From Roseibium sediminis (GTDB taxonomy: Bacteria > Pseudomonadota > Alphaproteobacteria > Rhizobiales > Stappiaceae): a DNA stretch of 64,000 nucleotides. The DNA lies in NCBI RefSeq assembly GCF_008711325.1, contig NZ_VXDB01000013.1, positions 1 through 64,000 of the forward strand. The letters are read 5' to 3'. The notes under the pieces were generated by a model that had not been told where the DNA came from, did no database searches, and was given only the letters and a program-made list of their open reading frames with translations. This document shows positions 1 through 64,000 of this stretch, one piece after another (the first letter of the stretch is position 1; each line of letters starts with the position of its first letter). Both the position numbers and the translations under genes were made by a program.

Positions 1-599
1 CAATCGGCTTCCTTGTCTGAAAGATCAGCGTACCTGCGTAACTCTTAAAACGTCCTAGCCTAAGCCAGAACCGCAAGACCCACGCCGCCTACGCTTCCCT
101 TCCTTCAAATATCAAATTGTCAATGAACATGAGACACAAATCTCACCAGGCTTACATCTCGTAAACTCAACAAAACCTATCAACCACCCAACCTTGCGAT
201 CAGGCCAATCAATCCGATTTTCCAGAATTTAGAGCGCAGCGCCCTGTCGCCAGCGACGTTGCCGCCGTCGATGAACCGGGTTATAGGCCCACCAACTCAC
301 CCAGTCAACAACCAAATCCAAAAAAATCAAACTTTCTCAAAAACAAACAAAAATACCCTGTGAACAACACGGGACAAAAGCAAGAAAATTTAATTGATTC
401 AATAGTTTAATCAAAGAAATGGGGGGGGTTTTTGACAGTGTGTGCCAGCTCAGAATGTGCGCTTTTGGGCCCTTATACGAGGCCGCCGCTGGGGCACTTG
501 CATCCGGGGTGTTTTTAGCCAGCGCTCGGCTTGGTCGAGGTACGGAGTTCTACCTGTTCAGAAGGCTTATGCCCTGGTTCGAGGGCGGCTCTTATTGGC
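1..599. other. Left-edge region without a recognisable gene
   Basis: I see no credible gene here. The first 420 bases are comparatively AT-rich with stops in all frames. A run of eight G residues lies at 421-428. A 66-codon frame from 419 has no recognisable family and no ribosome binding site, and I do not call it. The stretch lies downstream of the minus-strand hps/suy operon, so it should hold that operon's 3' end, but I found no clear hairpin plus T-tract. Confidence 0.5.
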
Positions 600-1610
600 T
601 CAGGTCCCATCGGCAATGATGGCTCGGATTGCCTGAATGTAGTGAAGAGGGACATCGAGACCGCCCTTTTCAGCCATCTTTCTGGTGGCAATTCGCCGGG
701 TTCCGGGCACGCGTGCGCCCTCCATCGCGGCGATTTCCTCCAGCATCTGCTGCAAACGGCCTTCAAAGCCGCTTTGGTCCATGGGTTTCATGGCGATCAG
801 GAACTGACCAACAGCTGGTGGAGGTCCGTCCGCTGAGAAAAACGACGACGCCTCAGTGCTGCGGGCTGCACCGACCATGACCGTAGAGAGGATCTCGACC
901 ATCAGGGCCAAGGCAGTTCCTTTGGCCTCGCCGATCGGGACCATCGTGCCTTCAAGCGCGGCGACGGGGTCCGTTGTTGGTTGCCCGTTCCGATCAAGTG
1001 CCCATCCTTCGGGGATCGGCTTGCCGCTCTTGCGGGCATTCATGATCTTGCCTCGCGCCACTTTAGACAAGGACAGGTCAATCACGAGAGGATCTGTCTC
1101 TCCGCGCGGCGCGGCAAAGGCAATGGGGTTCGTTCCGAAGATCGGCTCGTTGCCGCCCCATGGCGCCATTGAGGCCGGAGCGTTTGCAACCATGATGGCG
1201 ACCAGCCCCTTTCGAGCGAGCCTCTCCACCTGAATGGAAAGTGCTCCACAATGATGCGAGCGATAGATGCCCATCGTTGCGCAGCCATGCTTAAGCGCGA
1301 GATGCCCACCTTCTTCGATAGCGCGATCAAGGGCCGGGTAGGCAAAGCCATGTCCGGCGTCGACCAGAAGGCTCGTGGTTCCAGCCAGATGCGTGGATAC
1401 CTCGGCATTCGCCGCAATCTTCCCCGAACGGACCTGCGCTATATAATCCTCGACACGGGAAAATCCGTGCCCCACCTGACCTTCTGCCTCCGCCGTCACG
1501 AGTGCAACAGCGACGGACCGCGCTACGGGAGCGGGCACGGAGGCGGCACGGAAAGCGGCGTCCACAAGATCCGTTGCTTGTTGCACGCTCAGGTGTTCAG
1601 TGTCTGACAT
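600..1610 (-). CDS. comC: Ldh/malate-sulfolactate dehydrogenase family oxidoreductase (ComC-like)
   Basis: A 336-residue protein of the malate/L-sulfolactate dehydrogenase family (COG2055), an NAD(P)-dependent fold distinct from Rossmann dehydrogenases. Visible family segments are the 'GHGFAYPALDRAIEEG' region near residue 110 and 'MGIYRSHHCGALS' with the catalytic-region histidines near 140. 'PWGGNEPIFGTNPIAFAAP' follows near 180. In bacteria that degrade sulfolactate, ComC of this family is an NADP-dependent (R)-sulfolactate dehydrogenase interconverting sulfolactate and sulfopyruvate. It is the last gene of the minus-strand hps-suy operon, about 48 bp after suyB, and this context drives the assignment. 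The family also contains malate, ureidoglycolate and lactate dehydrogenases, so the fold is certain but the substrate is inferred. Confidence 0.72.
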   Translation of the reverse strand: MSDTEHLSVQQATDLVDAAFRAASVPAPVARSVAVALVTAEAEGQVGHGFSRVEDYIAQVRSGKIAANAEVSTHLAGTTSLLVDAGHGFAYPALDRAIEEGGHLALKHGCATMGIYRSHHCGALSIQVERLARKGLVAIMVANAPASMAPWGGNEPIFGTNPIAFAAPRGETDPLVIDLSLSKVARGKIMNARKSGKPIPEGWALDRNGQPTTDPVAALEGTMVPIGEAKGTALALMVEILSTVMVGAARSTEASSFFSADGPPPAVGQFLIAMKPMDQSGFEGRLQQMLEEIAAMEGARVPGTRRIATRKMAEKGGLDVPLHYIQAIRAIIADGT

Positions 1611-1658
1611 AATCAGGAATCCTTACGGGTGGTCAGGTCATGACCACCCATCTCAGGA

Positions 1659-2837
1659 TTATGCGCTTCGGTAAAGCTTGGTCATCGAGAATTCACGGTG
1701 ACCAAGTGCTTCGGCAGCCGTGTGACGCCCGTTGGCCGTGCGGCGGATCATGTCGATCAGCTCGTCACCAGCCTGGTCAATGGTCATTTCGCGGCGCAGG
1801 ATGCCGGAAACGTCCACGTCAACATGCTCTGCCATCGTGCGGACAGTTCGCGGATTGGCGGTGATCTTGATCACCGGCACGATCGGGTTGCCGATCACGT
1901 TGCCCTGCCCGGTCGGGAAGGTGTGGATCACCGCACCACCAGCTGCCATCAGCGTCACGCATTCAGCTGCAGCTGAAGAGCTGTCCATGAAATAGAGCCC
2001 CTTGCCGGATTGCGGCGCTTCCGCCGGACCCAAGATGTCGATGTACTGGGACGTGCGGCCGATCTTTTCCAGATTGCCGAGAGCCTTTTCCTCAATGGTG
2101 GTCAGGCCACCTTCGATGTTGCCCTTGGTCGGCTGGCTGTCGGAAAGGTCGTCTGTCTGGTGGGCGAAGATCACCTCGTCCTGATAGGCCTTCCACATCT
2201 TGTACCAGCGCTCGCCAACTTCCTCGTTGATCGCCCGCTTCTGACAAATGTGCTCTGCACCGGTGATTTCCGATGTTTCCCCGAAGAAGCCATAGATGCC
2301 TTCGGGAAGCAGTTTGTCGTACATGTTGCCGACGGTCGGGCAGGAACCGAGACCGGTGGTGGTGTCACTTTCTCCGCATTTGGTGGAAACCCAAAGCTCG
2401 GAGATGTTGCACTCTTCGCGCTGAAGTTCAGATGCCCAATGGACGTATTCCTTGGCTTTCCAGCTCGCCTGACGGATGGTTTCCAGATCGCCCTTCTGTT
2501 CGATAGAAATGCCCCAAACCGGCTTGCCGGTCTTGGCGATGCCATCAACGACGCGCTGGGTCCAGCCCGGCTCGATGCCGATCACGACGACAGCGGCTAC
2601 GTTCGGGTTCGCACCGGTGCCAATGATGGTGCGGAAATGAAGGTCCAGATCCTCACCAAACTGCAGGCGGCCATAGGCATGCGGAATGGCCATGGTGCCC
2701 TTGATGTTGTTGGCAACCGCCTCGCAGGCCGCGTTGGAAATATCATCCAGCGGCAGGATCACAACGTGATTACGGACACCGACACGACCATTTTCGCGCC
2801 GGTAACCCATGAAGGTCATGTTTGAATATTTCGACAT
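1659..2837 (-). CDS. suyB: (2R)-sulfolactate sulfo-lyase, large subunit (UxaA/altronate dehydratase C-terminal family)
   Basis: A 392-residue protein of the altronate/galactarate dehydratase large-subunit family. SuyAB cleaves (R)-sulfolactate to pyruvate and sulfite. Visible signatures are the N-terminal '[19 protein letters not shown]' segment and '[12 protein letters not shown]' near residue 150, where sugar-acid dehydratases have CGGSD(G). The glycine-rich '[18 protein letters not shown]' segment comes near residue 315. It lies 12 bp downstream of the small SAF-domain subunit, the normal split arrangement of sulfo-lyase (altronate dehydratase is usually one fused chain). The neighbouring HpsN-like, HpsO/P-like and ComC-like genes support sulfolactate over altronate. 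The alternative, a sugar-acid dehydratase, fits the context poorly. Confidence 0.85.
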
Positions 2838-2849
2838 GGCAGCAGCTCC

Positions 2850-3140
2850 TTACCAGCGCTTCGTCTTGCAGTTATGGGTATGCACGTGGCTGCCTTTCGG
2901 AATGTCGGCGATGATCTTGCCGATGTCCTCGCCATACTTGATCGCCGTATCGCCGTCTTTCAGGTCCTTGAGGGCAATCTTGTGCCCAATCGGCACATCA
3001 GCACCTGCGGTCAGGCGGAACGTCGAGTTGTCATGGGTGACACAGCACAGCATATCCGTGCCGGCTGTCAGCCCCTCGACAACGACCACACCGACATTAT
3101 CGGCGTGTTCATGCACGAGAAGGTGCGGGATTTCAGACAT
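2850..3140 (-). CDS. suyA: (2R)-sulfolactate sulfo-lyase, small subunit (SAF domain)
   Basis: A 96-residue stand-alone SAF domain, the size usual for SuyA. The fold is recognisable from 'HEHADNVGVVVVEGL' near residue 12, 'ADVPIGHKIALKDLKDGD' near 48 and 'KYGEDIGKIIADIPKGSHV' near 70. The C-terminal 'HVHTHNC' is the H-x-H-N motif typical of the N-terminal domain of UxaA-type dehydratases. Together with SuyB it forms the C-S bond-cleaving lyase releasing sulfite and pyruvate. The start overlaps the end of the upstream zinc dehydrogenase gene by 8 bp, which implies translational coupling. No sulfite dehydrogenase or sulfite exporter gene is visible in this window, so disposal of the sulfite must be encoded elsewhere. 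Confidence 0.85.
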   Translation of the reverse strand: MSEIPHLLVHEHADNVGVVVVEGLTAGTDMLCCVTHDNSTFRLTAGADVPIGHKIALKDLKDGDTAIKYGEDIGKIIADIPKGSHVHTHNCKTKRW

Positions 3141-4146
3141 CTTTGTCTCCTGTCATGTCTGGCTTGAGCAGTATTTTCGGAGAGGCAACGCGGCCGGACC
3201 GCAAATCGGCAAAGGCCGCTGCCCCTTCTGAAAGGAATCGGGTTTCAACCCAGTCGAGAGGCCCGAGGCGGCCATCGAAGATGGCTTTCGCCGTGGCCCG
3301 GAAATCCTCGACGGTGTAGGTGTAGGTTCCGATGAACGTGATTTCCTGAAGGGTCATGCGGCGGATATCGAGGCCGCCCTCCCCTGATCCGAGACCGATG
3401 TGGCTGATCACTCCGCCCGGACGGGTAACCGCCGAGGCAAGTTCGCGCGTCGGCGCATATCCAACGGCATCGATTACGAAATCAAAATGTCCCTCGGTCT
3501 TGACCTGTTCAGGTGTCAGGACACGCAGGCCGCACTTTCTTTGAAGGAAGGCGGAGCGGAGCGTATTCGGCTCTACGACGGTGATGTTGTCGATCCCTTG
3601 CGCCCCAAGGCAAAGAGCTGCCCCCAGACCGATGGCACCGCCACCGATTACAAGCGCGCGGGCTCCATCAGCATGGTCTCCCAACGCCCGTTTCCCAAGG
3701 CGCACGGCATGCCAACCGCAGGCCAGCGGCTCGACCAGCGCTGCCGCATCATCGGATGCATGGTCCGGCACCTCTTCCAGATTGGATACCGGCATGGCGA
3801 GGAATTCGGCAAATCCCCCCTCGCGCGGCGGCATGGAGATGATCTGCCGATTTGGACAGAGATTCTCCTGCTTGCGCAAACAGGCCGCGCAGGTACCGCA
3901 AGCAACGAGCGGATTGACCGTGACCCTTTGCCCGGCGTTCGGGCCTGATAGGACCGTTCCGGTAACTTCGTGGCCGAGGATCAACGGGGCAGGCCTGCGT
4001 TCGTCATGCCCGAGATAGGCATGCATGTCCGATCCACAGATACCGGTTGCGGCGACCTTGATCAGAACCTCACCTTCGCGAGGCACCGGATCTGCGGCAT
4101 CCTGATATCCGAGCTGTTCCGGACCGTTGTAAACCAGTGCTTTCAT
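3133..4146 (-). CDS. hpsP: Zinc-dependent medium-chain dehydrogenase, probable DHPS 2-dehydrogenase (HpsP-like)
   Basis: A 337-residue MDR-family alcohol dehydrogenase. The start at 4146 is preferred: it overlaps the upstream SDR stop as ATGA and has GGAGGG upstream. Catalytic-zinc ligands are visible in 'GICGSDMHAYLGHDE' (Cys) and 'LILGHEVTG' (His-Glu). The structural-zinc cysteines are in 'CGTCAACLRKQENLC', and the NAD(P) motif is 'ALVIGGGAIGLGAA'. In DHPS degraders, HpsO and HpsP are paired 2-dehydrogenases thought to interconvert the DHPS enantiomers through the 2-oxo compound. The O/P letters are assigned here from gene order N-O-P, which is an inference. By sequence alone it could be an L-idonate, sorbitol or threonine dehydrogenase. 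Confidence 0.75.
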   Translation of the reverse strand: MKALVYNGPEQLGYQDAADPVPREGEVLIKVAATGICGSDMHAYLGHDERRPAPLILGHEVTGTVLSGPNAGQRVTVNPLVACGTCAACLRKQENLCPNRQIISMPPREGGFAEFLAMPVSNLEEVPDHASDDAAALVEPLACGWHAVRLGKRALGDHADGARALVIGGGAIGLGAALCLGAQGIDNITVVEPNTLRSAFLQRKCGLRVLTPEQVKTEGHFDFVIDAVGYAPTRELASAVTRPGGVISHIGLGSGEGGLDIRRMTLQEITFIGTYTYTVEDFRATAKAIFDGRLGPLDWVETRFLSEGAAAFADLRSGRVASPKILLKPDMTGDKDV

Positions 4147-4904
4147 TTTGCGGTGAACCCTCCGTCGACCATGAGAACCTGCCCTGTCACGTAGTCTGAG
4201 GCAGGAGAGCATAGAAACAGAAGTGGGCCATCAATGTCTTCCAACCGCCCGTTGCGCCCGATGCAGGTCTGTGCCGCATTGCGAGCAGCCCGGTCCGCAT
4301 CGCCGAAGACGGCTGCGGTCAATTCTGTCGGAAAAAAACCCGGTCCGATGGCATTGGCCGTGATGCCATGCGCGGACCAGGCCTCGGCCATGGCCCGTGT
4401 CATCTGACCGACACCACCCTTGGAAGCGCCATAGGCGATCCCGCCGGGAAAGGCCCTTGTGGTTTGAAGCGAAGCAAAGTTGACGATACGGCCCCATCCT
4501 CTTTCTTTCATGGCAGGCACCAGTGCCTGAGACAGGAAGAAGGGGACCGTCAGATTGAGGGACAAGGTGATGTCCCATCCCTCTTCAGTCACGTCATCGG
4601 CTGCTTGCCGCGTGTTGATGCCCGCCGCATGCACAATGATGTCAGGCGCTCCGAAAGGAGCTGCGATGTCCGCTGCCAGCTTGCCAAGACCAGTGCGGTC
4701 AGACAGGTCCGCGACCACGGCCGCAGTCTCTCCCCCCGCCTCCGCTCGCCAGCTTTCCAGATCCGGCGCGCGTCTAGCGACGCCCACGACCTTGGCACCG
4801 CTACGCGCCAGGACGGTGGCCGCACGTCGCCCCAGTCCGGAGCTTGCTCCGGTCACACAGGCGATCCGGCCTGAAACATCAAAGAGGCTGGCGGATTGGC
4901 TCAT
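4143..4904 (-). CDS. hpsO: Short-chain dehydrogenase/reductase, probable DHPS 2-dehydrogenase (HpsO-like)
   Basis: A 253-residue classical SDR. The cofactor motif TGxxxGxG is at about residue 18 ('CVTGASSGLGRRAA'), the 'HAAGIN' NxxAG-like segment near 90, and the active-site YxxxK as 'YGASKGG' near 158. The terminal 'YVTGQVLMVDGG' is standard. Its start lies 2 bp from the hpsN stop and its stop overlaps the next gene as ATGA, so it is tightly embedded in the operon. By context it supplies one arm of the DHPS racemisation proposed for HpsO/HpsP. Sequence alone fits any gluconate 5-dehydrogenase-like SDR, so the substrate is inferred. Confidence 0.75.
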   Translation of the reverse strand: MSQSASLFDVSGRIACVTGASSGLGRRAATVLARSGAKVVGVARRAPDLESWRAEAGGETAAVVADLSDRTGLGKLAADIAAPFGAPDIIVHAAGINTRQAADDVTEEGWDITLSLNLTVPFFLSQALVPAMKERGWGRIVNFASLQTTRAFPGGIAYGASKGGVGQMTRAMAEAWSAHGITANAIGPGFFPTELTAAVFGDADRAARNAAQTCIGRNGRLEDIDGPLLFLCSPASDYVTGQVLMVDGGFTAK

Positions 4905-4905
4905 G

Positions 4906-6213
4906 TCACGCGCCCGCGGTCAGGTCGAATTGCTCGTCTGGAAAATACTTCTTCAGACGAATATCTGCCGTGCGCGCATGCCCTTCCATGCCTTCAAGAC
5001 GAGAGATGCGAGCCGTTGCAACAGCAACAGGCTTTGCACCTTCACGGGTTGCCCGCTGCCAGGTCACGATCTTCATGAACTTGTGAACGGACAGACCGCC
5101 GGTATAGGTGGCTGCGCCCGAGGTCGGCAGAACGTGGTTTGTGCCGGAAGCCTTGTCGCCGAATGCAACTGTCGTTTCCTCGCCAAGGAACAAGGACCCG
5201 TAGCAAGACAGGCGCCCCAACCACCAATCGAGATCCCTGGCCTGAACCGTCAGATGCTCCGGGGCATACTGGTCCGATGTTGCGGCCATGATTTCGCGAT
5301 CAGCGCACAGGATCACTTCTGCATAATCCCGCCATGCTGCGGCAGCGTTCTCCCGGTTGACGTCCGGAAGGTCTGCGATCAGCTCGGGAACAAGACGCAT
5401 GACCTCTTCCGCCAGCGCGCGGTTATCGGTAACCAGCCAGACCGGCGAGTTGTAGCCATGCTCTGCCTGTCCGACGAGATCGGCAGCGACTACCTCAGCA
5501 TCGGCTGTTTCATCTGCAAGGATCAGACTGTCGGTCGGTCCAGCGAACATGTCGATACCGACGCGGCCAAACAGGATACGCTTGGCTTCGGCAACGAACT
5601 GGTTGCCGGGACCGGCAAGGATATTTGCCTTGGGCAGGCCAAAGAGACCGAAGGCCATGGCAGCAACACCCTGCACACCGCCCATGGCGAGGATCTGATC
5701 CGCACCACACACCTTTGCGGCATAGACAATGGCCGGGTTGATACCGACGCCCGGCCGCGGCGGTGAACAGGCGATGATGTTCTTGCAGCCGGCGACCTTG
5801 GCGGTCGTGACGGTCATGATTGCCGACGCGATATGGCTGTAACGACCACCCGGGATGTAACAGCCGGCGGTATCGACCGGGATGCATTTTTGACCGGCAA
5901 TCAGGCCCGGAACCACTTCGATTTCGGTATCGTGGCAGCTTGCCCGCTGTGCTTCGGCAAAGCGCTTCACATTGGCAGCGGAAAACTCGATGTCACGCTT
6001 GAGTTTTTCCGGTACCAGAGCTGCGGCCGCCTCGATTTCGGCATCCGTCAGAAGGACGTTGCCTTCATACTTGTCGAACTTGGCGGCATATTCCTTTGCC
6101 GCCGCGTCGCCACCGGCCTCGATTGCTGTCAGGATTTCCTGCACGATCCGGGTCGTATCCGAAGCATCGCTTCGTGATGTCATGTTTGCTTTTTTCAAAT
6201 ACTCGACAGACAT
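4906..6213 (-). CDS. hpsN: Sulfopropanediol 3-dehydrogenase (HisD-family, HpsN-like)
   Basis: A 435-residue member of the histidinol dehydrogenase family. The Zn-binding and catalytic positions of HisD are retained: 'GQAEHGYNSP' (Gln249, His252), 'QYAPEHL' (Glu319, His320), 'GDKASGTNHVLPT' (Asp353, His360) and 'GGLSVHKFM' (His377). The nucleotide segment 'AGPGNQFVAEAKR' is also present. HpsN oxidises (R)-DHPS in two NAD-dependent steps to (R)-sulfolactate, just as HisD oxidises an alcohol to a carboxylate. No his genes are nearby, while a sulfolactate lyase is directly downstream, so histidine biosynthesis is unlikely. It starts 9 bp after the TRAP permease gene. Confidence 0.85.
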   Translation of the reverse strand: MSVEYLKKANMTSRSDASDTTRIVQEILTAIEAGGDAAAKEYAAKFDKYEGNVLLTDAEIEAAAALVPEKLKRDIEFSAANVKRFAEAQRASCHDTEIEVVPGLIAGQKCIPVDTAGCYIPGGRYSHIASAIMTVTTAKVAGCKNIIACSPPRPGVGINPAIVYAAKVCGADQILAMGGVQGVAAMAFGLFGLPKANILAGPGNQFVAEAKRILFGRVGIDMFAGPTDSLILADETADAEVVAADLVGQAEHGYNSPVWLVTDNRALAEEVMRLVPELIADLPDVNRENAAAAWRDYAEVILCADREIMAATSDQYAPEHLTVQARDLDWWLGRLSCYGSLFLGEETTVAFGDKASGTNHVLPTSGAATYTGGLSVHKFMKIVTWQRATREGAKPVAVATARISRLEGMEGHARTADIRLKKYFPDEQFDLTAGA

Positions 6214-6222
6214 GGGCCGGTC

Positions 6223-7554
6223 CTACTTGTAAGCGTCAGGGAGAAGGGTCGTGGAGATCTCGGGCACATAGGCGATGAGCAGCGTGACCCCGAGCATGAA
6301 GAACACGAAGGGCACGGCCCGCGCGGCGATCTTGAGGATGGATTCCCCAGTCAGGCCCGAGACGACGAAGAGATTGAGACCAAGCGGCGGTGTGATGAAA
6401 CCAACACCCAGGGCAGTGATCATCATGATGCAGAACTGGATCTCGTTCATGCCGATATTATCCGCCAGCGGCTTCAGGATCGGCGCGAGGATCACAATGT
6501 TCGGCGTTGTCTCCATGACACAACCGGCTGCAATCAGGATCGCGATCATCAGGAAGATCAGGATGGCCGGATTGTCGGTCAACGACGTCACGGAGTAGAC
6601 GAAGCCCTGCGGCACGCCCAAAATTGCCAGTGCCTGAGCAAGCGGCAGAGAGAAGGCGATGATCGGCAGGATAACCCCATTGACCTTGGCCGAGCTGACC
6701 AGCATCGCCGGAAAGTGAGCCAGCTTGAGCGTGCCGAGCAGGAAACCCATGGCAATGGTCACGACCACAGCGACCGCACCGGCTTCTGTCGGCGTCAGGC
6801 GTCCTGAGAAGATGCCGTAGAAGATAATCCCGGGGACGATGAACGCATACCAACCGGACTTCAGCGCCTTGGTGACATTTGCCCACCATTCACCAACGCT
6901 CATGCGCCCGCTGTCCTCATAGGAGTGAATGCGGTTCATGACGATGTTGGTGACAAGGATCGATACAAGGATCGCAATGCCGGGAATGAGTGCCGCCTGA
7001 AACAGGGTGGAGGCAGATATCCCGAGCACGAGGCCGATAATAATGTAAGCGATCGACGGTGGAATAAGGATACCGGTACAGGCACCCGCCGCCACCAGCG
7101 CACAGGCATAGGGGCGCGGGTATCCGCTTTCGACTAGACGGGCGATGGTCATGCGGCCAACGGCAGCAGCGCCCGCAGCGTCCGATCCGGAAATCGCCGA
7201 GAACATTCCGCAGACAAGAACTGTGGCCGAGCCAAAACCGCCCTTCGTCCAGCATGTCAGGGCTTCCGCGACATCCAGAAATTTGCGGCTGAGACCGGTG
7301 CGTACGAGCACGTCTCCGGTCAGGATGAACAGCGGAACCGCGGTCAGGGCAAAGTGATCGATGCCGTGAAACAGGCTCTCGCCGATCAGTGAGAGGGGAA
7401 GTGCGCCGGAGATGACCAGCATCGCGATTGCAGCGGCGCCAATGGCGGCCCAGACCGGGACGGCCAGTGCCACGAGCCCGACGAAGATCAGAACCGGGCC
7501 ATAGAAATCCCAGCCGAGTTCCACCGATTGGTCCTGAAGGTGTTGCCAAAGCAT
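6223..7554 (-). CDS. dctM: TRAP transporter large permease subunit (DctM), DHPS operon
   Basis: A 443-residue, very hydrophobic protein of the DctM/TRAP large permease family, about 12 membrane helices. Family segments are 'ALTAVPLFILTGDVLVRTGLS' early, 'FGSATVLVCGMFSAISGSDAAGA' near residue 120 and 'FITPPLGLNLFVVSGLTGES' near 395. It forms the sodium-driven translocation unit with the small DctQ subunit 13 bp upstream and the periplasmic DctP protein. Its location directly before hpsN makes DHPS or sulfolactate the likely substrate. In several DHPS degraders the TRAP genes have been called hpsKLM, a naming I apply only by analogy. Confidence 0.85.
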   Translation of the reverse strand: MLWQHLQDQSVELGWDFYGPVLIFVGLVALAVPVWAAIGAAAIAMLVISGALPLSLIGESLFHGIDHFALTAVPLFILTGDVLVRTGLSRKFLDVAEALTCWTKGGFGSATVLVCGMFSAISGSDAAGAAAVGRMTIARLVESGYPRPYACALVAAGACTGILIPPSIAYIIIGLVLGISASTLFQAALIPGIAILVSILVTNIVMNRIHSYEDSGRMSVGEWWANVTKALKSGWYAFIVPGIIFYGIFSGRLTPTEAGAVAVVVTIAMGFLLGTLKLAHFPAMLVSSAKVNGVILPIIAFSLPLAQALAILGVPQGFVYSVTSLTDNPAILIFLMIAILIAAGCVMETTPNIVILAPILKPLADNIGMNEIQFCIMMITALGVGFITPPLGLNLFVVSGLTGESILKIAARAVPFVFFMLGVTLLIAYVPEISTTLLPDAYK

Positions 7555-7567
7555 GTTTCAGCCCCCC

Positions 7568-8083
7568 TCAGTCAAACAGCTTGTCGCCTTCATAAACGGC
7601 ATTGCCGTTTCGAAGGTCGCGCAAGTCACGAAGAAGGGACTGGATCAGCCGGATGATAACCAGCGTGAAACCAACGGGAACAGCCAGCAGGAACCAGACT
7701 TGCGAAATGCGCAGGCCGTGGGTCACCGATCCGAACTTGGCAGAGACGAGCACCGTTTCCATTGAGTAGTAAACGGCGACAACAGCCACGGCGAGCATCA
7801 CGAGATCGCCAAAGATATAGAGAAGTGCCTTCGCCTGCGGCCCTGCATAGTGCATCAGCACGTCGATGCGAATGTGGCCACGCTCCTTGACGGCTGCGGC
7901 CGCGCCGATCCACGCAAGATAGATGAAGCTGTAGCGGACGATTTCCTCTCCCCAGATGGAGGAGTAGGCAAACACTTCACGCCGAACCACTTCTATGAAC
8001 ATGGTCAGCACAATCATGACGTAGAACACGAGCAGCGCCCATCGCTCGGCGTTCTGATCCAGGGCATGCAGAATTCTTGACAT
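7568..8083 (-). CDS. dctQ: TRAP transporter small permease subunit (DctQ), DHPS operon
   Basis: A 171-residue protein with four predicted membrane helices, the usual DctQ size. The start at 8083 is chosen because GGGGGAGAGG lies just upstream; a longer frame from 8122 would add a charged 13-residue extension with no ribosome binding site. Helix 1 begins at 'ALLVFYVMIVLTMFIEVV', and the conserved 'KERGHIRIDVL' segment follows near residue 65. It bridges the substrate-binding protein and the large permease. The gap to dctP (about 108 bp) is the largest in the operon and contains a stem-loop. Confidence 0.82.
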   Translation of the reverse strand: MSRILHALDQNAERWALLVFYVMIVLTMFIEVVRREVFAYSSIWGEEIVRYSFIYLAWIGAAAAVKERGHIRIDVLMHYAGPQAKALLYIFGDLVMLAVAVVAVYYSMETVLVSAKFGSVTHGLRISQVWFLLAVPVGFTLVIIRLIQSLLRDLRDLRNGNAVYEGDKLFD

Positions 8084-8154
8084 AGCCTCTCCCCCTTCGG
8101 CACGGCGTAATTGACCGCCCACCGAAGCCCGTGGCTCTCAAAAAAGGAATGAAT

Positions 8155-8178
8155 GGGCCGAAGACGAAGCTCCGGCCC
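8155..8178 (-). promoter_or_regulatory. Stem-loop after dctP (mRNA-stabilising or attenuator hairpin)
   Basis: On the minus strand an arm GGGCCG pairs with CGGCCC, extended inward by three pairs including one G-U, around a six-base loop. About nine bases later comes a run of six T (8140-8145). It lies 13 bp after the dctP stop and before dctQ. Such hairpins often lower expression of membrane subunits relative to the abundant binding protein. It could act as a leaky terminator. Confidence 0.55.
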
Positions 8179-8191
8179 GAATAGATGCCGA

Positions 8192-9334
8192 TCAGGCGTC
8201 GTGGACGTAGTAGCGACCACGGGTGTTTGCGGCGTCTTCCAAACGTGCGAATGCTTCCATGGACCCGGCCAGATCGACCTTGAACTGGTCCCACTCGGAA
8301 CGCTGGTAGCCACCGGTGTCCTGCCATTCGGCCAACTGGTCCTCGGACAGGGAATGGAACTCCACGCCTGCCTTGGTAAGTTCGGACATTGCGTAGGAAC
8401 GGGCGGCCGGAACCTTGGCAAGGTTCTGCTGCGAGGTCACTTCGCCGGCAAACTCGATACCTTCCTGCACGTCTGCAGGCAGGCTGTTGAACCACTCGAG
8501 GTTCATCGAATAGACCTGACTGTCCGGAACAGCCTGAGTGAAGGTGACGTGGCTCAGGATATCCTTGAAGCCAAAGACATACAGCGCGCCAACGGACGGA
8601 TCGAGCGCATCTGCAACACCCTGCTTGATCGCGGATGGTGTTTCACCCCAGGCAACCGGCGTCGGGTTCGCGCCGACCATGCGGTAGTATTGCTGCAGCA
8701 TGGCAGAGCCCGGTACGCGGAACTTCACCCCATCCAGATCTTTCGGCGTGATGACAGCATTGCCACCCTTGCGAACGGCGACAACACGCGGGTCGATCAC
8801 GACATAGAACAGGGCCTTGAAGCCGGAGGCTTCCACCTTCGGGTGGACTTCCTTTTTCCAGGCGTCGGAAGTTACAAGATTCGTGAAGCGCTGGTTGGAA
8901 CCGCAGAAATACGGCATGTTGATCAAGTCAACAGCAGATGCGAACGGCGCAAAGTTGGACAGCGAGTGCTGAGCTGCCTGAATGGTACCGCTCTGCACGG
9001 CCTGAGCCAGAGCACCACCGGCGCCGAGCTGACCGCCTGGAGCGAGCTTTACATAAACTTTGCCGTTGGTCGCGTTCTGGATATTTTCCTTCAGGTCCAG
9101 CTGCATGATCGGGTAGCTGCGGGACGCGCCGAGCACGTAGGCGGTCGCAATTGTCATTACATGAGCAGCAGCTGCCTCACGCTCACGCTCTTCCTTGGCG
9201 GTCTGCGCAGCAGCTTCATCTGACCAGAGAACTCCTCCAGCTCCTGCCACCAAGGCAGCCGTGAACCCGCCGGTTCCGGCAAGTTTCATAAAATTACGAC
9301 GCTCGGCCGACTTCAGCTCGTTTCTATCGGTCAT
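8192..9334 (-). CDS. dctP: TRAP transporter substrate-binding protein (DctP), Tat-type signal, DHPS operon
   Basis: A 380-residue periplasmic substrate-binding protein of the TRAP DctP family. It starts 'MTDRNELKSAERRNFMKLAG': the RRNFMK segment followed by a mild hydrophobic stretch and an 'AAAQ' end fits a twin-arginine export signal rather than a Sec signal. Mature features include 'DLKENIQNATNGKVYVKLAPGG' and the late 'LDGVKFRVPG', where the conserved arginine usually binds the substrate acid group. Being part of the hps operon, it probably captures DHPS or sulfolactate. Substrate is inferred from neighbours only. Confidence 0.82.
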   Translation of the reverse strand: MTDRNELKSAERRNFMKLAGTGGFTAALVAGAGGVLWSDEAAAQTAKEEREREAAAAHVMTIATAYVLGASRSYPIMQLDLKENIQNATNGKVYVKLAPGGQLGAGGALAQAVQSGTIQAAQHSLSNFAPFASAVDLINMPYFCGSNQRFTNLVTSDAWKKEVHPKVEASGFKALFYVVIDPRVVAVRKGGNAVITPKDLDGVKFRVPGSAMLQQYYRMVGANPTPVAWGETPSAIKQGVADALDPSVGALYVFGFKDILSHVTFTQAVPDSQVYSMNLEWFNSLPADVQEGIEFAGEVTSQQNLAKVPAARSYAMSELTKAGVEFHSLSEDQLAEWQDTGGYQRSEWDQFKVDLAGSMEAFARLEDAANTRGRYYVHDA

Positions 9335-9360
9335 TACATTCCTCCCAGTTTCACTCGCAT

Positions 9361-9543
9361 TCAGTTGCTCGCTTCGTGCTCGTCCTCCTCCTTCTTAAGA
9401 ACGGCCACCACAAAGGCGATCGACGTCGCAAACAACAAAATCATTTCGCCAACGCTACCCAGGAAGGGAGAGCCTCCGAATGAACCAATCGTGACGTTGA
9501 CCAGGAAAACGGCAAAGAATGCCATTGACAACAAGAGCAACAT
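9361..9543 (-). CDS. 60-residue membrane protein at the head of the DHPS TRAP operon
   Basis: A small hydrophobic protein with two predicted helices: 'MLLLLSMAFFAVFLVNV' at the N-terminus and 'VGEMILLFATSIAFVVAVL' after a glycine-rich turn. It ends in the charged tail 'KKEEDEHEASN'. The ATG at 9543 is chosen because a perfect GGGAGG lies 5 bp upstream; a 14-residue longer frame has no such signal. It is 26 bp before dctP and directly behind the palindromic operator, so it is the first gene of the operon. I do not recognise a named family. A TRAP accessory or assembly role is possible but is only inference from position. Confidence 0.7.
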   Translation of the reverse strand: MLLLLSMAFFAVFLVNVTIGSFGGSPFLGSVGEMILLFATSIAFVVAVLKKEEDEHEASN

Positions 9544-9583
9544 AAACACCTCCCAGCACCCGCATAACCTCGCGGCAATTGCC

Positions 9584-9601
9584 AATGTAAGCGCTTACAT
9601 T
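9584..9601. promoter_or_regulatory. Perfect 18-bp palindrome, probable LacI-family (HpsR) operator
   Basis: AATGTAAGCGCTTACATT is a perfect inverted repeat with the central CG of LacI-family operators. It lies 41 bp before the small membrane protein gene and 95 bp before the divergent LacI-type gene. A 10-bp palindrome GGCAATTGCC (9574-9583) adjoins it. A looser inverted repeat GGCAAGC-N8-GCTTGCC (9608-9629) follows on the regulator side. The sites probably control both divergent units. Confidence 0.75.
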
Positions 9602-9695
9602 TCGATTGGCAAGCGGGAAATTGCTTGCCCATCACACCAAGCAATGTATTCAAGGACCATGCGGTGCATGGCGACACCGGACGAAGCAGGTTTGA

Positions 9696-10733
9696 ATGAT
9701 GACAACGGGACCAACAAAGAGGGAAACCTCCATTCCGACGCTGGCGGACGTGGCGCGTGAAGCAAACGTATCCACGGCGACCGTTTCGCGTTGTCTCAAC
9801 ACACCAAGTCAGGTGTCCAAGCAAACGCTTGACCATGTGATGGCAGCAGTTGATCGACTGGGGTATGCGCCGAACTTCAGTGCACGTGCGCTTGCCGCCC
9901 GACAAACCAAGACCATCGGCGCCATCATTCCGACCATGGAAAACGCGATTTTTGCCCGCGGCATTCAGGCATTTCAGGAACGGCTGCGCGATCACGGCTT
10001 CACTCTGTTGGTTGCCAGCTCGTCCTACCAGACTGACATTGAAGACGAACAAATCCGCACGTTGACGGCGCGCGGGGCCGATGCCTTGTTGCTGATCGGC
10101 TATCATCGGAATGAGGCCCTCTACGAGTTTTTGGAAAAGCGGAACGTGCCTGCGCTGATTGCATGGGCATGCGACCCCTCCTCGCAGCGCCCGGCCATCG
10201 GCTTCAACAACCGCCATGCGATGAAGCTGCTGGCAGACGAAGTTCTGAAGAAGGGCCATCGACGACTTGCCTTCATCTCTGCACCAACTGCCTCCAACGA
10301 CCGTGCATTGAACCGTGTCGAAGGTGTCCGCAATGCGCTGGTGGCCTTTGGCCTTGATCCGGCCGGGATGCCGATCATCGAGACGCCCTACTCCATCGAG
10401 AACGGCGAACGGGCCTGCGCGACGTTCCTTGATCTTGATCCAAGGCCCACAGCGATCATGTGTGGTAACGACGTTCTGGCCGTCGGCGCCCTGCGCGCTG
10501 CCATTCAACGCGGGTTGCGTGTTCCCGAGGACATCTCGATTACCGGCTTTGATGATATCGAACTGGCAAGTGTTGCACCGGTTCCCTTGACAACCGTGCA
10601 TGTTCCGCACCGACGGATGGGCAAGCAGGCAGCCGATATCCTTGTGCAGATGCTCAAGGGCGAAGCGCCCCATCCGCATACGGAACTCGATACGGAAATC
10701 TGTTATCGCGGGACACTTGGCCCCGCGATCTGA
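9696..10733 (+). CDS. hpsR: LacI-family transcriptional regulator, probable HpsR
   Basis: A 345-residue LacI/GalR regulator. The N-terminal helix-turn-helix is clear at about residues 14-40 ('TLADVAREANVSTATVSRCL'), followed by the hinge 'NFSARALAARQTKTIG' and a periplasmic-binding-like sensor domain. The C-terminal 'ITGFDDIELASVAPVPLTTV' is typical. It is divergent from the hps TRAP/suy operon with a perfect palindromic operator in between. A LacI-type HpsR is known in the DHPS cluster of Cupriavidus, so the role as a DHPS-responsive repressor is likely. ATG at 9696 or 9699 are both possible, and neither has a strong ribosome binding site. Its 3' end converges with the next operon, only 22 bp away. 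Confidence 0.82.
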   Translation: MMTTGPTKRETSIPTLADVAREANVSTATVSRCLNTPSQVSKQTLDHVMAAVDRLGYAPNFSARALAARQTKTIGAIIPTMENAIFARGIQAFQERLRDHGFTLLVASSSYQTDIEDEQIRTLTARGADALLLIGYHRNEALYEFLEKRNVPALIAWACDPSSQRPAIGFNNRHAMKLLADEVLKKGHRRLAFISAPTASNDRALNRVEGVRNALVAFGLDPAGMPIIETPYSIENGERACATFLDLDPRPTAIMCGNDVLAVGALRAAIQRGLRVPEDISITGFDDIELASVAPVPLTTVHVPHRRMGKQAADILVQMLKGEAPHPHTELDTEICYRGTLGPAI

Positions 10734-10755
10734 TCCGCCAGACATTTGTCGATTG

Positions 10756-13197
10756 TCAGACCTTTACCCGCTCGGACTTCGGATCGTACATGGGCTTCAA
10801 GGACGCCTCGGCCTTCACCCGCACGCCCGCGATCTCGATCTCGTAGCTGGATGCCAGAAGCTCTTCGGCACTCTCGCCCTTGCATGGCAGATATCCCATG
10901 CCGACCGCGCCGCCCAGCGCGTGACCATAACTTCCGCTGCTCAGAAAGCTGACGACCTCGCCGTCCCGAATGATGGGTTCGGCGTGATAGAGCATCGGTT
11001 CGGGGTCTATCAGCAGGAACTGCACGAGCCGCTTTTCCAGTCCGTCATCCTGCTTGCGCAGTACAGCGTCGCGTCCGAGAAAATCCGGTTTTGATTTCTT
11101 GACCGCAAAACCGAGACCCGCTTCCAAAACGTGGTCCTCGCAAGTGATGTCATGACCAAAATGGCGGAACGCCTTTTCGATGCGGCAAGAGTCCATCATG
11201 TGCATGCCGCAGAGCCTTGCATTCATTTCCTGTCCGGCTTCCCACAACGTTTCGAACACGTGCGCGGCCATATCTGAGGACACGTAGATCTCCCAGCCGA
11301 GTTCCCCGACATACGTCACCCGGTGTGCCCGGGCGAGACCCATGCCGATCTCGATTGGTTGCGCGGTCCCGAACGGATTTGTCTCATTGCTAAAGTCATT
11401 TGGCGAGATGGCCTGAAGAAGCCTGCGGGAATTGGGGCCCATGACAGCCATCACGGCCTCTCCGGCCGTCACATCGGTGATCACGACGCGATGGTCTCCG
11501 GCATGGCGTCGCAGCCAGGTTTCATCTGCCAGTCGGGTCGCGGCCGGAGTGACCACGAGGTATGCGGTTTCCGACAAGCGGGTCACCGTCACATCGGCCT
11601 CTATACCGCCACGCGAGTTCAGGAATTGGGTGTAGACGATCTTGCCGACAGGAACGGAGTAATCTCCGCCGCCGACATAGTTGAGAAACGCCTCCGCATC
11701 CGGCCCCTCTACCCTGATCTTGCCGAAGGAGGACATATCGTAGATACCGATATTCTCGCGGATGGCCATGTGCTCGCGAGCTGCGTTATCAAACCAGTTC
11801 TGGCGCTTCCAGGAGTAGCGATATTCGCGCTCCTGACCTTGGTCCGCGTACCAGTTGGCGCGCTCCCATCCCGCCAGCTCTCCGAAAACCGCTCCGCGCG
11901 CTTTCAGATGTTCATGCAAGGGCGTCCGCCGAACGCCTCTGGCCGTTGCCTTCTGGCGATAGGGGAAGTGATCAGCATAGAGCAACCCCAGCGTTTCCTT
12001 TGAGCGTTCGAACAGATAGTGCTTGTTGCCCTGAAACGGTTGCATGCGGGAGATATCAACGTCGCCGAGATCAAACGGCTTCTGCCCGCTGTCCATCCAT
12101 TCCGCCAAAGCCATGCCGGCGCCGCCAGCCGACTGGATGCCGATCGAGTTGAACCCCGCAGCCACCCAGACATTATCCATTTCCGGTGCGAGCCCGAGGA
12201 GATAGGCATCGTCGGGTGTGAAGCTCTCCGGGCCATTGAAGAAGGTATGAATACCCACCTCGCCCAGCAACGGCATGCGATTGATCGCAGCCTCCAGAAT
12301 GGGTTCGAAATGATCGAAGTCCTCAGGAAGCTGATCAAACTCGAAACTGTCAGGAATGCCGTCCATCCCCCATGGCTTTGCGTTGGGCTCAAAAGCCCCC
12401 AGCAGCATCTTGCCTGCGTCTTCCTTATAGTAGGCGCATTCGTCCGGCACCCGCAGAACCGGCAGGCGCCCCAGACCCGGAATACCATCGGTGACAATAT
12501 AGAAGTGCTCGCACGCATGAAGCGGCACATTGACGCCCGCCATCCGGCCCACCTCGTGCCCCCACATGCCGCCGCAATTGACAACGTAGTCGCACTCGGT
12601 GAACCCGTTTTCGCCCTCTGCCTGCCAATCGACACCCAGGACGCGCCGACCTTCCTTGCGAATGCCGGTAACCTTGACCCGCTCCAGCACCTTGGCCCCG
12701 CCCATGCGAGCACCCTTTGCCAGCGCATGGGCGATATTGGCCGGGTCACCCTGACCATCCAGCGGCAGGAACACCCCGGCCACAACATCGCCGGTGTTCA
12801 GATGCGGGTATTTTTCCTTCACTTCGGCGGGAGTGATTTCCCCCACCTCCACCCCGAAGGCCCTCGCCATGGACGCTTGGCGGAAGATTTCCTCCTTGCG
12901 CTCTTCTGTAAGAGCCACGGTAATTGACCCGCAACGGCGGAACCCGGTCGCAACGCCGGTTTCCTCTTCAAGCCGCCCATAGAGTTCCTGGCTGTATTTC
13001 GCCAGCCGGGTCATGTTCTGGGTCGCCCGAAGCTGGGCAATCAGACCTGCCGCATGCCAGGTCGTCCCCGCTGTCAGCTGCTTACGTTCCAGCAGCACAA
13101 CATCGGTCCATCCCTTTTTTGTCAGGTGATAGGCGACAGAGCAGCCAACAACACCGCCGCCAATGATGACGACACGGGCTTTGGAAGGAGGCGTCAT
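10756..13197 (-). CDS. Dimethylglycine/sarcosine dehydrogenase-like flavoprotein with GcvT domain (copy 2)
   Basis: An 813-residue protein with an N-terminal DAO-type FAD domain ('IIGGGVVGCS' at residues 11-20) and a C-terminal GcvT/aminomethyltransferase domain from about residue 430. The segment 'TAGTTWHAAGL' (Trp47-His48) matches the site where dimethylglycine dehydrogenase carries covalent 8-alpha-histidyl FAD. The family oxidatively removes an N-methyl group and passes the formaldehyde-level carbon to tetrahydrofolate in the GcvT domain. It is the last gene of a minus-strand operon with an MttB-family gene and a paralog of exactly the same length. Exact substrate (dimethylglycine, sarcosine or another N-methyl amino acid) is unknown. 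Confidence 0.82.
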   Translation of the reverse strand: MTPPSKARVVIIGGGVVGCSVAYHLTKKGWTDVVLLERKQLTAGTTWHAAGLIAQLRATQNMTRLAKYSQELYGRLEEETGVATGFRRCGSITVALTEERKEEIFRQASMARAFGVEVGEITPAEVKEKYPHLNTGDVVAGVFLPLDGQGDPANIAHALAKGARMGGAKVLERVKVTGIRKEGRRVLGVDWQAEGENGFTECDYVVNCGGMWGHEVGRMAGVNVPLHACEHFYIVTDGIPGLGRLPVLRVPDECAYYKEDAGKMLLGAFEPNAKPWGMDGIPDSFEFDQLPEDFDHFEPILEAAINRMPLLGEVGIHTFFNGPESFTPDDAYLLGLAPEMDNVWVAAGFNSIGIQSAGGAGMALAEWMDSGQKPFDLGDVDISRMQPFQGNKHYLFERSKETLGLLYADHFPYRQKATARGVRRTPLHEHLKARGAVFGELAGWERANWYADQGQEREYRYSWKRQNWFDNAAREHMAIRENIGIYDMSSFGKIRVEGPDAEAFLNYVGGGDYSVPVGKIVYTQFLNSRGGIEADVTVTRLSETAYLVVTPAATRLADETWLRRHAGDHRVVITDVTAGEAVMAVMGPNSRRLLQAISPNDFSNETNPFGTAQPIEIGMGLARAHRVTYVGELGWEIYVSSDMAAHVFETLWEAGQEMNARLCGMHMMDSCRIEKAFRHFGHDITCEDHVLEAGLGFAVKKSKPDFLGRDAVLRKQDDGLEKRLVQFLLIDPEPMLYHAEPIIRDGEVVSFLSSGSYGHALGGAVGMGYLPCKGESAEELLASSYEIEIAGVRVKAEASLKPMYDPKSERVKV

Positions 13198-13219
13198 GAC
13201 GAGGTCTTTCCTGTCTTGA

Positions 13220-14788
13220 TTAGATCGCAGCGCTTTCGGGACGTTTCAGTTCGGCAAGGGGAAGGCCTGACGCTCTCAGCGCGGCTTCGGTCGCCGGGTC
13301 AATCTGGTGCCCGTCCTCGCTCAGGATTGCCTTGAGACGCGCGTTGGCTGTGTCCAGCAATCGCGGTTGGCCGCGTTCCACCCATTCCTTCGGGCTGAAG
13401 CGGTCGGCAACTTCCGGATAGACGTACTCCGTCTGCATCAACTCCAGCGTCTGCGCGTGGCCGAGATAGTGACCGGGCCCCTGAAGAACGACCTGCTTCA
13501 TGACGCTGATATCGACGAACTCGTCCCGCACCTCGACGCCGCGCACGCAGCGCTGAACCTGACCCAGCATGTCATTGCCCAGAACAAGGGATTCAAGACA
13601 GAATCCCAGGAGCGAGGCATGCATTCCCACGGCCTCATAGACCATATTGAGGCCTGACAAACCGGTCATCACATTGCTGATCGCCTGCTCCCAACCCGCC
13701 TGCATATCGGGTAGTTTGGAATCGGCGATCCCCGCCGCCGCTCCGCCCGGAAGGCCGTAGAACTGGTGCATTTGCGCGCAAGCTGCACTCAACAGAGCCT
13801 GTTCGCCGCTGCCTCCGGACATGGCCCCGGTTCGAAGATCGCTGACAAAAGGCCATGTTCCGAAGATTGCCGGGTGGCCCGGCTTCATGGCGTTGACATA
13901 GACAACGCCAGCCAGACACTCGGCAACCGCCTGAACAACCGCCGTTGCAATCGGCGCTGGTGCCGTTGCTCCCGCTTGCCCGGCGGAAAGCAGCAGAACA
14001 GGCATGCCGCCGCGAATACAGGCTTCCATCACTTCGCAGCTTTCCTCCGCAAAAGTCAGCGGCGGCACAACGAAACAGTTGGAATTGGAGACAAACGGAC
14101 GCTCTCGCCACGCTTGCTCACTTCCGGCGAGGATATGGAGCATTTCCATGGCCTTGCCGACATTATGGGTGTTGATGAAGGATACGCCGACATGTTTCGT
14201 CGTTCCGGCACAGGCGCCATAAAGCGTGTTCAGGTCCAACTCGATCGATGACTCGAACTCCCGGCACACGACAGGCCGTTGGTAGAAATGGACGTTGCCG
14301 AGCTTTTGCACGACCCGCGCCGCATCATACATGTCCTGAACGGTCGGATTTCGATAGTCACCGGTGAAGGGATCGACGATATGCACCGCCGCCCCCGCCG
14401 TTCCATAGTGAACATTGGTTCCGTGCAGGTGCAGATCAAATTTGGGATCGCGGCCATGCAGTGTGATGTTGCGCGCGGCCTTGCCCAACATGTCCTCCAC
14501 CAGAGACCGGGAGAACCGGATACGGCCATCCTCCCCTTCCGTCGCACCGGCCTCGGTCAGGATCTTGCGCCCGGATGCAGGAGCCTTGCCCATACCGATG
14601 ACCTCGAGAGCCTGAAGCGCGGCCTCGTTGATCCGTTTGACATCGGCTTCCGACAAGGGCCGGTATTGCCCGCCCGGCAAACCGGGGCGAACGGGACGAA
14701 CGGCCTCGTCCAATGGACGGGCCCGTGCAGCCGTCCGGGCAGCTCGCCCACCGGACCGGCGTCTTTGCTTTACATCACCTTCGGACAT
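13220..14788 (-). CDS. Trimethylamine methyltransferase (MttB) family protein, non-pyrrolysine type
   Basis: A 522-residue MttB-superfamily protein with no in-frame amber codon, so it is the non-pyrrolysine branch. This branch includes glycine betaine and other quaternary-amine methyltransferases. After a basic N-terminal tail the domain begins at 'SEADVKRINEAALQALEVIG' near residue 47. Family segments include 'NVHYGTAGAAVHIVDPFTG' near 125 and 'GMPVLLLSAGQAGATAPAP' near 260. GGAGGG precedes the ATG. Known members pass a methyl group to a corrinoid protein, but no corrinoid protein or reductive activase gene is visible in the window. Being between two dimethylglycine-dehydrogenase-like genes suggests demethylation of a betaine. 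The acceptor is an open question. Confidence 0.78.
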   Translation of the reverse strand: MSEGDVKQRRRSGGRAARTAARARPLDEAVRPVRPGLPGGQYRPLSEADVKRINEAALQALEVIGMGKAPASGRKILTEAGATEGEDGRIRFSRSLVEDMLGKAARNITLHGRDPKFDLHLHGTNVHYGTAGAAVHIVDPFTGDYRNPTVQDMYDAARVVQKLGNVHFYQRPVVCREFESSIELDLNTLYGACAGTTKHVGVSFINTHNVGKAMEMLHILAGSEQAWRERPFVSNSNCFVVPPLTFAEESCEVMEACIRGGMPVLLLSAGQAGATAPAPIATAVVQAVAECLAGVVYVNAMKPGHPAIFGTWPFVSDLRTGAMSGGSGEQALLSAACAQMHQFYGLPGGAAAGIADSKLPDMQAGWEQAISNVMTGLSGLNMVYEAVGMHASLLGFCLESLVLGNDMLGQVQRCVRGVEVRDEFVDISVMKQVVLQGPGHYLGHAQTLELMQTEYVYPEVADRFSPKEWVERGQPRLLDTANARLKAILSEDGHQIDPATEAALRASGLPLAELKRPESAAI

Positions 14789-14821
14789 GAATAGCCCTCC
14801 AACCCCTCAGCCAAATGCATT

Positions 14822-17263
14822 TCAAGCCCTGAGGCGCTCGTTTTCCGGATCCCACAGAGGTTGATCCGGTTGGACGACGGCCTTGTGGCGTTTCCCGTAA
14901 ATTTCGATTTCCAGTTCCGTCCCCGGCGCCGCACACTCGGTGCGGACGACGCCGAGCGCGATGGATGCGTTGACGCGGTATCCCCAGTCGCCTGATGTCG
15001 ACTCCCCGACCAGCTTGTCGCCGTTCCAGATGTTGGCCATGTAGGGGGCATCGCAGTTGTCTGCGTCGACAACCAATGTGACAAACCGTTTGCTGAGACC
15101 GTTTTCGAACTCCGCTTGCAAGGCCGCCTTGCCGGGAAAGTTCTGTGGCTTGTTGAGGTTCACAAATCTGCCAAGCCCACCCTGAAACAGGGTGTAGTCC
15201 GTCGACAGATCGCCCTTCCATGCACGGTAACCCTTTTCGATGCGAAGAGAGTTGAGCGCATACATGCCAAACGGCACCGCGCCGCCGCCGAGAACCGCGT
15301 CATAAATGGTCGGCATGCCCTCGAAGCTGGCGTGGACTTCCCAGCCAAGTTCGCCGGCAAAGGAGACGCGCACCAGCATGGCGGGTTTCCCGGCAACCGT
15401 TGCCTGCTGATGGGTGAGCCATGGAAGCGACAAGTCAGCTTCTGCAATTTGGTCAAACAGTGCGCGCGACTTTGGCCCGGTCACGATCAGCGTGGTGAAT
15501 TCCCGTGTCCGGTCGACAAGGCTGAGCCCCTCGGGAAGGGCAGAATTCAACAGCTCGAAATCATGCCATTGGGCGACACCCGCGGTGATCAAGGTGAAAT
15601 CGTCCTCGCCATGGCGAAGGACCGACATCTCGGTCAGGATACGTCCGCGGTCATCCGCAAAATAGGCCAGATTGATGCGTCCGGCTTTCGGCAGCCCGCC
15701 TGTGATCTGCCCCCGAAGCCACTCTGCAGCCCCGTCGCCGCTCAAGTTGAAACGGGAGAAGCCCGGGAGATCCAGAACGCCTACGCCATCGCGAACCGCT
15801 TCACACTCTTCCCGGATTCGCTGGGCCCACGGGCCAGACCGAGCCCAGGTTTGAGTTGCTTCTTCGGACAGATCATCTCCGGGTTTTGCAAACCAGTTGG
15901 CCCGCTCCCAGCCATTGTATGGCGCCATCTGGCCGCCCAGCGCCTTGACCTTGTCATGCATCGGCGAAACCTTGCGATCGCGCCCTGTCGGCCAGACATG
16001 CTTGGTGAAATGCATCGCATATTCATGGCCGTAAACTTCCATGGCCTTGTCGATGCAATATTGCCGGTCGGTATAGTCCGTGTAGCGGCGGGGATCGACG
16101 GACCACATGTCCCATTCGGTCCGGCCATGCATGACCCATTCTGCCGCAACCTTGCCGCCGCCTCCGCCCTGCGCGATCCCGAAGGTAAAGGAGTGGGCGT
16201 CAAAGGCATTGGGAACGCCGGGCATCGGCCCGATCATCGGGAGACCGTCCGGTGCATAGGGGATCGGGCCATTGATGTTCTTGCTCACGCCCTGCGTACC
16301 CAACAGCGGCACACGGGCCATCGCGTCCTCAATGTACCATTCAAGCCGGTCCAGATCGTCCGGATAGAGCTGGAAACTGAAGTCATCCGGCATCGGATCG
16401 CTGGCTGATATCCATTCGGCCCGGCAGCCCCGTTCATAGGGCCCAAGGTTGAGACCGGATGTTTCCTGCCGCAGATAATAGGACGTGTCGACATCGCGTA
16501 GCAGCGGCAACTTGCGCCCGTTGGCCTTGCTCCAGGCCTCGATTTCCGGGATCGGTTCGGTCAGGAAATACTGGTGGCTCATGACAATCGCCGGGACCGG
16601 CCGCCCGCCAAAGGGGATGAACCACTCACCGACCCGAGGCGCATAATAGCCTGCGGCGTTGACCACATATTCGCAGCGAATGCTGCCCTGCTCGGTGTGA
16701 ACGATCCACTCGCCGTTTTGACGGTCGACGCCAGTCGCCGGTGCAAATCGGACGATCTTTGCCCCAAGGTTCCGGGCGCGGCGGGCAAGCGCCTGCGTCA
16801 CCTGTGCCGGGTCAATATCGCCGTCGAGCGGGTCCCAGAGACCGCCTTCCAGTTCGTGGATTTCCATGAAGGGATGGCGCGCCTGCAGTTCTTCGGGCGT
16901 ACACATTTCCATAGTAAGGCCCATGTGCCGCGCCATTCCGGCAACACGCTCGAATTCCATCATGCGCTCGTGGCTGTGGGCGAGACGAACAGACCCGGAG
17001 ACATGATAGTTGATCGGATAATCGGGATCGGCAGCCAGCTCGCGATACAGCTCAAGGCCATAGCGCTGCATGTTCATGACACCATAGCCGGTCGAAAAAG
17101 TCGGACAATTCCCGGCTGCATGCCATGTCGACCCTGCGGTGAGCTCGTTCTTTTCCAGAAGGACGCAGTCGGTCCAGCCTTCCTTGGCCAGATGATACAA
17201 GGTGGAAACACCGACGATCCCGCCGCCGATGATGACGACCCGTGCAGTAGATGGAAGAGACAT
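14822..17263 (-). CDS. Dimethylglycine/sarcosine dehydrogenase-like flavoprotein with GcvT domain (copy 1)
   Basis: An 813-residue protein of the same two-domain design as the gene at 10756-13197. The FAD dinucleotide motif is at residues 11-20, the covalent-flavin-type 'TAGSTWHAAG' ends at residue 50, and the GcvT domain fills the C-terminal half. The central segment differs from the paralog: 'GGGGGKVAAEWVMHGRTEWD' here against 'GGAGMALAEWMDSG' there. The two are therefore diverged paralogs, probably with different N-methyl substrates, not a recent duplication. It follows the XRE-cupin gene by 24 bp and precedes the MttB-family gene by 33 bp. Confidence 0.82.
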   Translation of the reverse strand: MSLPSTARVVIIGGGIVGVSTLYHLAKEGWTDCVLLEKNELTAGSTWHAAGNCPTFSTGYGVMNMQRYGLELYRELAADPDYPINYHVSGSVRLAHSHERMMEFERVAGMARHMGLTMEMCTPEELQARHPFMEIHELEGGLWDPLDGDIDPAQVTQALARRARNLGAKIVRFAPATGVDRQNGEWIVHTEQGSIRCEYVVNAAGYYAPRVGEWFIPFGGRPVPAIVMSHQYFLTEPIPEIEAWSKANGRKLPLLRDVDTSYYLRQETSGLNLGPYERGCRAEWISASDPMPDDFSFQLYPDDLDRLEWYIEDAMARVPLLGTQGVSKNINGPIPYAPDGLPMIGPMPGVPNAFDAHSFTFGIAQGGGGGKVAAEWVMHGRTEWDMWSVDPRRYTDYTDRQYCIDKAMEVYGHEYAMHFTKHVWPTGRDRKVSPMHDKVKALGGQMAPYNGWERANWFAKPGDDLSEEATQTWARSGPWAQRIREECEAVRDGVGVLDLPGFSRFNLSGDGAAEWLRGQITGGLPKAGRINLAYFADDRGRILTEMSVLRHGEDDFTLITAGVAQWHDFELLNSALPEGLSLVDRTREFTTLIVTGPKSRALFDQIAEADLSLPWLTHQQATVAGKPAMLVRVSFAGELGWEVHASFEGMPTIYDAVLGGGAVPFGMYALNSLRIEKGYRAWKGDLSTDYTLFQGGLGRFVNLNKPQNFPGKAALQAEFENGLSKRFVTLVVDADNCDAPYMANIWNGDKLVGESTSGDWGYRVNASIALGVVRTECAAPGTELEIEIYGKRHKAVVQPDQPLWDPENERLRA

Positions 17264-17287
17264 GTAGGCTCCCTCTCCAGAGCTTTG

Positions 17288-17845
17288 TCAGTATACCGGC
17301 GGCGAAATGACCCAGATCGCCACAGCCGGTTCCGAATATGGATTTTCCCAGCGAAACGAAGCATCGCGAATGCGAAAGCTGTCTCCCGCCTCGATGGTGA
17401 AGACATCATCGTTCAGCCAGATATCGAGCTTGCCCGAGACCAGATAGGCCACTTCCTGCGTGGGCCGGCGCGTCATTTCCCTTCGCGCAGATCCTGGCTG
17501 GAAAGTGGAATGGATCATCTCGAAACTGTCTGTCAGGTCCGGCGAGATCAGGGTTTCCACGAGCCCCCGGTCGCGCTCGCCGATCACCCGCCTCGCGCTG
17601 GCGCGCACCACGCGTCCACGTTCGTTTTCCGGCGCGACTGCGTTCCCGAAGAAAAGCGAAAGGGGAACCTCGAAGACATCGGCGATCAGGCGCAGATCCG
17701 ACATGCGGGGAATGGAAATGTCCCGTTCGACCTGTGACAACCAGCCGACAGACCGACCCAGTCTTTGTGCCAATTCCTCAAGCGTGACCTTTCGCGCTGT
17801 TCTGAGCGCGCGCAGGTCTTCGCCAAGGCTGTTGGTTTCTGTCAT
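17288..17845 (-). CDS. XRE-family regulator with C-terminal cupin domain
   Basis: A protein of about 185 residues. The helix-turn-helix is at the N-terminus ('LGEDLRALRTARKVTLEELA' then 'RSVGWLSQVERD') and a small-molecule-binding cupin is at the C-terminus ('VAYLVSGKLDIWLNDD', 'IEAGDSFRIRD'). Regulators of this layout (PuuR-like) commonly sense amines, amino acids or betaines. The ATG at 17845 (MTETN) is chosen over one 12 codons upstream because the family usually starts close to the HTH. It is the first gene of the operon that continues into the flavoprotein and MttB-family genes. A long inverted repeat lies just upstream, suggesting autoregulation. Confidence 0.82.
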   Translation of the reverse strand: MTETNSLGEDLRALRTARKVTLEELAQRLGRSVGWLSQVERDISIPRMSDLRLIADVFEVPLSLFFGNAVAPENERGRVVRASARRVIGERDRGLVETLISPDLTDSFEMIHSTFQPGSARREMTRRPTQEVAYLVSGKLDIWLNDDVFTIEAGDSFRIRDASFRWENPYSEPAVAIWVISPPVY

Positions 17846-17884
17846 GAATGGCCGCCATGAAATTTTGGCCATTTTTTTCACGTA

Positions 17885-17913
17885 TGATGAAAATCACAAG
17901 ATGATTTTCATCA
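17885..17913. promoter_or_regulatory. Long inverted repeat upstream of the XRE-cupin gene, probable operator
   Basis: TGATGAAAATCA (17885-17896) and its exact reverse complement TGATTTTCATCA (17902-17913) are separated by 5 bp. The 29-bp element lies about 40 bp upstream of the chosen start, in an AT-rich promoter region. A dimeric HTH regulator, most simply the XRE-cupin protein itself, is the likely ligand. Confidence 0.6.
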
Positions 17914-18031
17914 ATGTCGTTTTTCAAACAGTTTTCGACGCTTTCATAAAGAAAATCGTCCGGTGCACAAAAGTGTCTCCGTGACACTCCGCTGCGGGAT
18001 TTTGTGGTGGAACCACCGCGCATGATTGCAC

Positions 18032-18064
18032 AAAAAAGCGGGGCGACAGTTCCTGCCACCCCGC
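18032..18064 (-). terminator. Intrinsic terminator of the glutamine-synthetase-like operon
   Basis: On the minus strand a 12-bp stem (GCGGGGTGGCAG with CTGTCGCCCCGC, two G-U pairs) closes a GAA loop and is followed directly by six T (18032-18037). It lies 44 bp after the stop of the glutamine-synthetase-like gene and separates that operon from the XRE-cupin operon. Confidence 0.85.
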
Positions 18065-18108
18065 ATTCTATCCGGCTTCACCCAATTGATGGTCAGCGAT
18101 CGCGCCCG

Positions 18109-19503
18109 TCAGACCGTATGCATGTAGAGATCATAATCAAGCTCGGACACTGTTCTTGCAACGCGCGCATATTCGGCGGCTTTCACGGCCGTGAAGGTGC
18201 GGTGCATGTCCTCGCCCAAAGCATCTTTCAGGAAAGATGATGCCTTGGCGGCCTCGATGGCAGAACGCCAGTCACGCGGCATGTCCGCATCCTGGCCCTC
18301 AGCATATCCGTTCCCGGTCGTTTCTTCCCCGGGATCAATCTGATGCTTCAGACCATGGCGGATGGCAGCCAAAATGGTTGCCCCGACAAGATAGGGATTG
18401 GCGTCCACACCCGCCGGCCTGTGTTCGATCCGCCGGGCCGTAATGGAACCAGCGGGAATGCGCAGGGCGACAGATCGGTTGTTGACACCCCAGCTTGTTG
18501 AGACCGGGGCATAGGACTGGCTGGTAAAGCGGCGCCAGCTGTTTGCATGGGGAGCAAAGACCAGCATGGATTCAGCCATGGTCGCCTTCATGCCGCCGAG
18601 GGCATTCAGCAGGCGGGGATTCCATGTGCCCGGTTCGGCTTCGATGAACAGGTTTTCGCCCGCCTTGTTTTGAAGCGAGACATGAAAATGCATGCCCGAC
18701 CCCGCATAGCGCTCGATCGGCTTGGCCATGAAACAAGCCGTGACGCCAAAGCGACGGGCGGTCAGCCGCACGATGCGCTTCAGCCGAACGAGATCATCCG
18801 CAGCTTCCAGAACGTTGGTGCGATAGTGCAGTGTCAGCTCGTACTGGCCCGGCGCGTATTCGGAAATCACGGTCTCCGCGCGGATGCCCGCTTTAGCTGC
18901 GGCAGCATAAACCTCGGAGAACAACGGCTCCATGCCGTGCAGGTGATCAACGGAATAGACTTCGGTCTTGGAAGACCGGCGACCGTCCAGAACGGCATCC
19001 GCCGGACGAACCCGGCCTTCTGCGCCCCTGTCGTTGGCCAGCAGAAAGAATTCCAGCTCAAATGCGCCGGCCGGATAGAGCCCTTCCGCCGCCATGGCCT
19101 CGACCTGTCTCACCAGCGCATGACGCGGGTCAGACGTCATCGGAGCACCTTCCAGCGTGTAGAGCGACAGGAAGACTTCCCCCCGTGGCGGGTTAGTGCC
19201 GTGGAGCGGCACAAGCGATCCGGGGATCGGCCACGCGCGAAGGTCTCCGTCCCCCTGATCCCATATCAGGCCGGTCTCGTCGACATCCTCGCCGCAGATA
19301 TCAAGCCCAAGGATCGAGATCGGCAGATGACGGCCAGACGTGTAGATCGACAGCAATTCATGCCGCCGGATGATCTTCCCCCGGCCAATGCCATTGCTGT
19401 CATGCAGAATGATGTCGAAGGCCTCAATGTCCGGATGGGCCGCAAGGAAGGCTTCCGCCTTTGCCACAGTCGCGCCGGACGGGCATGCAATTTCACCACT
19501 CAT
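18109..19503 (-). CDS. Glutamine synthetase family protein (gamma-glutamyl-amide ligase type)
   Basis: A 464-residue GS-fold protein. It has a beta-Grasp N-terminal domain ('FDIILHDSNGIGRGKIIRRHE' near residue 30) and a catalytic domain with 'FELEFFLL' near 145, 'SGMHFHVSLQNKAGENLF' near 270 and 'VALRIPAGS' near 345. Its start overlaps the aminotransferase stop by 4 bp (ATGA). It resembles catabolic gamma-glutamyl ligases (PuuA, gamma-glutamylmethylamide synthetase) more than housekeeping GlnA by context: no ntr genes, an amine-catabolism neighbourhood and coupling to an aminotransferase. It would then ligate glutamate to an amine using ATP. The amine is unknown. Confidence 0.75.
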   Translation of the reverse strand: MSGEIACPSGATVAKAEAFLAAHPDIEAFDIILHDSNGIGRGKIIRRHELLSIYTSGRHLPISILGLDICGEDVDETGLIWDQGDGDLRAWPIPGSLVPLHGTNPPRGEVFLSLYTLEGAPMTSDPRHALVRQVEAMAAEGLYPAGAFELEFFLLANDRGAEGRVRPADAVLDGRRSSKTEVYSVDHLHGMEPLFSEVYAAAAKAGIRAETVISEYAPGQYELTLHYRTNVLEAADDLVRLKRIVRLTARRFGVTACFMAKPIERYAGSGMHFHVSLQNKAGENLFIEAEPGTWNPRLLNALGGMKATMAESMLVFAPHANSWRRFTSQSYAPVSTSWGVNNRSVALRIPAGSITARRIEHRPAGVDANPYLVGATILAAIRHGLKHQIDPGEETTGNGYAEGQDADMPRDWRSAIEAAKASSFLKDALGEDMHRTFTAVKAAEYARVARTVSELDYDLYMHTV

Positions 19504-20876
19504 GCAAGAAGCTCCGAGGTAACATCATCAAATGCGGCAATCAGCCTGTCGATCTGTGCGTTGGACGTCGCCGGACTGACAAGCATCATGTTGTGGAACG
19601 GCGCGATCAGGCAGCCCCTGTTGACGAGCGCCAGATGCAGGGCCCGTTCGAGTGCCGGTTTGTGGGCTATGTAACTTTCCGAACCGTTACGCAGCAAGGT
19701 CGGGTGGCAGACAAACTCCACCCGCGCACCGACCCGCACCACATGCCACGGCAATTCTTTTTTGGCGATCACGGCCTGAAGCCCGTTAGAGAGCCGTTCG
19801 GCCCCTTTTTCCATATGGGCATAGTTTTCTGGGGTCATGACTTCGGAAAGGTTTGCCCGCATGGCCGCGAATTGCAGGGGGTTGGCAGAGAGTGTTGTCC
19901 CAATCCCGGAAAAGCCGGAAGGTCGGACCTCATCATAGGCGCGGAAACGCTGCGCCACAGCCTCGCTCATCCCCCAGATGGAGGCTGGCAGCCCACCGGC
20001 CACCGGCTTTCCGGCAACGAACATGTCCGGTTCCAGGCCATGGGTGCGCGTATAGCCGCCAAGGCCGGAGGATATGGTGTGGGTTTCGTCGATGATCAGC
20101 AGAACATCGTGCTTGCGCGTCAACCGGCGCAGTTCGTGATGATATCCCGGATCCGGCAGCACCATGCAGCAATTGGTCATGACCGGTTCGGCCAGAACCG
20201 CAGCAACATCACCTTCCGCCAAAGCGGCTTCAAGCGCGGCAAGATCGTTGAATTCGATCACCTTCGAAGTCTGCGAAAGGTCTGCTACCTGTCCCACAAG
20301 AGCCGGGCGCTCCACTGTCCTGCCGTCGACATTGCGCACCAGCGCGTCATCCACCGCGCCGTGATAGCAGGCCGCAAAAAACAGCACCCTTGGCTTTCCA
20401 GTGACAGCGCGGGCAATCCGCATGGCGAACCGGTTGGCATCAGACGCAGTGGTGGCGATCTGCCAGCGGAACGGACCGAATTTCTCGGTCAGCAACGCGC
20501 CAACCTCCAATGCATCCTCGGTTGGCAGCATGTAGGTCAGACCACGCGATGCCTGCTCCGCAATCGCCTTGGCAACCGGTTCCGGCGAATGGCCGAACAT
20601 CGATCCGGTGTCACCCAGACAGAAATCGTCCAGTTCGTTGCCATCAATGTCCACAAGGGTCGCGCCCTGCGCCTTCTCGACAAGGATGGGAAAGGGCTGC
20701 GGCCAGTCCTTCATCCAGAGCATGGGTACATTGTCGAGAAACCCTGAATTTCGTGCTTCCAGGCGTGCCCGACTTTTCGGGCGTTTTACAACATACCGCG
20801 CGGTTTCGCTTTCGAAGACTTCGGCGATACGTCCGGGCTCGACCCCCGCCACCTTTTCCCCAGCCATATCCGACAT
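19500..20876 (-). CDS. Class III PLP-dependent aminotransferase (glutamate-1-semialdehyde aminomutase-like)
   Basis: A 458-residue fold-type I PLP enzyme of class III. The active-site lysine segment is 'DMFVAGKPVAGG' near residue 285, preceded by 'LLIIDETHTISSGLGGY' (Asp-Glu holding the pyridine N). Further signatures are 'DIDGNELDDFCLGDTGSMFGH' and 'ATTASDANRFAMRIARA'. It is first in a two-gene operon with the glutamine-synthetase-like gene. HemL function is unlikely: HemL is usually shorter (about 430 residues) and not paired with such a ligase. Members of this branch include omega-amino acid and beta-amino acid transaminases, and I cannot name the substrate. Confidence 0.78.
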   Translation of the reverse strand: MSDMAGEKVAGVEPGRIAEVFESETARYVVKRPKSRARLEARNSGFLDNVPMLWMKDWPQPFPILVEKAQGATLVDIDGNELDDFCLGDTGSMFGHSPEPVAKAIAEQASRGLTYMLPTEDALEVGALLTEKFGPFRWQIATTASDANRFAMRIARAVTGKPRVLFFAACYHGAVDDALVRNVDGRTVERPALVGQVADLSQTSKVIEFNDLAALEAALAEGDVAAVLAEPVMTNCCMVLPDPGYHHELRRLTRKHDVLLIIDETHTISSGLGGYTRTHGLEPDMFVAGKPVAGGLPASIWGMSEAVAQRFRAYDEVRPSGFSGIGTTLSANPLQFAAMRANLSEVMTPENYAHMEKGAERLSNGLQAVIAKKELPWHVVRVGARVEFVCHPTLLRNGSESYIAHKPALERALHLALVNRGCLIAPFHNMMLVSPATSNAQIDRLIAAFDDVTSELLA

Positions 20877-21588
20877 GACCTGACAAACTCCGCAAAAAGC
20901 GCGCTGCGCCTCACACTTGGGTTCAAAATCCCGCGCAAATTATAATGTGATCACATTTTTTGCCAGCGGAAATTCGAATAGAGGACGCGAGGTGGCAAGC
21001 CTCCACAGGTTCATCAAGAACCAATCAGATCGAAAAGGGTACGACACATCAACCACGAGGCAGGGCCCACCAAGGGCGCGCGCGTATCAGCCTGGTAACC
21101 CCACACAAGATCAGGGCAATGTGATCACGAGACAAACATGCGCGTACTGCCAGGGATAAGGAGGCTGCTCGCGGAAGAGAGGGCGACTCAGCAACACGCA
21201 TACAACGCACGTACATGATGGCCGTTATGCATTTAATGAAAGGAATGGCGCACCCGACAGGATAGAGGTGGCCGTTTGCGATTGTAAAACTTCAGATATT
21301 TTCCGACTGACGTTCGAGTTCGCCCAAGGCCTTCGTATGCTTAGAAACAGACCTTTGAACCGATGCTGTGGATGCCCTCCGAGCGGCATCTTGTATGCCA
21401 TGATGGTTCCATCGACCCTTTCGGTGTATGTATTGATGACGGGATCAGCACGTTGGCGCTCCGCAATCAAATTTCACGCTCAGATTGCGTTTGGCAAGTC
21501 GGCCAGCAGGTTCTCTCATGCGCTGCCGAACCTTGTCGGTTCTTACTTCGATCGGACAAGCGCCAACAACATGCTGCGTGAATTATTT
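20877..21588. other. 712-bp intergenic region with a repeated operator-like element
   Basis: Between the aminotransferase operon start and the stop of the second TRAP operon I find no gene of a known family. Short frames exist on the minus strand (for example 21225-21470, 81 codons) but lack a ribosome binding site and recognisable motifs. The part near 20940 is AT-rich and probably carries the promoter of the aminotransferase operon. The rest may be decayed coding sequence, but I cannot identify it. Confidence 0.45.
20944..20957. promoter_or_regulatory. Perfect 14-bp palindrome upstream of the aminotransferase operon
   Basis: AATGTGATCACATT is a perfect inverted repeat 68 bp upstream of the aminotransferase start. 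The first 11 bases recur at 21118-21128. Two copies about 174 bp apart suggest cooperative binding of one dimeric regulator. The half-site TGTGA also resembles CRP/FNR half-sites, but without their usual 4-6 bp spacer. Confidence 0.5.
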
Positions 21589-22899
21589 TTAGCCCGGACC
21601 TTGCCGGATATTGTTTGGCAGCCATGTTGCTATTTCCGGGAAGGCGATCAGCACGAACACCATCAGCACCATGATCAGAAACATCGGGATTCCCGCACGT
21701 GCGATGAAGCCCATTTCATGATTGGTCATCCCCTGCAGAACGAAGAGGTTGAACCCGATCGGGGGCGTGATCTGGGCCATTTCGACAACCACAACAATGA
21801 AAATACCGAACCATATCAGATCGATACCCGCCTGCCGCACCATGGGCTCCACCACCGCCATGGTCAGCACGACGGAGGAAATCCCGTCCAGGAACATGCC
21901 AAGGATGATGTAGAACACCAAAAGCGCCATCAGGAGTTCGAACCGGGATAGCTCCATTTGCGCAATAAGGTCCGCTAACCCGCGTGGCAGTCCGGTGAAC
22001 CCCATCGAAAGCGACAGGAATGCTGCGCCAGCGAGGATCAACGCAATCATCGCGGAGGTTCGGGTTGCCCCCATCAGGCTTTCAGAGAAGGTTTTCCAGC
22101 TGAGCGAGCCCTGGCTTGCTGCCAGTATCAGGCTACCGATAACGCCAAAGGCCGCGGCCTCTGTTGCCGTTGCGAATCCGAGATACATCGACCCGATGAC
22201 AAGCACGATCAGAAGAATGACGGGAAGCAGAAAGCGTGAGTTTTGGATCTTTTCCCTGAAGCTCATTCCCGGCTCGATGGTCGGGTTCCAATTCTTCGAC
22301 ACCTTGGACATGATTGCCACATAGGCCATGAACATGCCGGCCAACACGAGACCTGGCAAAATTCCGGCGAAGAACAGTTTGGAAATGGATTCATTGATCG
22401 TGACCCCATAGACGATCAGGGTCAAAGACGGCGGGATCATCAAGCCGAGCGTCGCCGCACCGGCCAGTGTGCCGATCACCATCGTTTCCGGGTAATTTCG
22501 CTTTCGCAGTTCCGGTATCGACATCTTTCCAACGGTTGTCAGCGTGGCCGCGCTTGAACCCGAAACTGCGGCAAAAACCGTGCACCCAACAATGTTGGTG
22601 TGCACCAGCCCGCCCGGCAAACCGGCCATCCACGGGCTCAGACCCCGAAACATGTCTTCCGATAGTCGCGTTCGATAGAGGATTTCGCCCATCCAGATAA
22701 ACAGCGGCAATGCCGTCAATGTCCAGCTGGAGGAGGAGGACCATATGGTCGTCAGCATAACATCGCCGACCGGCCTGCTCGTGAACAGCTCCATGCCAAC
22801 CCAAGCGACTCCCATGAGCGCCAACCCGACCCAGACGCCGCTGCCGAGCAACACAAAGAGAACAAAGAGAAACAGGATGATGATCGAGAAGTCTTCCAT
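21589..22899 (-). CDS. dctM: TRAP transporter large permease subunit (DctM), second system
   Basis: A 436-residue polytopic membrane protein of the DctM family. Typical segments are 'TLTALPLFIWMGEILYRTRLS' near residue 60, 'CTVFAAVSGSSAATLTTVGKM' near 105 and 'ITPPIGFNLFVLQGMTNHEMG' near 385. It is the last gene of the operon that starts with the enolase-superfamily enzyme. No terminator hairpin with a T-tract was found directly after the stop. The two DctM proteins in this window are clearly different sequences, so the operons are not duplicates. Confidence 0.85.
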   Translation of the reverse strand: MEDFSIIILFLFVLFVLLGSGVWVGLALMGVAWVGMELFTSRPVGDVMLTTIWSSSSSWTLTALPLFIWMGEILYRTRLSEDMFRGLSPWMAGLPGGLVHTNIVGCTVFAAVSGSSAATLTTVGKMSIPELRKRNYPETMVIGTLAGAATLGLMIPPSLTLIVYGVTINESISKLFFAGILPGLVLAGMFMAYVAIMSKVSKNWNPTIEPGMSFREKIQNSRFLLPVILLIVLVIGSMYLGFATATEAAAFGVIGSLILAASQGSLSWKTFSESLMGATRTSAMIALILAGAAFLSLSMGFTGLPRGLADLIAQMELSRFELLMALLVFYIILGMFLDGISSVVLTMAVVEPMVRQAGIDLIWFGIFIVVVVEMAQITPPIGFNLFVLQGMTNHEMGFIARAGIPMFLIMVLMVFVLIAFPEIATWLPNNIRQGPG

Positions 22900-22904
22900 G
22901 GCGC

Positions 22905-23438
22905 TTACTCCCCGAAACTCTGGTCAACAAGATCGCGATTGATCCTGTGTCGGCCGTCAAACAACAGATGAACAAGGTGATCCGTCAGCGCAATTGCCAT
23001 GATGATTGCCCCGGCCAGCATGAAGGACTGGGGGATCCACAAGGGCGTACGGTCCTGTCCCTGACTTATATCGTTGATCAGAATGGAGAAATTCACAAAG
23101 CGCCAGCCGAACCACACAAAGTACCACATGATCACTGCGCTGATGCCGAAGCACCAGACATCGATCCAGCGCGCCACTTTTGCCGGAACGGCATGCAGCA
23201 GGATGGAAACGCGGATGTGGCAACCTCTGTTCAGGGCATTTGCGAAGGCGAGAAAGGATGCCGCCGCCATGAAGTATCCAGCATATTCGGGGATACCAGG
23301 CGCGACTTCACCAATCCAGCGCGCGAGCATTTGCAGAACAATGAGAACCAGAATTGCGATCAGGCAAATAGCCGCAAGAACACCAGCTGCCAGATACAGA
23401 AAGTCAAGCCCGGACCGGAGCTTTCTGAGCGTCCCCAT
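22905..23438 (-). CDS. dctQ: TRAP transporter small permease subunit (DctQ), second system
   Basis: A 177-residue protein with four predicted helices. The start MGTLRK is chosen at 23438; an open frame continues about 68 codons further up but is rich in Arg and lacks hydrophobic character, so it is not real protein. The conserved 'NRGCHIRVSILL' segment near residue 70 matches the DctQ 'GHIRVD' region. It is 5 bp from dctM. Confidence 0.8.
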   Translation of the reverse strand: MGTLRKLRSGLDFLYLAAGVLAAICLIAILVLIVLQMLARWIGEVAPGIPEYAGYFMAAASFLAFANALNRGCHIRVSILLHAVPAKVARWIDVWCFGISAVIMWYFVWFGWRFVNFSILINDISQGQDRTPLWIPQSFMLAGAIIMAIALTDHLVHLLFDGRHRINRDLVDQSFGE

Positions 23439-23542
23439 AATACCCCCCACGTGTGTTTCTTGTTGCCTGCCGGAGAACTGTTTGAGACCGCGGGCGAACC
23501 CGGCGGATCCATTTTGCAGCAGGAAATGATCTTCATGGAATC

Positions 23543-23565
23543 GGGCGACCGGATACCGGCCGCCC
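23543..23565 (-). promoter_or_regulatory. Stem-loop between dctP and dctQ, second TRAP system
   Basis: On the minus strand a 10-bp stem (GGGCGGCCGG with CCGGTCGCCC, one G-U pair) closes a TAT loop 13 bp after the dctP stop. There is no T-tract, so it looks like a 3' stabilising or processing hairpin rather than a terminator. The 140-bp dctP-dctQ gap is much longer than other gaps in the operon. Confidence 0.55.
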
Positions 23566-23578
23566 AATCGGGAGGGGC

Positions 23579-24559
23579 TTACTGCATGGCCTTGAAGGCG
23601 TCGACAATCGCAGCACCTTCTTCGCCAGCTTCTGCCAACCATTCATTGGTCATGGTGACGCCGATTTCCTTGAGCTCGTTGACCATTTGCTCGGATGCCG
23701 GACCAACCTTCATGCCGCCATCACGCAGTCCCTGCAGGGTGAATCCGGTGTATTCCTTGGCACGCCAGTTGCCGGCATATTCGGCCAGTTCGGCGCAGCC
23801 GCGGATCACATTCTTGTTCTGGTCGGAGACGCCGCTCCAGACCTGAGAATTGACCATGACATAGTTGCGCGGCAACCAGGCATCGACCTCGTAGAAATAG
23901 TTCAGAGATTCCCAGACCTTGCGGTCGTAGCCGGTGGAGCCGGAGGAAATCATGGATTCAGCAACCCCTGTCGCAAAAGCCTGGCTGATTTCCGCCGCTT
24001 CGATAGTCACCGGCAGCATGCCTGTCAATTCCGCGATGCGGGATGTTGCGGTATTGTAGCTGCGGAACTTGATCCCCTTCATGTCGGCGACGGAGTTCAC
24101 TTCATTCTTGAAGTAAAAGCCCTGCGGCGGCCACGGTACGGCGTAGAGAAGCGTCAGGTTCTGGGCTTCGAGCACTTTTTCCAGGGACGGCTTGGCTGCT
24201 TTCCAAAGTTTGTCGCTGGCATCAAATGATGTTGCCAGAAAAGGAATGGAATCGAACCCGAACAGGGCGTTTTCATTTGCATGACCCGACAGAAGCCGCT
24301 CACCGATCGGCACCTGGCCGGTCTGGACCGCGCGCTTGATCTGCGCACCGGGGAACAAGGAACCGGACGGGTGTGTCACGATTTCAATTTCACCGCCAGT
24401 ACCAGTCGTCACGCACTTGGCAAATTCTGCACCAGTAGCAGAATGATAGTTGCTGGCCGAATAAGCCATCGGCATGTCCCACTTTTCGCCGGCAAATGCC
24501 GGAGTGGCAGCTGCAGCGACCAGTGCTGTCGTGGTCAGAACCTTGGTCAAGAATTTCAT
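23579..24559 (-). CDS. dctP: TRAP transporter substrate-binding protein (DctP), second system
   Basis: A 326-residue secreted protein. A Sec signal peptide is evident ('MKFLTKVLTTTALVAAAATP' with cleavage after 'AFA'). The mature part carries the DctP pattern: 'GGEIEIVTHPSGSLFPGAQI' near residue 58, 'VADMKGIKFRSYNTATSR' near 155 with the conserved arginine, and 'AFATGVAESMISS' near 195. GGGAG precedes the ATG. It is encoded after the DadA-like gene, so the ligand is probably an amino acid-like compound, for example a cyclic or N-substituted amino acid. This is inferred from neighbours. Confidence 0.82.
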   Translation of the reverse strand: MKFLTKVLTTTALVAAAATPAFAGEKWDMPMAYSASNYHSATGAEFAKCVTTGTGGEIEIVTHPSGSLFPGAQIKRAVQTGQVPIGERLLSGHANENALFGFDSIPFLATSFDASDKLWKAAKPSLEKVLEAQNLTLLYAVPWPPQGFYFKNEVNSVADMKGIKFRSYNTATSRIAELTGMLPVTIEAAEISQAFATGVAESMISSGSTGYDRKVWESLNYFYEVDAWLPRNYVMVNSQVWSGVSDQNKNVIRGCAELAEYAGNWRAKEYTGFTLQGLRDGGMKVGPASEQMVNELKEIGVTMTNEWLAEAGEEGAAIVDAFKAMQ

Positions 24560-24607
24560 TTCATTGCTCCCTTTGGTTGGTATTGCAGGCGGTTCCCATC
24601 GCTCTTG

Positions 24608-25852
24608 TTATTTCTGGAACCGAACTGCCGAATATGGCGACAGATCCAGATTGGTTATTTTGTCCGAGATCATTTGTGCTAAGAGCCGACCGGTTTTTGC
24701 TCCCCCCGTCAAGCCAATGTGATGATGGCCGAACCCCATCCAGATGCCTTTTCTTCCCGGGGCACGTCCGATCACGGGGATTGAATCGGCCGGAGCCGGC
24801 CGGTGTCCCATCCATTCAACTTCCCGTTTCCAGGTCAGCCCAGGCATCGCAGCCCTCAAGTTACGTCGTAAAAGTTCGAACGGCTCTTTGGTGGGGGATG
24901 CGTTCAGCCCGCCAAATTCCACAACTCCAGCAAGCCTTATCCGCCCTTCCATGGGCGTGATGACGAATTTGCCGCTGGCCACCATCACCGGCGAGCGGGG
25001 CATGAAATTCGGCTCCCAAAGCTCCAGATGATATCCGCGCTCGCTTTCCAGCGGCACATCCAGGCCAAGCTGATCGGCAAGCGGCTTTGACCAGGCGCCG
25101 GTAGCTATCAAAACATCATCTGCCGCAATCGGCTTGTCGTCCGTCTCAACCAAGACGGTTCCGTCATCGAGTGTGTTGATGCCTCGCACCTCAGCCTTGA
25201 TGATTTCGGCTCCATTAGCCTGAGCATAAGCCGCAAGTGCCTTGACGTATGCCCCCGGATCGGTGATCCGGCCATGGTCCTTCAACCTCGCTGCGAAGCC
25301 GATTTCCGAGGAATAGGCATCATCATATGCCGCAAGAGCTGTCCCCTCCAGTTCTTCCCACTCGAACCCGCAGGAAGCCCGCACCGACCAGCCAAACGCA
25401 TCTTCTTCAAAATGCGCGCGATCCCTATAGAGAAACAGATAATCAGCCGGGACAATGAAGTGTTCGGCACCGGTCCCTGCAGCCAACGCCTGATGCTCGG
25501 CCAGGCTGTCCCCGACAATCTGCGAAACTGCCTGAGCGATCCGCTTCACATCGGTTTCATTGGCATGCGACAGATATCGGACCAGCCAAGGCAGAAGTTT
25601 TGGCAGGTATCCCCATTTCAGAAAGAGTGGCTGATCAGGCGAGAACAGCATTCGCGGCGCTTTGCGCAAGAGGCCGGGAACGGTTACAGGGACCATCGAA
25701 CAGGATGCCAACACGCCCCCGTTGCCATGGCTCGCGCCTTCGCCGGGGCCTGCCTTGTCAATGAGGATGACGTCGTACCCTTCCCGTTGCATCCAGATTG
25801 CAGTCGAGACGCCGATTATGCCCGCGCCGACAATTGCAAGCGTCTTGCTCAT
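24608..25852 (-). CDS. DadA-like FAD-dependent D-amino acid dehydrogenase
   Basis: A 414-residue DAO-superfamily flavoprotein with the dinucleotide motif '[21 protein letters not shown]' beginning at residue 5. '[19 protein letters not shown]' follows near residue 38 and '[20 protein letters not shown]' near 252, both typical of small-subunit D-amino acid dehydrogenases. '[22 protein letters not shown]' is at the C-terminus. Its ATG overlaps the stop of the enolase-superfamily gene by 4 bp. The pairing suggests epimerisation of an L-compound to the D-form followed by oxidative deamination. Candidates are D-amino acids or D-hydroxyprolines, and the sequence alone does not decide. Confidence 0.78.
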
Positions 25853-26976
25853 GCAGCCACCTTTGTCACGGCATAATGGTCGAGGCGGTCCCTATCCGGT
25901 TGAATGCCGAGGCCGGGTCTGTTTGGCACGAGCACATGGCCGTCTTTGACGGCAAATGGCGTTTCCAGAATGTCCTCCTTGAGGAAATAGCGCGCTTGAT
26001 AGAACTCACAGCCAAGCGTGATTTCAGGTGTCGCGGCGATCATGTGAGTGCCCGCGAGATGGGCAAGACCGGATTCGAACATATCGCCCCCATAGGCTTG
26101 CAAGCCTGCAACCGCTGCCATTCGGGCAACATCCTGGGCGCGCGTCAGGCTGCCTGCCTTCATGATCTTGATCGAGACACCGTCGCAGATGCCTTCGCTG
26201 ATCGCCCGTCTCATGTCCTCCGGTCCAAAAACAGACTCGTCAGCCAGGAGAGGAACATCGATGGCTTCCCGTAAACGCGCCATGAGGGCGAACTGGTCCT
26301 GGCGAACCGGCTGTTCGATGAAATCCGGCTGAAATTTGGCAACATCGACAACACGCTTGAAGGCCTCGTCAATCGCCAGTCCCTGATTGAAATCCACCCG
26401 AACCTTCAGCGAGGGATAGTCACGGCGCAAGGCTTCGAGCCGCATGATATCGAAAGCATGGTCCTTGAAGCCTGCCTTCACCTTCACGATCCCGACACCA
26501 TCCTCAACAAGGCGATCCAAGAGAAGGCGATCCTTTTTGAAATCAGGATCTGCAATCGAAACAGACAGGGGAATGGAGGATCTGCAGCGGCCTCCCAGCA
26601 GAGCCCAGACCGGTGCAGCAAGGATTCTACCCGTCAGGTCGAGCAAAGCCGTATCCAGAGCTGCCTTCGCCTCGCTCGCGTGGGCAACAGCTTTTTGTGC
26701 ATCCGTCATGATCGCAGAGCGATCACCAACCCGTCGACCGACAACCAGCGGCCTTATGTAGCGTTGCAGCGCTGCAAGGCTTGCTTCCGGGGAACCGGTG
26801 AAAACTGACCAGGGAGAGGCTTCCCCCCAACCGACATTGCCACTTTCGCTGGTGAGGGAAAGGACAATTATCTCGCACGCACCTTCGACAGTTCCGATGC
26901 CGTGGTCGCGCCGAGAAAGGACCGGCAGCGACAGATGCCAGACGTTCATTTCGGTGATCTTTTGATCAAGATCCAT
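25849..26976 (-). CDS. Mandelate racemase/muconate-lactonizing enzyme family protein (enolase superfamily)
   Basis: A 375-residue enolase-superfamily protein of the MLE subgroup. All expected active-site residues are present: K-x-K in 'IVKVKAG' (Lys165, Lys167), metal ligands in 'VDFNQG' (Asp195), 'FIEQP' (Glu221) and 'ADESV' (Asp246), and the opposing lysine in 'SIKIMKAGS' (Lys270). This layout catalyses 1,1-proton transfer (racemisation or epimerisation) or beta-elimination. Known MLE-subgroup options include dipeptide epimerase, N-succinylamino acid racemase and cis-3-hydroxy-L-proline dehydratase (characterised in Labrenzia aggregata). The DadA-like neighbour favours an amino acid epimerase. 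It is first in an operon divergent from a LysR gene. Confidence 0.8.
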
Positions 26977-27028
26977 GGTCTCCTCCCCAAAATTGACAGT
27001 GCCCCCTCTGGAGTATCATTTCAAATAC

Positions 27029-27041
27029 GATTAATTTAATC
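27029..27041. promoter_or_regulatory. LysR-type operator candidate
   Basis: GATTAATTTAATC is a perfect inverted repeat around one central T. It lies 53 bp before the enolase-family gene and 44 bp before the divergent LysR gene. It has the T-N11-A form of LysR boxes in an AT-rich intergenic region. Confidence 0.5.
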
Positions 27042-27084
27042 AGCCATCATCTTTTGTGATGACTTGAATTCAAGGCAGGCCAAC

Positions 27085-27984
27085 ATGCCCCTGAGATTTC
27101 GCCAGCTTCAGGCATTTCATGCCATCATGGATACCGGCACGGTAACGGGAGCTGCGGAACTGCTCGGAATTTCCCAACCGGGTATCTCCAATTTGCTTGC
27201 GCAACTGGAACGCCAGACACGCCTGAAGCTCTTTGAAAGAGCAAAGGGGCGGCTGCAGCCGACACCCATAGCGGACATGCTGTTTCGGGAGGTGGATACC
27301 GTGGTGCGCGGCCTTGAGCATGTGAGCCAGGCAATCCAGGATCTGCAAAACAAGCAGGCGGGCCAACTTCAGGTGGCTTCACCTCACCTGCTGTCCTTCG
27401 GATTCATGCCCGCCGAAATTGCGCGCTTTGCCAAAAACAGTCCGGACCTGCTGATTTCGTTTCAATCGCAGTATTCGTCAAAGATCCAGGAATGGGTCAT
27501 GGCCGGTCTGTTTGAAATCGGTGTCTGCGAAATGCCGGTTTATCACGATGCTCTGACCCGGGAGGGTTTTCATTTCGAGACTTTTGCGGTCTTGCCCGAA
27601 GGGCATCCTCTGGGAATACATCAGGTTCTGACGCCTGAACTTCTGGACAACCAGCCCTTGATCGTCATGGGGCCGGAGCACATGACGCACCGACGAGCAA
27701 GGGAAGCCTTCGAAAGCCGGAACGCGGGATGGCGACCGCAAATTCACACCCACCTGTCCGAAAACCTTCTGAGTTTTGTCAAACAGGGTATGGGCATTGC
27801 GCTCATTGATCCGTTCACCATCCATTTTGACCGCGAACCGGGCTATATCATCCGCCGATTTGAACCCGCGGTCATGCTTGACCTTGCGATCATAACAGCC
27901 CGCAACCGAAGCCTGACCCCTGTCGCACAGGCATTCTTGACGCAACTTCGACAGAGCCTGGCTTCCTTCTCGCTCCAACCCTGA
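27085..27984 (+). CDS. LysR-family transcriptional regulator
   Basis: A LysR protein of about 299 residues. The winged HTH is at the N-terminus ('MPLRFRQLQAFHAIMDTGTV' then 'LGISQPGISNLLAQLERQT'), followed by an effector-binding domain with 'LQVASPHLLSFGFMPAEIA' near residue 95. The ATG at 27085 is chosen; a TTG seven codons upstream is possible. It is divergent from the enolase-DadA-TRAP operon and most simply controls it. The effector is probably the transported compound or a metabolite of it. Confidence 0.82.
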   Translation: MPLRFRQLQAFHAIMDTGTVTGAAELLGISQPGISNLLAQLERQTRLKLFERAKGRLQPTPIADMLFREVDTVVRGLEHVSQAIQDLQNKQAGQLQVASPHLLSFGFMPAEIARFAKNSPDLLISFQSQYSSKIQEWVMAGLFEIGVCEMPVYHDALTREGFHFETFAVLPEGHPLGIHQVLTPELLDNQPLIVMGPEHMTHRRAREAFESRNAGWRPQIHTHLSENLLSFVKQGMGIALIDPFTIHFDREPGYIIRRFEPAVMLDLAIITARNRSLTPVAQAFLTQLRQSLASFSLQP

Positions 27985-28005
27985 CGTGAAGGGTGTTCGG
28001 GCTCT

Positions 28006-29694
28006 CTACGAGACCCACTCGGAGACCGGAGCAGCCGCTTCGTGGAGTGGCTGGGATATCACGTCCACCAGTGTCGGGCCGTCATGATTGAGGGCTTCAG
28101 CCAACACCCTTTTCAAATCTACCGGATCTTCAACCCGCCAACTCTTCACACCAAACGCTGATGCCACCGCCGCATGATCAGTCCGGTTGAAATCCACATT
28201 GTAGAAGCGTTGCCCGAAGCCTGAGTTCTGCCCGGCCTTGATCCACCCGAATGTCGCATTGGAAAAGACGATCGATGTAATCGGCATGTTATACCGCACC
28301 ATCGTCTCAAATTCCCCGCAGGCGAAGCCGAAGCTTCCGTCACCCATTGCAGCAACGGTCTTCACTCCGGGTCGACCGACATGAGCCCCCATGGCGGCAG
28401 CAATCGAATAGCCCAGAGCACCATGGGCCCGGTTCGTTATGAAATGGCGACCCGGCTTTCGCCAACGATAGTACGCGCTGAAATAGGGGCACGGGGTTCC
28501 GGGATCAGCGACAATGATGGCATCGTCCTCAAGCAGATCCATCAATACCGCCACGACCGTTTCAGGGCGGATGGGCCTTTCGCCAGATGTCGCCAGCCGG
28601 TTGAAGTGATCCAGTTTTGTATCCCAGGCAGCCTTTGACCTTGAAACGCCATTCTGGTGGGAGATGTCCGGCATCTCCGACAAGGTTGTGGCGAGCGCGG
28701 TCAAAGCCAAACGAGCATCCGCATTGATGGCAACAGCTGTTGGATAGTTTGCCCCGATCACCATCGGATCGCTGTCTATATGCAGGATCACCTTGTCCTG
28801 GAGGGGTGACCGCCATCTCTCTGTCGTTACCGAACCTGCACGACAACCGACAAACAGGACAACATCCGCAGCATCAATCACGGCGCGGGTCGCCTGACTG
28901 CCGCCATTCGAGCCGACTACACCCAAAGCGAGTGGATCGGTCTCCGCAATGCTTCCTTGCCCGGATACGGTGGTTGCCACCGGCACCTGAAGCAATCGGA
29001 CAACTTCTGCAAGGGCCTCTTCAGCTCCGGACAATACCGGCCCACCGCCACAAATTATGACTGCACTTCCGGCCTTCGAGAGAATACGTGCCGTTTCAGT
29101 GACCGCCCCGGGATCAGGAGCTGCCCGCTCAGCAGGAAAACAGCAATGCCGCGCATCCGCCCAAAGCTCGGTCTCATCCACCGATGCTTTTTGAGTGTCA
29201 AAGGGAAGAGAAAGGTGAGCTGCCCCCGGGGTTCCGGTTGTCATCGCCCGAAAGGCGGCCCGAACCTGCGCGGGCAGTCGGGAGGCGTTATCAAGTGAGG
29301 CATTCCACTTTGTAAGTGGCTTGAAAAGCGAAGTCTGATCAAGTTCCGTCAGCGGATATCGCCCGCGGCTGGTGGTGGCTACATCGGTCGTGATGGCCAG
29401 GATCGGAACTGAACTTTCATTTGCCTCGACGACTCCGGGCAAGATGTAGGTCGCGCCTCCTCCGGATGGTCCTTCGCAAATGCCGGGTTTGCCTGTGACG
29501 CGGGCATAGCCATCGGCCATGTATGCGGCATGCCGTTCATCTCTGGTGAGGAAGTGTGTTATCCCGTGGTCGAGCCTGAAGAGCGCATCATAGAAGGGCA
29601 GCGTCGTGTCCCCGCAGAGGCCGAAGATCTCGGTCACCCCATGAGCTTCCAGCATCCGCACCATTGCTTCGGCACCAGTCAAATGGTTGCTCAT
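28006..29694 (-). CDS. Thiamine diphosphate-binding enzyme (acetolactate synthase-like)
   Basis: A 562-residue three-domain TPP enzyme. The Pyr domain has 'EIFGLCGDTTLPFYDAL' and the catalytic-type glutamate in 'HFLTRDERHAAYMADGYARV' near residue 50. A central Rossmann domain follows. The PP domain carries the TPP motif 'GDGSFGFACGEFETMVRYN', closing with an N. The ATG at 29694 has AGGGGAG upstream. Residue identity does not separate acetolactate synthase, glyoxylate carboligase, sulfoacetaldehyde acetyltransferase or oxalyl-CoA/2-oxoacid decarboxylases. No ilvH-like small subunit is nearby, which argues against biosynthetic acetolactate synthase. It is divergent from a GntR regulator, with shared operator elements. 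Confidence 0.72.
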   Translation of the reverse strand: MSNHLTGAEAMVRMLEAHGVTEIFGLCGDTTLPFYDALFRLDHGITHFLTRDERHAAYMADGYARVTGKPGICEGPSGGGATYILPGVVEANESSVPILAITTDVATTSRGRYPLTELDQTSLFKPLTKWNASLDNASRLPAQVRAAFRAMTTGTPGAAHLSLPFDTQKASVDETELWADARHCCFPAERAAPDPGAVTETARILSKAGSAVIICGGGPVLSGAEEALAEVVRLLQVPVATTVSGQGSIAETDPLALGVVGSNGGSQATRAVIDAADVVLFVGCRAGSVTTERWRSPLQDKVILHIDSDPMVIGANYPTAVAINADARLALTALATTLSEMPDISHQNGVSRSKAAWDTKLDHFNRLATSGERPIRPETVVAVLMDLLEDDAIIVADPGTPCPYFSAYYRWRKPGRHFITNRAHGALGYSIAAAMGAHVGRPGVKTVAAMGDGSFGFACGEFETMVRYNMPITSIVFSNATFGWIKAGQNSGFGQRFYNVDFNRTDHAAVASAFGVKSWRVEDPVDLKRVLAEALNHDGPTLVDVISQPLHEAAAPVSEWVS

Positions 29695-29725
29695 CACACA
29701 CTCCCCTTACTGAATTCAGTTCTGT

Positions 29726-29786
29726 ATACAAGCTTGCATATTGTCAAAACTTGGCGAATGTGTCACCACAAGAATGCAAGCTGTAT
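29726..29786. promoter_or_regulatory. Paired inverted operator elements between TPP enzyme and GntR genes
   Basis: ATACAAGCTTGCAT (29726-29739) reappears in inverted orientation with one base missing as ATGCAAGCTGTAT (29774-29786). The first copy overlaps TGTATACA, and a 12-bp palindrome ACTGAATTCAGT lies at 29709-29720. Two inverted sites in a 110-bp divergent promoter region fit a GntR regulator controlling both directions. Confidence 0.55.
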
Positions 29787-29807
29787 TGACCTCCAACGCA
29801 AACCCCG

Positions 29808-30515
29808 ATGCTGGAACAGGCGATGTCGGAAATCTATTTTCAGATCAAATCGATGGTGGTGGGGTTCCGTTTGCGACCAGGCGACCGATTGAACGAAAGT
29901 GTCTTGTCGCGGGAACTGGGAGTATCGCGTACGCCATTGCGTGAAGCGCTCAATCGCCTCGTTGCGGAAGGTTTGATCGAAGCCCGCCCCGGCGAAGGGT
30001 TCTATTGCCGCAAACTGGATACCGAAGGGGTCTATGCCCTTTATGATCTTAGGGAGGCTCTGGAGGTTGCGACAGTCGAGCGGGCTTGCAAGCGGGCGAG
30101 TGAGGAAAGCCTTGCCGCTCTGGCGACTTGGCTGACCGAAATGGGAATGGATGTTTCCGGTCTGACCGTGGCTGAAGCCTGCGAGCGAGACGAAGCCTTT
30201 CATGTCAAGATCGCGGAGCTTTCAGGCAATCCGCTCCTGGTCGCTGAGCTGAAAGCCCTCAATGAGAAAATCCGCTATCTTCGCTGGGTCCAGCTTGACG
30301 AAGCCAGACTGAAATCGACAAAGGACGGCCACAAAAAGGTAATGCAGGCGCTTCTCGCGCGGGATTCCGAGGCGGCAATCAACGCCATGCGAGATCATAT
30401 TTCCCGCCGCCTGGATCAGGTCAAAGAGGCAGTCAGCAAGGGAATTTCGAGCATTTACATGGACCAGACAGACGCGCTTACAGGGCGCGTTCTGAATTCG
30501 CAGGATGTCGCATGA
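29808..30515 (+). CDS. GntR-family transcriptional regulator (FCD type)
   Basis: A regulator of 235 residues. The winged HTH is at the N-terminus ('LRPGDRLNESVLSRELGVSR' then 'TPLREALNRLVAEGLIEARP'), and the all-helical FCD effector domain follows with 'LYDLREALEVATVERACKR' and conserved histidines in 'DEAFHVKIAEL' and 'MRDHISRRLDQV'. An alternative ATG at 29823 is closer to the HTH and has a weak GGAA upstream. Its stop overlaps the next gene as ATGA. FCD regulators usually sense organic acids or amino-acid-derived acids. Confidence 0.82.
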   Translation: MLEQAMSEIYFQIKSMVVGFRLRPGDRLNESVLSRELGVSRTPLREALNRLVAEGLIEARPGEGFYCRKLDTEGVYALYDLREALEVATVERACKRASEESLAALATWLTEMGMDVSGLTVAEACERDEAFHVKIAELSGNPLLVAELKALNEKIRYLRWVQLDEARLKSTKDGHKKVMQALLARDSEAAINAMRDHISRRLDQVKEAVSKGISSIYMDQTDALTGRVLNSQDVA

Positions 30516-31234
30516 TCGTCACAGGTGGAAAAACTGTTTACGGTGCAGCTGTAGGCATCTTGATGCTCGAGGCCAGATTTCCGCGCATTCCCGGAGATAT
30601 GGGCAATGCGCAAAGCTGGCCGTTTCCTGTCATGTACAAGGTGGTCCGCGGCGCTTCTCCGGACCGCGTTGTCCGGCAAAAGGCAGACGGGTTGCTGGGC
30701 GCATTCATTGATGCGGCCCGCGAACTTGTCGCTGACGGTGTGGACGGCATCACCACCAATTGCGGTTTCCTGTCACTGTTTCAGGAAGAACTCTCTCAAG
30801 CTATTCCTGTTCCGGTCATCACGTCATCCCTCTATCAGGTGTCCATGGTCAACCGGCTCATGCCAGCAGGCAAACGCGCTGGCATCCTGACCATTTCAGG
30901 ATCAACACTCACGCAAGCCCATCTGGATGCCGCAGACGTTCCGGCAGGAACGCCGGTCGGATCAACCGAAGGCCTGAGAGAATTCACGCGGGCAATCCTC
31001 GACAATGAGCTGACCCTGAATGTGGAATTGGCCCGCGAAGACAATGTTCAAGCCGCCATATTGATGAAGGAAAAGCACCCGGATTTGGGCGGATTTGTCC
31101 TTGAATGCACCAATATGTGCCCCTATGCGGCAGACATTGTCGAAGCAACCGGCCTGCCTGTTTGGTCGATGGTCAGCTTTGTGGAATGGTTCCATTCCGG
31201 CCTTGCCCCGCGGCGCTTCCAAAAATCGGATTAG
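30512..31234 (+). CDS. Aspartate/glutamate racemase superfamily protein
   Basis: A 240-residue protein with the two catalytic-cysteine regions of the Asp/Glu/hydantoin racemase superfamily: 'GITTNCGFLSLFQ' near residue 87 and 'GFVLECTNMCPYA' near 200. 'MPAGKRAGILTISGSTL' sits between. It is translationally coupled to the GntR gene. The superfamily includes racemases, maleate isomerase and arylmalonate decarboxylase; the double-cysteine form fits a racemase. With the divergent TPP enzyme it may form a small pathway, but the substrate is not evident. Confidence 0.72.
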   Translation: MIVTGGKTVYGAAVGILMLEARFPRIPGDMGNAQSWPFPVMYKVVRGASPDRVVRQKADGLLGAFIDAARELVADGVDGITTNCGFLSLFQEELSQAIPVPVITSSLYQVSMVNRLMPAGKRAGILTISGSTLTQAHLDAADVPAGTPVGSTEGLREFTRAILDNELTLNVELAREDNVQAAILMKEKHPDLGGFVLECTNMCPYAADIVEATGLPVWSMVSFVEWFHSGLAPRRFQKSD

Positions 31235-31260
31235 CCCCCTGAAAGTGGTTCACCAACTGG

Positions 31261-31606
31261 GATAGGTTTTCCCGCAAATTGGAAGATCAACGATGGCCGG
31301 GAAAAGCGAGCAGCCCGAAGAGAGTATCCAAGCTCCGGCAAGTTGAAGTGCCGCAAGGACAAGGCACAACGATTGCCGGCGCCAAGAATAAATCAACGGA
31401 AATTACAACTGAGATGGTTGTTCAATTCACCAAACTGCTGCGAAAGAGCGTCAGCAATGGCTTGACACATTCCGCACAGCATACGTTGAGGCCATGTTGA
31501 TCAGATCGAGGTCAACAGCAATGAGATTGTGATTTCCGGCAAACGCGAAAACTGCAAGAGGCCATGTTGAAAAACATGGCAGCTTTAGTAGCAGCGATAT
31601 TGAGGA
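31261..31606 (+). pseudogene. Decayed C-terminus of a large serine recombinase next to tRNA-Arg
   Basis: Read across at least three frameshifts, this stretch encodes 'TTEMVVQFTKLLRKSVSNG', 'FRTAYVEAM', 'VDQIEVNSNEIVISGKREN' and 'LQEAMLKNMAAL'. These match in order the C-terminal pattern of large serine recombinases of alphaproteobacterial elements (a T-P/E-M-V helix, F-R-x-A-Y, V-D-x-I-E-V and I-x-I-x-G). No single frame is intact and the catalytic N-terminal domain is missing. The last frame runs directly into the tRNA gene on the opposite strand, as is common for integrases at tRNA attachment sites. The family call rests on my pattern recognition, not a database search. Confidence 0.6.
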
Positions 31607-31607
31607 A

Positions 31608-31684
31608 TGGCGCACCGGGGAAGATTCGAACTCCCGACCCCCAGATTCGTAGTCTGGTGCTCTATCCAGCTGAGCTACCGGTGC
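31608..31684 (-). tRNA. tRNA-Arg (anticodon ACG), CCA encoded
   Basis: On the minus strand the acceptor GCACCGG pairs with CCGGTGC, followed by G and an encoded CCA (31608-31610). The D-arm contains GTAGCTCAGCTGGATAGAGC. The anticodon stem CCAGA/TCTGG carries loop CTACGAA, anticodon ACG (A34 expected to be inosine). The T-arm holds GGTTCGAATC-type sequence (GAGTTCGAATC). Total 77 nt. A serine-recombinase remnant abuts its 3' end. Confidence 0.97.
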
Positions 31685-31775
31685 TTGCCTGATCCGATGG
31701 ATGAAGCTTCAATTTGCTTCCGGATCGTGTTTTTGGGTCCGGGGCGGCGTGGCCACCCGCTGAACTGGGCGCATC

Positions 31776-31802
31776 TCTATAGTGGCCTCAGATTGTTTGC
31801 AA
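31776..31802 (-). promoter_or_regulatory. Possible tRNA-Arg promoter
   Basis: On the minus strand TTGCAA and TATAGA occur upstream of the tRNA, but with a 15-bp spacer, shorter than the preferred 17. The start point would give a leader of about 85 nt before the tRNA. Weak evidence. Confidence 0.3.
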
Positions 31803-31901
31803 GTGGAAATTCAAACTTTTTCGCCAGACAATCGAATTTATTGATCAAGACATTGTTTTCATTATTCAAATAGCTTCTCCACATGTTACGCAGCGCCAGA
31901 T

Positions 31902-33380
31902 TCACCCCTTGGGCAGCGTAAGGCAAAAGCATGTGCCCGTCGGGCTGTCCTCAAGGCTGATCTGCCCGCCGTGGGCCCGCACCAACTCGGCGGCTATCGC
32001 CAGACCGAGACCGATGCCATCCTTTTTCGGACCGCTGTGAAATGCCTTGAACAGGGAGGCTTTGATATTTTCCGGAATGCCCGGTCCGGTGTCGCTGACG
32101 CGGATTGTTACCGCGTCCGCGCCATCAAGTGCCGTGATGGCGATGCGTTTGACGACGACATCGTCTTTCCGGTCACCTTCCAGTGCCTGTACCGCGTTTC
32201 GGCTGAGGTTCATCAACACCCGGAAGAGGTGATCCGGGTCAGCATTGAGCTCCAACTGCGGATCCACCCCATTGGAGAATTCGATGCCGCCACGTTCGGA
32301 TAGCCCGAGGACATCTGCCACATCGCCCACGACCTTGGAGAGTTTGATCACCCTGCGACGTGGCGGCTGCTCCTGCGCCTTGCCGTAGGACATGACGGCC
32401 TGCGTATAGTTGATGGCGCGATCCAGCGTTGCCAGAATTCTGGGAGCCAGCCTGACCACAGTGGGGTCATCGACCTGTTCGATACGCTCCAGAAACAACT
32501 GGGCTGAGGCGAGCAGGTTTCTCAGATCGTGATTGATCTTGGAAACCGCCAGACCGAGGTCCGCAAGCCGCTGTTTCTGCATCAGGCTTCGCGACAGAAC
32601 CGACTGCATTGCAGCGAGACGGACTTCCGCTTCCCCCAGTTCGTCATTACGCCCGCTTGGCGTGAGAACGCGGGATGCATTTTCCGGCTCCTCGGAAAAA
32701 CGTTCCATATTGGCAGTCAGGCGCTGAAGGGGACGAACGAACAGCGCACGAAGGCTGATATAGACCAGCGACGCCGTGATTGCTGAAATGAAGAGGGACA
32801 GCGCCAGAATCCGACCGGAAAACGCCAGCATGTCCTGTTGCAGAAGCCGGACGGGAAAGACAACATCAACGCGGTCTGTATCCCCCATGCGCCCCATTCC
32901 GACGACCCGCATCATGCCATCACCACGATACAGCAGCACCTTGAAGCTTTCGATGACCGCCATCCAGGGTGTTTGCTTTTCCATGCTCACATGGAATGCG
33001 ATCTGGTTTGGCATTTCCGTCATGGCAATCAGCCGTCGCGTACTGCCTTGATCGAGGGAGATTGCGACCGCCCCTGTCGTTCTCAAGAGCTGCTCCTGAA
33101 GCCGCGGCGCGATTGTGTTCGTTTCCGCAAGCACTGACGCTGCAACACCAGCCGTGGTCAGACGATCATTCAGCCATGTATTGCGAAAATTGGCGACCGA
33201 AGGGACATAGATGAACACTTCGGACAGCATCACGAAGAGGACGGTGAGGAGCAGGAGTTTTCCGGAAAGCCCGCCAAGGCGCGATACCGGGGCCGTTTTA
33301 AGCCGCAGGGCCTTCAACATGCCGGGGCGTGCCTTCTGCACATTGTCAGATCCGTCCAGCGGACCACTCTCATGCTTCAT
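31902..33380 (-). CDS. Sensor histidine kinase, orphan
   Basis: A 492-residue membrane kinase. Helices are at about residues 38-62 and 188-212 around a periplasmic sensor of roughly 125 residues. A HAMP-like linker ('RPLQRLTANMERFSE') follows, then the phosphoacceptor 'KINHDLRNLLASAQLF' (His284) and an HATPase_c domain with the N-box 'LMNLSRNAVQAL', 'DTGPGIP' and 'GIGLGLAIAAELVRAHGG'. No response regulator gene is adjacent, so its partner is elsewhere. The H-box NHDLRN is that of the HisKA branch found in alphaproteobacterial cell-envelope kinases. The signal is unknown. Confidence 0.85.
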   Translation of the reverse strand: MKHESGPLDGSDNVQKARPGMLKALRLKTAPVSRLGGLSGKLLLLTVLFVMLSEVFIYVPSVANFRNTWLNDRLTTAGVAASVLAETNTIAPRLQEQLLRTTGAVAISLDQGSTRRLIAMTEMPNQIAFHVSMEKQTPWMAVIESFKVLLYRGDGMMRVVGMGRMGDTDRVDVVFPVRLLQQDMLAFSGRILALSLFISAITASLVYISLRALFVRPLQRLTANMERFSEEPENASRVLTPSGRNDELGEAEVRLAAMQSVLSRSLMQKQRLADLGLAVSKINHDLRNLLASAQLFLERIEQVDDPTVVRLAPRILATLDRAINYTQAVMSYGKAQEQPPRRRVIKLSKVVGDVADVLGLSERGGIEFSNGVDPQLELNADPDHLFRVLMNLSRNAVQALEGDRKDDVVVKRIAITALDGADAVTIRVSDTGPGIPENIKASLFKAFHSGPKKDGIGLGLAIAAELVRAHGGQISLEDSPTGTCFCLTLPKG

Positions 33381-33418
33381 GCGTCACCACTTCCTTGCCA
33401 GGCCGGATTTCGAATCTC

Positions 33419-34849
33419 TCATCCAAAAGCTCGCAAGACTGCCAGCATCTTCCGCAGCCATGGCTTGCCTGGCAAGTCCGCATAATAGGAAATCGACGCC
33501 CGCCGCACCAGCTCGCCCAATGTCGGATAGGGGGACACAAAACCGGCGAGGTCCTTTACGGTCAGTTTTTTCGCCACGGCGAGGGATAGAAGATTGATGA
33601 TCTCCCCAGCCTGCGCGCCAACAATGTCTGCTCCAAGCACCCGCCCCTTCGGACCAACGACAAGTTTAAGGCGGCCCTTGGTCAGACCTTCTGCCTGGGC
33701 GCGGTCATTCCCGGAGTAATCTGCTGCGAGGACGCGAACCTTATCGCCATGAACCTCCCGCGCTTCCTTTTCCGAAAGACCAACATGTCCAAGTTCCGGC
33801 GAGGTATAAGTCACCCACGGAATGATGCTGCGATCTTCCTTTGCCGGAAGGCGGAACAGGATGGATCGGATAACCAGCCCGGCATGGTAACCGGCAACAT
33901 GGGTGAACTGCAGACCGCCGGTGACATCGCCGACAGCGTAGACTTTGCGATTGCTGGTTCTCAGGTCGCTGCCTACCTTGATGCCACGGCGATCAAAATT
34001 GATTCCGGCAGCCTCCAGACCCACACCTTCCACATTCGGGCTACGGCCAGCGGCGACCAGAATATGGGTCCCGACGGTTTCTCCTGCCCCCTCGTCCGTG
34101 GACATCCATTTCACGACGATCTCATCGCCGCGCTGTTCCACTGCCTCGACAGAAGAGTGTTCCTTCAGGTCCACCCCTTCAGCGCGCAACTGATCGAGAA
34201 CGATAGCCGCTAGTTCCGGATCGTCCTTCCCGAGTGCTTTCTGCCCTTCAATCACCGTCACCCGGCTTCCCAACCGGCGATGTGCCTGAGCCATTTCCAG
34301 ACCAATTGGTCCGCCACCGATGATGATCAGATGGGCGGGCGCCTCGCGCAGCTCGAAGATATTCTCGTTGGTGAGATAGGGAACGGTATCCAGACCAGAG
34401 ATTGGCGGAACAGTTGCCGTCGAGCCGGTCGCGACAACAAAACGGCGTGCCCGGATCTCATGTTTGTCCGTCACCACACAGTCAGGGGAAACGAAATGGC
34501 CGTGGGACTTTATGACGGTCACGCCAAGACCCTCAAAGCGCTCGACCGAATCATGCGGCTCAATGGCAGCAATGACGCTGTGAACGTGGTCGTTGGCCTT
34601 GGGAAAATCGATGCCTTCGAGTTTTGCGTTGACCCCGAAGGCGGCAGCTGAACGAACAGAGCGGGCTGCCTTGGCCGCAGACAGCAGAGCCTTGGAGGGA
34701 ACACATCCGGTGTTCAGGCAGTCCCCGCCCATCTTGCCCTTTTCGATCAGCACCACATCCACACCGAAGGCAGCGGCGGCGGCCGCGACCGAAAGCCCCC
34801 CTGAGCCTGCCCCAATGACACAAATGTCCGGCTTTAGTTCTGTTCTCAT
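33419..34849 (-). CDS. Pyridine nucleotide-disulfide oxidoreductase (mercuric reductase/dihydrolipoyl dehydrogenase-like)
   Basis: A 476-residue FAD enzyme. The start at 34849 (MRTELK) is preferred: AGGGG lies upstream and the FAD motif 'CVIGAGSGGLSVAAAAAAFG' follows at once. The redox-active disulfide is 'GGDCLNTGCVPSKALL' near residue 43. The NAD(P) motif is 'LIIIGGGPIGLEMAQ', with 'VYAVGDVTGG' near 300. It lacks the N-terminal HMA domain and the C-terminal cysteine pair of true MerA, so mercury reduction is unlikely. It is followed in many bacteria by a TVP38 family gene, as here (the TVP38 gene is upstream on the same strand). Confidence 0.8.
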   Translation of the reverse strand: MRTELKPDICVIGAGSGGLSVAAAAAAFGVDVVLIEKGKMGGDCLNTGCVPSKALLSAAKAARSVRSAAAFGVNAKLEGIDFPKANDHVHSVIAAIEPHDSVERFEGLGVTVIKSHGHFVSPDCVVTDKHEIRARRFVVATGSTATVPPISGLDTVPYLTNENIFELREAPAHLIIIGGGPIGLEMAQAHRRLGSRVTVIEGQKALGKDDPELAAIVLDQLRAEGVDLKEHSSVEAVEQRGDEIVVKWMSTDEGAGETVGTHILVAAGRSPNVEGVGLEAAGINFDRRGIKVGSDLRTSNRKVYAVGDVTGGLQFTHVAGYHAGLVIRSILFRLPAKEDRSIIPWVTYTSPELGHVGLSEKEAREVHGDKVRVLAADYSGNDRAQAEGLTKGRLKLVVGPKGRVLGADIVGAQAGEIINLLSLAVAKKLTVKDLAGFVSPYPTLGELVRRASISYYADLPGKPWLRKMLAVLRAFG

Positions 34850-34893
34850 TGTTGCCCCTGATTGGATTGGTGTCGTTGGAGGTGAAAACAGAC

Positions 34894-35721
34894 CTAGCTG
34901 GCCCGCCAGCGCTTGATCGCGACCGGAATGAGGCTTGCAACGCCCAGCGCGAAAAACGCTGCGAGCAGTTGCGGCGTAACAAGAGCTCCGACCTCGATCT
35001 GGCAGGTTCCTGTCGCGGCACATCCCGGATTTGCAGCCTCCTGCGCGGCCACGACACTGTCAAGGCCAGCGCCGATGAAGGCGAAGGCAAAGGTTCCCGG
35101 AAGGATGCCGACGGCTGTCGAAAGGACATAGGTTCTCAAGGGCACCTGAAAGAGTGCCGGTGCAATATTCACGAGCCAGAAGGGGAAGACAGGCGTCAGA
35201 CGGAGGAAGAGCAGATAATTGAAGGCATCGGAGCGAAAACCGCTGGCCAGTTTTTCCACAAATGGCCCGGCTTTTTGCGTCAGAAACGCTCCGAAGGACG
35301 AGCGCGCCACAAGGAAAATGACCGTTGCCCCCATTGTGGCAGCCACCACGGTTGTCGCCCCGCCAACGATCCAGCCAAAGAGAAAGCCTCCACCGATCGT
35401 CAAAAGGGAGGCACCGGGAAAACTGAGAGCGACCGCGGCGACATAAATCACAAAGAACAGACCAAGGCTGAACACAAAGCGCTCATTCACATAGGCCATC
35501 AGGTTCTGGCGCTCGCTGATCAGTGAGGAAAGGGACAAAAGCTCATGCCAGCCCTGGCTGAATCCAACGACCATCAGCACTCCAAGGCCGATGAGCGGCC
35601 CCCAGGATTTCAGGAAGCTTCCCTTCTGAGCCGAGGCGGTCATCCGGGCCGGTTCACCGGAACCCGATTCTCCACCACTTCCTTCGGTATCATCCAGTTT
35701 TTGCTCAATGGTCATACGCAT
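34894..35721 (-). CDS. TVP38/TMEM64 family membrane protein
   Basis: About 275 residues with six predicted helices and the SNARE-associated/VTT domain. Visible segments are 'VALSFPGASLLTIGGGFLFG' in the centre and 'FLRLTPVFPFWLVNIAPALF' near residue 185, the latter being the F/LRL-P-F conserved motif of the family. The start near 35721 (MRMTIEQ) is chosen because the longer frame to 35787 shows no ribosome binding site. The gene precedes the flavoprotein by 44 bp in the same orientation. The molecular function of the family in bacteria is not settled (DedA-like transport has been proposed). Confidence 0.8.
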   Translation of the reverse strand: MRMTIEQKLDDTEGSGGESGSGEPARMTASAQKGSFLKSWGPLIGLGVLMVVGFSQGWHELLSLSSLISERQNLMAYVNERFVFSLGLFFVIYVAAVALSFPGASLLTIGGGFLFGWIVGGATTVVAATMGATVIFLVARSSFGAFLTQKAGPFVEKLASGFRSDAFNYLLFLRLTPVFPFWLVNIAPALFQVPLRTYVLSTAVGILPGTFAFAFIGAGLDSVVAAQEAANPGCAATGTCQIEVGALVTPQLLAAFFALGVASLIPVAIKRWRAS

Positions 35722-35890
35722 GGTTTCCCGGCTCGCCGCCCCTCCAAAAGAGCGCCAGCATGTGTCTTTCCTGCAGATGTACATCATTTGTCTTGAGGAA
35801 AAGACACTATCACCGACAAGTTATTGCTCCACACCACTCGATCACTGCGGCGTGAAGAGTGGTTTAACGACGGTTTTTGCGCTGTGTGCG

Positions 35891-35919
35891 TTGACTTGCC
35901 GTCGCACGGACCGTATAAG
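35891..35919 (+). promoter_or_regulatory. Near-consensus sigma-70 promoter of rpmH-rnpA-yidC
   Basis: TTGACT (35891-35896), 17-bp spacer, TATAAG (35914-35919). The start point would be near 35926, giving a leader of about 125 nt before rpmH. It is the best-looking promoter in the window, as expected for a ribosomal protein gene. The surrounding 329-bp gap (35722-36050) holds no gene. Confidence 0.8.
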
Positions 35920-36050
35920 CGCGCACGACTGGAACACGCATCCGAGCTGTCGTGGGCCCCTGTGGGCTATTTTCGATCAGCGTATTCGGATGGTTTCTCC
36001 AAAATTCTTTATCGAAAAAGGGCCGCGTGGGTGACACGCGGGGTAGAACA

Positions 36051-36185
36051 ATGAAGCGTACGTATCAACCGAGCCGTCTTGTCCGCAAGCGCCGCCACGG
36101 CTTCCGCGCGCGCATGGCAACCAAGAACGGACGTCAAGTTCTGGCTCGCCGCCGCGCCAAGGGCCGCAAGCGTCTGAGCGCCTAA
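36051..36185 (+). CDS. rpmH: 50S ribosomal protein L34
   Basis: A complete 44-residue L34: '[18 protein letters not shown]' to '[18 protein letters not shown]'. Size and sequence are canonical. It is followed by rnpA, the conserved bacterial pairing. The start at 36051 is fixed by the invariant N-terminus. Confidence 0.98.
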
Positions 36186-36251
36186 TCGGCCAACCCGCTA
36201 GCGGCGCAGCCGGTTCTGCTTGCTACCGCAGCACAGACATTGCAGCCGCAA

Positions 36252-36647
36252 ATGGAAACTCTCAAAAAGCGCGCCGAATTCATAGCGGTCTCCAAGGGAG
36301 GTCGCGTTGGACGGCGCGCTTTTTTGATTCAGGGTCTGCCGAACAAGGACGCCGTCCCCTCCCGGGTCGGGTACACCGTTACCAAGAAGACCGGAAATTC
36401 GGTCGTGCGCAGCAGAATCAAGCGACGCCTCAGGGCCGCTGTTGCCGCGTTGGACGCCGGTGACATTCCGAATGCGGCCGATTTTGTTCTGGTGGCGCGA
36501 CAGGATGCCCTGTCGACACCCTTTAATAAACTGGTCACAGACCTCAAATCAGGTCTGGTGCAAGTGCTCGATCCGCAAACGCCTCGCGGTCCGAGAAATC
36601 CGCGGAAACCCGCACACCGGTCAAATTCGAGCAAAAAGCAGAGGTAA
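36252..36647 (+). CDS. rnpA: Ribonuclease P protein component
   Basis: About 131 residues. The RNase P protein signature is at residues 50-65 ('RVGYTVTKKTGNSVVRSRIK' then 'RRLRAA'), with the N-terminal 'METLKKRAEFIAVSKGG' typical of the family. The ATG at 36252 is preferred over a TTG four codons upstream. It binds the catalytic RNA in tRNA 5' maturation. A basic C-terminal tail ('SNSSKKQR') extends beyond the domain. The stop is 6 bp before yidC. Confidence 0.95.
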   Translation: METLKKRAEFIAVSKGGRVGRRAFLIQGLPNKDAVPSRVGYTVTKKTGNSVVRSRIKRRLRAAVAALDAGDIPNAADFVLVARQDALSTPFNKLVTDLKSGLVQVLDPQTPRGPRNPRKPAHRSNSSKKQR

Positions 36648-36653
36648 GTTCCG

Positions 36654-38462
36654 TTGTTCTCAGAAAACCGCAACACACTTCTTGCGATTGCGTTGTCCCT
36701 CGCTGTTCTCCTTGCCTGGCAGTACTTTGTTGCCCAGCCCCAGCTCGAAAAGCAGCAGGCTGCTTTACTGGCCCAACAGGAAGCGCAGCAGGCTCAAACG
36801 GACCCGCAGCAACCTTCGGCCCAGAACGCTCCCGGCTCGATCGAGGCTAATGCGCCCGCAGCTGGCAGCCAAACGCAATTTCAGAGCCGTGAACAGGCAA
36901 TCGGCGCCACCGCCCGCCTGCAGATCGACACACCACGTCTTTCGGGCTCCATCAACCTTGTCGGTGGACAACTGGACGACATTCGGCTGAAGAACTACCA
37001 CGAGACTGTCGACAAGAGCAGCCCGACAGTCGTTCTGTTCTCGCCGAAGGGCAGTCCAAACCCGTTCTATGCCGACTATGGCTGGGTGAGCGACCCGGGC
37101 GCTTCTGTTTCCCTGCCAGGTCCTGACACTGTCTGGTCCGTGGACGCCGGTGCTCAGCTGACACCGTCGACACCAGTGACCGCCAGCTATGACAATGGGG
37201 AAGGCCTGACCTTCAAGCGGACGTTCTCAATCGACGAGAACTACATGTTTACCGTCACACAGAGCGTTGAAAACAACTCCGCTGCGGCCGTGACGCTTTA
37301 TCCGTATGGCCTCATTGCCCGCAAAGGCAAGCCGAAGACGGCAGGCTTCTACATTCTTCATGAGGGCCTTCTCGGGGTCTTCGGAGAAGAAGGTCTGAAG
37401 GAAGTCGACTACGACGATCTCGCCGAAACCGGCTCTGAGCGCCCTGCTCCGGTTGACCGCGGATGGCTTGGCATCACCGACAAATACTGGGCTGCCACCC
37501 TCATCCCGCAGCCGGGCGAAACCTTCCAGCCGAGCTTCACGCACTCGAATGCCTCCGACAACTATCAGGCGGACTTCCTGGGCGGAGCAACCACAATCGA
37601 ATCCGGTTCGACGGGTGAAACCAGCTCGTATCTCTTTGCAGGCGCAAAGGAGACCAAGCTTCTCGACGCCTATGAAGAATCCCTGAATATCGAGCGTTTC
37701 GAGTTGCTGATCGACTGGGGCTGGTTCTACTTCCTGACGAAGCCGATGTTCTTCGCCATCGACTGGCTGTTCCATGTGTTTGGCAACTTCGGTGTTGCGA
37801 TCCTGCTGGTAACCGTCATCATCAAGGCGTTCTTCTTCCCGCTGGCCAACAAGTCCTATGTTTCGATGAGCAAGATGAAGCTTGTTCAGCCTCAGATGCA
37901 GGAAATTCGGGATCGCTATGCCGATGACCGGGCCAAGCAACAGCAAGCGCTGATGGAGCTTTACAAGAAAGAGAAGATCAACCCGCTGGCCGGCTGCTTG
38001 CCGATCCTGATCCAGATCCCGGTATTCTTCGCTCTCTACAAGGTTCTGTTCGTTACCATCGAAATGCGCCATGCGCCGTTCTTCGGCTGGATCCAGGACC
38101 TTTCGGCTCCAGACCCCACCAGCCTGTTCAACCTGTTTGGTGCGATTCCGTGGGATCCGCCGCAGCTGTTGATGGTTGGCATCTGGCCGCTGATCATGGG
38201 TGTCACCATGTTCGTCCAGATGAAGATGAACCCGGCCCCGCCCGATCCGACCCAACAGATGATCTTCACCTGGATGCCGATCGTCTTCACCTTCATGCTG
38301 GCGTCTTTCCCGGCAGGACTCGTGATCTACTGGGCCTGGAACAACAGCCTCTCGATTGCTCAGCAATGGGTCATCATGCGTCGCCAGGGGGTCAAGATCG
38401 AGCTGTTCGACAACTTGAAGTCGACGTTCAAGCGAAAACCAAAGCCCACAGAAGACAGCTAG
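36654..38462 (+). CDS. yidC: Membrane protein insertase YidC
   Basis: A 602-residue full-length gram-negative YidC. Helix 1 is at residues 5-22 ('[18 protein letters not shown]'). The long periplasmic domain of about 350 residues follows, then the conserved insertase core ('[20 protein letters not shown]', '[20 protein letters not shown]', '[20 protein letters not shown]'). The start codon is TTG (36654) with AGAGG 9 bp upstream, and the stop of rnpA overlaps this ribosome binding region. A Gln-rich linker ('[15 protein letters not shown]') comes after helix 1. Confidence 0.96.
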
Positions 38463-38488
38463 ACCTGCTGTCCTTGCAAACCAGGATC

Positions 38489-38519
38489 GGGCCCGCTATT
38501 CAGTGGGCCCTGTTCTTTT
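38489..38519 (+). terminator. Intrinsic terminator after yidC
   Basis: A 9-bp stem GGGCCCGCT/AGTGGGCCC (one G-U pair) with a 4-base loop, followed by TGTTCTTTT. It lies 27 bp after the yidC stop and ends the rpmH-rnpA-yidC unit. Its presence argues that the following acetyltransferase starts at 38644, not within the hairpin. Confidence 0.7.
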
Positions 38520-38643
38520 GGAAGGCTCGTTACATGAACCACTGATGCAGGACCTTTTCCGCAAGGCGAAATGCCCGATGGCAGGTCACACGCGCACGCA
38601 GCGCCAAACCGGTTCCCTTGCTCCTGCATTCCAAGGTGGCTTC

Positions 38644-39324
38644 ATGCAGACCCCTTCTCCCGATACGCTTCACCCCTTCCACGGCGAAACCCATACGGTT
38701 TTCCTGAAGAACGTCATTACCCGGCCCAACATCGAAGTGGGCGACTTTACCTATTACAATGATCTTGACGGGGCATCCGCGTTTGAAGACCGCAATGTCC
38801 GGTATCACTTCGATTTCATTGGCGACCGATTGGTCATCGGAAAATTCTGCGCGCTAGCCCAGGGAACGACCTTCATCATGAGCGGCGCAAACCACGCGAT
38901 GACAGGCTTTTCAACCTATCCGTTCCACATATTCGGCGATGCATGGCGCGAAGGGTTTGATGAGCGGACCATATTCAATCACATTCGAGGCGATACCGTC
39001 GTTGGGAATGACGTCTGGTTCGGGACCAATACGACGATCATGCCCGGTATACGCATCGAGTCCGGCGCGATCATCGGGGCAGAGGCCGTCGTAGCGAAGG
39101 ATGTCCCTCCCTATGCCGTCGTGGTCGGAAATCCCGGCAGGGTCGTCAAACTAAGATTCGCGCAGGCAACCATCGACCGCCTGCTGGAAATTGCATGGTG
39201 GGACTGGCCTCTTGGCAAGATCACCCGCCATCTGGGTGCGATTCGGGCTGCCGATATTTCAGAACTTGAAATCGCGGCGACGGATGACGACACAGGGCTC
39301 GACGCCCCTTCAAAGGCAATGTAG
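38644..39324 (+). CDS. Vat/CatB-family hexapeptide O-acetyltransferase
   Basis: A 226-residue left-handed beta-helix acetyltransferase of the xenobiotic (Vat/CatB) type. The catalytic histidine segment is 'FIMSGANHAMTGFSTYPF' near residue 80. The hexapeptide stretch 'TVVGNDVWFGTNTTIMPGI' then 'RIESGAIIGAEAVVAKDVPP' is followed by 'PYAVVVGNPGRVVKLRF'. The start at 38644 is chosen because AAGGTGG lies upstream; a longer frame to 38503 would run through the terminator. Family members acetylate streptogramin or chloramphenicol, but most genomic relatives have unknown acceptors. It sits between yidC and engB, which are usually adjacent. Confidence 0.8.
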   Translation: MQTPSPDTLHPFHGETHTVFLKNVITRPNIEVGDFTYYNDLDGASAFEDRNVRYHFDFIGDRLVIGKFCALAQGTTFIMSGANHAMTGFSTYPFHIFGDAWREGFDERTIFNHIRGDTVVGNDVWFGTNTTIMPGIRIESGAIIGAEAVVAKDVPPYAVVVGNPGRVVKLRFAQATIDRLLEIAWWDWPLGKITRHLGAIRAADISELEIAATDDDTGLDAPSKAM

Positions 39325-39333
39325 AACGCGGGC

Positions 39334-39981
39334 ATGAGCGAAGATGAAAAATACTCTCCTGAAGAGCTTGAGCGCGGACGCCTTCTGTTCGCCCGTCCCT
39401 GGACATTCCAGACAAGCGTCACGGAAATGGCCAACCTACCGGACTTTGCGGACACGGAGATTGCCTTTGCCGGGCGGTCCAATGTGGGCAAGTCCAGCCT
39501 GATCAACGCCTTGACCGGACGAAAGGGACTGGCGCGAACTTCCAGCACGCCGGGACGCACCCAGATGCTGAATTTCTTTCATGCACCTGACACACCGCTG
39601 ACCATTGTCGACATGCCCGGCTACGGCTACGCGCAGGCTCCAAAGGACCTGGTGGACGCATGGACGCGTCTCGTCTTCTCCTATCTTCGCGGTCGACCGA
39701 ACTTGCGCCGGGTTTTCCTGCTGATCGACAGCCGTCACGGCCTCAAGAAGAATGACCTCGAAACCCTGGATCTTCTGGATAAGGCTGCGGTTGTTTATCA
39801 GGTCATTCTGACCAAGGCGGACAAGATCAAGAAACCTCAATTGGCCCGTCTGATCACTGAGACACAGGCTGCGTTGTCAAAGCGCGTTGCAGCCTATCCG
39901 GAGATCATTGCCACATCGTCCGAAAAAGATTTCGGCATCGATCAGGTACGTGCTGAAGTGTCCCGATTTACGGACTGTTAA
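39334..39981 (+). CDS. engB: Ribosome biogenesis GTPase EngB (YihA/YsxC)
   Basis: A 215-residue TRAFAC GTPase. G1 is '[16 protein letters not shown]' near residue 47, the switch region '[11 protein letters not shown]' near 70, G3 '[12 protein letters not shown]' near 90, G4 'LTKADKI' near 157 and G5 '[10 protein letters not shown]' near the end. It is essential in many bacteria for 50S assembly. It begins 10 bp after the acetyltransferase stop. Confidence 0.95.
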
Positions 39982-40057
39982 TTCTATTCAGCAACAAGTG
40001 ACGTAATTTCTGACAAGGTAAGACTGACGATTATTTTGGGATATTGGGGGAGATTGC

Positions 40058-42220
40058 GTGCCCACCACAAAGAGCGGCGATGCGCTTGATGTCGTCGGAG
40101 GGGATCTGAAACAGCCCGTTTCCACCCTTACGCGTGAAACGGACAGTATTTCAGTCGGCAGTATGCCCGCTGAAAACTCTGTCCGGTTTCTAAATTCTCA
40201 TATTCGCCAGACTGTGGAAGCGGCCTTTGTCCTGCTTGCCGTTCGCGATACCGCCGGGCAGTGGCAGCTTGTCCCGGAAATCGGCACCCTGCCGAAAAGC
40301 GAAGGCGCTCTTTATTCTCTTCCTTTTGATACGGAAGATGTTCAGCATCTCGTCATTGATACCGCAGACCTTGCAGAGGCTGCGGACCTGATCCCGGCAG
40401 AAGTTTCTGCGCTGTCCAGCTTTCCGCTGCAAGGTGCCAATGGCTGCAAATCCGGCATTCTGCTTTTGGGTTTCAATGCACTTCATTGGCACCAGATTGA
40501 CGAGATACAACGCCGCGCTGCTGTTGACCTTCTGACGGTTCTGGCCGAGCTGCTCTCTCAGCAAGTGAAACTGCAGTGTCTGGAACAGCATCTGGCACTC
40601 GCAGCTGACTGGATCTGGGAAAGCAACGCTGCAACCGGCACCTTCCGGGAAACGGCAACCCGGCTCACCGATACAGCCGGTCATCCTCGCTGCTCCGCCC
40701 GCCCCTTTGACCTCATTCTATCCAATCCGAAACACAAGCTCAGGCATGAGAGCCTGATGGAAGGGCGTTCCTCTTTCAAAAATGTCCGCTACACGTTGGA
40801 CAACAGCGACACTCCCCTCTCCTTCAGCGTTGACGGTGAACCGGTTTTCGACGGGAATGGCAATCATACCGGGTTTCGTGGTGTCGTACGGGACGTTACC
40901 GCAGAAGAAGCGCAGAATCTCGAAATCGGGTATCTGGCAACCCATGATCCTCTGACGGGGCTTGCGAACCGGGCCGCCTTCACCAGCTGCCTCACCGATG
41001 CGTTTGAGGCTTGGCTGGAAAACGGTGACCGGGCAACGCTCTTCCATCTCGACCTCGACAATTTCAAGCCTTTGAATGACACCTACGGGCATGCATTCGG
41101 GGACCAAATCCTTATTGCAATCGCCAGACGTCTGGATACCGTGCCGTCCATGGAAGCGACGATTGCCCGGCTTGGCGGCGATGAGTTCGCGATCTTCGAC
41201 CCGGCTCTCTTCACCCGTCCGGCTATCGAGGAATGCGCCCGCAAGATCGTAGACGTTCTGGCCGAACCGCTGGTCATTGCAGGCACGCAGGTTCGCCTTG
41301 GCGGCAGCGTCGGCATATCGATCCTGCCGGAAGACGGCGCCAACGCAGAGCTCCTTCTCGGCAATGCGGACCTTGCTCTCTACGAGGCAAAGCGCGCGGG
41401 GCGAAACAGGTTCCAGTTCTATGATTCCACCATGCGCCAGAAGGTGGAAGCCCGGGAGCGGACCCGCAATGCAATCGGTCAGGGGCATAGACGCGGTGAA
41501 CTTGGGACGGCCTATCTGGGCATTCGCGAGCTTGGGACTGATGCGATATTGGGAGCGGAAGCCATTTTGACGTGGCAGAACGCCGAAGGCATTCCAAGCA
41601 AGATGCGCACCCTGAGGGGCGCCCTTGCCCAGACAGACGAAGCGATGGAAATCGGAAACCATTTTGTTCGAAGCGCCTGCGAACAGATGTCTCGCTGGAA
41701 CCGGACCCTTGGTCGGGACATGGTCGTATCCGTCGCCCTCAATCCCGTTCAGGCCAAGGATCCGGACCTTGCCCGCAATATTCTGACAATCGTCGAGGAA
41801 ACGGAACTGGGATACGCCAATCTGCAGGTCAATATTCTGCCCGAGAGTCTTCGAGGTGATTCCGGGTCGCTGACGCGCAACTTGCTGCAGCTTGCTGAAC
41901 AGGACGTCATTCTCGGCCTTGTGGACTACGGCTCACTGATGGTCAGCCCGTTCCACTATGTCTCAAGCGGAATCACCCACCTCAATCTGGACCTTTCGCA
42001 GATCGATCCTCTGAAGCACCGCTCCAGTGTAAGTTCGCTGGGGGCAGCGCTTGTGGGCTTTGCGACACAGCTTGGTTGCGAAGTCTGCATCAGCGGTTAC
42101 CAGTCCTATATGAGCACCGCCGAGCTTCTGGAGATCGGCGGAAAGAGCTATTCAAACCGAAGCATGGATTTTGCGCTTACCCCGGATGCTTTTGGCGAAA
42201 GGCTTGCTGCTACCTCCTGA
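40058..42220 (+). CDS. Diguanylate cyclase-type GGDEF protein with degenerate EAL domain
   Basis: A 720-residue cytosolic protein starting at GTG 40058. An N-terminal sensor of about 150 residues (GAF-like) is followed by a PAS-like region (about 185-290). A GGDEF domain then has 'HDPLTGLANRAAF', 'HLDLDNFKPLNDTYGHAFG' and an intact active site 'RLGGDEF' near residue 375. The inhibitory RxxD site is absent (SMEA in its place). The C-terminal 250 residues align with EAL domains but 'GAEAILTW' replaces EALLRW, and 'VDYGSL' replaces the DDFG-type loop. Phosphodiesterase activity is therefore unlikely. It probably makes c-di-GMP. No membrane helices. Confidence 0.82.
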   Translation: MPTTKSGDALDVVGGDLKQPVSTLTRETDSISVGSMPAENSVRFLNSHIRQTVEAAFVLLAVRDTAGQWQLVPEIGTLPKSEGALYSLPFDTEDVQHLVIDTADLAEAADLIPAEVSALSSFPLQGANGCKSGILLLGFNALHWHQIDEIQRRAAVDLLTVLAELLSQQVKLQCLEQHLALAADWIWESNAATGTFRETATRLTDTAGHPRCSARPFDLILSNPKHKLRHESLMEGRSSFKNVRYTLDNSDTPLSFSVDGEPVFDGNGNHTGFRGVVRDVTAEEAQNLEIGYLATHDPLTGLANRAAFTSCLTDAFEAWLENGDRATLFHLDLDNFKPLNDTYGHAFGDQILIAIARRLDTVPSMEATIARLGGDEFAIFDPALFTRPAIEECARKIVDVLAEPLVIAGTQVRLGGSVGISILPEDGANAELLLGNADLALYEAKRAGRNRFQFYDSTMRQKVEARERTRNAIGQGHRRGELGTAYLGIRELGTDAILGAEAILTWQNAEGIPSKMRTLRGALAQTDEAMEIGNHFVRSACEQMSRWNRTLGRDMVVSVALNPVQAKDPDLARNILTIVEETELGYANLQVNILPESLRGDSGSLTRNLLQLAEQDVILGLVDYGSLMVSPFHYVSSGITHLNLDLSQIDPLKHRSSVSSLGAALVGFATQLGCEVCISGYQSYMSTAELLEIGGKSYSNRSMDFALTPDAFGERLAATS

Positions 42221-42345
42221 ATTCATAAGCCTTCTTTGCACCTGTACGGTGAAAAGGCTGCAGCGGAAGGTTTGTGGTCTTCAGGCAAACCGGGTATAGA
42301 GCTTGCCCGGATAGTTTTTCTAACGTCTTGCGAGTTCTTCCTGAA

Positions 42346-43233
42346 ATGACCGAAATTAATCCCCACGATCGCGCCCATGTCATCGCTCAGGCCCTGCCCT
42401 ACATGCAGCGTTACGACAACAAGATGGTCGTGGTGAAATACGGCGGACATGCAATGGGCGACCCGGCACTGGGCGCTGCCTTTGCGCGCGATATCACTTT
42501 GCTGCAGCAGTCCGGGGTCAACCCGATTGTCGTTCATGGCGGCGGACCGCAGATCGGCAAGATGCTGACCCGCCTTGGCATCGACAGCGAGTTCCGCGCC
42601 GGCCTCAGAGTCACCGACAAGCCAACCATCGAAATCGTGGAGATGGTTCTGGCCGGGTCGATCAACAAGGAAATCGTCCAGTTGATCAACGCGGAAGGTG
42701 GCCGAGCGATCGGTCTGTGCGGCAAGGACGGCAATCTTGTTACAGCCAAAAAGCTGGAACGCACGATGGTTGATCCGGATTCGAACATCGAGAAGGTCGT
42801 GGATCTCGGCTTTGTGGGCGAACCTGCCGAAGTCAATCCGACCGTACTGAAGCTTGTCCTGAAGGAAGAAATCATTCCGGTGATCGCCCCCGTCGCACCC
42901 GGCAGCGATGGCAGCACCTATAATGTCAACGCGGACACGTTCGCAGGAGCCATCGCAGGAGCTTTGAATGCAACGCGCCTGTTGTTCCTCACCGACGTTC
43001 CCGGTGTTCTCGACAAGGAAGGCAAGCTGATCAAGAGCCTGACCGTTGCCAAGGCCCGCGAACTGATCGCTGACGGTACTATCTCCGGCGGGATGATCCC
43101 CAAGGTCGAAACCTGCATCGAAGCGTTGGGACGCGGAGTGGAAGGCGTCGTCATTCTGGACGGCAAGGTAGAGCACGCGGTTCTGCTTGAACTCTTCACC
43201 GATCGCGGCGTAGGGACGCTGATCTGCCCGTGA
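42346..43233 (+). CDS. argB: Acetylglutamate kinase
   Basis: A 295-residue amino acid kinase family member, normal for the family. Landmarks are '[13 protein letters not shown]' near residue 28, '[18 protein letters not shown]' near 62, '[14 protein letters not shown]' near 125 and '[19 protein letters not shown]' near 245. The start at 42346 (MTEINPHD) removes a 24-codon extension with no family similarity. It catalyses the second step of arginine biosynthesis. Its stop overlaps the HAD gene start (GTGA). Confidence 0.95.
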
Positions 43234-43970
43234 CCGGCCGACGCAAGCTCCCGCGGGAGGGCAGACACGCCCACCTGAATGATCTGCGGACATTCAAGGG
43301 CGTCGAGGCCTGGGTCTTTGATCTCGACAATACCCTCTATCCAGCGGACACCGACCTCTTCAGCCAGATCAACGAACGGATCGGGGCTTATGTAGCCGAA
43401 CTTCTCGGTCTTGACCGGGATGCTGCGGAAGTGCGCCAGAAGGCCTACTACAAGACCTACGGCACCACCTTGCGCGGCCTCATGATGGAACATGATGTTG
43501 ATCCGGACGACTTTCTCGCCAAGGCACACGACATCGACTATTCGGCCGTAAAGCCGAACGTCGCCCTGCAGGGCGCCATTCGCTCATTGCCGGGAAAGAA
43601 GTATATCTTCACCAATGGCGACCGGCCGCATGCCGAGCGGACCGCGGCTGCCCTCGGGATCACGGACCTCTTCGACGACATTTTCGATATTGTGGCTGCT
43701 GGTCTTGTTCCAAAGCCCAATCGCGAGACATACGACCTGTTCCTGAAAAATACGGGCGTGTCTCCGGTTCGTGCAGCCATGTTCGAGGATTTGTCCCAGA
43801 ACCTCACGGTGCCACATAAACTGGGTATGCGGACGGTCCTCGTGGTTCCGCCCAATACACGCGACATGTTCCAGGGTGACTGGGAAATGGAAGGCGATCG
43901 GGCTCCTCATGTCGATTTCGTGACAGACGACCTGACCGGGTTCCTGAAGGCTGTTCCGAAAGACCTCTGA
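43230..43970 (+). CDS. HAD-family pyrimidine 5'-nucleotidase
   Basis: A 246-residue HAD hydrolase of the pyrimidine 5'-nucleotidase (SDT1/PPase-like) branch. Motif I is '[11 protein letters not shown]' near residue 30, and motif II '[20 protein letters not shown]' sits near 130. Motifs III/IV are '[11 protein letters not shown]' and 'MFEDLSQNL'. It starts at GTG overlapping argB by 4 bp, a pairing common in Hyphomicrobiales. It probably dephosphorylates UMP or modified pyrimidine nucleotides. Confidence 0.85.
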
Positions 43971-44104
43971 CAGCCGCGATCTGCCATTGCCGGAGGCAAG
44001 CGGATGCCGAGGCCAAGGACCATCCAACGGTTTCTTGCAGCAAAGGCTTGGAGTTGCTGACCTTTGATGCCTAAACTCCGCCAATGTGACGCGGCAAAGA
44101 GTGG

Positions 44105-44974
44105 ATGACGATGGCTTCCCTGCGAGCTCTACATGCCTTTTCCCTGCTGGCCAAACTGGGGCGGGCTTCGCTTGCCGCTGAACGGCTGGGCGTGTCTCCT
44201 TCTGCCCTGTCCCATCTGATGCGCAAGCTGGAAAGCGAACTGGGCGCAACCTTGATCCTCAGGGATGGCCGCGGCCTGAACCTTACGGAGGAAGGCCAAC
44301 GCCTCGCGCATGGGCTCGGCGATTCCTTCGACCAGATCGAGGAGGCGGTAGACACCTTTCGGCGCAGGGGACGAACAGAGCTGCGGATCAGCACCGTTTC
44401 CACCCTCGCAACCAGATGGCTGATCCCAAAGCTGCCTGAATTCCAGAAACTTCAGCCGGACGTGGAAATCCTTCTGTCTGCTTCCACCAGAACAGTCGAT
44501 CTGGACCGCGAAAACTATGACTGTGCCATACGCCTTGGCAAGGGCAACTGGCAGGGCGTCGAAAGTGTCCTTCTGTGGCAGGAACACCTTGCTGTTGCCA
44601 TGGCCCCTTCCCTCCTTACTGACGCTATTGCCAGCGGACCGCAGTCCCTGTCAGGCATCCGTTTGCTGCACACTGCGTCGCGCCGGGGCGACTGGACCCG
44701 GTGGCTCGGCGGAAACGGTCTGGCGCCTGCGGAAACGGCAAGCGGCATGGTGCTGGAAAGTCGCGACCTTGCCATTCAGGCGGCCATCGCCGGCATGGGG
44801 GCCATCGTCATCGACAAGAGATTTGTAACCCGCGAGGTTTCTGCCGGACATCTGGTGCACCCGGACTGGCCGGTTGTTGAACTGGACACGGGTTACTGGT
44901 TCGTCCGTTCGCCGCATCGCCCGCAATCCCGGCAGGTGGCCGCGTTCAGGGAATGGTTGCGCAGCGCCGCCTGA
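44105..44974 (+). CDS. LysR-family regulator (GcvA-like)
   Basis: A 289-residue LysR protein. The HTH lies at residues 4-60 ('LRALHAFSLLAKLGRASLAA' and 'VSPSALSHLMRKLESELGA'). The effector domain contains 'ISTVSTLATRWLIPKLPEFQ' near residue 100 and 'DCAIRLGKGNWQGVES' near 140, the pattern of the GcvA subgroup. It converges with the EamA gene (14 bp between stops). No divergent partner is evident, so targets are unknown. Confidence 0.8.
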   Translation: MTMASLRALHAFSLLAKLGRASLAAERLGVSPSALSHLMRKLESELGATLILRDGRGLNLTEEGQRLAHGLGDSFDQIEEAVDTFRRRGRTELRISTVSTLATRWLIPKLPEFQKLQPDVEILLSASTRTVDLDRENYDCAIRLGKGNWQGVESVLLWQEHLAVAMAPSLLTDAIASGPQSLSGIRLLHTASRRGDWTRWLGGNGLAPAETASGMVLESRDLAIQAAIAGMGAIVIDKRFVTREVSAGHLVHPDWPVVELDTGYWFVRSPHRPQSRQVAAFREWLRSAA

Positions 44975-44988
44975 AGATGAGCCTTCCA

Positions 44989-45897
44989 TCAAATCGAGAG
45001 AACCAACACGGCGACCGATCCGGCAATCAGGACGCATCCGAGCACCTCGGCGGGCAGAATTTTCTCCCGAAACAGGAGGACAGATGCGGCGAGCGTAAAA
45101 ACCAGCTCGATCTGCGCCAATGCCCTGACATAGGCGACCTGTTGCAACGTCATCGCGGTGAACCATCCGATGGAGCCTGCAACCCCGGCAAACCCCACCC
45201 AGAGGCTAGTCCGCCACGTGGTAAGACTGCGGTGCAATTCGTCGCGCGCACGAAATGCCATCCAGATGCCCATGATGGCTGTTTGGAACAGGGTCGCGCA
45301 GACAAGGGCAAACCCGGCGCGCATAAAAAGGTCACCTTCCAGACTGAGGGAAGCCACCCTGTAGGAAGCGGCGGATAGACCAAAGAAGGCGGCCGAAGCG
45401 AGGCCGATCAAGGCGGGTTTTCCAAGCAGTGCCGCCCGGATCGACTGGGCTTCGAGTTTCCGCCGGGCAAGCGAAATCACGATCACGCCGACAACTCCGA
45501 TCACAATCGCAAGCCCCGGCAGAGGGCCAACAAGCTCGCCCAGAAACAACCAGCCAAAAGCTGCTGCGAGGATCGGTTCGGTCTTTGAATAGGCCGTTCC
45601 CACGGTGAAGTTCTTGAAGGAGAACAGGCTGACCAGCAGGAATGTTGCCAGTATCTGCGCGATCCCACCAACAATGACACCGCCTGCAAACGTGAGGTTT
45701 GGAGTTGGCAGATCCATCCCGAAGATCGCATGGAGAACCGCAACGTAGACTGCGGCGAAAGGCAACCCGTAGCCGAAACGTATGAAGGTTGCCCCTGTTG
45801 TCCCGATTTGTCCTTTCAGGTGCTTTTGCAGGGCTGAACGGACATTTTGGGAAAAGGCGGCGAAGATTGTAATCGGGATCCACAGATCCATTGTCAT
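44989..45897 (-). CDS. EamA/DMT-superfamily transporter
   Basis: A 302-residue protein of about ten helices, two EamA repeats. The first repeat includes 'FTVGTAYSKTEPILAAAFGW' near residue 100 and the second 'TLQQVAYVRALAQIELVFTL' near 250. Start options are ATG at 45897 or 45891. Family members export amino acids or other metabolites; specificity is not deducible. Confidence 0.82.
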   Translation of the reverse strand: MTMDLWIPITIFAAFSQNVRSALQKHLKGQIGTTGATFIRFGYGLPFAAVYVAVLHAIFGMDLPTPNLTFAGGVIVGGIAQILATFLLVSLFSFKNFTVGTAYSKTEPILAAAFGWLFLGELVGPLPGLAIVIGVVGVIVISLARRKLEAQSIRAALLGKPALIGLASAAFFGLSAASYRVASLSLEGDLFMRAGFALVCATLFQTAIMGIWMAFRARDELHRSLTTWRTSLWVGFAGVAGSIGWFTAMTLQQVAYVRALAQIELVFTLAASVLLFREKILPAEVLGCVLIAGSVAVLVLSI

Positions 45898-46132
45898 ACC
45901 TGTTTTCGGCTTGAGAATTGTTCAACCATCATGCCGTCGGACCTATCCCGTTCTCAATTGAGCTTACCACCTTGCGCCGTGAGCAGAGCTCAATTCGAGG
46001 TTGGCCCTGGCGGTCCATATGCGCATCAACGCAACCGAAAGGACGTCATTTGCCTTTCCCTTGCTTGACAGCGCGATGAAGGACGGCTTAGGTCCGCCCA
46101 CTCATTTGATACTCGCGGAGACACGCCTGCCC

Positions 46133-46981
46133 ATGACCCATGATCTTGCGCAACTTGAAAAAGTAATCGACGCTGCGTTCGAAGACCTGTCTGCCATCGA
46201 CACCCATACGACCGGTGAAGTGCGGGATGCCGTCGAAACGACGCTGAACCTTCTTGATCGCGGCCAATTGCGGGTTGCCCAAAAGGTGGATGGGAACTGG
46301 AAGGTCAACCAGTGGGCCAAGAAAGCTGTTCTTCTGTCCTTCCGCCTCAACGCGATGGAAGTGATCAAGGGCGGGCCAGGCGATGCGACCTGGTGGGACA
46401 AGGTGCCGTCCAAGTTTGACGGCTGGCGCGGTGTGGACTTTCAGGAAGCCGGCTTCCGTGCGGTCCCGAACTGTACCGTTCGCCGCTCGGCCTTTATCGG
46501 CAAGGGCGTCGTGCTGATGCCGTCCTTCGTCAATCTCGGCGCTTATGTCGATGAAGGCACGATGGTCGACACGTGGGCCACGGTTGGCTCCTGCGCACAG
46601 ATCGGCAAGAACGTTCACCTGTCAGGCGGCGTTGGCATCGGCGGCGTTCTCGAGCCGCTTCAGGCCGGCCCGGTGATCATCGAAGACAATTGCTTCATTG
46701 GCGCCCGCTCCGAGGTCGTGGAAGGCGTTATCGTGGGCGAAGGCTCCGTCATCTCCATGGGCGTCTTCATCGGCCAATCCACAAAGATCGTTGACCGTCA
46801 AACCGGCAAGATCCACATCGGCAAGGTTCCGCCCTATTCTGTGGTAGTCTCCGGCTCCCTGCCGGGCAAAAACCTTCCGGGCGAAAACTATGGCCCGAGC
46901 CTCTATTGCGCTGTCATCGTAAAAACGGTTGACGAAAAGACCCGGTCGAAGACCTCCATCAACGACCTGCTGCGCGACTGA
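46133..46981 (+). CDS. dapD: 2,3,4,5-tetrahydropyridine-2,6-dicarboxylate N-succinyltransferase
   Basis: A 282-residue left-handed beta-helix enzyme, the usual DapD length. Landmarks are '[20 protein letters not shown]' near residue 45, '[20 protein letters not shown]' near 145 and '[20 protein letters not shown]' near 185. The ATG at 46133 is chosen; upstream in-frame sequence to 46001 is not family-like. It uses succinyl-CoA in the succinylase branch of lysine/meso-diaminopimelate synthesis, matching dapE nearby. The 235-bp upstream gap carries a 10-bp palindrome CTCAATTGAG at 45953-45962. Confidence 0.95.
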
Positions 46982-47068
46982 GCCACCTGTCGCTCGGCAA
47001 ACAAAGCCTGTCCCCTCCAGATACAGGGCAGGCAAGCATTCTTGCAAAGAGCACATAGATGAAACAGG

Positions 47069-47102
47069 AAAGGCCGCTGCACATTCGCAGCGGCCTTTTC
47101 TT
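47069..47102 (+). terminator. Intrinsic terminator after dapD (bidirectional)
   Basis: A perfect 12-bp stem AAAGGCCGCTGC/GCAGCGGCCTTT with loop ACATTC, followed by TTCTTTT. A-residues precede the stem, so it may also serve the convergent methyltransferase gene. Confidence 0.9.
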
Positions 47103-47132
47103 TTGCCTTGGATAATTGCAGGAGCGACCTGA

Positions 47133-47879
47133 TCAGCCGACGCTCGCAACCGCCCGTTCTCGGCCCGCGTCGACCTGTTCGACATTATCGTTTCGAGGCC
47201 CGGCTTTTCTCCGGTCAACGACCTTGGGGTGGCGGACGGCTATCAGCGCCTTCGTGAACCCCATGAATTTCTCGCGGCGGATTTCCGCGTCGCTGAACAG
47301 ACACCTCATCTGGTTGAAGTCCAGCAGTTTCGCATCCTCGACGATTTGCATCGCGGAGTTGACCGAGTCCGCCTTCGGGTAAAACCCTGCCTTGGTGAGC
47401 AGGTGGAGCCGATAGGTGATCTGGTCAGGCAGCCAGTGAATGAAGGGCATGCGCGCATGCGCTTCTATGGGGAACCAGAAATTCGGTGTCTGGATGAAGT
47501 AGCTCTTGCCCACACGGCGAACTTCTGCGGCAAAATCGGACATTGCCCGCCAGCCACCAACATGTTCGATACAGGAATTCGAGAAGACAATGTCGAATTG
47601 CTGATCCTGATAATCGCTCAGGTTACAGGCATTGCCTTTCACACAGCGAACATTCGGCATGTCCGGAGACGCGAGCTGGTCAAAGGTGTTGATGCAGAGC
47701 ACTTCGACCTTGGAAAGATCAAAGGCGTTTCCCCACGTCTGCCAATACTCGACCGTCCCGCCCAGATCCAGGATCGTGCAGGACTGGTTCGCCTCGACAT
47801 ACTCGTCAACGAGCTTGAGAAAAGCAGCCATCCGGTTTTTCCGGAAAGAATTGGAAGTCGATGTCGGCGAAATGTCCAT
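47133..47879 (-). CDS. Class I SAM-dependent methyltransferase
   Basis: A 248-residue protein. Motif I appears as 'CTILDLGGTVEYWQ' near residue 34, and an acidic/post-I region precedes 'QFDIVFSNSCIEHVGGW' near 95. 'SYFIQTPNFWFPIEAHARMP' near 125 is typical of the Methyltransf_11/type-12 group acting on glycans or small molecules in polysaccharide clusters. There are no glycan genes around it here. The target is unknown. Confidence 0.75.
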   Translation of the reverse strand: MDISPTSTSNSFRKNRMAAFLKLVDEYVEANQSCTILDLGGTVEYWQTWGNAFDLSKVEVLCINTFDQLASPDMPNVRCVKGNACNLSDYQDQQFDIVFSNSCIEHVGGWRAMSDFAAEVRRVGKSYFIQTPNFWFPIEAHARMPFIHWLPDQITYRLHLLTKAGFYPKADSVNSAMQIVEDAKLLDFNQMRCLFSDAEIRREKFMGFTKALIAVRHPKVVDRRKAGPRNDNVEQVDAGRERAVASVG

Positions 47880-48024
47880 GGGCTTTTCACTCGTTGGGTC
47901 ACGTGCACATATTATTTAGATATATTGTCGATTGTCCCACCTACAACATCAAGTGGTATTTCTAACACTTTGTTAACTGGTTAATCTTGTTAAATATCAA
48001 TATGATATGTCAATTTAGGCAATG

Positions 48025-48618
48025 TCACACCGGCATCAGCCGGTCGACAGCGGTCTGAATGAAGATCGACAGGGTGAAATCCAGGATCACGATTGCAAGG
48101 GCCAGCGCCACGGAGGGGCCAAGCATCATCCGTGTGACTTGGAACCGGTACCACAGGATCATCACCAGCAGGCAGAGCCATGACAGATACATGATCCCAC
48201 CGGGCATAACGCCTCCCAGATACAGACAAGCCGTCAGCACATACGGGATCGACACAAACAGGCTCGTCCAGTTTCGAACCGCAATGAAGGCGGGATAGGT
48301 CCCAGTGATCCCCAAAGGCCTTGCCACAGCCGCAAGCAGGACAGGCAACGCAAGCCAGTCAAGGACCAGACCGACCAGTCTGGCACTCCAGAACGCGGTA
48401 GCCTGAAAATCCTCCGGCATGAGGTCGGTTTCTGTGAGGATCAGTTGCTTTTCCGCGACCGAAGTGACCCAGAACAGCGGCAGGAGAAGCACCAGAACCA
48501 GAAAGGAACGCCAAAAACCCACGACCGAAAGGTCGAACCATTTGAGGCCTTCCTCGCGGTTGAGAAACAGGAGCCATGATCCCTTGAGGGAAGCCTCGAT
48601 CTCCCGTACCCCAATCAT
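48025..48618 (-). CDS. Hypothetical polytopic membrane protein
   Basis: A 197-residue protein with about five or six predicted helices, including 'FLVLVLLLPLFWVTSVAE', 'LVLDWLALPVLLAAVARPLG' and 'LALAIVILDFTLSIFIQTAV'. I do not recognise a named family. Its start lies 2 bp after the dapE stop, and DUF805-dapE-this gene form one unit. No function can be assigned. Confidence 0.75.
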   Translation of the reverse strand: MIGVREIEASLKGSWLLFLNREEGLKWFDLSVVGFWRSFLVLVLLLPLFWVTSVAEKQLILTETDLMPEDFQATAFWSARLVGLVLDWLALPVLLAAVARPLGITGTYPAFIAVRNWTSLFVSIPYVLTACLYLGGVMPGGIMYLSWLCLLVMILWYRFQVTRMMLGPSVALALAIVILDFTLSIFIQTAVDRLMPV

Positions 48619-48620
48619 GA

Positions 48621-49799
48621 TCAGGCAGTCCTGCCTTGGGCGAAATAATCCTTGAGGAACTGCAGATAGACCCGCGTCAGGCTGTCCAGATCATCAATGG
48701 CCACATGCTCGTCGATCTTGTGCATGGTCTGGCCAACCAGCCCGAACTCGACCACCGGGCAGTAATTCTTGATAAAGCGCGCGTCCGATGTGCCGCCCCC
48801 GGTCGAGAGCTCCGGGGTTCTGCCTGTTTCCGTCTGAATGGATCGCGACAAGGTCTCGATCAGGGCCTCATCCCTGGTCAGGAAAGATTCGCTGCAGTCT
48901 CGCTTGAAGGTAAGGGTCCAGTTCAGGCCGTCAGGAGCCGCTTCCTGCAGGGTTTGCGTGACCTTGCCCTTCAGGCTGTCCAGTCCCCATTGATCATTGA
49001 AGCGAATGTTGAAATTCGCGGTGACCTTGGCCGGAATGACATTGAATGCCTTGTTGCCTACATCAATCGACACAATCTCCAGATTGGATGGCTGAAACCG
49101 TTCATTGCCGTCATCCAGCACCATGGCGTCAAGACCGCCGAGCAGCTTGACCATGCCCGGAATGGGGTTGTTGGCAAGATGCGGATAGGCCGCGTGTCCC
49201 TGCGTTCCGATAACCTCAATGATTCCGGACAGGGAGCCACGGCGGCCAACCTTGATGGCATCGCCAAGCACATCCGGGTTCGTCGGCTCCCCGACGATAC
49301 AGGCGTCAAAAAAGTGTCCTTGCTGTTGTGCCCATTCCAGCAGTTTCACGGTGCCGTTGACCGCGGGGCCTTCCTCGTCTCCGGTGATCAGGAAGGAAAT
49401 CTGCCCGCCGAAATCCGGCCCAGACTCTTCGACATAGGAAAGCGCTGCAGCCGCGAAGGCGGCAATGCCGCCCTTCATGTCCACGGCACCGCGACCAAAG
49501 AGCCGCCCATCCTGAATATCGCCTTCAAATGGCGCGTGGGTCCAAAGGGTATTGTCACCGGGCGGCACGACATCCGTATGACCGGCAAAGACAAAATGCG
49601 GCTTTCCCGTACCAATGGTCGCAAAGAGGTTTTCCACGTCCGGCGTGTCCACGTCGCTGAATGTGACCCGGTCAACGCGAAAACCGGCGGCTTCCAGAAG
49701 TGACTGAAGTGAGGAAAGAGCTCCCCCTTCGTCCGGAGTTACGGACGGACAACGAATGAGATCACGCGCAATGCGGACGGCGGAAGACAGATCAGTCAT
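48621..49799 (-). CDS. dapE: Succinyl-diaminopimelate desuccinylase
   Basis: A 392-residue M20 peptidase-family enzyme. Metal ligands are in 'FAGHTDVVPPGD' near residue 72 and 'GAVDMKGGIAAF' near 105. The catalytic glutamate region is 'ITGDEEGPAVNGT' near 140, and 'STGGGTSDARF' near 330 with the C-terminal 'GLVGQTMHKIDEHV' completes the site. It releases L,L-diaminopimelate for lysine and peptidoglycan synthesis, partnering DapD. Confidence 0.95.
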   Translation of the reverse strand: MTDLSSAVRIARDLIRCPSVTPDEGGALSSLQSLLEAAGFRVDRVTFSDVDTPDVENLFATIGTGKPHFVFAGHTDVVPPGDNTLWTHAPFEGDIQDGRLFGRGAVDMKGGIAAFAAAALSYVEESGPDFGGQISFLITGDEEGPAVNGTVKLLEWAQQQGHFFDACIVGEPTNPDVLGDAIKVGRRGSLSGIIEVIGTQGHAAYPHLANNPIPGMVKLLGGLDAMVLDDGNERFQPSNLEIVSIDVGNKAFNVIPAKVTANFNIRFNDQWGLDSLKGKVTQTLQEAAPDGLNWTLTFKRDCSESFLTRDEALIETLSRSIQTETGRTPELSTGGGTSDARFIKNYCPVVEFGLVGQTMHKIDEHVAIDDLDSLTRVYLQFLKDYFAQGRTA

Positions 49800-49811
49800 C
49801 AGCGATAAGGC

Positions 49812-50243
49812 TCACGAATTGGGGCGACGGTAGTAGCTATTGGCTTCGGGGCCATAGCGATTTGGTCCCTGCGCACTTGGCAGCATGCCAAAGATGGCGA
49901 CAGCCAGAAGGTTCACCAATGGAACAAAAACAAGAAGCGCCGCAAACCCGGTGATGCCAGCGTCCTGACAGCGTTTGATCACAAAGGCCAGCTCAAGCCA
50001 CTGCAGGATAAAAAAGAGGTAGGGGAAGAGCGGATTGGATTCCATGAAATGCGCGAGCGTCAGGGTCTCAAGATCCGTGCTTGCATCCAGTGAAACCCAC
50101 CAAAGGCGAATTGCTATCCCGATAACGACCCAAATGAAGCCGAACCCCATCCAGTAGGCCTGACGGCCCAGACGACCGAAGGGGCTGAGAAAAAGCCAGG
50201 CGAGACCCGGTGTGTAATTGGCTGGCGGAATATTGGAGTTCAT
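49812..50243 (-). CDS. DUF805 family membrane protein
   Basis: A 143-residue protein with three helices. The family pattern is evident: 'FLSPFGRLGRQAYWMGF' near residue 18 and 'VIKRCQDAGITGFAALL' near 90, then a helix and a polar Pro/Asn tail. It is 12 bp upstream of dapE in the same direction. Function of DUF805 is unknown. Confidence 0.8.
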   Translation of the reverse strand: MNSNIPPANYTPGLAWLFLSPFGRLGRQAYWMGFGFIWVVIGIAIRLWWVSLDASTDLETLTLAHFMESNPLFPYLFFILQWLELAFVIKRCQDAGITGFAALLVFVPLVNLLAVAIFGMLPSAQGPNRYGPEANSYYRRPNS

Positions 50244-50494
50244 GGAAAACCGTTCTTAGGGTGCAGGTTCACGCTTGGAGTTAGTCGCAAGTCCTGCCGG
50301 GATCAAGCGCGAAAGGCATAATAGCGGCATAACAGATCATTGGCCGCATCATCGCAAGGCCGCGCAGCTGTCCTCCTCCTAAAAATCCGAAAGTTTCTGC
50401 TCCCAGCCCTCAAAAATAACGGAAAATGCGCATTGGCAACGGCATACAGGAGGTGCATGCTTTGCTTTTGCAGCTTTTGGGAGGAAGCGCACTC

Positions 50495-51310
50495 ATGGAA
50501 AATCAGGGAGCCGGAACATCCAGCAACCCGGAAGAAACTTTCCGCCCTGCGCCGGTGGTTCGGGCCATCACAGCCAATGACGTCATCGATGCCCTCTCTG
50601 CGGGCATTCGGGACTTCAGGACCGCGCCGCATATCGGATTGGTGATCGGACTGTTCTTCGCGCTTGGCGGAATGCTGGTCATTCTATCCGCATCCGCTCT
50701 GGGAATGAGCTATCTCAGCTATCCGCTGGCAGCGGGGTTTGTGCTGATCGGCCCGTTCGCTGCGGTTGGGCTTTATGAAGTCAGCCGGCGGATTGAAAGC
50801 GGCGCGTCGTTGAGCTGGCGGGACATCATCGGCACCATGTGGGCCCAAAAGGGGCGCGAGCTGTCATGGATGGCCTTTGTGGTGCTCTTCATCCAGATCA
50901 TGTGGATGTATCAGGTCCGCCTGCTTCTGGCGATTTTCCTCGGCTTCCGATCCTTTGCCTCCTTCGGTGAGTTCATCTCGGAGGTCGTAGGGACGCCGGA
51001 GGGCCTGATGTTCCTCGCCATCGGTCATGTGGTCGGCGCTATCCTGTCGTTGATCCTTTTTTCCCTGACCGTCATTTCCTTCCCCCTGCTACTGGAGGAT
51101 GACCGGGATTTCATCACTGCCATGATCACATCGGTGCGCGCAGTGGCCACGTCCCCCATTCCCATGATCGGTTGGGCCTTCGTTGTGACAATCGTCCTGA
51201 TTGCTTCGATGATCCCGGCCTTTCTGGGGCTGGTGATCACATTGCCGATCCTCGGTCACACGACCTGGCATCTATATCGGAAATGCGTCGAACCGCCTGC
51301 AAAAGGCTAG
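50495..51310 (+). CDS. DUF2189 family membrane protein
   Basis: A 271-residue membrane protein with about six helices. The ATG at 50495 has GGGAGG upstream and is preferred over a frame from 50426. Segments like '[20 protein letters not shown]' and '[20 protein letters not shown]' and the '[20 protein letters not shown]' region match the DUF2189/cytochrome-oxidase-subunit-I-like family seen in alphaproteobacteria. It converges with truA and the two stops overlap by 4 bp. Function unknown. Confidence 0.8.
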
Positions 51311-52134
51311 TCGTCTGCCTCATCGTCAAAGGCGGCCTCCATGGCCGCCTTTTTGGCCTGCCACTCGCGAGCTGCTGCGATATCGGTCTCGACTGATCGA
51401 TAGTCCACGCGGGTCAGATAAAGGCCATCTGCCGGGGCGACCGGCCCGCAAGCTTCGCGGTCCCGTGCGGCAAGTGCATTGCGGACGTCGTCTGGCGTCC
51501 ACTTCCCCTCGCCCACCAGCCTGAGAGTTCCGACCATCGAGCGGACCTGATTGTGCAGGAACGAGCGCGAGGAGCATTCCGCGAGGACGATTTCGCCCTC
51601 GCGGCGCACAGAGAAGCTCTCAAGCGTCTTTTCGGGGCTTTTGGCCTGACAACGCGTATGGCGAAACGTTGTGAAGTCATGGTGGCCGACAAACACCTGA
51701 GCCGCCTCATGCATGGCGTCCGCATCCAGATCTGTCTTCACATGCCAGGCAAGGCCCAGTTCATGGGTCAAGGGAGGCACGCGGTTGTGGATGCGATAGC
51801 GGTAGGATCGACGAATGGCAGAGAAACGGGCATCGAAGCCCTCATGCATTTTCTCGCAGGCCAGAATGACCACCGGATCCGGCTGGCAATGGAAGTTCAG
51901 CGCGCCCATCACGGTCTTTTCCGGCCAGTCCCTGTCCAGATCGGCATGTGCCACCTGCCCGAGGGCATGAACTCCGGTATCGGTGCGCCCCGCCCCACCG
52001 ATGGTCACGTCCTGTCCGCAGAATGACTTGATCGCCCGCTCAATGACCCCTTGAACGGAAGGCCCATTGGACTGGCGCTGCCAGCCGCAGAACGGACGTC
52101 CATCATATTCCACTGTCAGCTTGTAGCGAGGCAT
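51307..52134 (-). CDS. truA: tRNA pseudouridine(38-40) synthase TruA
   Basis: A 275-residue synthase. '[16 protein letters not shown]' is at the N-terminus, and the catalytic aspartate is in '[18 protein letters not shown]' near residue 53. '[15 protein letters not shown]' is near 190. It modifies U38-40 of the anticodon stem-loop. Its start is 6 bp after the GNAT stop, at the end of the def-marC-fmt-GNAT-truA run. Confidence 0.95.
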
Positions 52135-52140
52135 GGGAAG

Positions 52141-52680
52141 CTATTCGAACTCTTCAAAGGGCGTGGCAAAGGCAACTTCAATCGGCAGATTCGCCTGTCC
52201 GGCCTCGCTCAGGGCCAGGGCCATGAACGCATTGCCCGCATAGGGACCTGACACCTTTTTCGCCAGATCGGCATCAAACCCGAGCCGTGGAAAATAGGTT
52301 GGCGACCCCAGCACAAGCACGAGGTCTTCGCCGCAGGAACGCAGCTGCTCGAGAGCTGCGCGGATCAAGGCCGAGCCGACACCCTGCTTCTGGTAGTGAG
52401 GCCATACCGAAACCGGAGCAAGGCAGGACACTTTCAGGCCCTGCCCACGCCCGGTCGCGCGCGGTGTGACACGGCTGAAAGCGATGTGTCCCTGAAGTTT
52501 CCCGTCGCGGCTTTCAGCTACCTTTTCCAGAATCAACGCGCCGCAATGGCGCAGGCGATAAAGCAGGTTGGCTTCAGCTTCCTGCGCGAATGCAGCAACG
52601 GTCACATCGCGAACACAAGCTTCGTCAGCGATCGAGAAGTCGCGAATTTGAAGGTCTTCCGCCAGTGGGCTCTTGCTCAT
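52141..52680 (-). CDS. GNAT-family N-acetyltransferase
   Basis: A 179-residue GNAT protein. The acetyl-CoA binding motif A is 'APVSVWPHYQKQGVGSALIR' near residue 95, followed by 'LVLVLGSPTYFPRLGFDAD'. It resembles YhbS-type small-molecule acetyltransferases. It lies between fmt (21 bp) and truA. Confidence 0.8.
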   Translation of the reverse strand: MSKSPLAEDLQIRDFSIADEACVRDVTVAAFAQEAEANLLYRLRHCGALILEKVAESRDGKLQGHIAFSRVTPRATGRGQGLKVSCLAPVSVWPHYQKQGVGSALIRAALEQLRSCGEDLVLVLGSPTYFPRLGFDADLAKKVSGPYAGNAFMALALSEAGQANLPIEVAFATPFEEFE

Positions 52681-52701
52681 CTGTCCTGCTCCACCGACCC
52701 C

Positions 52702-53643
52702 TCAGGCCAGTTTGTCACCCGGTTTCAACTGTATGCCACGCAAAAACTCTGCGGCGGCCATCGGCTTTTTGCCAGCCCGTTGCACCTGAACGAGGCGCAC
52801 CGCACCAGCCCCACAGGCAACCACGGGCGCACCATCAACGGACACGACCTCTCCCGGCTCACCCGATGCATCAGCCACCTCGGCACTCTTCAGCACCTTG
52901 AGGCGTTCGCTCTTGCCGCCGACGGTGATTTCGCACCACGCCCCGGGAAAGGGCGAAAGCCCACGAATGTGATTGTGAACCGACTGTCCGTCGCCAGCCC
53001 AGTCAATCCGGGTTTCGGTTTTAGACAGCTTGGAAGCGTAGGTCACACCATCTGCCGATTGTGCCACTTCCGTTAAGGCACCGCGGGACAAGGCAGCCAG
53101 AGCCCGTACCATAAGATCACCGCCAAGCGCTGAAAGGCGATCATGGAGATCGCCTGCGGTCATGTTCGGATCAATCGCAACAGTTTCGGACATGCAAACC
53201 GGACCGGTATCAAGCCCCTCTTCCATGCGCATGACCTGAACAGCGGTTTCGCTGTCGCCGGCCATGATCGCCCGGTTGATCGGAGCTGCCCCACGCCAGC
53301 GCGGGAGCAGTGAGGCATGAAGATTAAGACAGCCTTCGCGCGGCGCATCCAGAACAGGCTTCGGCAGCAACAATCCGTAAGCAACAACGACGGCAACATC
53401 CGCGTCTAGGTCTGCAAACTTCTGCTGTTCATCGGCATCTTTCAGGCTTTCCGGCGTAAAGACCGGGATGCCGACCGTTTCGGCCGCTTCATGAACAGGC
53501 GACTTCTTCAAGTCCATTCCGCGCCCTGCCGGTCGCGGAGGCTGGGAATAACAGGCAACAACATCATGGCCCTGACCAATGATTTCCATCAGGGTCGGTA
53601 CGGAGAATTCCGGCGTTCCCATAAAGATGATGCGCAAAGACAT
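52702..53643 (-). CDS. fmt: Methionyl-tRNA formyltransferase
   Basis: A 313-residue enzyme starting [14 protein letters not shown], with AGGAG upstream of 53643. The formyl-transfer motif '[20 protein letters not shown]' is near residue 110. '[17 protein letters not shown]' near 205 and the C-terminal tRNA-binding OB domain complete the usual length. It formylates initiator Met-tRNA, paired functionally with Def encoded two genes upstream. Confidence 0.95.
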
Positions 53644-53691
53644 GAGGCTCCTGAACTTTCCCGGTTTGCTGTGAGCGCCCTTATGGACCAA

Positions 53692-54324
53692 TCAGGCCAG
53701 GCCAGGCAACAGGACCTTTAAGCTCTCAACCATCATGCCCATGGCGATTGCGGCCAGAATCATGCCCATCAGACGGCTCATGACGCTGGTGGCCGTCTGA
53801 CCCAGGACACGGGACAGGAGCGGGGCGGAAAAAAAGGTGATGGCGAGAAGACCGATAGACGCAGCCATGGCAGCCACATACGCGATTTCCTGTGCTGCGC
53901 CGGTAGCCTGTCCGCGGAAGATGATCATGGTTGAAATGGTGCCCGGTCCAAGCAGGATCGGGATGGTCAGCGGATAGATCGCCGGATTGTCCTGCTCTGC
54001 GTGATGAGCCTTTTCGTCATCCGTCCCATGATGAGCCTTGCTTTGCTCACCGGATATCAGGTTCAGGGCGATCAGCAGGATCAGGAAACCGCCCGCCAGG
54101 CGGAAGGCGTCAACGCTGATGCCAAAGAGGTCGAGAATTCCGTTTCCGGCAATGGCGATGAGAACCGATCCGGCGACAAGGGCAAAGAGCAGCGTAACGA
54201 CAACCTTGCGCTGACCAGCAGCATCCCGGTCAGCGGTCAGCGACAGGAAAACCGGAAGGTTCGCTATCGGGTTCATGATGGCAAACAGGGCCGCGAACAT
54301 CTTGAGAAAAAACGCGGTATCCAT
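53692..54324 (-). CDS. MarC-family integral membrane protein
   Basis: A 210-residue protein with six helices. 'FFLKMFAALFAIMNPIANLP' is at the N-terminus, and 'YPLTIPILLGPGTISTMIIF' near residue 118 is the MarC family's conserved loop. The sequence has 'MSRLMGMILAAIAMGMMVES' near its end. It is inserted between def and fmt, which usually adjoin. Function unknown; marR-type antibiotic resistance has not been upheld for this family. Confidence 0.85.
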   Translation of the reverse strand: MDTAFFLKMFAALFAIMNPIANLPVFLSLTADRDAAGQRKVVVTLLFALVAGSVLIAIAGNGILDLFGISVDAFRLAGGFLILLIALNLISGEQSKAHHGTDDEKAHHAEQDNPAIYPLTIPILLGPGTISTMIIFRGQATGAAQEIAYVAAMAASIGLLAITFFSAPLLSRVLGQTATSVMSRLMGMILAAIAMGMMVESLKVLLPGLA

Positions 54325-54356
54325 GTGCCCTCCCGAACAGTCGCAAGCGGCTGTCG

Positions 54357-54881
54357 TCAGCTGGCCAGCTTGCCGCTCATCTTCGCGAACTTGGTGTATT
54401 TCTTCATCACCCGATCACGCTTCAGCTTGGAAAGGTAATCGATAAAGAGCTTGCCATCCAGATGATCAAGCTCGTGCTGGATACAGGTTGCCAGAAGCCC
54501 CTCGGCTTCCATCTCCTGATCCTCACCGTCACGGTTGAGAAACTGGACCCGAACCTTGGCCGGACGTTCCACTTCCTCGTAATATCCGGGGATCGAGAGG
54601 CAGCCTTCCTCGTAGGTCGAGAGATCTTCGCTGGTCCAGACGATTTTCGGATTGATGAAGACGAGCGGTTTTGGCGGTTTGCCGTCCTTGGCAACATCCA
54701 GAACAAACAGACGTCTGAGTTCACCGATCTGAATCGCGGCCAGCCCAACGCCGGGCGCGTCATACATGGTGTCGAACATGTCATCGACGAGTTTCTTCAC
54801 GCCGTCATCGACCTTTTCGATCGGCGCACAGATCTCGCGCAGCTTTGAGTCCGGAATTGTCAGAATAGTACGTATCGTCAT
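54357..54881 (-). CDS. def: Peptide deformylase
   Basis: A 174-residue enzyme with all three motifs: 'GVGLAAIQIG' near residue 44, 'EEGCLSIPG' near 92 (metal-binding Cys) and 'CIQHELDHLDG' near 132 (HExxH). The start at 54881 (MTIRTIL) follows the family, and a 22-codon longer frame is not needed. It removes the formyl group from nascent chains. It is divergent from rmuC with about 125 bp between. Confidence 0.95.
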   Translation of the reverse strand: MTIRTILTIPDSKLREICAPIEKVDDGVKKLVDDMFDTMYDAPGVGLAAIQIGELRRLFVLDVAKDGKPPKPLVFINPKIVWTSEDLSTYEEGCLSIPGYYEEVERPAKVRVQFLNRDGEDQEMEAEGLLATCIQHELDHLDGKLFIDYLSKLKRDRVMKKYTKFAKMSGKLAS

Positions 54882-55005
54882 GAGTTTCACATAAGCAAAC
54901 AGGCCGTGCGGGTCAATCACCAGCTCATGGGAAAAACCTTCAAACACACTGCAAAGTGGTGCTTGTGCAGCTGCAGCACACCCCGAATCGTTCTATGTTT
55001 GTTTC

Positions 55006-56193
55006 ATGATGGATTCTCTCTTTATTGTCGCCGGGCACCCTGTCTCCGTTCTGGAGGCCAGCGTCGCTGGCGGCCTCTTGCTTCTGGTCATGCTGTTCTG
55101 GATCGGCCTTCGGACCCTTGGACAGATGCGCCGGACAGCAGAAAATGATGCCGCAGCGCGCGAACGCATTCATGAGCTGGAGTTTCACCTCTCGGAACTT
55201 TTAAAGTCCCAGGGCGAAATGACTGGGCGCATGCAAACGATGGCCGAGGTCTTTGGTTCGCGTCAGTCCGACCTGATGCGGGCGGTCAACGAGCGTCTGG
55301 ATGGCATGGGGCACAAGCTGGGCCTCTCCATGGCGGACAGTGGCAAGCAGACCCATGAGGGCCTTAGGCAGGTGCATGAGCGCCTTGCGGTGATTGATCG
55401 CGCGCAACGGACAATCACGGATCTGTCCACACAGGTTGGAGACCTTCAGGCAATCCTCTCCAACAAACAGACACGCGGGGCTTTTGGACAGGGTCGCATG
55501 GAGGCGATCATTCAGGACCAGCTGCCGCCAAGCGGCTACTCATTTCAGGCAACGCTTTCAAACAACAACCGGCCGGACTGTCTGATCCACATGCCCAACG
55601 GCGCACCACCGCTTGCCATCGACGCCAAGTTTCCGCTGGAGGCCTATAATCTCATCCGCAGGGCTGAGACCGACGAACAGCTGAAAGTGGCCCACACCCA
55701 GTTCAGGCGCGACTTTGCCAAGCATATTCAGGACGTGAAGGAGAAGTATCTCATTTCCGGCGAGACGCAGGACACTGCGTTTCTTTTTGTGCCGTCTGAA
55801 AGCATCTTCGCCGAACTGAACGAGCGGTTCGAGGACATCATCCAGAAAGCTCACCGGGTGCGGGTTGTCATTGTCTCCCCATCCCTGCTGATGCTCTCCA
55901 TTCAGGTCATTCAAGCCGTACTGCGCGACGCGAAGATGCGCGAGCAAGCCCATCTCATTCAGGCTGAGGTCGGACACTTGATGGATGATGTCAGTCGCCT
56001 GAATGACCGCGTCAACAAATTGCAGACGCATTTCCAGCAGGCCAACAAGGACATCGACCAGATCCTGATCTCAACGGACAAGATCACCAAACGGAGCCGC
56101 AAGATCGAGGATCTGGATCTCGGGCAGCCGGATGGCTCCGATGCGCCCCGGGAAGACATTTCAGCCCACCGGCCAACTGCAATTTCGGGTTAG
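55006..56193 (+). CDS. rmuC: DNA recombination protein RmuC
   Basis: A 395-residue RmuC. An N-terminal membrane helix ('VAGGLLLLVMLFWIGLRTLG'-like segment near residues 19-38) is followed by a coiled-coil region to about 150 ('ERIHELEFHLSELLKSQGEM'). The nuclease-like RmuC domain contains 'LIHMPNGAPPLAIDAKFPLE' near 195. It is linked to limiting inversions and chromosome stability. The 3' end overlaps the convergent NlpC gene by 4 bp. Confidence 0.9.
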   Translation: MMDSLFIVAGHPVSVLEASVAGGLLLLVMLFWIGLRTLGQMRRTAENDAAARERIHELEFHLSELLKSQGEMTGRMQTMAEVFGSRQSDLMRAVNERLDGMGHKLGLSMADSGKQTHEGLRQVHERLAVIDRAQRTITDLSTQVGDLQAILSNKQTRGAFGQGRMEAIIQDQLPPSGYSFQATLSNNNRPDCLIHMPNGAPPLAIDAKFPLEAYNLIRRAETDEQLKVAHTQFRRDFAKHIQDVKEKYLISGETQDTAFLFVPSESIFAELNERFEDIIQKAHRVRVVIVSPSLLMLSIQVIQAVLRDAKMREQAHLIQAEVGHLMDDVSRLNDRVNKLQTHFQQANKDIDQILISTDKITKRSRKIEDLDLGQPDGSDAPREDISAHRPTAISG

Positions 56194-57059
56194 GCAAGTC
56201 TTCGGATTGCGGTAACGGCACCAAATTCATTGGCGCCAATTCGCTCGATTGCCGCATCCAGCGGCTCGGTGGCAACGGTCATGCTGCGACCATTGGCGTG
56301 AAGCAACTGGTTAGGCCCCTGAACGATCCCCACATGCCCGCGCCAGAAAATCAGATCCCCCCGTTCCAATGCATCTACGGGGGTATCGAGCGGCAGGGCA
56401 ATCCCTGCATCTTTCTGCTGCATATCGCTGTCGCGCGGAAGGCGGATACCACCTTCCGCCGCAGACAACTGGACGAGCGCAGAGCAATCCAGTCCGGCGC
56501 CGCTGCGACCTCCCCACAGATAGGGAACATTCAGAAATTGCTCGGCGACCTTTACCCAATCCTCTTCCCGGTGGTTAAGGGGCGCCAGATGATGCGCCAC
56601 AACAAAGGTTCCATCAGCCAACCGCGCATAACGAAGATCACGGGTCACGGTCTCGTCACCCACAACTACCCTTGCGCCGATTGTTAGCCGCCCCTCGACT
56701 GGAAACTTGAGGTCAGGCCCTGGGTAGCGAAATGTCGTGAGAGCAGTAACACGATGGGTTGCATCACGAGGCTCTTGAAGTGCGTCAGACGAGAACCACC
56801 CGACATATCCGTCCGTTTGAAGCTGTCCCCAAGCCCAGCCTTCCGCTGTCTCGTCGAAAACGTCCACCAGCTCTCCGAAAAGCCCCTGGGTATCGATCCC
56901 GCAGTCCTTTCGAGGTTCCTTTCGAAAATCGAGAACCGGCGCAGTGATCATGCGCAGATGACCATCGACAAACCGCTTGGCTTCGACCCTGCCCTCATAT
57001 GCGCGGGCTGCCAGGTCCGGACGCACCGGATGTAGTCGACGGTCGAGTTGTTCGCTCAT
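56190..57059 (-). CDS. NlpC/P60 family cell-wall peptidase with SH3-type domains
   Basis: A 289-residue protein. N-terminal SH3b-like domains contain 'VFDETAEGWAWGQLQTDGYV' and 'GWFSSDAL'. The C-terminal NlpC/P60 domain has the catalytic cysteine in 'WGGRSGAGLDCSALVQ' near residue 195, and the histidines in 'FWRGHVGIVQG' and 'LLHANGRSM'. No signal peptide is evident, as in related alphaproteobacterial proteins, so its export route is unclear. It is third in the LAP-MarR-NlpC run. Confidence 0.85.
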   Translation of the reverse strand: MSEQLDRRLHPVRPDLAARAYEGRVEAKRFVDGHLRMITAPVLDFRKEPRKDCGIDTQGLFGELVDVFDETAEGWAWGQLQTDGYVGWFSSDALQEPRDATHRVTALTTFRYPGPDLKFPVEGRLTIGARVVVGDETVTRDLRYARLADGTFVVAHHLAPLNHREEDWVKVAEQFLNVPYLWGGRSGAGLDCSALVQLSAAEGGIRLPRDSDMQQKDAGIALPLDTPVDALERGDLIFWRGHVGIVQGPNQLLHANGRSMTVATEPLDAAIERIGANEFGAVTAIRRLA

Positions 57060-57098
57060 GACTGATGGTCCAGATTTTTCGTGTAACAGGAACGCCGC

Positions 57099-57449
57099 CT
57101 AACGCGGCAGCTCCTTGGCCTTCTCAGATACCAGATCGCCAAGATGCTCCAGATAAAGAGACCCCTCGACGGTTCTGGTAATGATCACGTTGCGCTTGTC
57201 AGCCTCGTCCCGCTTGCGTGACAAGAGACGCAAGCTGCCAAGCGTATCAAGCGCCCTCGTGATCGCCGGTTTGGTGACGTTCAACTTTGCAGCAAGCCCC
57301 CGCACGGTATGCGGAGGCGGTTCAAGATAGACGGTCAATAGAATTGTCAGCTGACGGGCGGAGAGATCCTGTTCGCTTTCGCGAACAAGAGACAAGTTTA
57401 CTTCCTGCATGAGCCGCAAGGCCTGAGAAGGCCGCAGTTCCACCGGCAT
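57099..57449 (-). CDS. MarR-family winged-helix regulator
   Basis: A short 116-residue MarR protein. The HTH is 'HTVRGLAAKLNVTKPAITRA' near residues 46-65, and the wing is 'LRLLSRKRDEADKRNVIITR'. It lacks the long terminal dimerisation helices of classical MarR. It lies between the leucyl aminopeptidase (61 bp) and the NlpC gene (39 bp), all on the same strand. Confidence 0.8.
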   Translation of the reverse strand: MPVELRPSQALRLMQEVNLSLVRESEQDLSARQLTILLTVYLEPPPHTVRGLAAKLNVTKPAITRALDTLGSLRLLSRKRDEADKRNVIITRTVEGSLYLEHLGDLVSEKAKELPR

Positions 57450-57509
57450 GTTTGATCTCTCTACCCGTTCAAATCGGACAGATTCTATCGGAATTCCGTT
57501 TCGCTTCCG

Positions 57510-58904
57510 TTACATTTTTCCAGCGTAGCGTTCGGAAATCAAATCAAACAGACACCGTATCCCCTGTGCTTCCCCACCTGATGGCTTGCCCGGCTTGTCG
57601 GACGGGTTCCAGGCGTAAATGTCGAAATGCGCCCAGGACTTTGCGTTTTCGACAAAGCGGGACAGGAACAGGGCCGCTGTGACGGAGCCGGCGAAACCCG
57701 TTCCGCTCGTATTGATGTGGTTGATGTCCGCAATCGGGCTGGTCATATATTTGAGGTAGGGCTTCCAGAGCGGCATCCGCCAAAGCGGATCGGCAGCCGC
57801 ATCCGCCATGAGGGCGATATCCTCGGCCAATTCCTTGTCATCAGTGTAGAAGGGCGGGAGGTCCGGACCGAGCGCAACACGGGCAGCGCCGGTGAGCGTT
57901 GCCATATCAATCAACAGGTCTGGCGCCTCTTCATCGGCGAGAGCAAGAGCATCTGCAAGGATTAGACGGCCTTCTGCGTCCGTGTTGCCGATCTCAACCG
58001 TCAGACCCTTGCGGCTCTTCAAAATGTCGCCCGGACGGAAAGCATTTCCGGAAATCGCATTTTCAACACACGGCACCAGCACCCGCAGGCGAACCGGCAG
58101 CTTTGCTTCCATGATCATTGAGGCAAGGCCAAGCACATTTGCAGACCCGCCCATGTCCTTTTTCATCAAGGCCATCCCGCTGGCCGGTTTGATGTCCAGG
58201 CCGCCCGTATCGAACACGACCCCTTTCCCCACCAGCGTGACCTTGGGCGCATTTTCATCCCCCCACGAGAAGTCGGCAAGGCGCGGAGCTCGATCGCTGG
58301 CGCGGCCCACGGCATGGACCATCGGGAAATTTTCGTTGAGCAGATCATCCCCGACGATGACCTTCCCTGTTCCTCCAAACCGCTGGAACAGATCAGCGAC
58401 TGCAGAAGCCAGTTCTTCCGGTCCAAGGTCATTGGACGGTGTGTTGACAAGATCACGGGTGAGAGTGACGCCGCTCAGGATTGTGTTCAACCGGTCAAGG
58501 TCGATCTCATCCGGAACCGCAAGACGCGGGCGCGGCGTCGCGGACTGGCGGTATCGGTCAAAGCTGTATGCGGAAAGACCAAAGCCTAGGATAATACCGG
58601 CGGCATCTTCCAGATTTTCGGGCAGCAGATAATCTCGCGCTGGCAGCGATGCAATTGCCGCCCCAATGGCGAAGGGAGCCGTATCCTCGCCCGGCTCCAT
58701 GCCAAGCAGCACAACTGTATCCGTCTGACCGTTAGACGGCACGAGAAGCGTCTGCCCCTGTGCGCCCTTGAACCCTCCGAACTCGGCGAGCGTTTCGGCA
58801 CTGGCACCTGCTTCCTTTAGCCTTGCTTCCAGATCGGCCGAAAAGACCGGAATGATGGCTATCGGGCGCTCGGCCTGAGCGGGACGGATCAGGACTTCTT
58901 GCAC
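57510..58904 (-). CDS. Leucyl aminopeptidase family (M17) protein
   Basis: A 464-residue M17 peptidase. Metal and catalytic residues lie in 'GKGVVFDTGGLDIKPASGMA' and 'MKKDMGGSANVLGLASMIME' near residues 225-255. The M17 signature 'IGNTDAEGRLILADALALAD' follows near 305. The N-terminal domain is shorter than in E. coli PepA. It is a cytosolic exopeptidase, with no hint of a specialised role. Confidence 0.88.
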   Translation of the reverse strand: MQEVLIRPAQAERPIAIIPVFSADLEARLKEAGASAETLAEFGGFKGAQGQTLLVPSNGQTDTVVLLGMEPGEDTAPFAIGAAIASLPARDYLLPENLEDAAGIILGFGLSAYSFDRYRQSATPRPRLAVPDEIDLDRLNTILSGVTLTRDLVNTPSNDLGPEELASAVADLFQRFGGTGKVIVGDDLLNENFPMVHAVGRASDRAPRLADFSWGDENAPKVTLVGKGVVFDTGGLDIKPASGMALMKKDMGGSANVLGLASMIMEAKLPVRLRVLVPCVENAISGNAFRPGDILKSRKGLTVEIGNTDAEGRLILADALALADEEAPDLLIDMATLTGAARVALGPDLPPFYTDDKELAEDIALMADAAADPLWRMPLWKPYLKYMTSPIADINHINTSGTGFAGSVTAALFLSRFVENAKSWAHFDIYAWNPSDKPGKPSGGEAQGIRCLFDLISERYAGKM

Positions 58905-59077
58905 TTTTTGCTCCTGCTGACGAGAGAGTGATGGTGGTTCAGAGACTTAAGCCTTTGCCGTCAAGTTGGCAATCCGGCGCTTTCCAAGGGAACGCAGCGG
59001 AGCTTAACCAAGAATTAGGGTTAATAACCTATTGCTGGAAATCCAGAATGCGAAAAGTACCGCTCGAGGATTGAGCC

Positions 59078-59860
59078 ATGAACAGGTTAGACACCCAAAC
59101 TGCTGCAAAGCGCCGTCGTCGTCTCATGGCGGTTACCGCCCTTCTTTCTGCATTGACAGTTCTCGGCGGCTGCGCTTCTTCCAACAAGGGAAACGTCGGC
59201 ACCCATTCATCGGCAACTCAGGGCGTCGATGTCGTGCCCGGTACCTCCGAAGCGCGCCAGGCTGTTGCCTACTGGTCGAACGCCTATGAAAGGGACCGGA
59301 ACGACCGGAAAGCAATCCTCGGCTTTTCCGAAGCGCTGATCACGAATGAGCAATTTGTGCAGGCCAAGGCCGTCCTGCGTGCCGGTGTCATCACCCATCC
59401 CCGCGACAGGGATATTGCGAGCGCCTACGGCAAGGTACTTGCAATGAATGGCCAGCTCGAAGAGTCCCTCAATGTGATCCAGCAGGCGCAGGATCCACAA
59501 AAACCGGACTGGAAGCTTCTGTCTGCGGAAGGTGCGGTTCTGGACCAGATGGGACGTCATGAAAACGCCCGCCAGATTTATCAGCAGGCCCTCAAGATCG
59601 TCCCGGACGACGCAAGCCTCCTGAACAACCTCGGTCTTTCCTATCTTCTGTCCAACCAGCTTCCCGAGGCCGAATACACCCTGCGCAAGGCTGCGGCCCT
59701 TCCGACCGCTGATAGCCGGGTTCGTCAGAACCTTGCACTGGTGCTTGGGGTACAGGGCAAGTTCGACGAAGCAGAAAAAGTTGCAACAGCTGAGCTGGAT
59801 CCCCAAGAGGCGGAAGCGAACATTGCCTATCTCCGGAGCATGCTGAAGGGGCGCGGCTGA
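59078..59860 (+). CDS. tadD: TPR lipoprotein TadD (tad pilus)
   Basis: A 260-residue lipoprotein. The basic N-terminus ('KRRRRLMAVTALL') precedes the lipobox 'LTVLGGC' with the acylated cysteine near residue 32. At least four TPR-like repeats fill residues 65-240 ('LNNLGLSYLLSNQLPEAEYT'). TadD assists secretin assembly in tad pilus systems. It is on the plus strand, convergent with tadC-tadB-cpaF-cpaE, and separated by a terminator. Confidence 0.85.
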   Translation: MNRLDTQTAAKRRRRLMAVTALLSALTVLGGCASSNKGNVGTHSSATQGVDVVPGTSEARQAVAYWSNAYERDRNDRKAILGFSEALITNEQFVQAKAVLRAGVITHPRDRDIASAYGKVLAMNGQLEESLNVIQQAQDPQKPDWKLLSAEGAVLDQMGRHENARQIYQQALKIVPDDASLLNNLGLSYLLSNQLPEAEYTLRKAAALPTADSRVRQNLALVLGVQGKFDEAEKVATAELDPQEAEANIAYLRSMLKGRG

Positions 59861-59926
59861 GCAGAAGCCGCTTCTCGCGGCTTCCATAGCCAAGGCAATC
59901 TAACAAATCAAAATCGTGAAAATAAG

Positions 59927-59965
59927 AAGCCCGGACTGATCAAATCAGTCCGGGCTTTCTCTTTT
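59927..59965 (+). terminator. Intrinsic terminator between tadD and tadC (bidirectional)
   Basis: A perfect 14-bp stem AAGCCCGGACTGAT/ATCAGTCCGGGCTT with a CAA loop, followed by TCTCTTTTT. It can end tadD transcription. The opposite side is A-rich (AATAAGAA), offering partial termination for the minus-strand tad operon. Confidence 0.92.
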
Positions 59966-60014
59966 TGATGTCCTTCAGACCGCAGCGAAGCTGTTGTTAG
60001 GTCCGTCAGAAATC

Positions 60015-60989
60015 CTAACCGCCGGTGAGGTCCATAACCTGCATGATTGCAGGAGCCATGATGATCACGAACAGTACCGGCAAGAAGAATACAATCATCG
60101 GCACGGTCAGTTTTGGGGGCAGAGAGGCAGCCTTCTTTTCGGCTTCCTGCATGCGGGCCTCACGATTGTCATCAGCCATGGCACGCAGTGCCTTTGCAAC
60201 GGGTGTACCGTAGCGTTCAGCCTGAATGAGCGCCATCACGACGTTCTTGACGTTCTCCATGCCAGTTCGTCTGGCAAGGTTTTCATAAGCCGCGCGTCGT
60301 TCCTGAAGGTAGGAAAGTTCAGCCGTGGTCAGCGTCAATTCCTCGGCAAGGTCACCTGACTGGACACCGATTTCATCGGCGACCCGCTGCATGGCCACCT
60401 CGACCGACATACCCGCTTCCACGCAGATGAGCATGAGATCGAGCGCATCCGGCCAGGCGCGACCGATAGATTTTTGACGCTTGGTGATTGTGTTCTTCAG
60501 ATAGATGTTGGGCACATAGTACCCGATGGCTCCGAACACGGCAGCAATCAGAAGTGCCAATCCAAACGGCTGCTTGATGATCACCGCAGAATAGAACAAC
60601 GCGGCAACAAACAGTGCAGGCGGCGCGAATACGCGTGCAAGGGCATATTTGTAGATTGGGCCCGGACCCCGAAAGCCTGCCTGGGCAAGGCGTGTCTTCA
60701 CACTTGCATCATTGATCGTGGCTTGAAGGTTAAACCGGTCCGTCAGCTCCTTCATGCGAGCTGTAGGCTGTGTGCCACGCAGGTTCTTGCGCGAATTCTT
60801 GCCGTCACCGGCGAGCCTTGCCCGTTCACGCTGACGAATGCGGTCACGCTCAAGTGCCACATTCTTCATGCGATCTTTCAAGCCGTCGCGCTCAAACAAG
60901 GGCGTAACCACTACATAGAGCGTTGCGGTCACCGAAATCATGACGACAAACGAAGCTATGATCTGAACGAAATCCAAGCCAGCAAACAT
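60015..60989 (-). CDS. tadC: Tad pilus inner-membrane protein TadC
   Basis: A 324-residue type II secretion F-domain membrane protein. The ATG at 60989 (MFAGLDF) is chosen over a longer frame. Helix 1 is 'IIASFVVMISVTATLYVVV', and the F-domain is 'WPDALDLMLICVEAGMSVEV' then 'ERRAAYENLARRTGMENVKN' near residues 185-240. The terminal helix is 'VPMIVFFLPVLFVIIMAPAI'. With TadB it forms the membrane platform. Confidence 0.9.
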   Translation of the reverse strand: MFAGLDFVQIIASFVVMISVTATLYVVVTPLFERDGLKDRMKNVALERDRIRQRERARLAGDGKNSRKNLRGTQPTARMKELTDRFNLQATINDASVKTRLAQAGFRGPGPIYKYALARVFAPPALFVAALFYSAVIIKQPFGLALLIAAVFGAIGYYVPNIYLKNTITKRQKSIGRAWPDALDLMLICVEAGMSVEVAMQRVADEIGVQSGDLAEELTLTTAELSYLQERRAAYENLARRTGMENVKNVVMALIQAERYGTPVAKALRAMADDNREARMQEAEKKAASLPPKLTVPMIVFFLPVLFVIIMAPAIMQVMDLTGG

Positions 60990-61000
60990 TGTACTACTCC

Positions 61001-62023
61001 TTAGAAATCGAAGTTGATCATCTGACGCATCACAAGGACGCCGGTCAACATCCACCCAAGGGCACCCGCAAGGATCAGATTACCGTTCAGTGTGCTGAAA
61101 AGAGGCTCCATGTAGTTCGGTGCCAGCAAATGAATCGCGCCAGACACGAGAACCGGCAGCGCTCCAATGATCATCGCAGAACTCTTCGCTTCAGAGCTCA
61201 ATGCAACGATCTTGCGTTTGAGAGACTTACGACCGCGCAAAACTCGGGAGAGGTTTGCCAGGGCTTCTGACAGCGCACCACCGGAGGACTGCTGAACAGA
61301 GACCACGATCGCAAAGAAGTTTGCTTCAGGCAGCGGAACCCGCTCGGGCAGCTTCATGAAAGCTTCCCCCATCGAAATCCCGACCTTCTGGGCTTCGACG
61401 ATCTTGGCAAATTCTGTTGAGACGGGCGCCCGCGCTTCGTTTGAGACAACACGGACACAGTCCGCAAGCGGCAAACCTGCCTTCACACCGCGAACAATGA
61501 TATCGACAGCGTTGGGCAGCTCATCGAGGAAATCGTTGAAGCGACGCTTGCGCTTGGAGTTGATGTAAAAGCGCGGCAAGCCAAAGGCTCCGGAAAACCC
61601 GCCAGCCAAAGCAATAATCGCGTTTCCGGTTATGATCATCAAAAGCACTGCAGATACAAAACCGCAGCCAATGCTGATCTGCCAGAAGCGTTTCAGGCTC
61701 CAACTCAAGCCAGCCTGCTCAATCCGCAGGCGGAGTGAGGGTTTTGTTCGAAGTTCTGTTTTTTGCTGGGTCTTCTGGTCCAACTGGTCCAGCTGATCCT
61801 TCACAGTCTTTCGCCGACGGTCCGCGTCCTTGTTCACTTTTGCCAAACTTGCGCTGCCGACAGACCGTCTGGAAACGGACGACATTCGTTCGTTGCGGCG
61901 CTTGTTTGCGCTCATCGACGGCTGCAGGAAGGCGAAGAGAATACCGCCAATGCTGAAAGCGACCAGAAGCATGACTGCCACAGTGGTCATTTCGCTCGTC
62001 ATTACGGTATCAAGGTTTTCCAT
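61001..62023 (-). CDS. tadB: Tad pilus inner-membrane protein TadB
   Basis: A 340-residue paralog of TadC: a leading helix, a cytoplasmic linker ('KQMKD'-like basic stretch 'DADRRRKTVKDQLDQLDQ'), and an F-domain with 'LPNAVDIIVRGVKAGLPLAD' near residue 165 and 'QQSSGGALSEALANLSRVLR' near 240. Two C-terminal helices follow. The stop is 11 bp from tadC, and cpaF is 21 bp upstream. Confidence 0.9.
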   Translation of the reverse strand: MENLDTVMTSEMTTVAVMLLVAFSIGGILFAFLQPSMSANKRRNERMSSVSRRSVGSASLAKVNKDADRRRKTVKDQLDQLDQKTQQKTELRTKPSLRLRIEQAGLSWSLKRFWQISIGCGFVSAVLLMIITGNAIIALAGGFSGAFGLPRFYINSKRKRRFNDFLDELPNAVDIIVRGVKAGLPLADCVRVVSNEARAPVSTEFAKIVEAQKVGISMGEAFMKLPERVPLPEANFFAIVVSVQQSSGGALSEALANLSRVLRGRKSLKRKIVALSSEAKSSAMIIGALPVLVSGAIHLLAPNYMEPLFSTLNGNLILAGALGWMLTGVLVMRQMINFDF

Positions 62024-62044
62024 GGCTACTCTTTACCCAGTACA

Positions 62045-63547
62045 TCAATCGGACACGTTTGCATCGTCCAGAGCTTCTGCAAGACGCTGCTCTTCGCCGT
62101 AGTAACGCGCCTTTTCCCAGAACTTCGGCCGGCCGATACCCGTGGAACGGTGGCGACCCAGTATCTTGCCATTCGCATCTTCACCAAGCATGTCATACAG
62201 GAAGACATCTTGAGTAATGATTACGTCGCCTTCCATTCCGAGAACTTCGGTCACATGCGTGATCCGACGGGAGCCATCACGCAGGCGAGAAGCCTGAATG
62301 ACCACGTCGATCGAAGAACAGATCATCTCGCGCAAGGTCCGCGAAGGCAGCGTGAAGCCGCCCATGGTAATCATCGATTCAAGACGCGAAAGAGCCTCAC
62401 GCGGAGTGTTGGCGTGCAGCGTGCCCATTGAGCCGTCGTGGCCGGTGTTCATGGCCTGAAGCAAATCGAACGCTTCAGACCCGCGCACTTCACCAACGAT
62501 GATACGTTCGGGACGCATACGCAGACAGTTCTTGACGAGGTCGCGCATGGTGATTTCACCCTCGCCCTCGATATTAGGCGGTCTGGTTTCAAGGCGAACC
62601 ACATGCGGCTGTTGCAGCTGAAGTTCCGCCGAGTCCTCGCACGTAATGATGCGTTCATCACTTTCGATGAAGGCGGTCATACAGTTCAACAGCGTCGTCT
62701 TACCCGAACCGGTACCGCCCGAGATCAGGATGTTACAGCGACTGCGGCCGATGATCTTTAAAACTGTCGCGCCTTCTGGCGAAATGGCTCCAAAGCGCAC
62801 CAACTGATCCAGCGTAAGCTTGTCTTTCTTGAACTTACGAATTGTCAGTGCCGGCCCATCAATCGAAAGCGGCGGTGCAATCACGTTCACACGAGAACCG
62901 TCAGGAAGACGGGCGTCACAGATCGGGCTTGAATCATCGACGCGGCGTCCGACCTGGCTCACGATACGCTGACAGATGTTCATCAACTGCGCATTGTCGC
63001 GGAACTTGATCGGTGTCATCTGGGTCTTGCCCATCGTTTCGATGTAGACCGTGTGGGCACCATTGACCATGATGTCGGCAATATCGTCGCGGGCCAGCAA
63101 GGGCTCCAGCGGGCCGTAGCCGAGAACGTCGTTACAGATGTCTTCAAGCAGGTCTTCCTGCTCGGAGATCGACATAACGAGATTCTTGAGCGAAATGATG
63201 TCGTTGATGACATCGCGAATTTCGTCGCGTGCCTCATCTGCTTCCATCCGCCCGAGTTGCGACAAGTCAATCGCTTCAACGAGCGCGTTGAAGATTTGTG
63301 CCTTTGTCTCGTAGTACTCGTTCGTCTTCGCCTTTGCCGGCTTTTCAACAGTTGGCTGCGGCGGCGGAGGAGGAGGTGGTGGTGGCGCAGCTTTTTGAAC
63401 CGGCTTTGCCTGAACGGGTTCCGTAGCACGCTCCTGCTGAGCAACAGGAGCAGCAACGGGAGCCGGTTCCTCAACGGGCATTGCGGGAACCGGCCTTGGT
63501 TGACCTTGTCCTGCGTGCCCTTGTGATGTCCCGCGTCTTCCAAACAT
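62045..63547 (-). CDS. cpaF: Tad pilus assembly ATPase CpaF/TadA
   Basis: A 500-residue secretion ATPase. After a low-complexity, proline-rich N-terminus (a run of nine prolines near residue 55) comes the family domain: '[13 protein letters not shown]' near 160, Walker A '[16 protein letters not shown]' near 270, the His box, and '[20 protein letters not shown]' with the Walker B near 350. It drives pilus polymerisation and retraction. The operon continues to tadB and tadC. Confidence 0.93.
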
Positions 63548-63589
63548 TTTGTCTGCAACCCCTGTTAGTCAGATGCTCGTTAATATCGA

Positions 63590-64000
63590 TCAGCGTCCAA
63601 GCTTTGCCATCAGGGCGCTTAGACCAGATCGCTTGTTCTTTGCCGGATTCACCTTGCCCAAAACCGTGTTGGCCAAATCCGAGAACGTATCCGAAATCGC
63701 ATGCTTGGCATCAACCTCGCAGATCATTTGACCGTTATTTGCCGCTGTTCCAAACAACTGCGGTTCAAATGGAATCTGGCAAACGAGATCCAGGCCGAGC
63801 GCATTGGCGAATTCTTCCGGCTTGATTTCCGGACGCTTGGGGACATTCACCCTATTGATGACCAGCCGAGGCGACCGATCATTCGGGCGCAGCTGCGCCA
63901 GCACATCCACCACGTTCTTTGCGTTACGCAGGTTGGCCAGATCGGGTTCTGCAACAATGACCACTTCATCGGATGTCATGAGGACATTCCGGGTCCAACC
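63590..64000 (-). CDS. cpaE: Tad pilus assembly protein CpaE (partial, N-terminus beyond the window)
   Basis: Only the C-terminal about 136 residues are visible; the open frame continues past base 64000 with 'WTRNVLMTSDEVVIVAEPDL'. 'DLANLRNAKNVVDVLAQLRP' and 'NDRSPRLVINRVNVPKR' match the ParA/MinD-like ATPase half of CpaE, which helps place the pilus. An internal ATG at 63979 is not the start. It is first of the visible tad genes, 42 bp before cpaF. Confidence 0.88.
   Translation of the reverse strand, partial: GWTRNVLMTSDEVVIVAEPDLANLRNAKNVVDVLAQLRPNDRSPRLVINRVNVPKRPEIKPEEFANALGLDLVCQIPFEPQLFGTAANNGQMICEVDAKHAISDTFSDLANTVLGKVNPAKNKRSGLSALMAKLGR

Follow-up and report, generated by a model that had tools for sequence, protein, structure and literature searches.

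Is the TRAP importer for 2,3-dihydroxypropane-1-sulfonate (DHPS), an abundant algal sulfur compound, made of three proteins or of four? The question is raised by a locus of Roseibium sediminis, located in a window of 64,000 nucleotides (positions 1 to 64,000 of contig NZ_VXDB01000013.1), in which a LacI gene is divergent from a closely packed operon on the minus strand. The order of the operon is hpsX, hpsK-hpsL-hpsM (TRAP P-Q-M), hpsN (HisD-like), hpsO (SDR), hpsP (Zn-dehydrogenase), suyA, suyB, and a comC-like gene (Ldh_2), where hpsX is a provisional name coined here. From hpsL to the comC-like gene, neighbouring genes overlap or are 1–48 bases apart, and the gap between hpsK and hpsL is 105 bases. 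All of the genes named in the earlier note, which did not include hpsX, were found as open frames at about the positions noted, and a Pfam scan of ten proteins gave the expected families for nine. Since the same order recurs in named relatives, it is not a matter of chance. Taken as a whole, the locus is very probably a LacI-regulated operon for the uptake and breakdown of DHPS, with HpsX as a likely part of the importer. The gene set itself is familiar in marine bacteria; the overlooked part is HpsX, which may be an unrecognised importer component. The enzyme and transporter functions given below are carried over from characterised homologues.

The gene hpsK (8192..9334, minus strand) encodes the TRAP substrate-binding protein for DHPS, which matches PDB 24gc, a named DHPS TRAP transporter, with 694 bits over residues 44–380. 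The small permease is encoded by hpsL (7568..8086, minus; Pfam DctQ), and the large permease by hpsM (6223..7554, minus; Pfam DctM, and over the cut-off of NCBIfam dctM). HpsK would capture DHPS in the periplasm, and HpsLM would import it. This TRAP system had been taken to set the locus apart from known ones for DHPS, but, as described in the available portions of the sources, hpsKLM is already established as the importer of DHPS in Ruegeria pomeroyi (PMC4334477), and an R. pomeroyi hpsK (SPO0591) mutant is impaired on DHPS (PMC10130141). As a mutant-tested importer, hpsKLM serves as a marker of marine carbon and sulfur flow. In the same portions, the cluster of R. pomeroyi DSS-3 is given as hpsRKLMNOPQ-slcD (PMC4334477, PMC10130141, PMC11131964), and so has a LacI regulator, the TRAP genes, and hpsN-hpsO-hpsP in the same order as here, whereas UspA and slcD come next there and suyAB and the comC-like gene come next here; the strain is assigned to the CuyA route (PMC11382572). 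Nor is the locus as a whole novel: among 80 loci retained from the ComC search, which were collected with the comC-like protein itself, 33 have the same TRAP-hps-suyAB-comC set. The contrast drawn earlier with Cupriavidus pinatubonensis, whose cluster is hpsRNOUP-suyAB in the available text of PMC11382572, does hold. With plasmid p2 of strain HN-2 as the comparator, hpsR, hpsNOP, and suyAB are common to both (proteins 38–68% identical), but the importer there is of the MFS type, no comC-like gene is annotated, and no HpsX was found.

A fourth gene, hpsX (9361..9543, minus strand), accompanies the three TRAP genes. It opens the operon, lying between hpsK and the LacI gene, and its 60 codons specify a two-helix membrane protein. 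GGGAGG, a good ribosome-binding site, precedes the ATG, the single-chain AlphaFold model has a mean pLDDT of 93, and the family alignment contains invariant residues. Purifying selection acts on the HpsX protein: pN/pS is below 1 in 899 of 899 usable pairs, with a median of 0.52 overall, where pS is near saturation, and of 0.25 among the 37 whose pN is below 0.2. HpsX is present in 43 of 43 hpsK loci, a count that is not independent of the profile, which was trained on 37 of them, compared with 0 of 14 hps loci longer than 5 kb without hpsK. It is also absent from all seven hpsR loci without hpsK. Among 397 genomes of the order, HpsX was found in 27, all of them hpsK-positive with HpsX adjoining hpsK; in one genome (G228), a copy is 58 bases from hpsK. 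The gene hpsK was found in 29 of these genomes, and the two without a clear HpsX are G110, where the contig ends, and G088, where a diverged copy is a weak candidate; the match is weak (16 bits, E about 0.01) both there and for a second copy in G248. In plasmid records matched by the HpsX of the window, it is beside hpsK in 15 of 15. Furthermore, an hps-like cluster of Haloarcula pelagica, a single haloarchaeal case, has a distant match behind hpsM (E 0.002).

No family model matches HpsX over its cut-off, and the library matches are weak and scattered. In annotated TRAP-hps clusters, six records label the gene product a ‘hypothetical protein’ and one calls it an MFS protein. We found no mention of HpsX in the open-access papers searched, among them the available portions of PMC10130141, PMC4334477, PMC10942642, and PMC5812351, and published work on hpsKLM, as far as it is available, treats these genes without the small one; the published gene table for R. 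pomeroyi DSS-3, as far as it is available, has no small gene ahead of hpsK. A profile search of the R. sediminis genome gave one HpsX only. HpsX was also considered as a general TRAP feature; none of 21 DctP genes of this genome besides hpsK has a hydrophobic frame of 35–110 codons within 400 bases upstream. The DctP set comprises 26 matches in 25 genes, with two neighbouring C106 pieces counted as one, and three genes (L218–L221) lay outside this upstream check. Downstream of two DctP genes, L203 and L219, there is a hydrophobic frame of spurious appearance; for L219, the strand scanned was the wrong one.

What is the function of HpsX? Its co-occurrence with hpsK suggests that it works with the DHPS TRAP importer, most likely as an accessory or fourth membrane component. 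We tentatively propose, as one possible form of this, that DHPS TRAP importers are four-part, with HpsX as a dedicated two-helix subunit that attaches to Q and M, which are separate proteins here. It could enlarge the elevator scaffold, like the fusion helix of fused TRAP systems, or aid the docking of HpsK, and its origin would reach back far enough for Alphaproteobacteria and a haloarchaeal sulfonate cluster to have it in common. The available portions of PMC10942642 describe an additional fusion helix in the scaffold of fused systems, and P, Q, and M components, as here, for the non-fused PpSiaQM and the fused HiSiaQM; unlike here, these portions mention no additional small membrane protein as a separate fourth part of those systems. 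If the proposal is correct, the three-part rule for TRAP transporters gains an exception, and if the miniprotein truly belongs to the importer, HpsKLM expressed or reconstituted alone may fail or mislead. It is possible, but rather unlikely, that HpsX is a membrane protein with a different task, for instance in sulfite handling or in membrane stress during growth on sulfonate, and is simply co-transcribed with the importer. Helpers are frequent in operons, and many relatives have a UspA gene after comC, some of them also a sulfate/sulfite exporter gene. However, HpsX pairs with hpsK irrespective of whether suyAB or comDE is downstream, and it is missing in hps-suyAB loci without hpsK.

The LacI-family regulator gene, hpsR (9696..10733, plus strand), which encodes LacI and periplasmic-binding Pfam domains, is beside hpsK in all 37 intergenic regions compared. 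The palindrome TGTAAGCGCTTACA (9586..9599, no strand assigned) is the candidate HpsR operator and the sole match to TGTAANCGNTTNCA in the window, compared with 0.01 expected. The pattern occurs in 37 of 37 hpsR-hpsK regions, twice in 17 of them with a 22-base spacing, and was not found in two (L074 and L079) of the seven loci with hpsR but without hpsK. A palindrome of the same kind is located ahead of hpsN on C. pinatubonensis HN-2 p2. HpsR likely binds the palindrome, from which it would probably repress the operon until DHPS or a product appears. The small frame sits below this palindrome, at the very head of the operon, as would a leader peptide or a regulatory stretch between the operator and hpsK with no protein partner. 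This is very unlikely in view of the protein-level selection in close pairs, the invariant residues, the good ribosome-binding site, and the confident two-helix model; the haloarchaeal match, which stands behind hpsM, and the seven hpsR loci that lack both hpsK and hpsX also speak against it.

The imported DHPS would meet three dehydrogenases. The gene hpsN (4906..6213, minus strand) encodes an R-DHPS 3-dehydrogenase of 435 residues, which would convert R-DHPS to R-sulfolactate. Alignment of this protein, the check called for by the earlier note, places it with characterised HpsN (723 bits to the solved R-DHPS dehydrogenase 8wwe) and not with HisD (257 bits to the best). The motif GRY[A/S]H, with a sulfonate-contacting His, marks HpsN in the available text of PMC11382572; it is present as GRYSH at residues 123–127 and is lacking in the genome's own HisD, a separate protein encoded elsewhere (36%), and in the C31 paralogue. 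Residues E319, H320, D353, and H360 are conserved, the first three (the catalytic Glu, His, and Asp) being numbered one above those of CpHpsN. The SDR-type R-DHPS dehydrogenase HpsO (4143..4904, minus; 436 bits to 8wwf) keeps four of four published residues (S145, Q147, Y158, and K162) at identical positions, and the Zn-dependent S-DHPS dehydrogenase HpsP (3133..4146, minus; 436 bits to 8wwd) keeps three of three (H59, E60, and E139). HpsO and HpsP would convert R- and S-DHPS, respectively, to sulfolactaldehyde, as the available portion of PMC11131964 gives for HpsP. The operon has no gene for the next enzyme, sulfolactaldehyde dehydrogenase.

The small subunit of R-sulfolactate sulfo-lyase, SuyA (2850..3140, minus strand), is 45% identical to the suyA-position protein of the C. 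pinatubonensis hps cluster; Pfam gives no match for it, and NCBIfam only a weak one, to galactarate dehydratase. The large subunit, SuyB (1659..2837, minus), is 68% identical to the suyB-position protein of that cluster, while the other two SuyB matches in the genome are at 32% and 35%. It groups with SuyB, apart from the genome's other UxaA-like proteins. In 91 plasmid records, the matches split into 13 with at least 62% identity and 78 below 60%, the top one among the latter that were listed being 39.8%. The sulfo-lyase, with separate small and large subunits, is thus nearer SuyB than altronate or galactarate dehydratase. By homology, SuyAB would release sulfite from R-sulfolactate, leaving pyruvate. 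The unbroken route from DHPS to pyruvate and sulfite that had been claimed stands for R-DHPS, for which HpsN and SuyAB are encoded, but not for S-DHPS, for which the operon has neither sulfolactaldehyde dehydrogenase nor SlcC.

The last gene (600..1610, minus strand) encodes an Ldh_2 dehydrogenase (Pfam, 313 bits) of the same family as Ldh genes adjoining slcC and suyAB. It is named only comC-like because it does not reach the cut-off of the L-sulfolactate dehydrogenase model NF040650 (183 bits, cut-off 500), a model of the L enantiomer that is no gauge of R activity; against the ureidoglycolate dehydrogenase model, it scores 185 bits (cut-off 356). As in the slcC-comC-suyAB sulfolactate clusters of Paracoccus versutus, Methylobacterium, and Bosea, suyAB stands here with an Ldh_2 protein (47–55% identical), but there slcC pairs with the Ldh_2 gene, and this operon has no slcC. 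A cluster of that kind is also described in Paracoccus wurundjeri in the available portion of PMC12421959. The best SlcC homologues in the R. sediminis genome are at 40–43%, with no clear SlcC, and a role of the comC-like protein in racemisation is therefore weakened. The gene does end the operon, as noted earlier, but it is not peculiar to it, being common in the relatives collected with the same gene. The protein most likely converts sulfopyruvate to R-sulfolactate, which would open SuyAB to S-sulfolactate or other sulfopyruvate sources. That it runs oxidatively, supplying sulfopyruvate to ComDE and Xsc, is improbable: the genome has Xsc over the curated cut-off, but its best ComE match has 39.6 bits (cut-off 221.5), and SuyAB is encoded in the same operon. 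Finally, general family models do assign the HisD-like protein to histidinol dehydrogenase and the UxaA-like ones to altronate or galactarate dehydratase, and the hisD model even exceeds its cut-off, but the GRYSH motif, the bit scores, the distinct HisD, and the grouping of SuyB dismiss the idea that these names are true and that there is no sulfonate locus.

Within the DHPS operon, a GC-rich hairpin in the gap between hpsK and hpsL (8155..8178, minus strand) has an uninterrupted stem of at least 7 bp in 41 of 43 loci, with a median z of −3.1 against plain base shuffles. A hairpin with a T run was met in only nine of the 43, and the element is probably an ordinary mRNA element behind the binding-protein gene. 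An Rfam search of bases 1–20000 gave no rRNA at the contig edge. Sigma-70-like sites are fewer than in shuffles (2 observed, compared with 3.7), and terminator-like sites are slightly more numerous (13 observed, compared with 9.5, sd 3.1).

All of the genes named in the earlier note were found intact in the window, and open frames and domain searches place them in the expected families. The window lies at the beginning of contig C22, and the 5.0-Mb genome is nearly complete. The starts of hpsP and hpsL were taken at 4146 and 8086, both downstream of the longest-frame starts. One gene had been overlooked: a 60-codon frame at 9361-9543 (minus strand), between a palindrome and hpsK, with an ATG start preceded by GGGAGG. 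We call this gene hpsX provisionally.

An iterated profile seeded by the window protein found HpsX in 37 of 37 hpsR-hpsK intervening regions. With one hpsR-less locus and five plasmid clusters, the latter outside the profile training set, the count is 43 of 43 hpsK-bearing sequences. By contrast, HpsX was found in none of the 14 sequences longer than 5 kb that have hpsN or hpsR and lack hpsK, a count that excludes short loci without space for hpsK and includes one locus (L085) that begins inside hpsN. In five further plasmid TRAP-hps clusters, a 'hypothetical protein' is annotated at the hpsX position in every case, while the downstream genes are comDE in three, suyAB in one, and neither in one. 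Thus, hpsX tracks the importer, not the sulfo-lyase.

Wider surveys gave the same association. Among 397 sampled genomes of the order, which may overlap with the named loci, HpsX was detected in at least 27 and hpsK in at least 29; these are lower bounds, since at most the first 16 candidates per genome were scored for HpsX and four for hpsK. All 27 HpsX genomes lie within the 29, with HpsX immediately upstream of hpsK each time. In G110, a genome with hpsK in which HpsX was not detected, the hpsK match begins at the first base of the contig. Genome G088 has a weak HpsX candidate (16.3 bits, E 0.011) 72 bases ahead of a 57-58% identical hpsK, and the second hpsK of genome G248 likewise has one (15.9 bits, E 0.014). 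Among 28,588 frames, the best one away from any hpsK-type gene scored 7.9 bits. At E 1e-20, hpsK-like proteins occur in 20 plasmid records; the window HpsX matches 15 plasmid records, and by coordinates hpsK adjoins in all 15. Rhodovulum HpsX copies are too diverged for BLAST, and two that were scored with the profile gave 32-33 bits. No HpsX was found with a Variovorax hpsK-like protein (30%), which is not within an hps cluster.

In the archaeon Haloarcula pelagica, a 93-residue hypothetical gene behind hpsM matches the HpsX profile at 18.7 bits (E 0.002, 28,588 frames), a modest score in a single archaeal case. Its plasmid cluster holds hpsK (55%), hpsL (45%), hpsM (51%), an HpsN-like protein (41%) with GHFTH, SuyA/B-like proteins (38% and 35%), and a sulfate-exporter-type gene; in gene content it resembles DHPS/sulfolactate catabolism, and the SuyB-like protein is no closer than dehydratases. 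The cluster spans 4440-13244 of stretch L223 (plasmid NZ_CP126163.1, 135048-143852) and includes an SDR gene.

What is the function of HpsX? Every one of the 899 usable pairs has a pN/pS ratio below 1 (median 0.52, with pS near saturation), and the ratio is 0.25 where pN is <0.2 (37 pairs). The structure predicted with 34 sequences has helices at residues 2-23 and 30-59 (mean pLDDT 93). The window protein has no Pfam or NCBIfam match over the cut-off, other members have weak matches scattered among membrane-protein families (best E 0.0011), and a PDB search gave no match. In fused TRAP transporters, an additional Q-M helix, absent from non-fused ones, enlarges the scaffold, according to the part of PMC10942642 available. 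Because HpsL and HpsM are separate proteins, a scaffold-like role is conceivable, and the two-helix HpsX could be a partner serving a purpose like that of the fusion helix.

The TRAP importer itself, which the earlier note presented as a departure, has a precedent: Ruegeria pomeroyi carries hpsR-hpsKLM-hpsNOP (PMC4334477, in extract), and on DHPS, growth of its hpsK mutant changed by 78.6% and drawdown by 64.8% (PMC10130141, in extract). Available text of PMC11131964 states that in Roseobacteraceae, hpsO, hpsP, and hpsN frequently share an operon with a regulator and DHPS transporters. A ComC search found 110 relatives, and 33 of the 80 loci kept have any of hpsN, hpsO, and hpsP together with both hpsK and suyAB. 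Counting the window and one plasmid record, this becomes 35 of 85 classed sequences, some of the others being cut by contig ends. Within the family, 31 of 87 genomes encode a close HpsN. All this makes the operon an ordinary representative of a known kind.

HpsN is nearer to the solved R-DHPS dehydrogenase 8wwe (723 bits) and the C. pinatubonensis enzyme (545 bits) than to the best histidinol dehydrogenase (257 bits), which bears out its earlier assignment. It has the GRYSH motif, described as diagnostic in the accessible part of PMC11382572, and the catalytic Glu, His, and Asp. A separate HisD in the genome is 36% identical to HpsN. A third paralogue, 48-49% identical (G000:C31:25515-26786; 8486-9826 in stretch L124), has PGGKFPMV in place of GRYSH and is a HisD-family enzyme; the genes around it look like those of an ABC transporter, an SDR, and a LacI-type protein. 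HpsO and HpsP each score 436 bits, against 8wwf and 8wwd, respectively, and keep all of the residues whose mutation lowered activity in the experiments excerpted from PMC11131964.

SuyB is 68% identical to the suyB-position protein of the C. pinatubonensis hps cluster (strain HN-2), while the genome's two other matches are at 32% and 35%. SuyB-like matches in 91 plasmid records divide into 13 at ≥62% and 78 at <60%, the highest of the latter being 39.8% among the matches listed. Sulfolactate sulfo-lyase is therefore the sound reading of SuyAB.

The uninterrupted route proposed earlier holds for one enantiomer. From its genes, the operon appears to encode the complete conversion of R-DHPS to R-sulfolactate (HpsN) and then to pyruvate and sulfite (SuyAB). 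The S-DHPS route is, by predicted gene functions, not complete within the operon: the HpsP product is sulfolactaldehyde (PMC11131964, in part), which needs GabD-2; an S-specific dehydrogenase is then required for S-sulfolactate, and the genome search gave no clear SlcC. The comC-like protein, whose best named matches are from Roseibium/Labrenzia, belongs to a family encoded next to slcC and suyAB in Paracoccus, Methylobacterium, and Bosea. Its score against the curated model for L-sulfolactate dehydrogenase is below the cut-off. Gene context is clustered in a tree of 85 such proteins (7 changes vs 21.3 when shuffled), where the window protein pairs with one from Labrenzia alba. Since Xsc is present and no ComE over the cut-off was found in the genome, we favour reduction of sulfopyruvate to R-sulfolactate as its reaction.

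Within the window, TGTAANCGNTTNCA has a single match (0.01 expected), the perfect palindrome TGTAAGCGCTTACA at 9586-9599. All 37 hpsR-hpsK regions carry the pattern, 17 of them in two copies 22 bases apart, and so do five of seven loci with hpsR but without hpsK; in the C. pinatubonensis cluster, hpsN has a similar site ahead of it. The palindrome is a candidate operator, probably bound by a LacI-type protein. Directly 3' of hpsK lies a GC-rich hairpin (8155-8178, minus strand), with an uninterrupted stem of at least 7 bp in 41 of 43 loci and 41 distinct sequences.

Behind comC, many relatives have a UspA gene and some a sulfate/sulfite exporter gene as well; in the window, the contig end is reached in their place. 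Bases 1-300 read like a ribosomal RNA leader, and bases 1-129 are repeated (98%) at the edge of contig C95; an rRNA operon right after comC has therefore probably broken the contig here. An Rfam search found no rRNA at the contig edge. An exporter homologue (53%) is on contig C62.

Elsewhere in the window, an MttB-family methyltransferase gene is flanked by two DAO/GCV_T (dimethylglycine dehydrogenase-like) genes (10756-17263, minus strand). Rfam places PYLIS_3 at 13630-13728 in this region, yet the frame has no internal stop. A second TRAP system, with DctM and DctP genes adjoining a DAO-type oxidoreductase gene, lies at 21589-25852 (minus strand).
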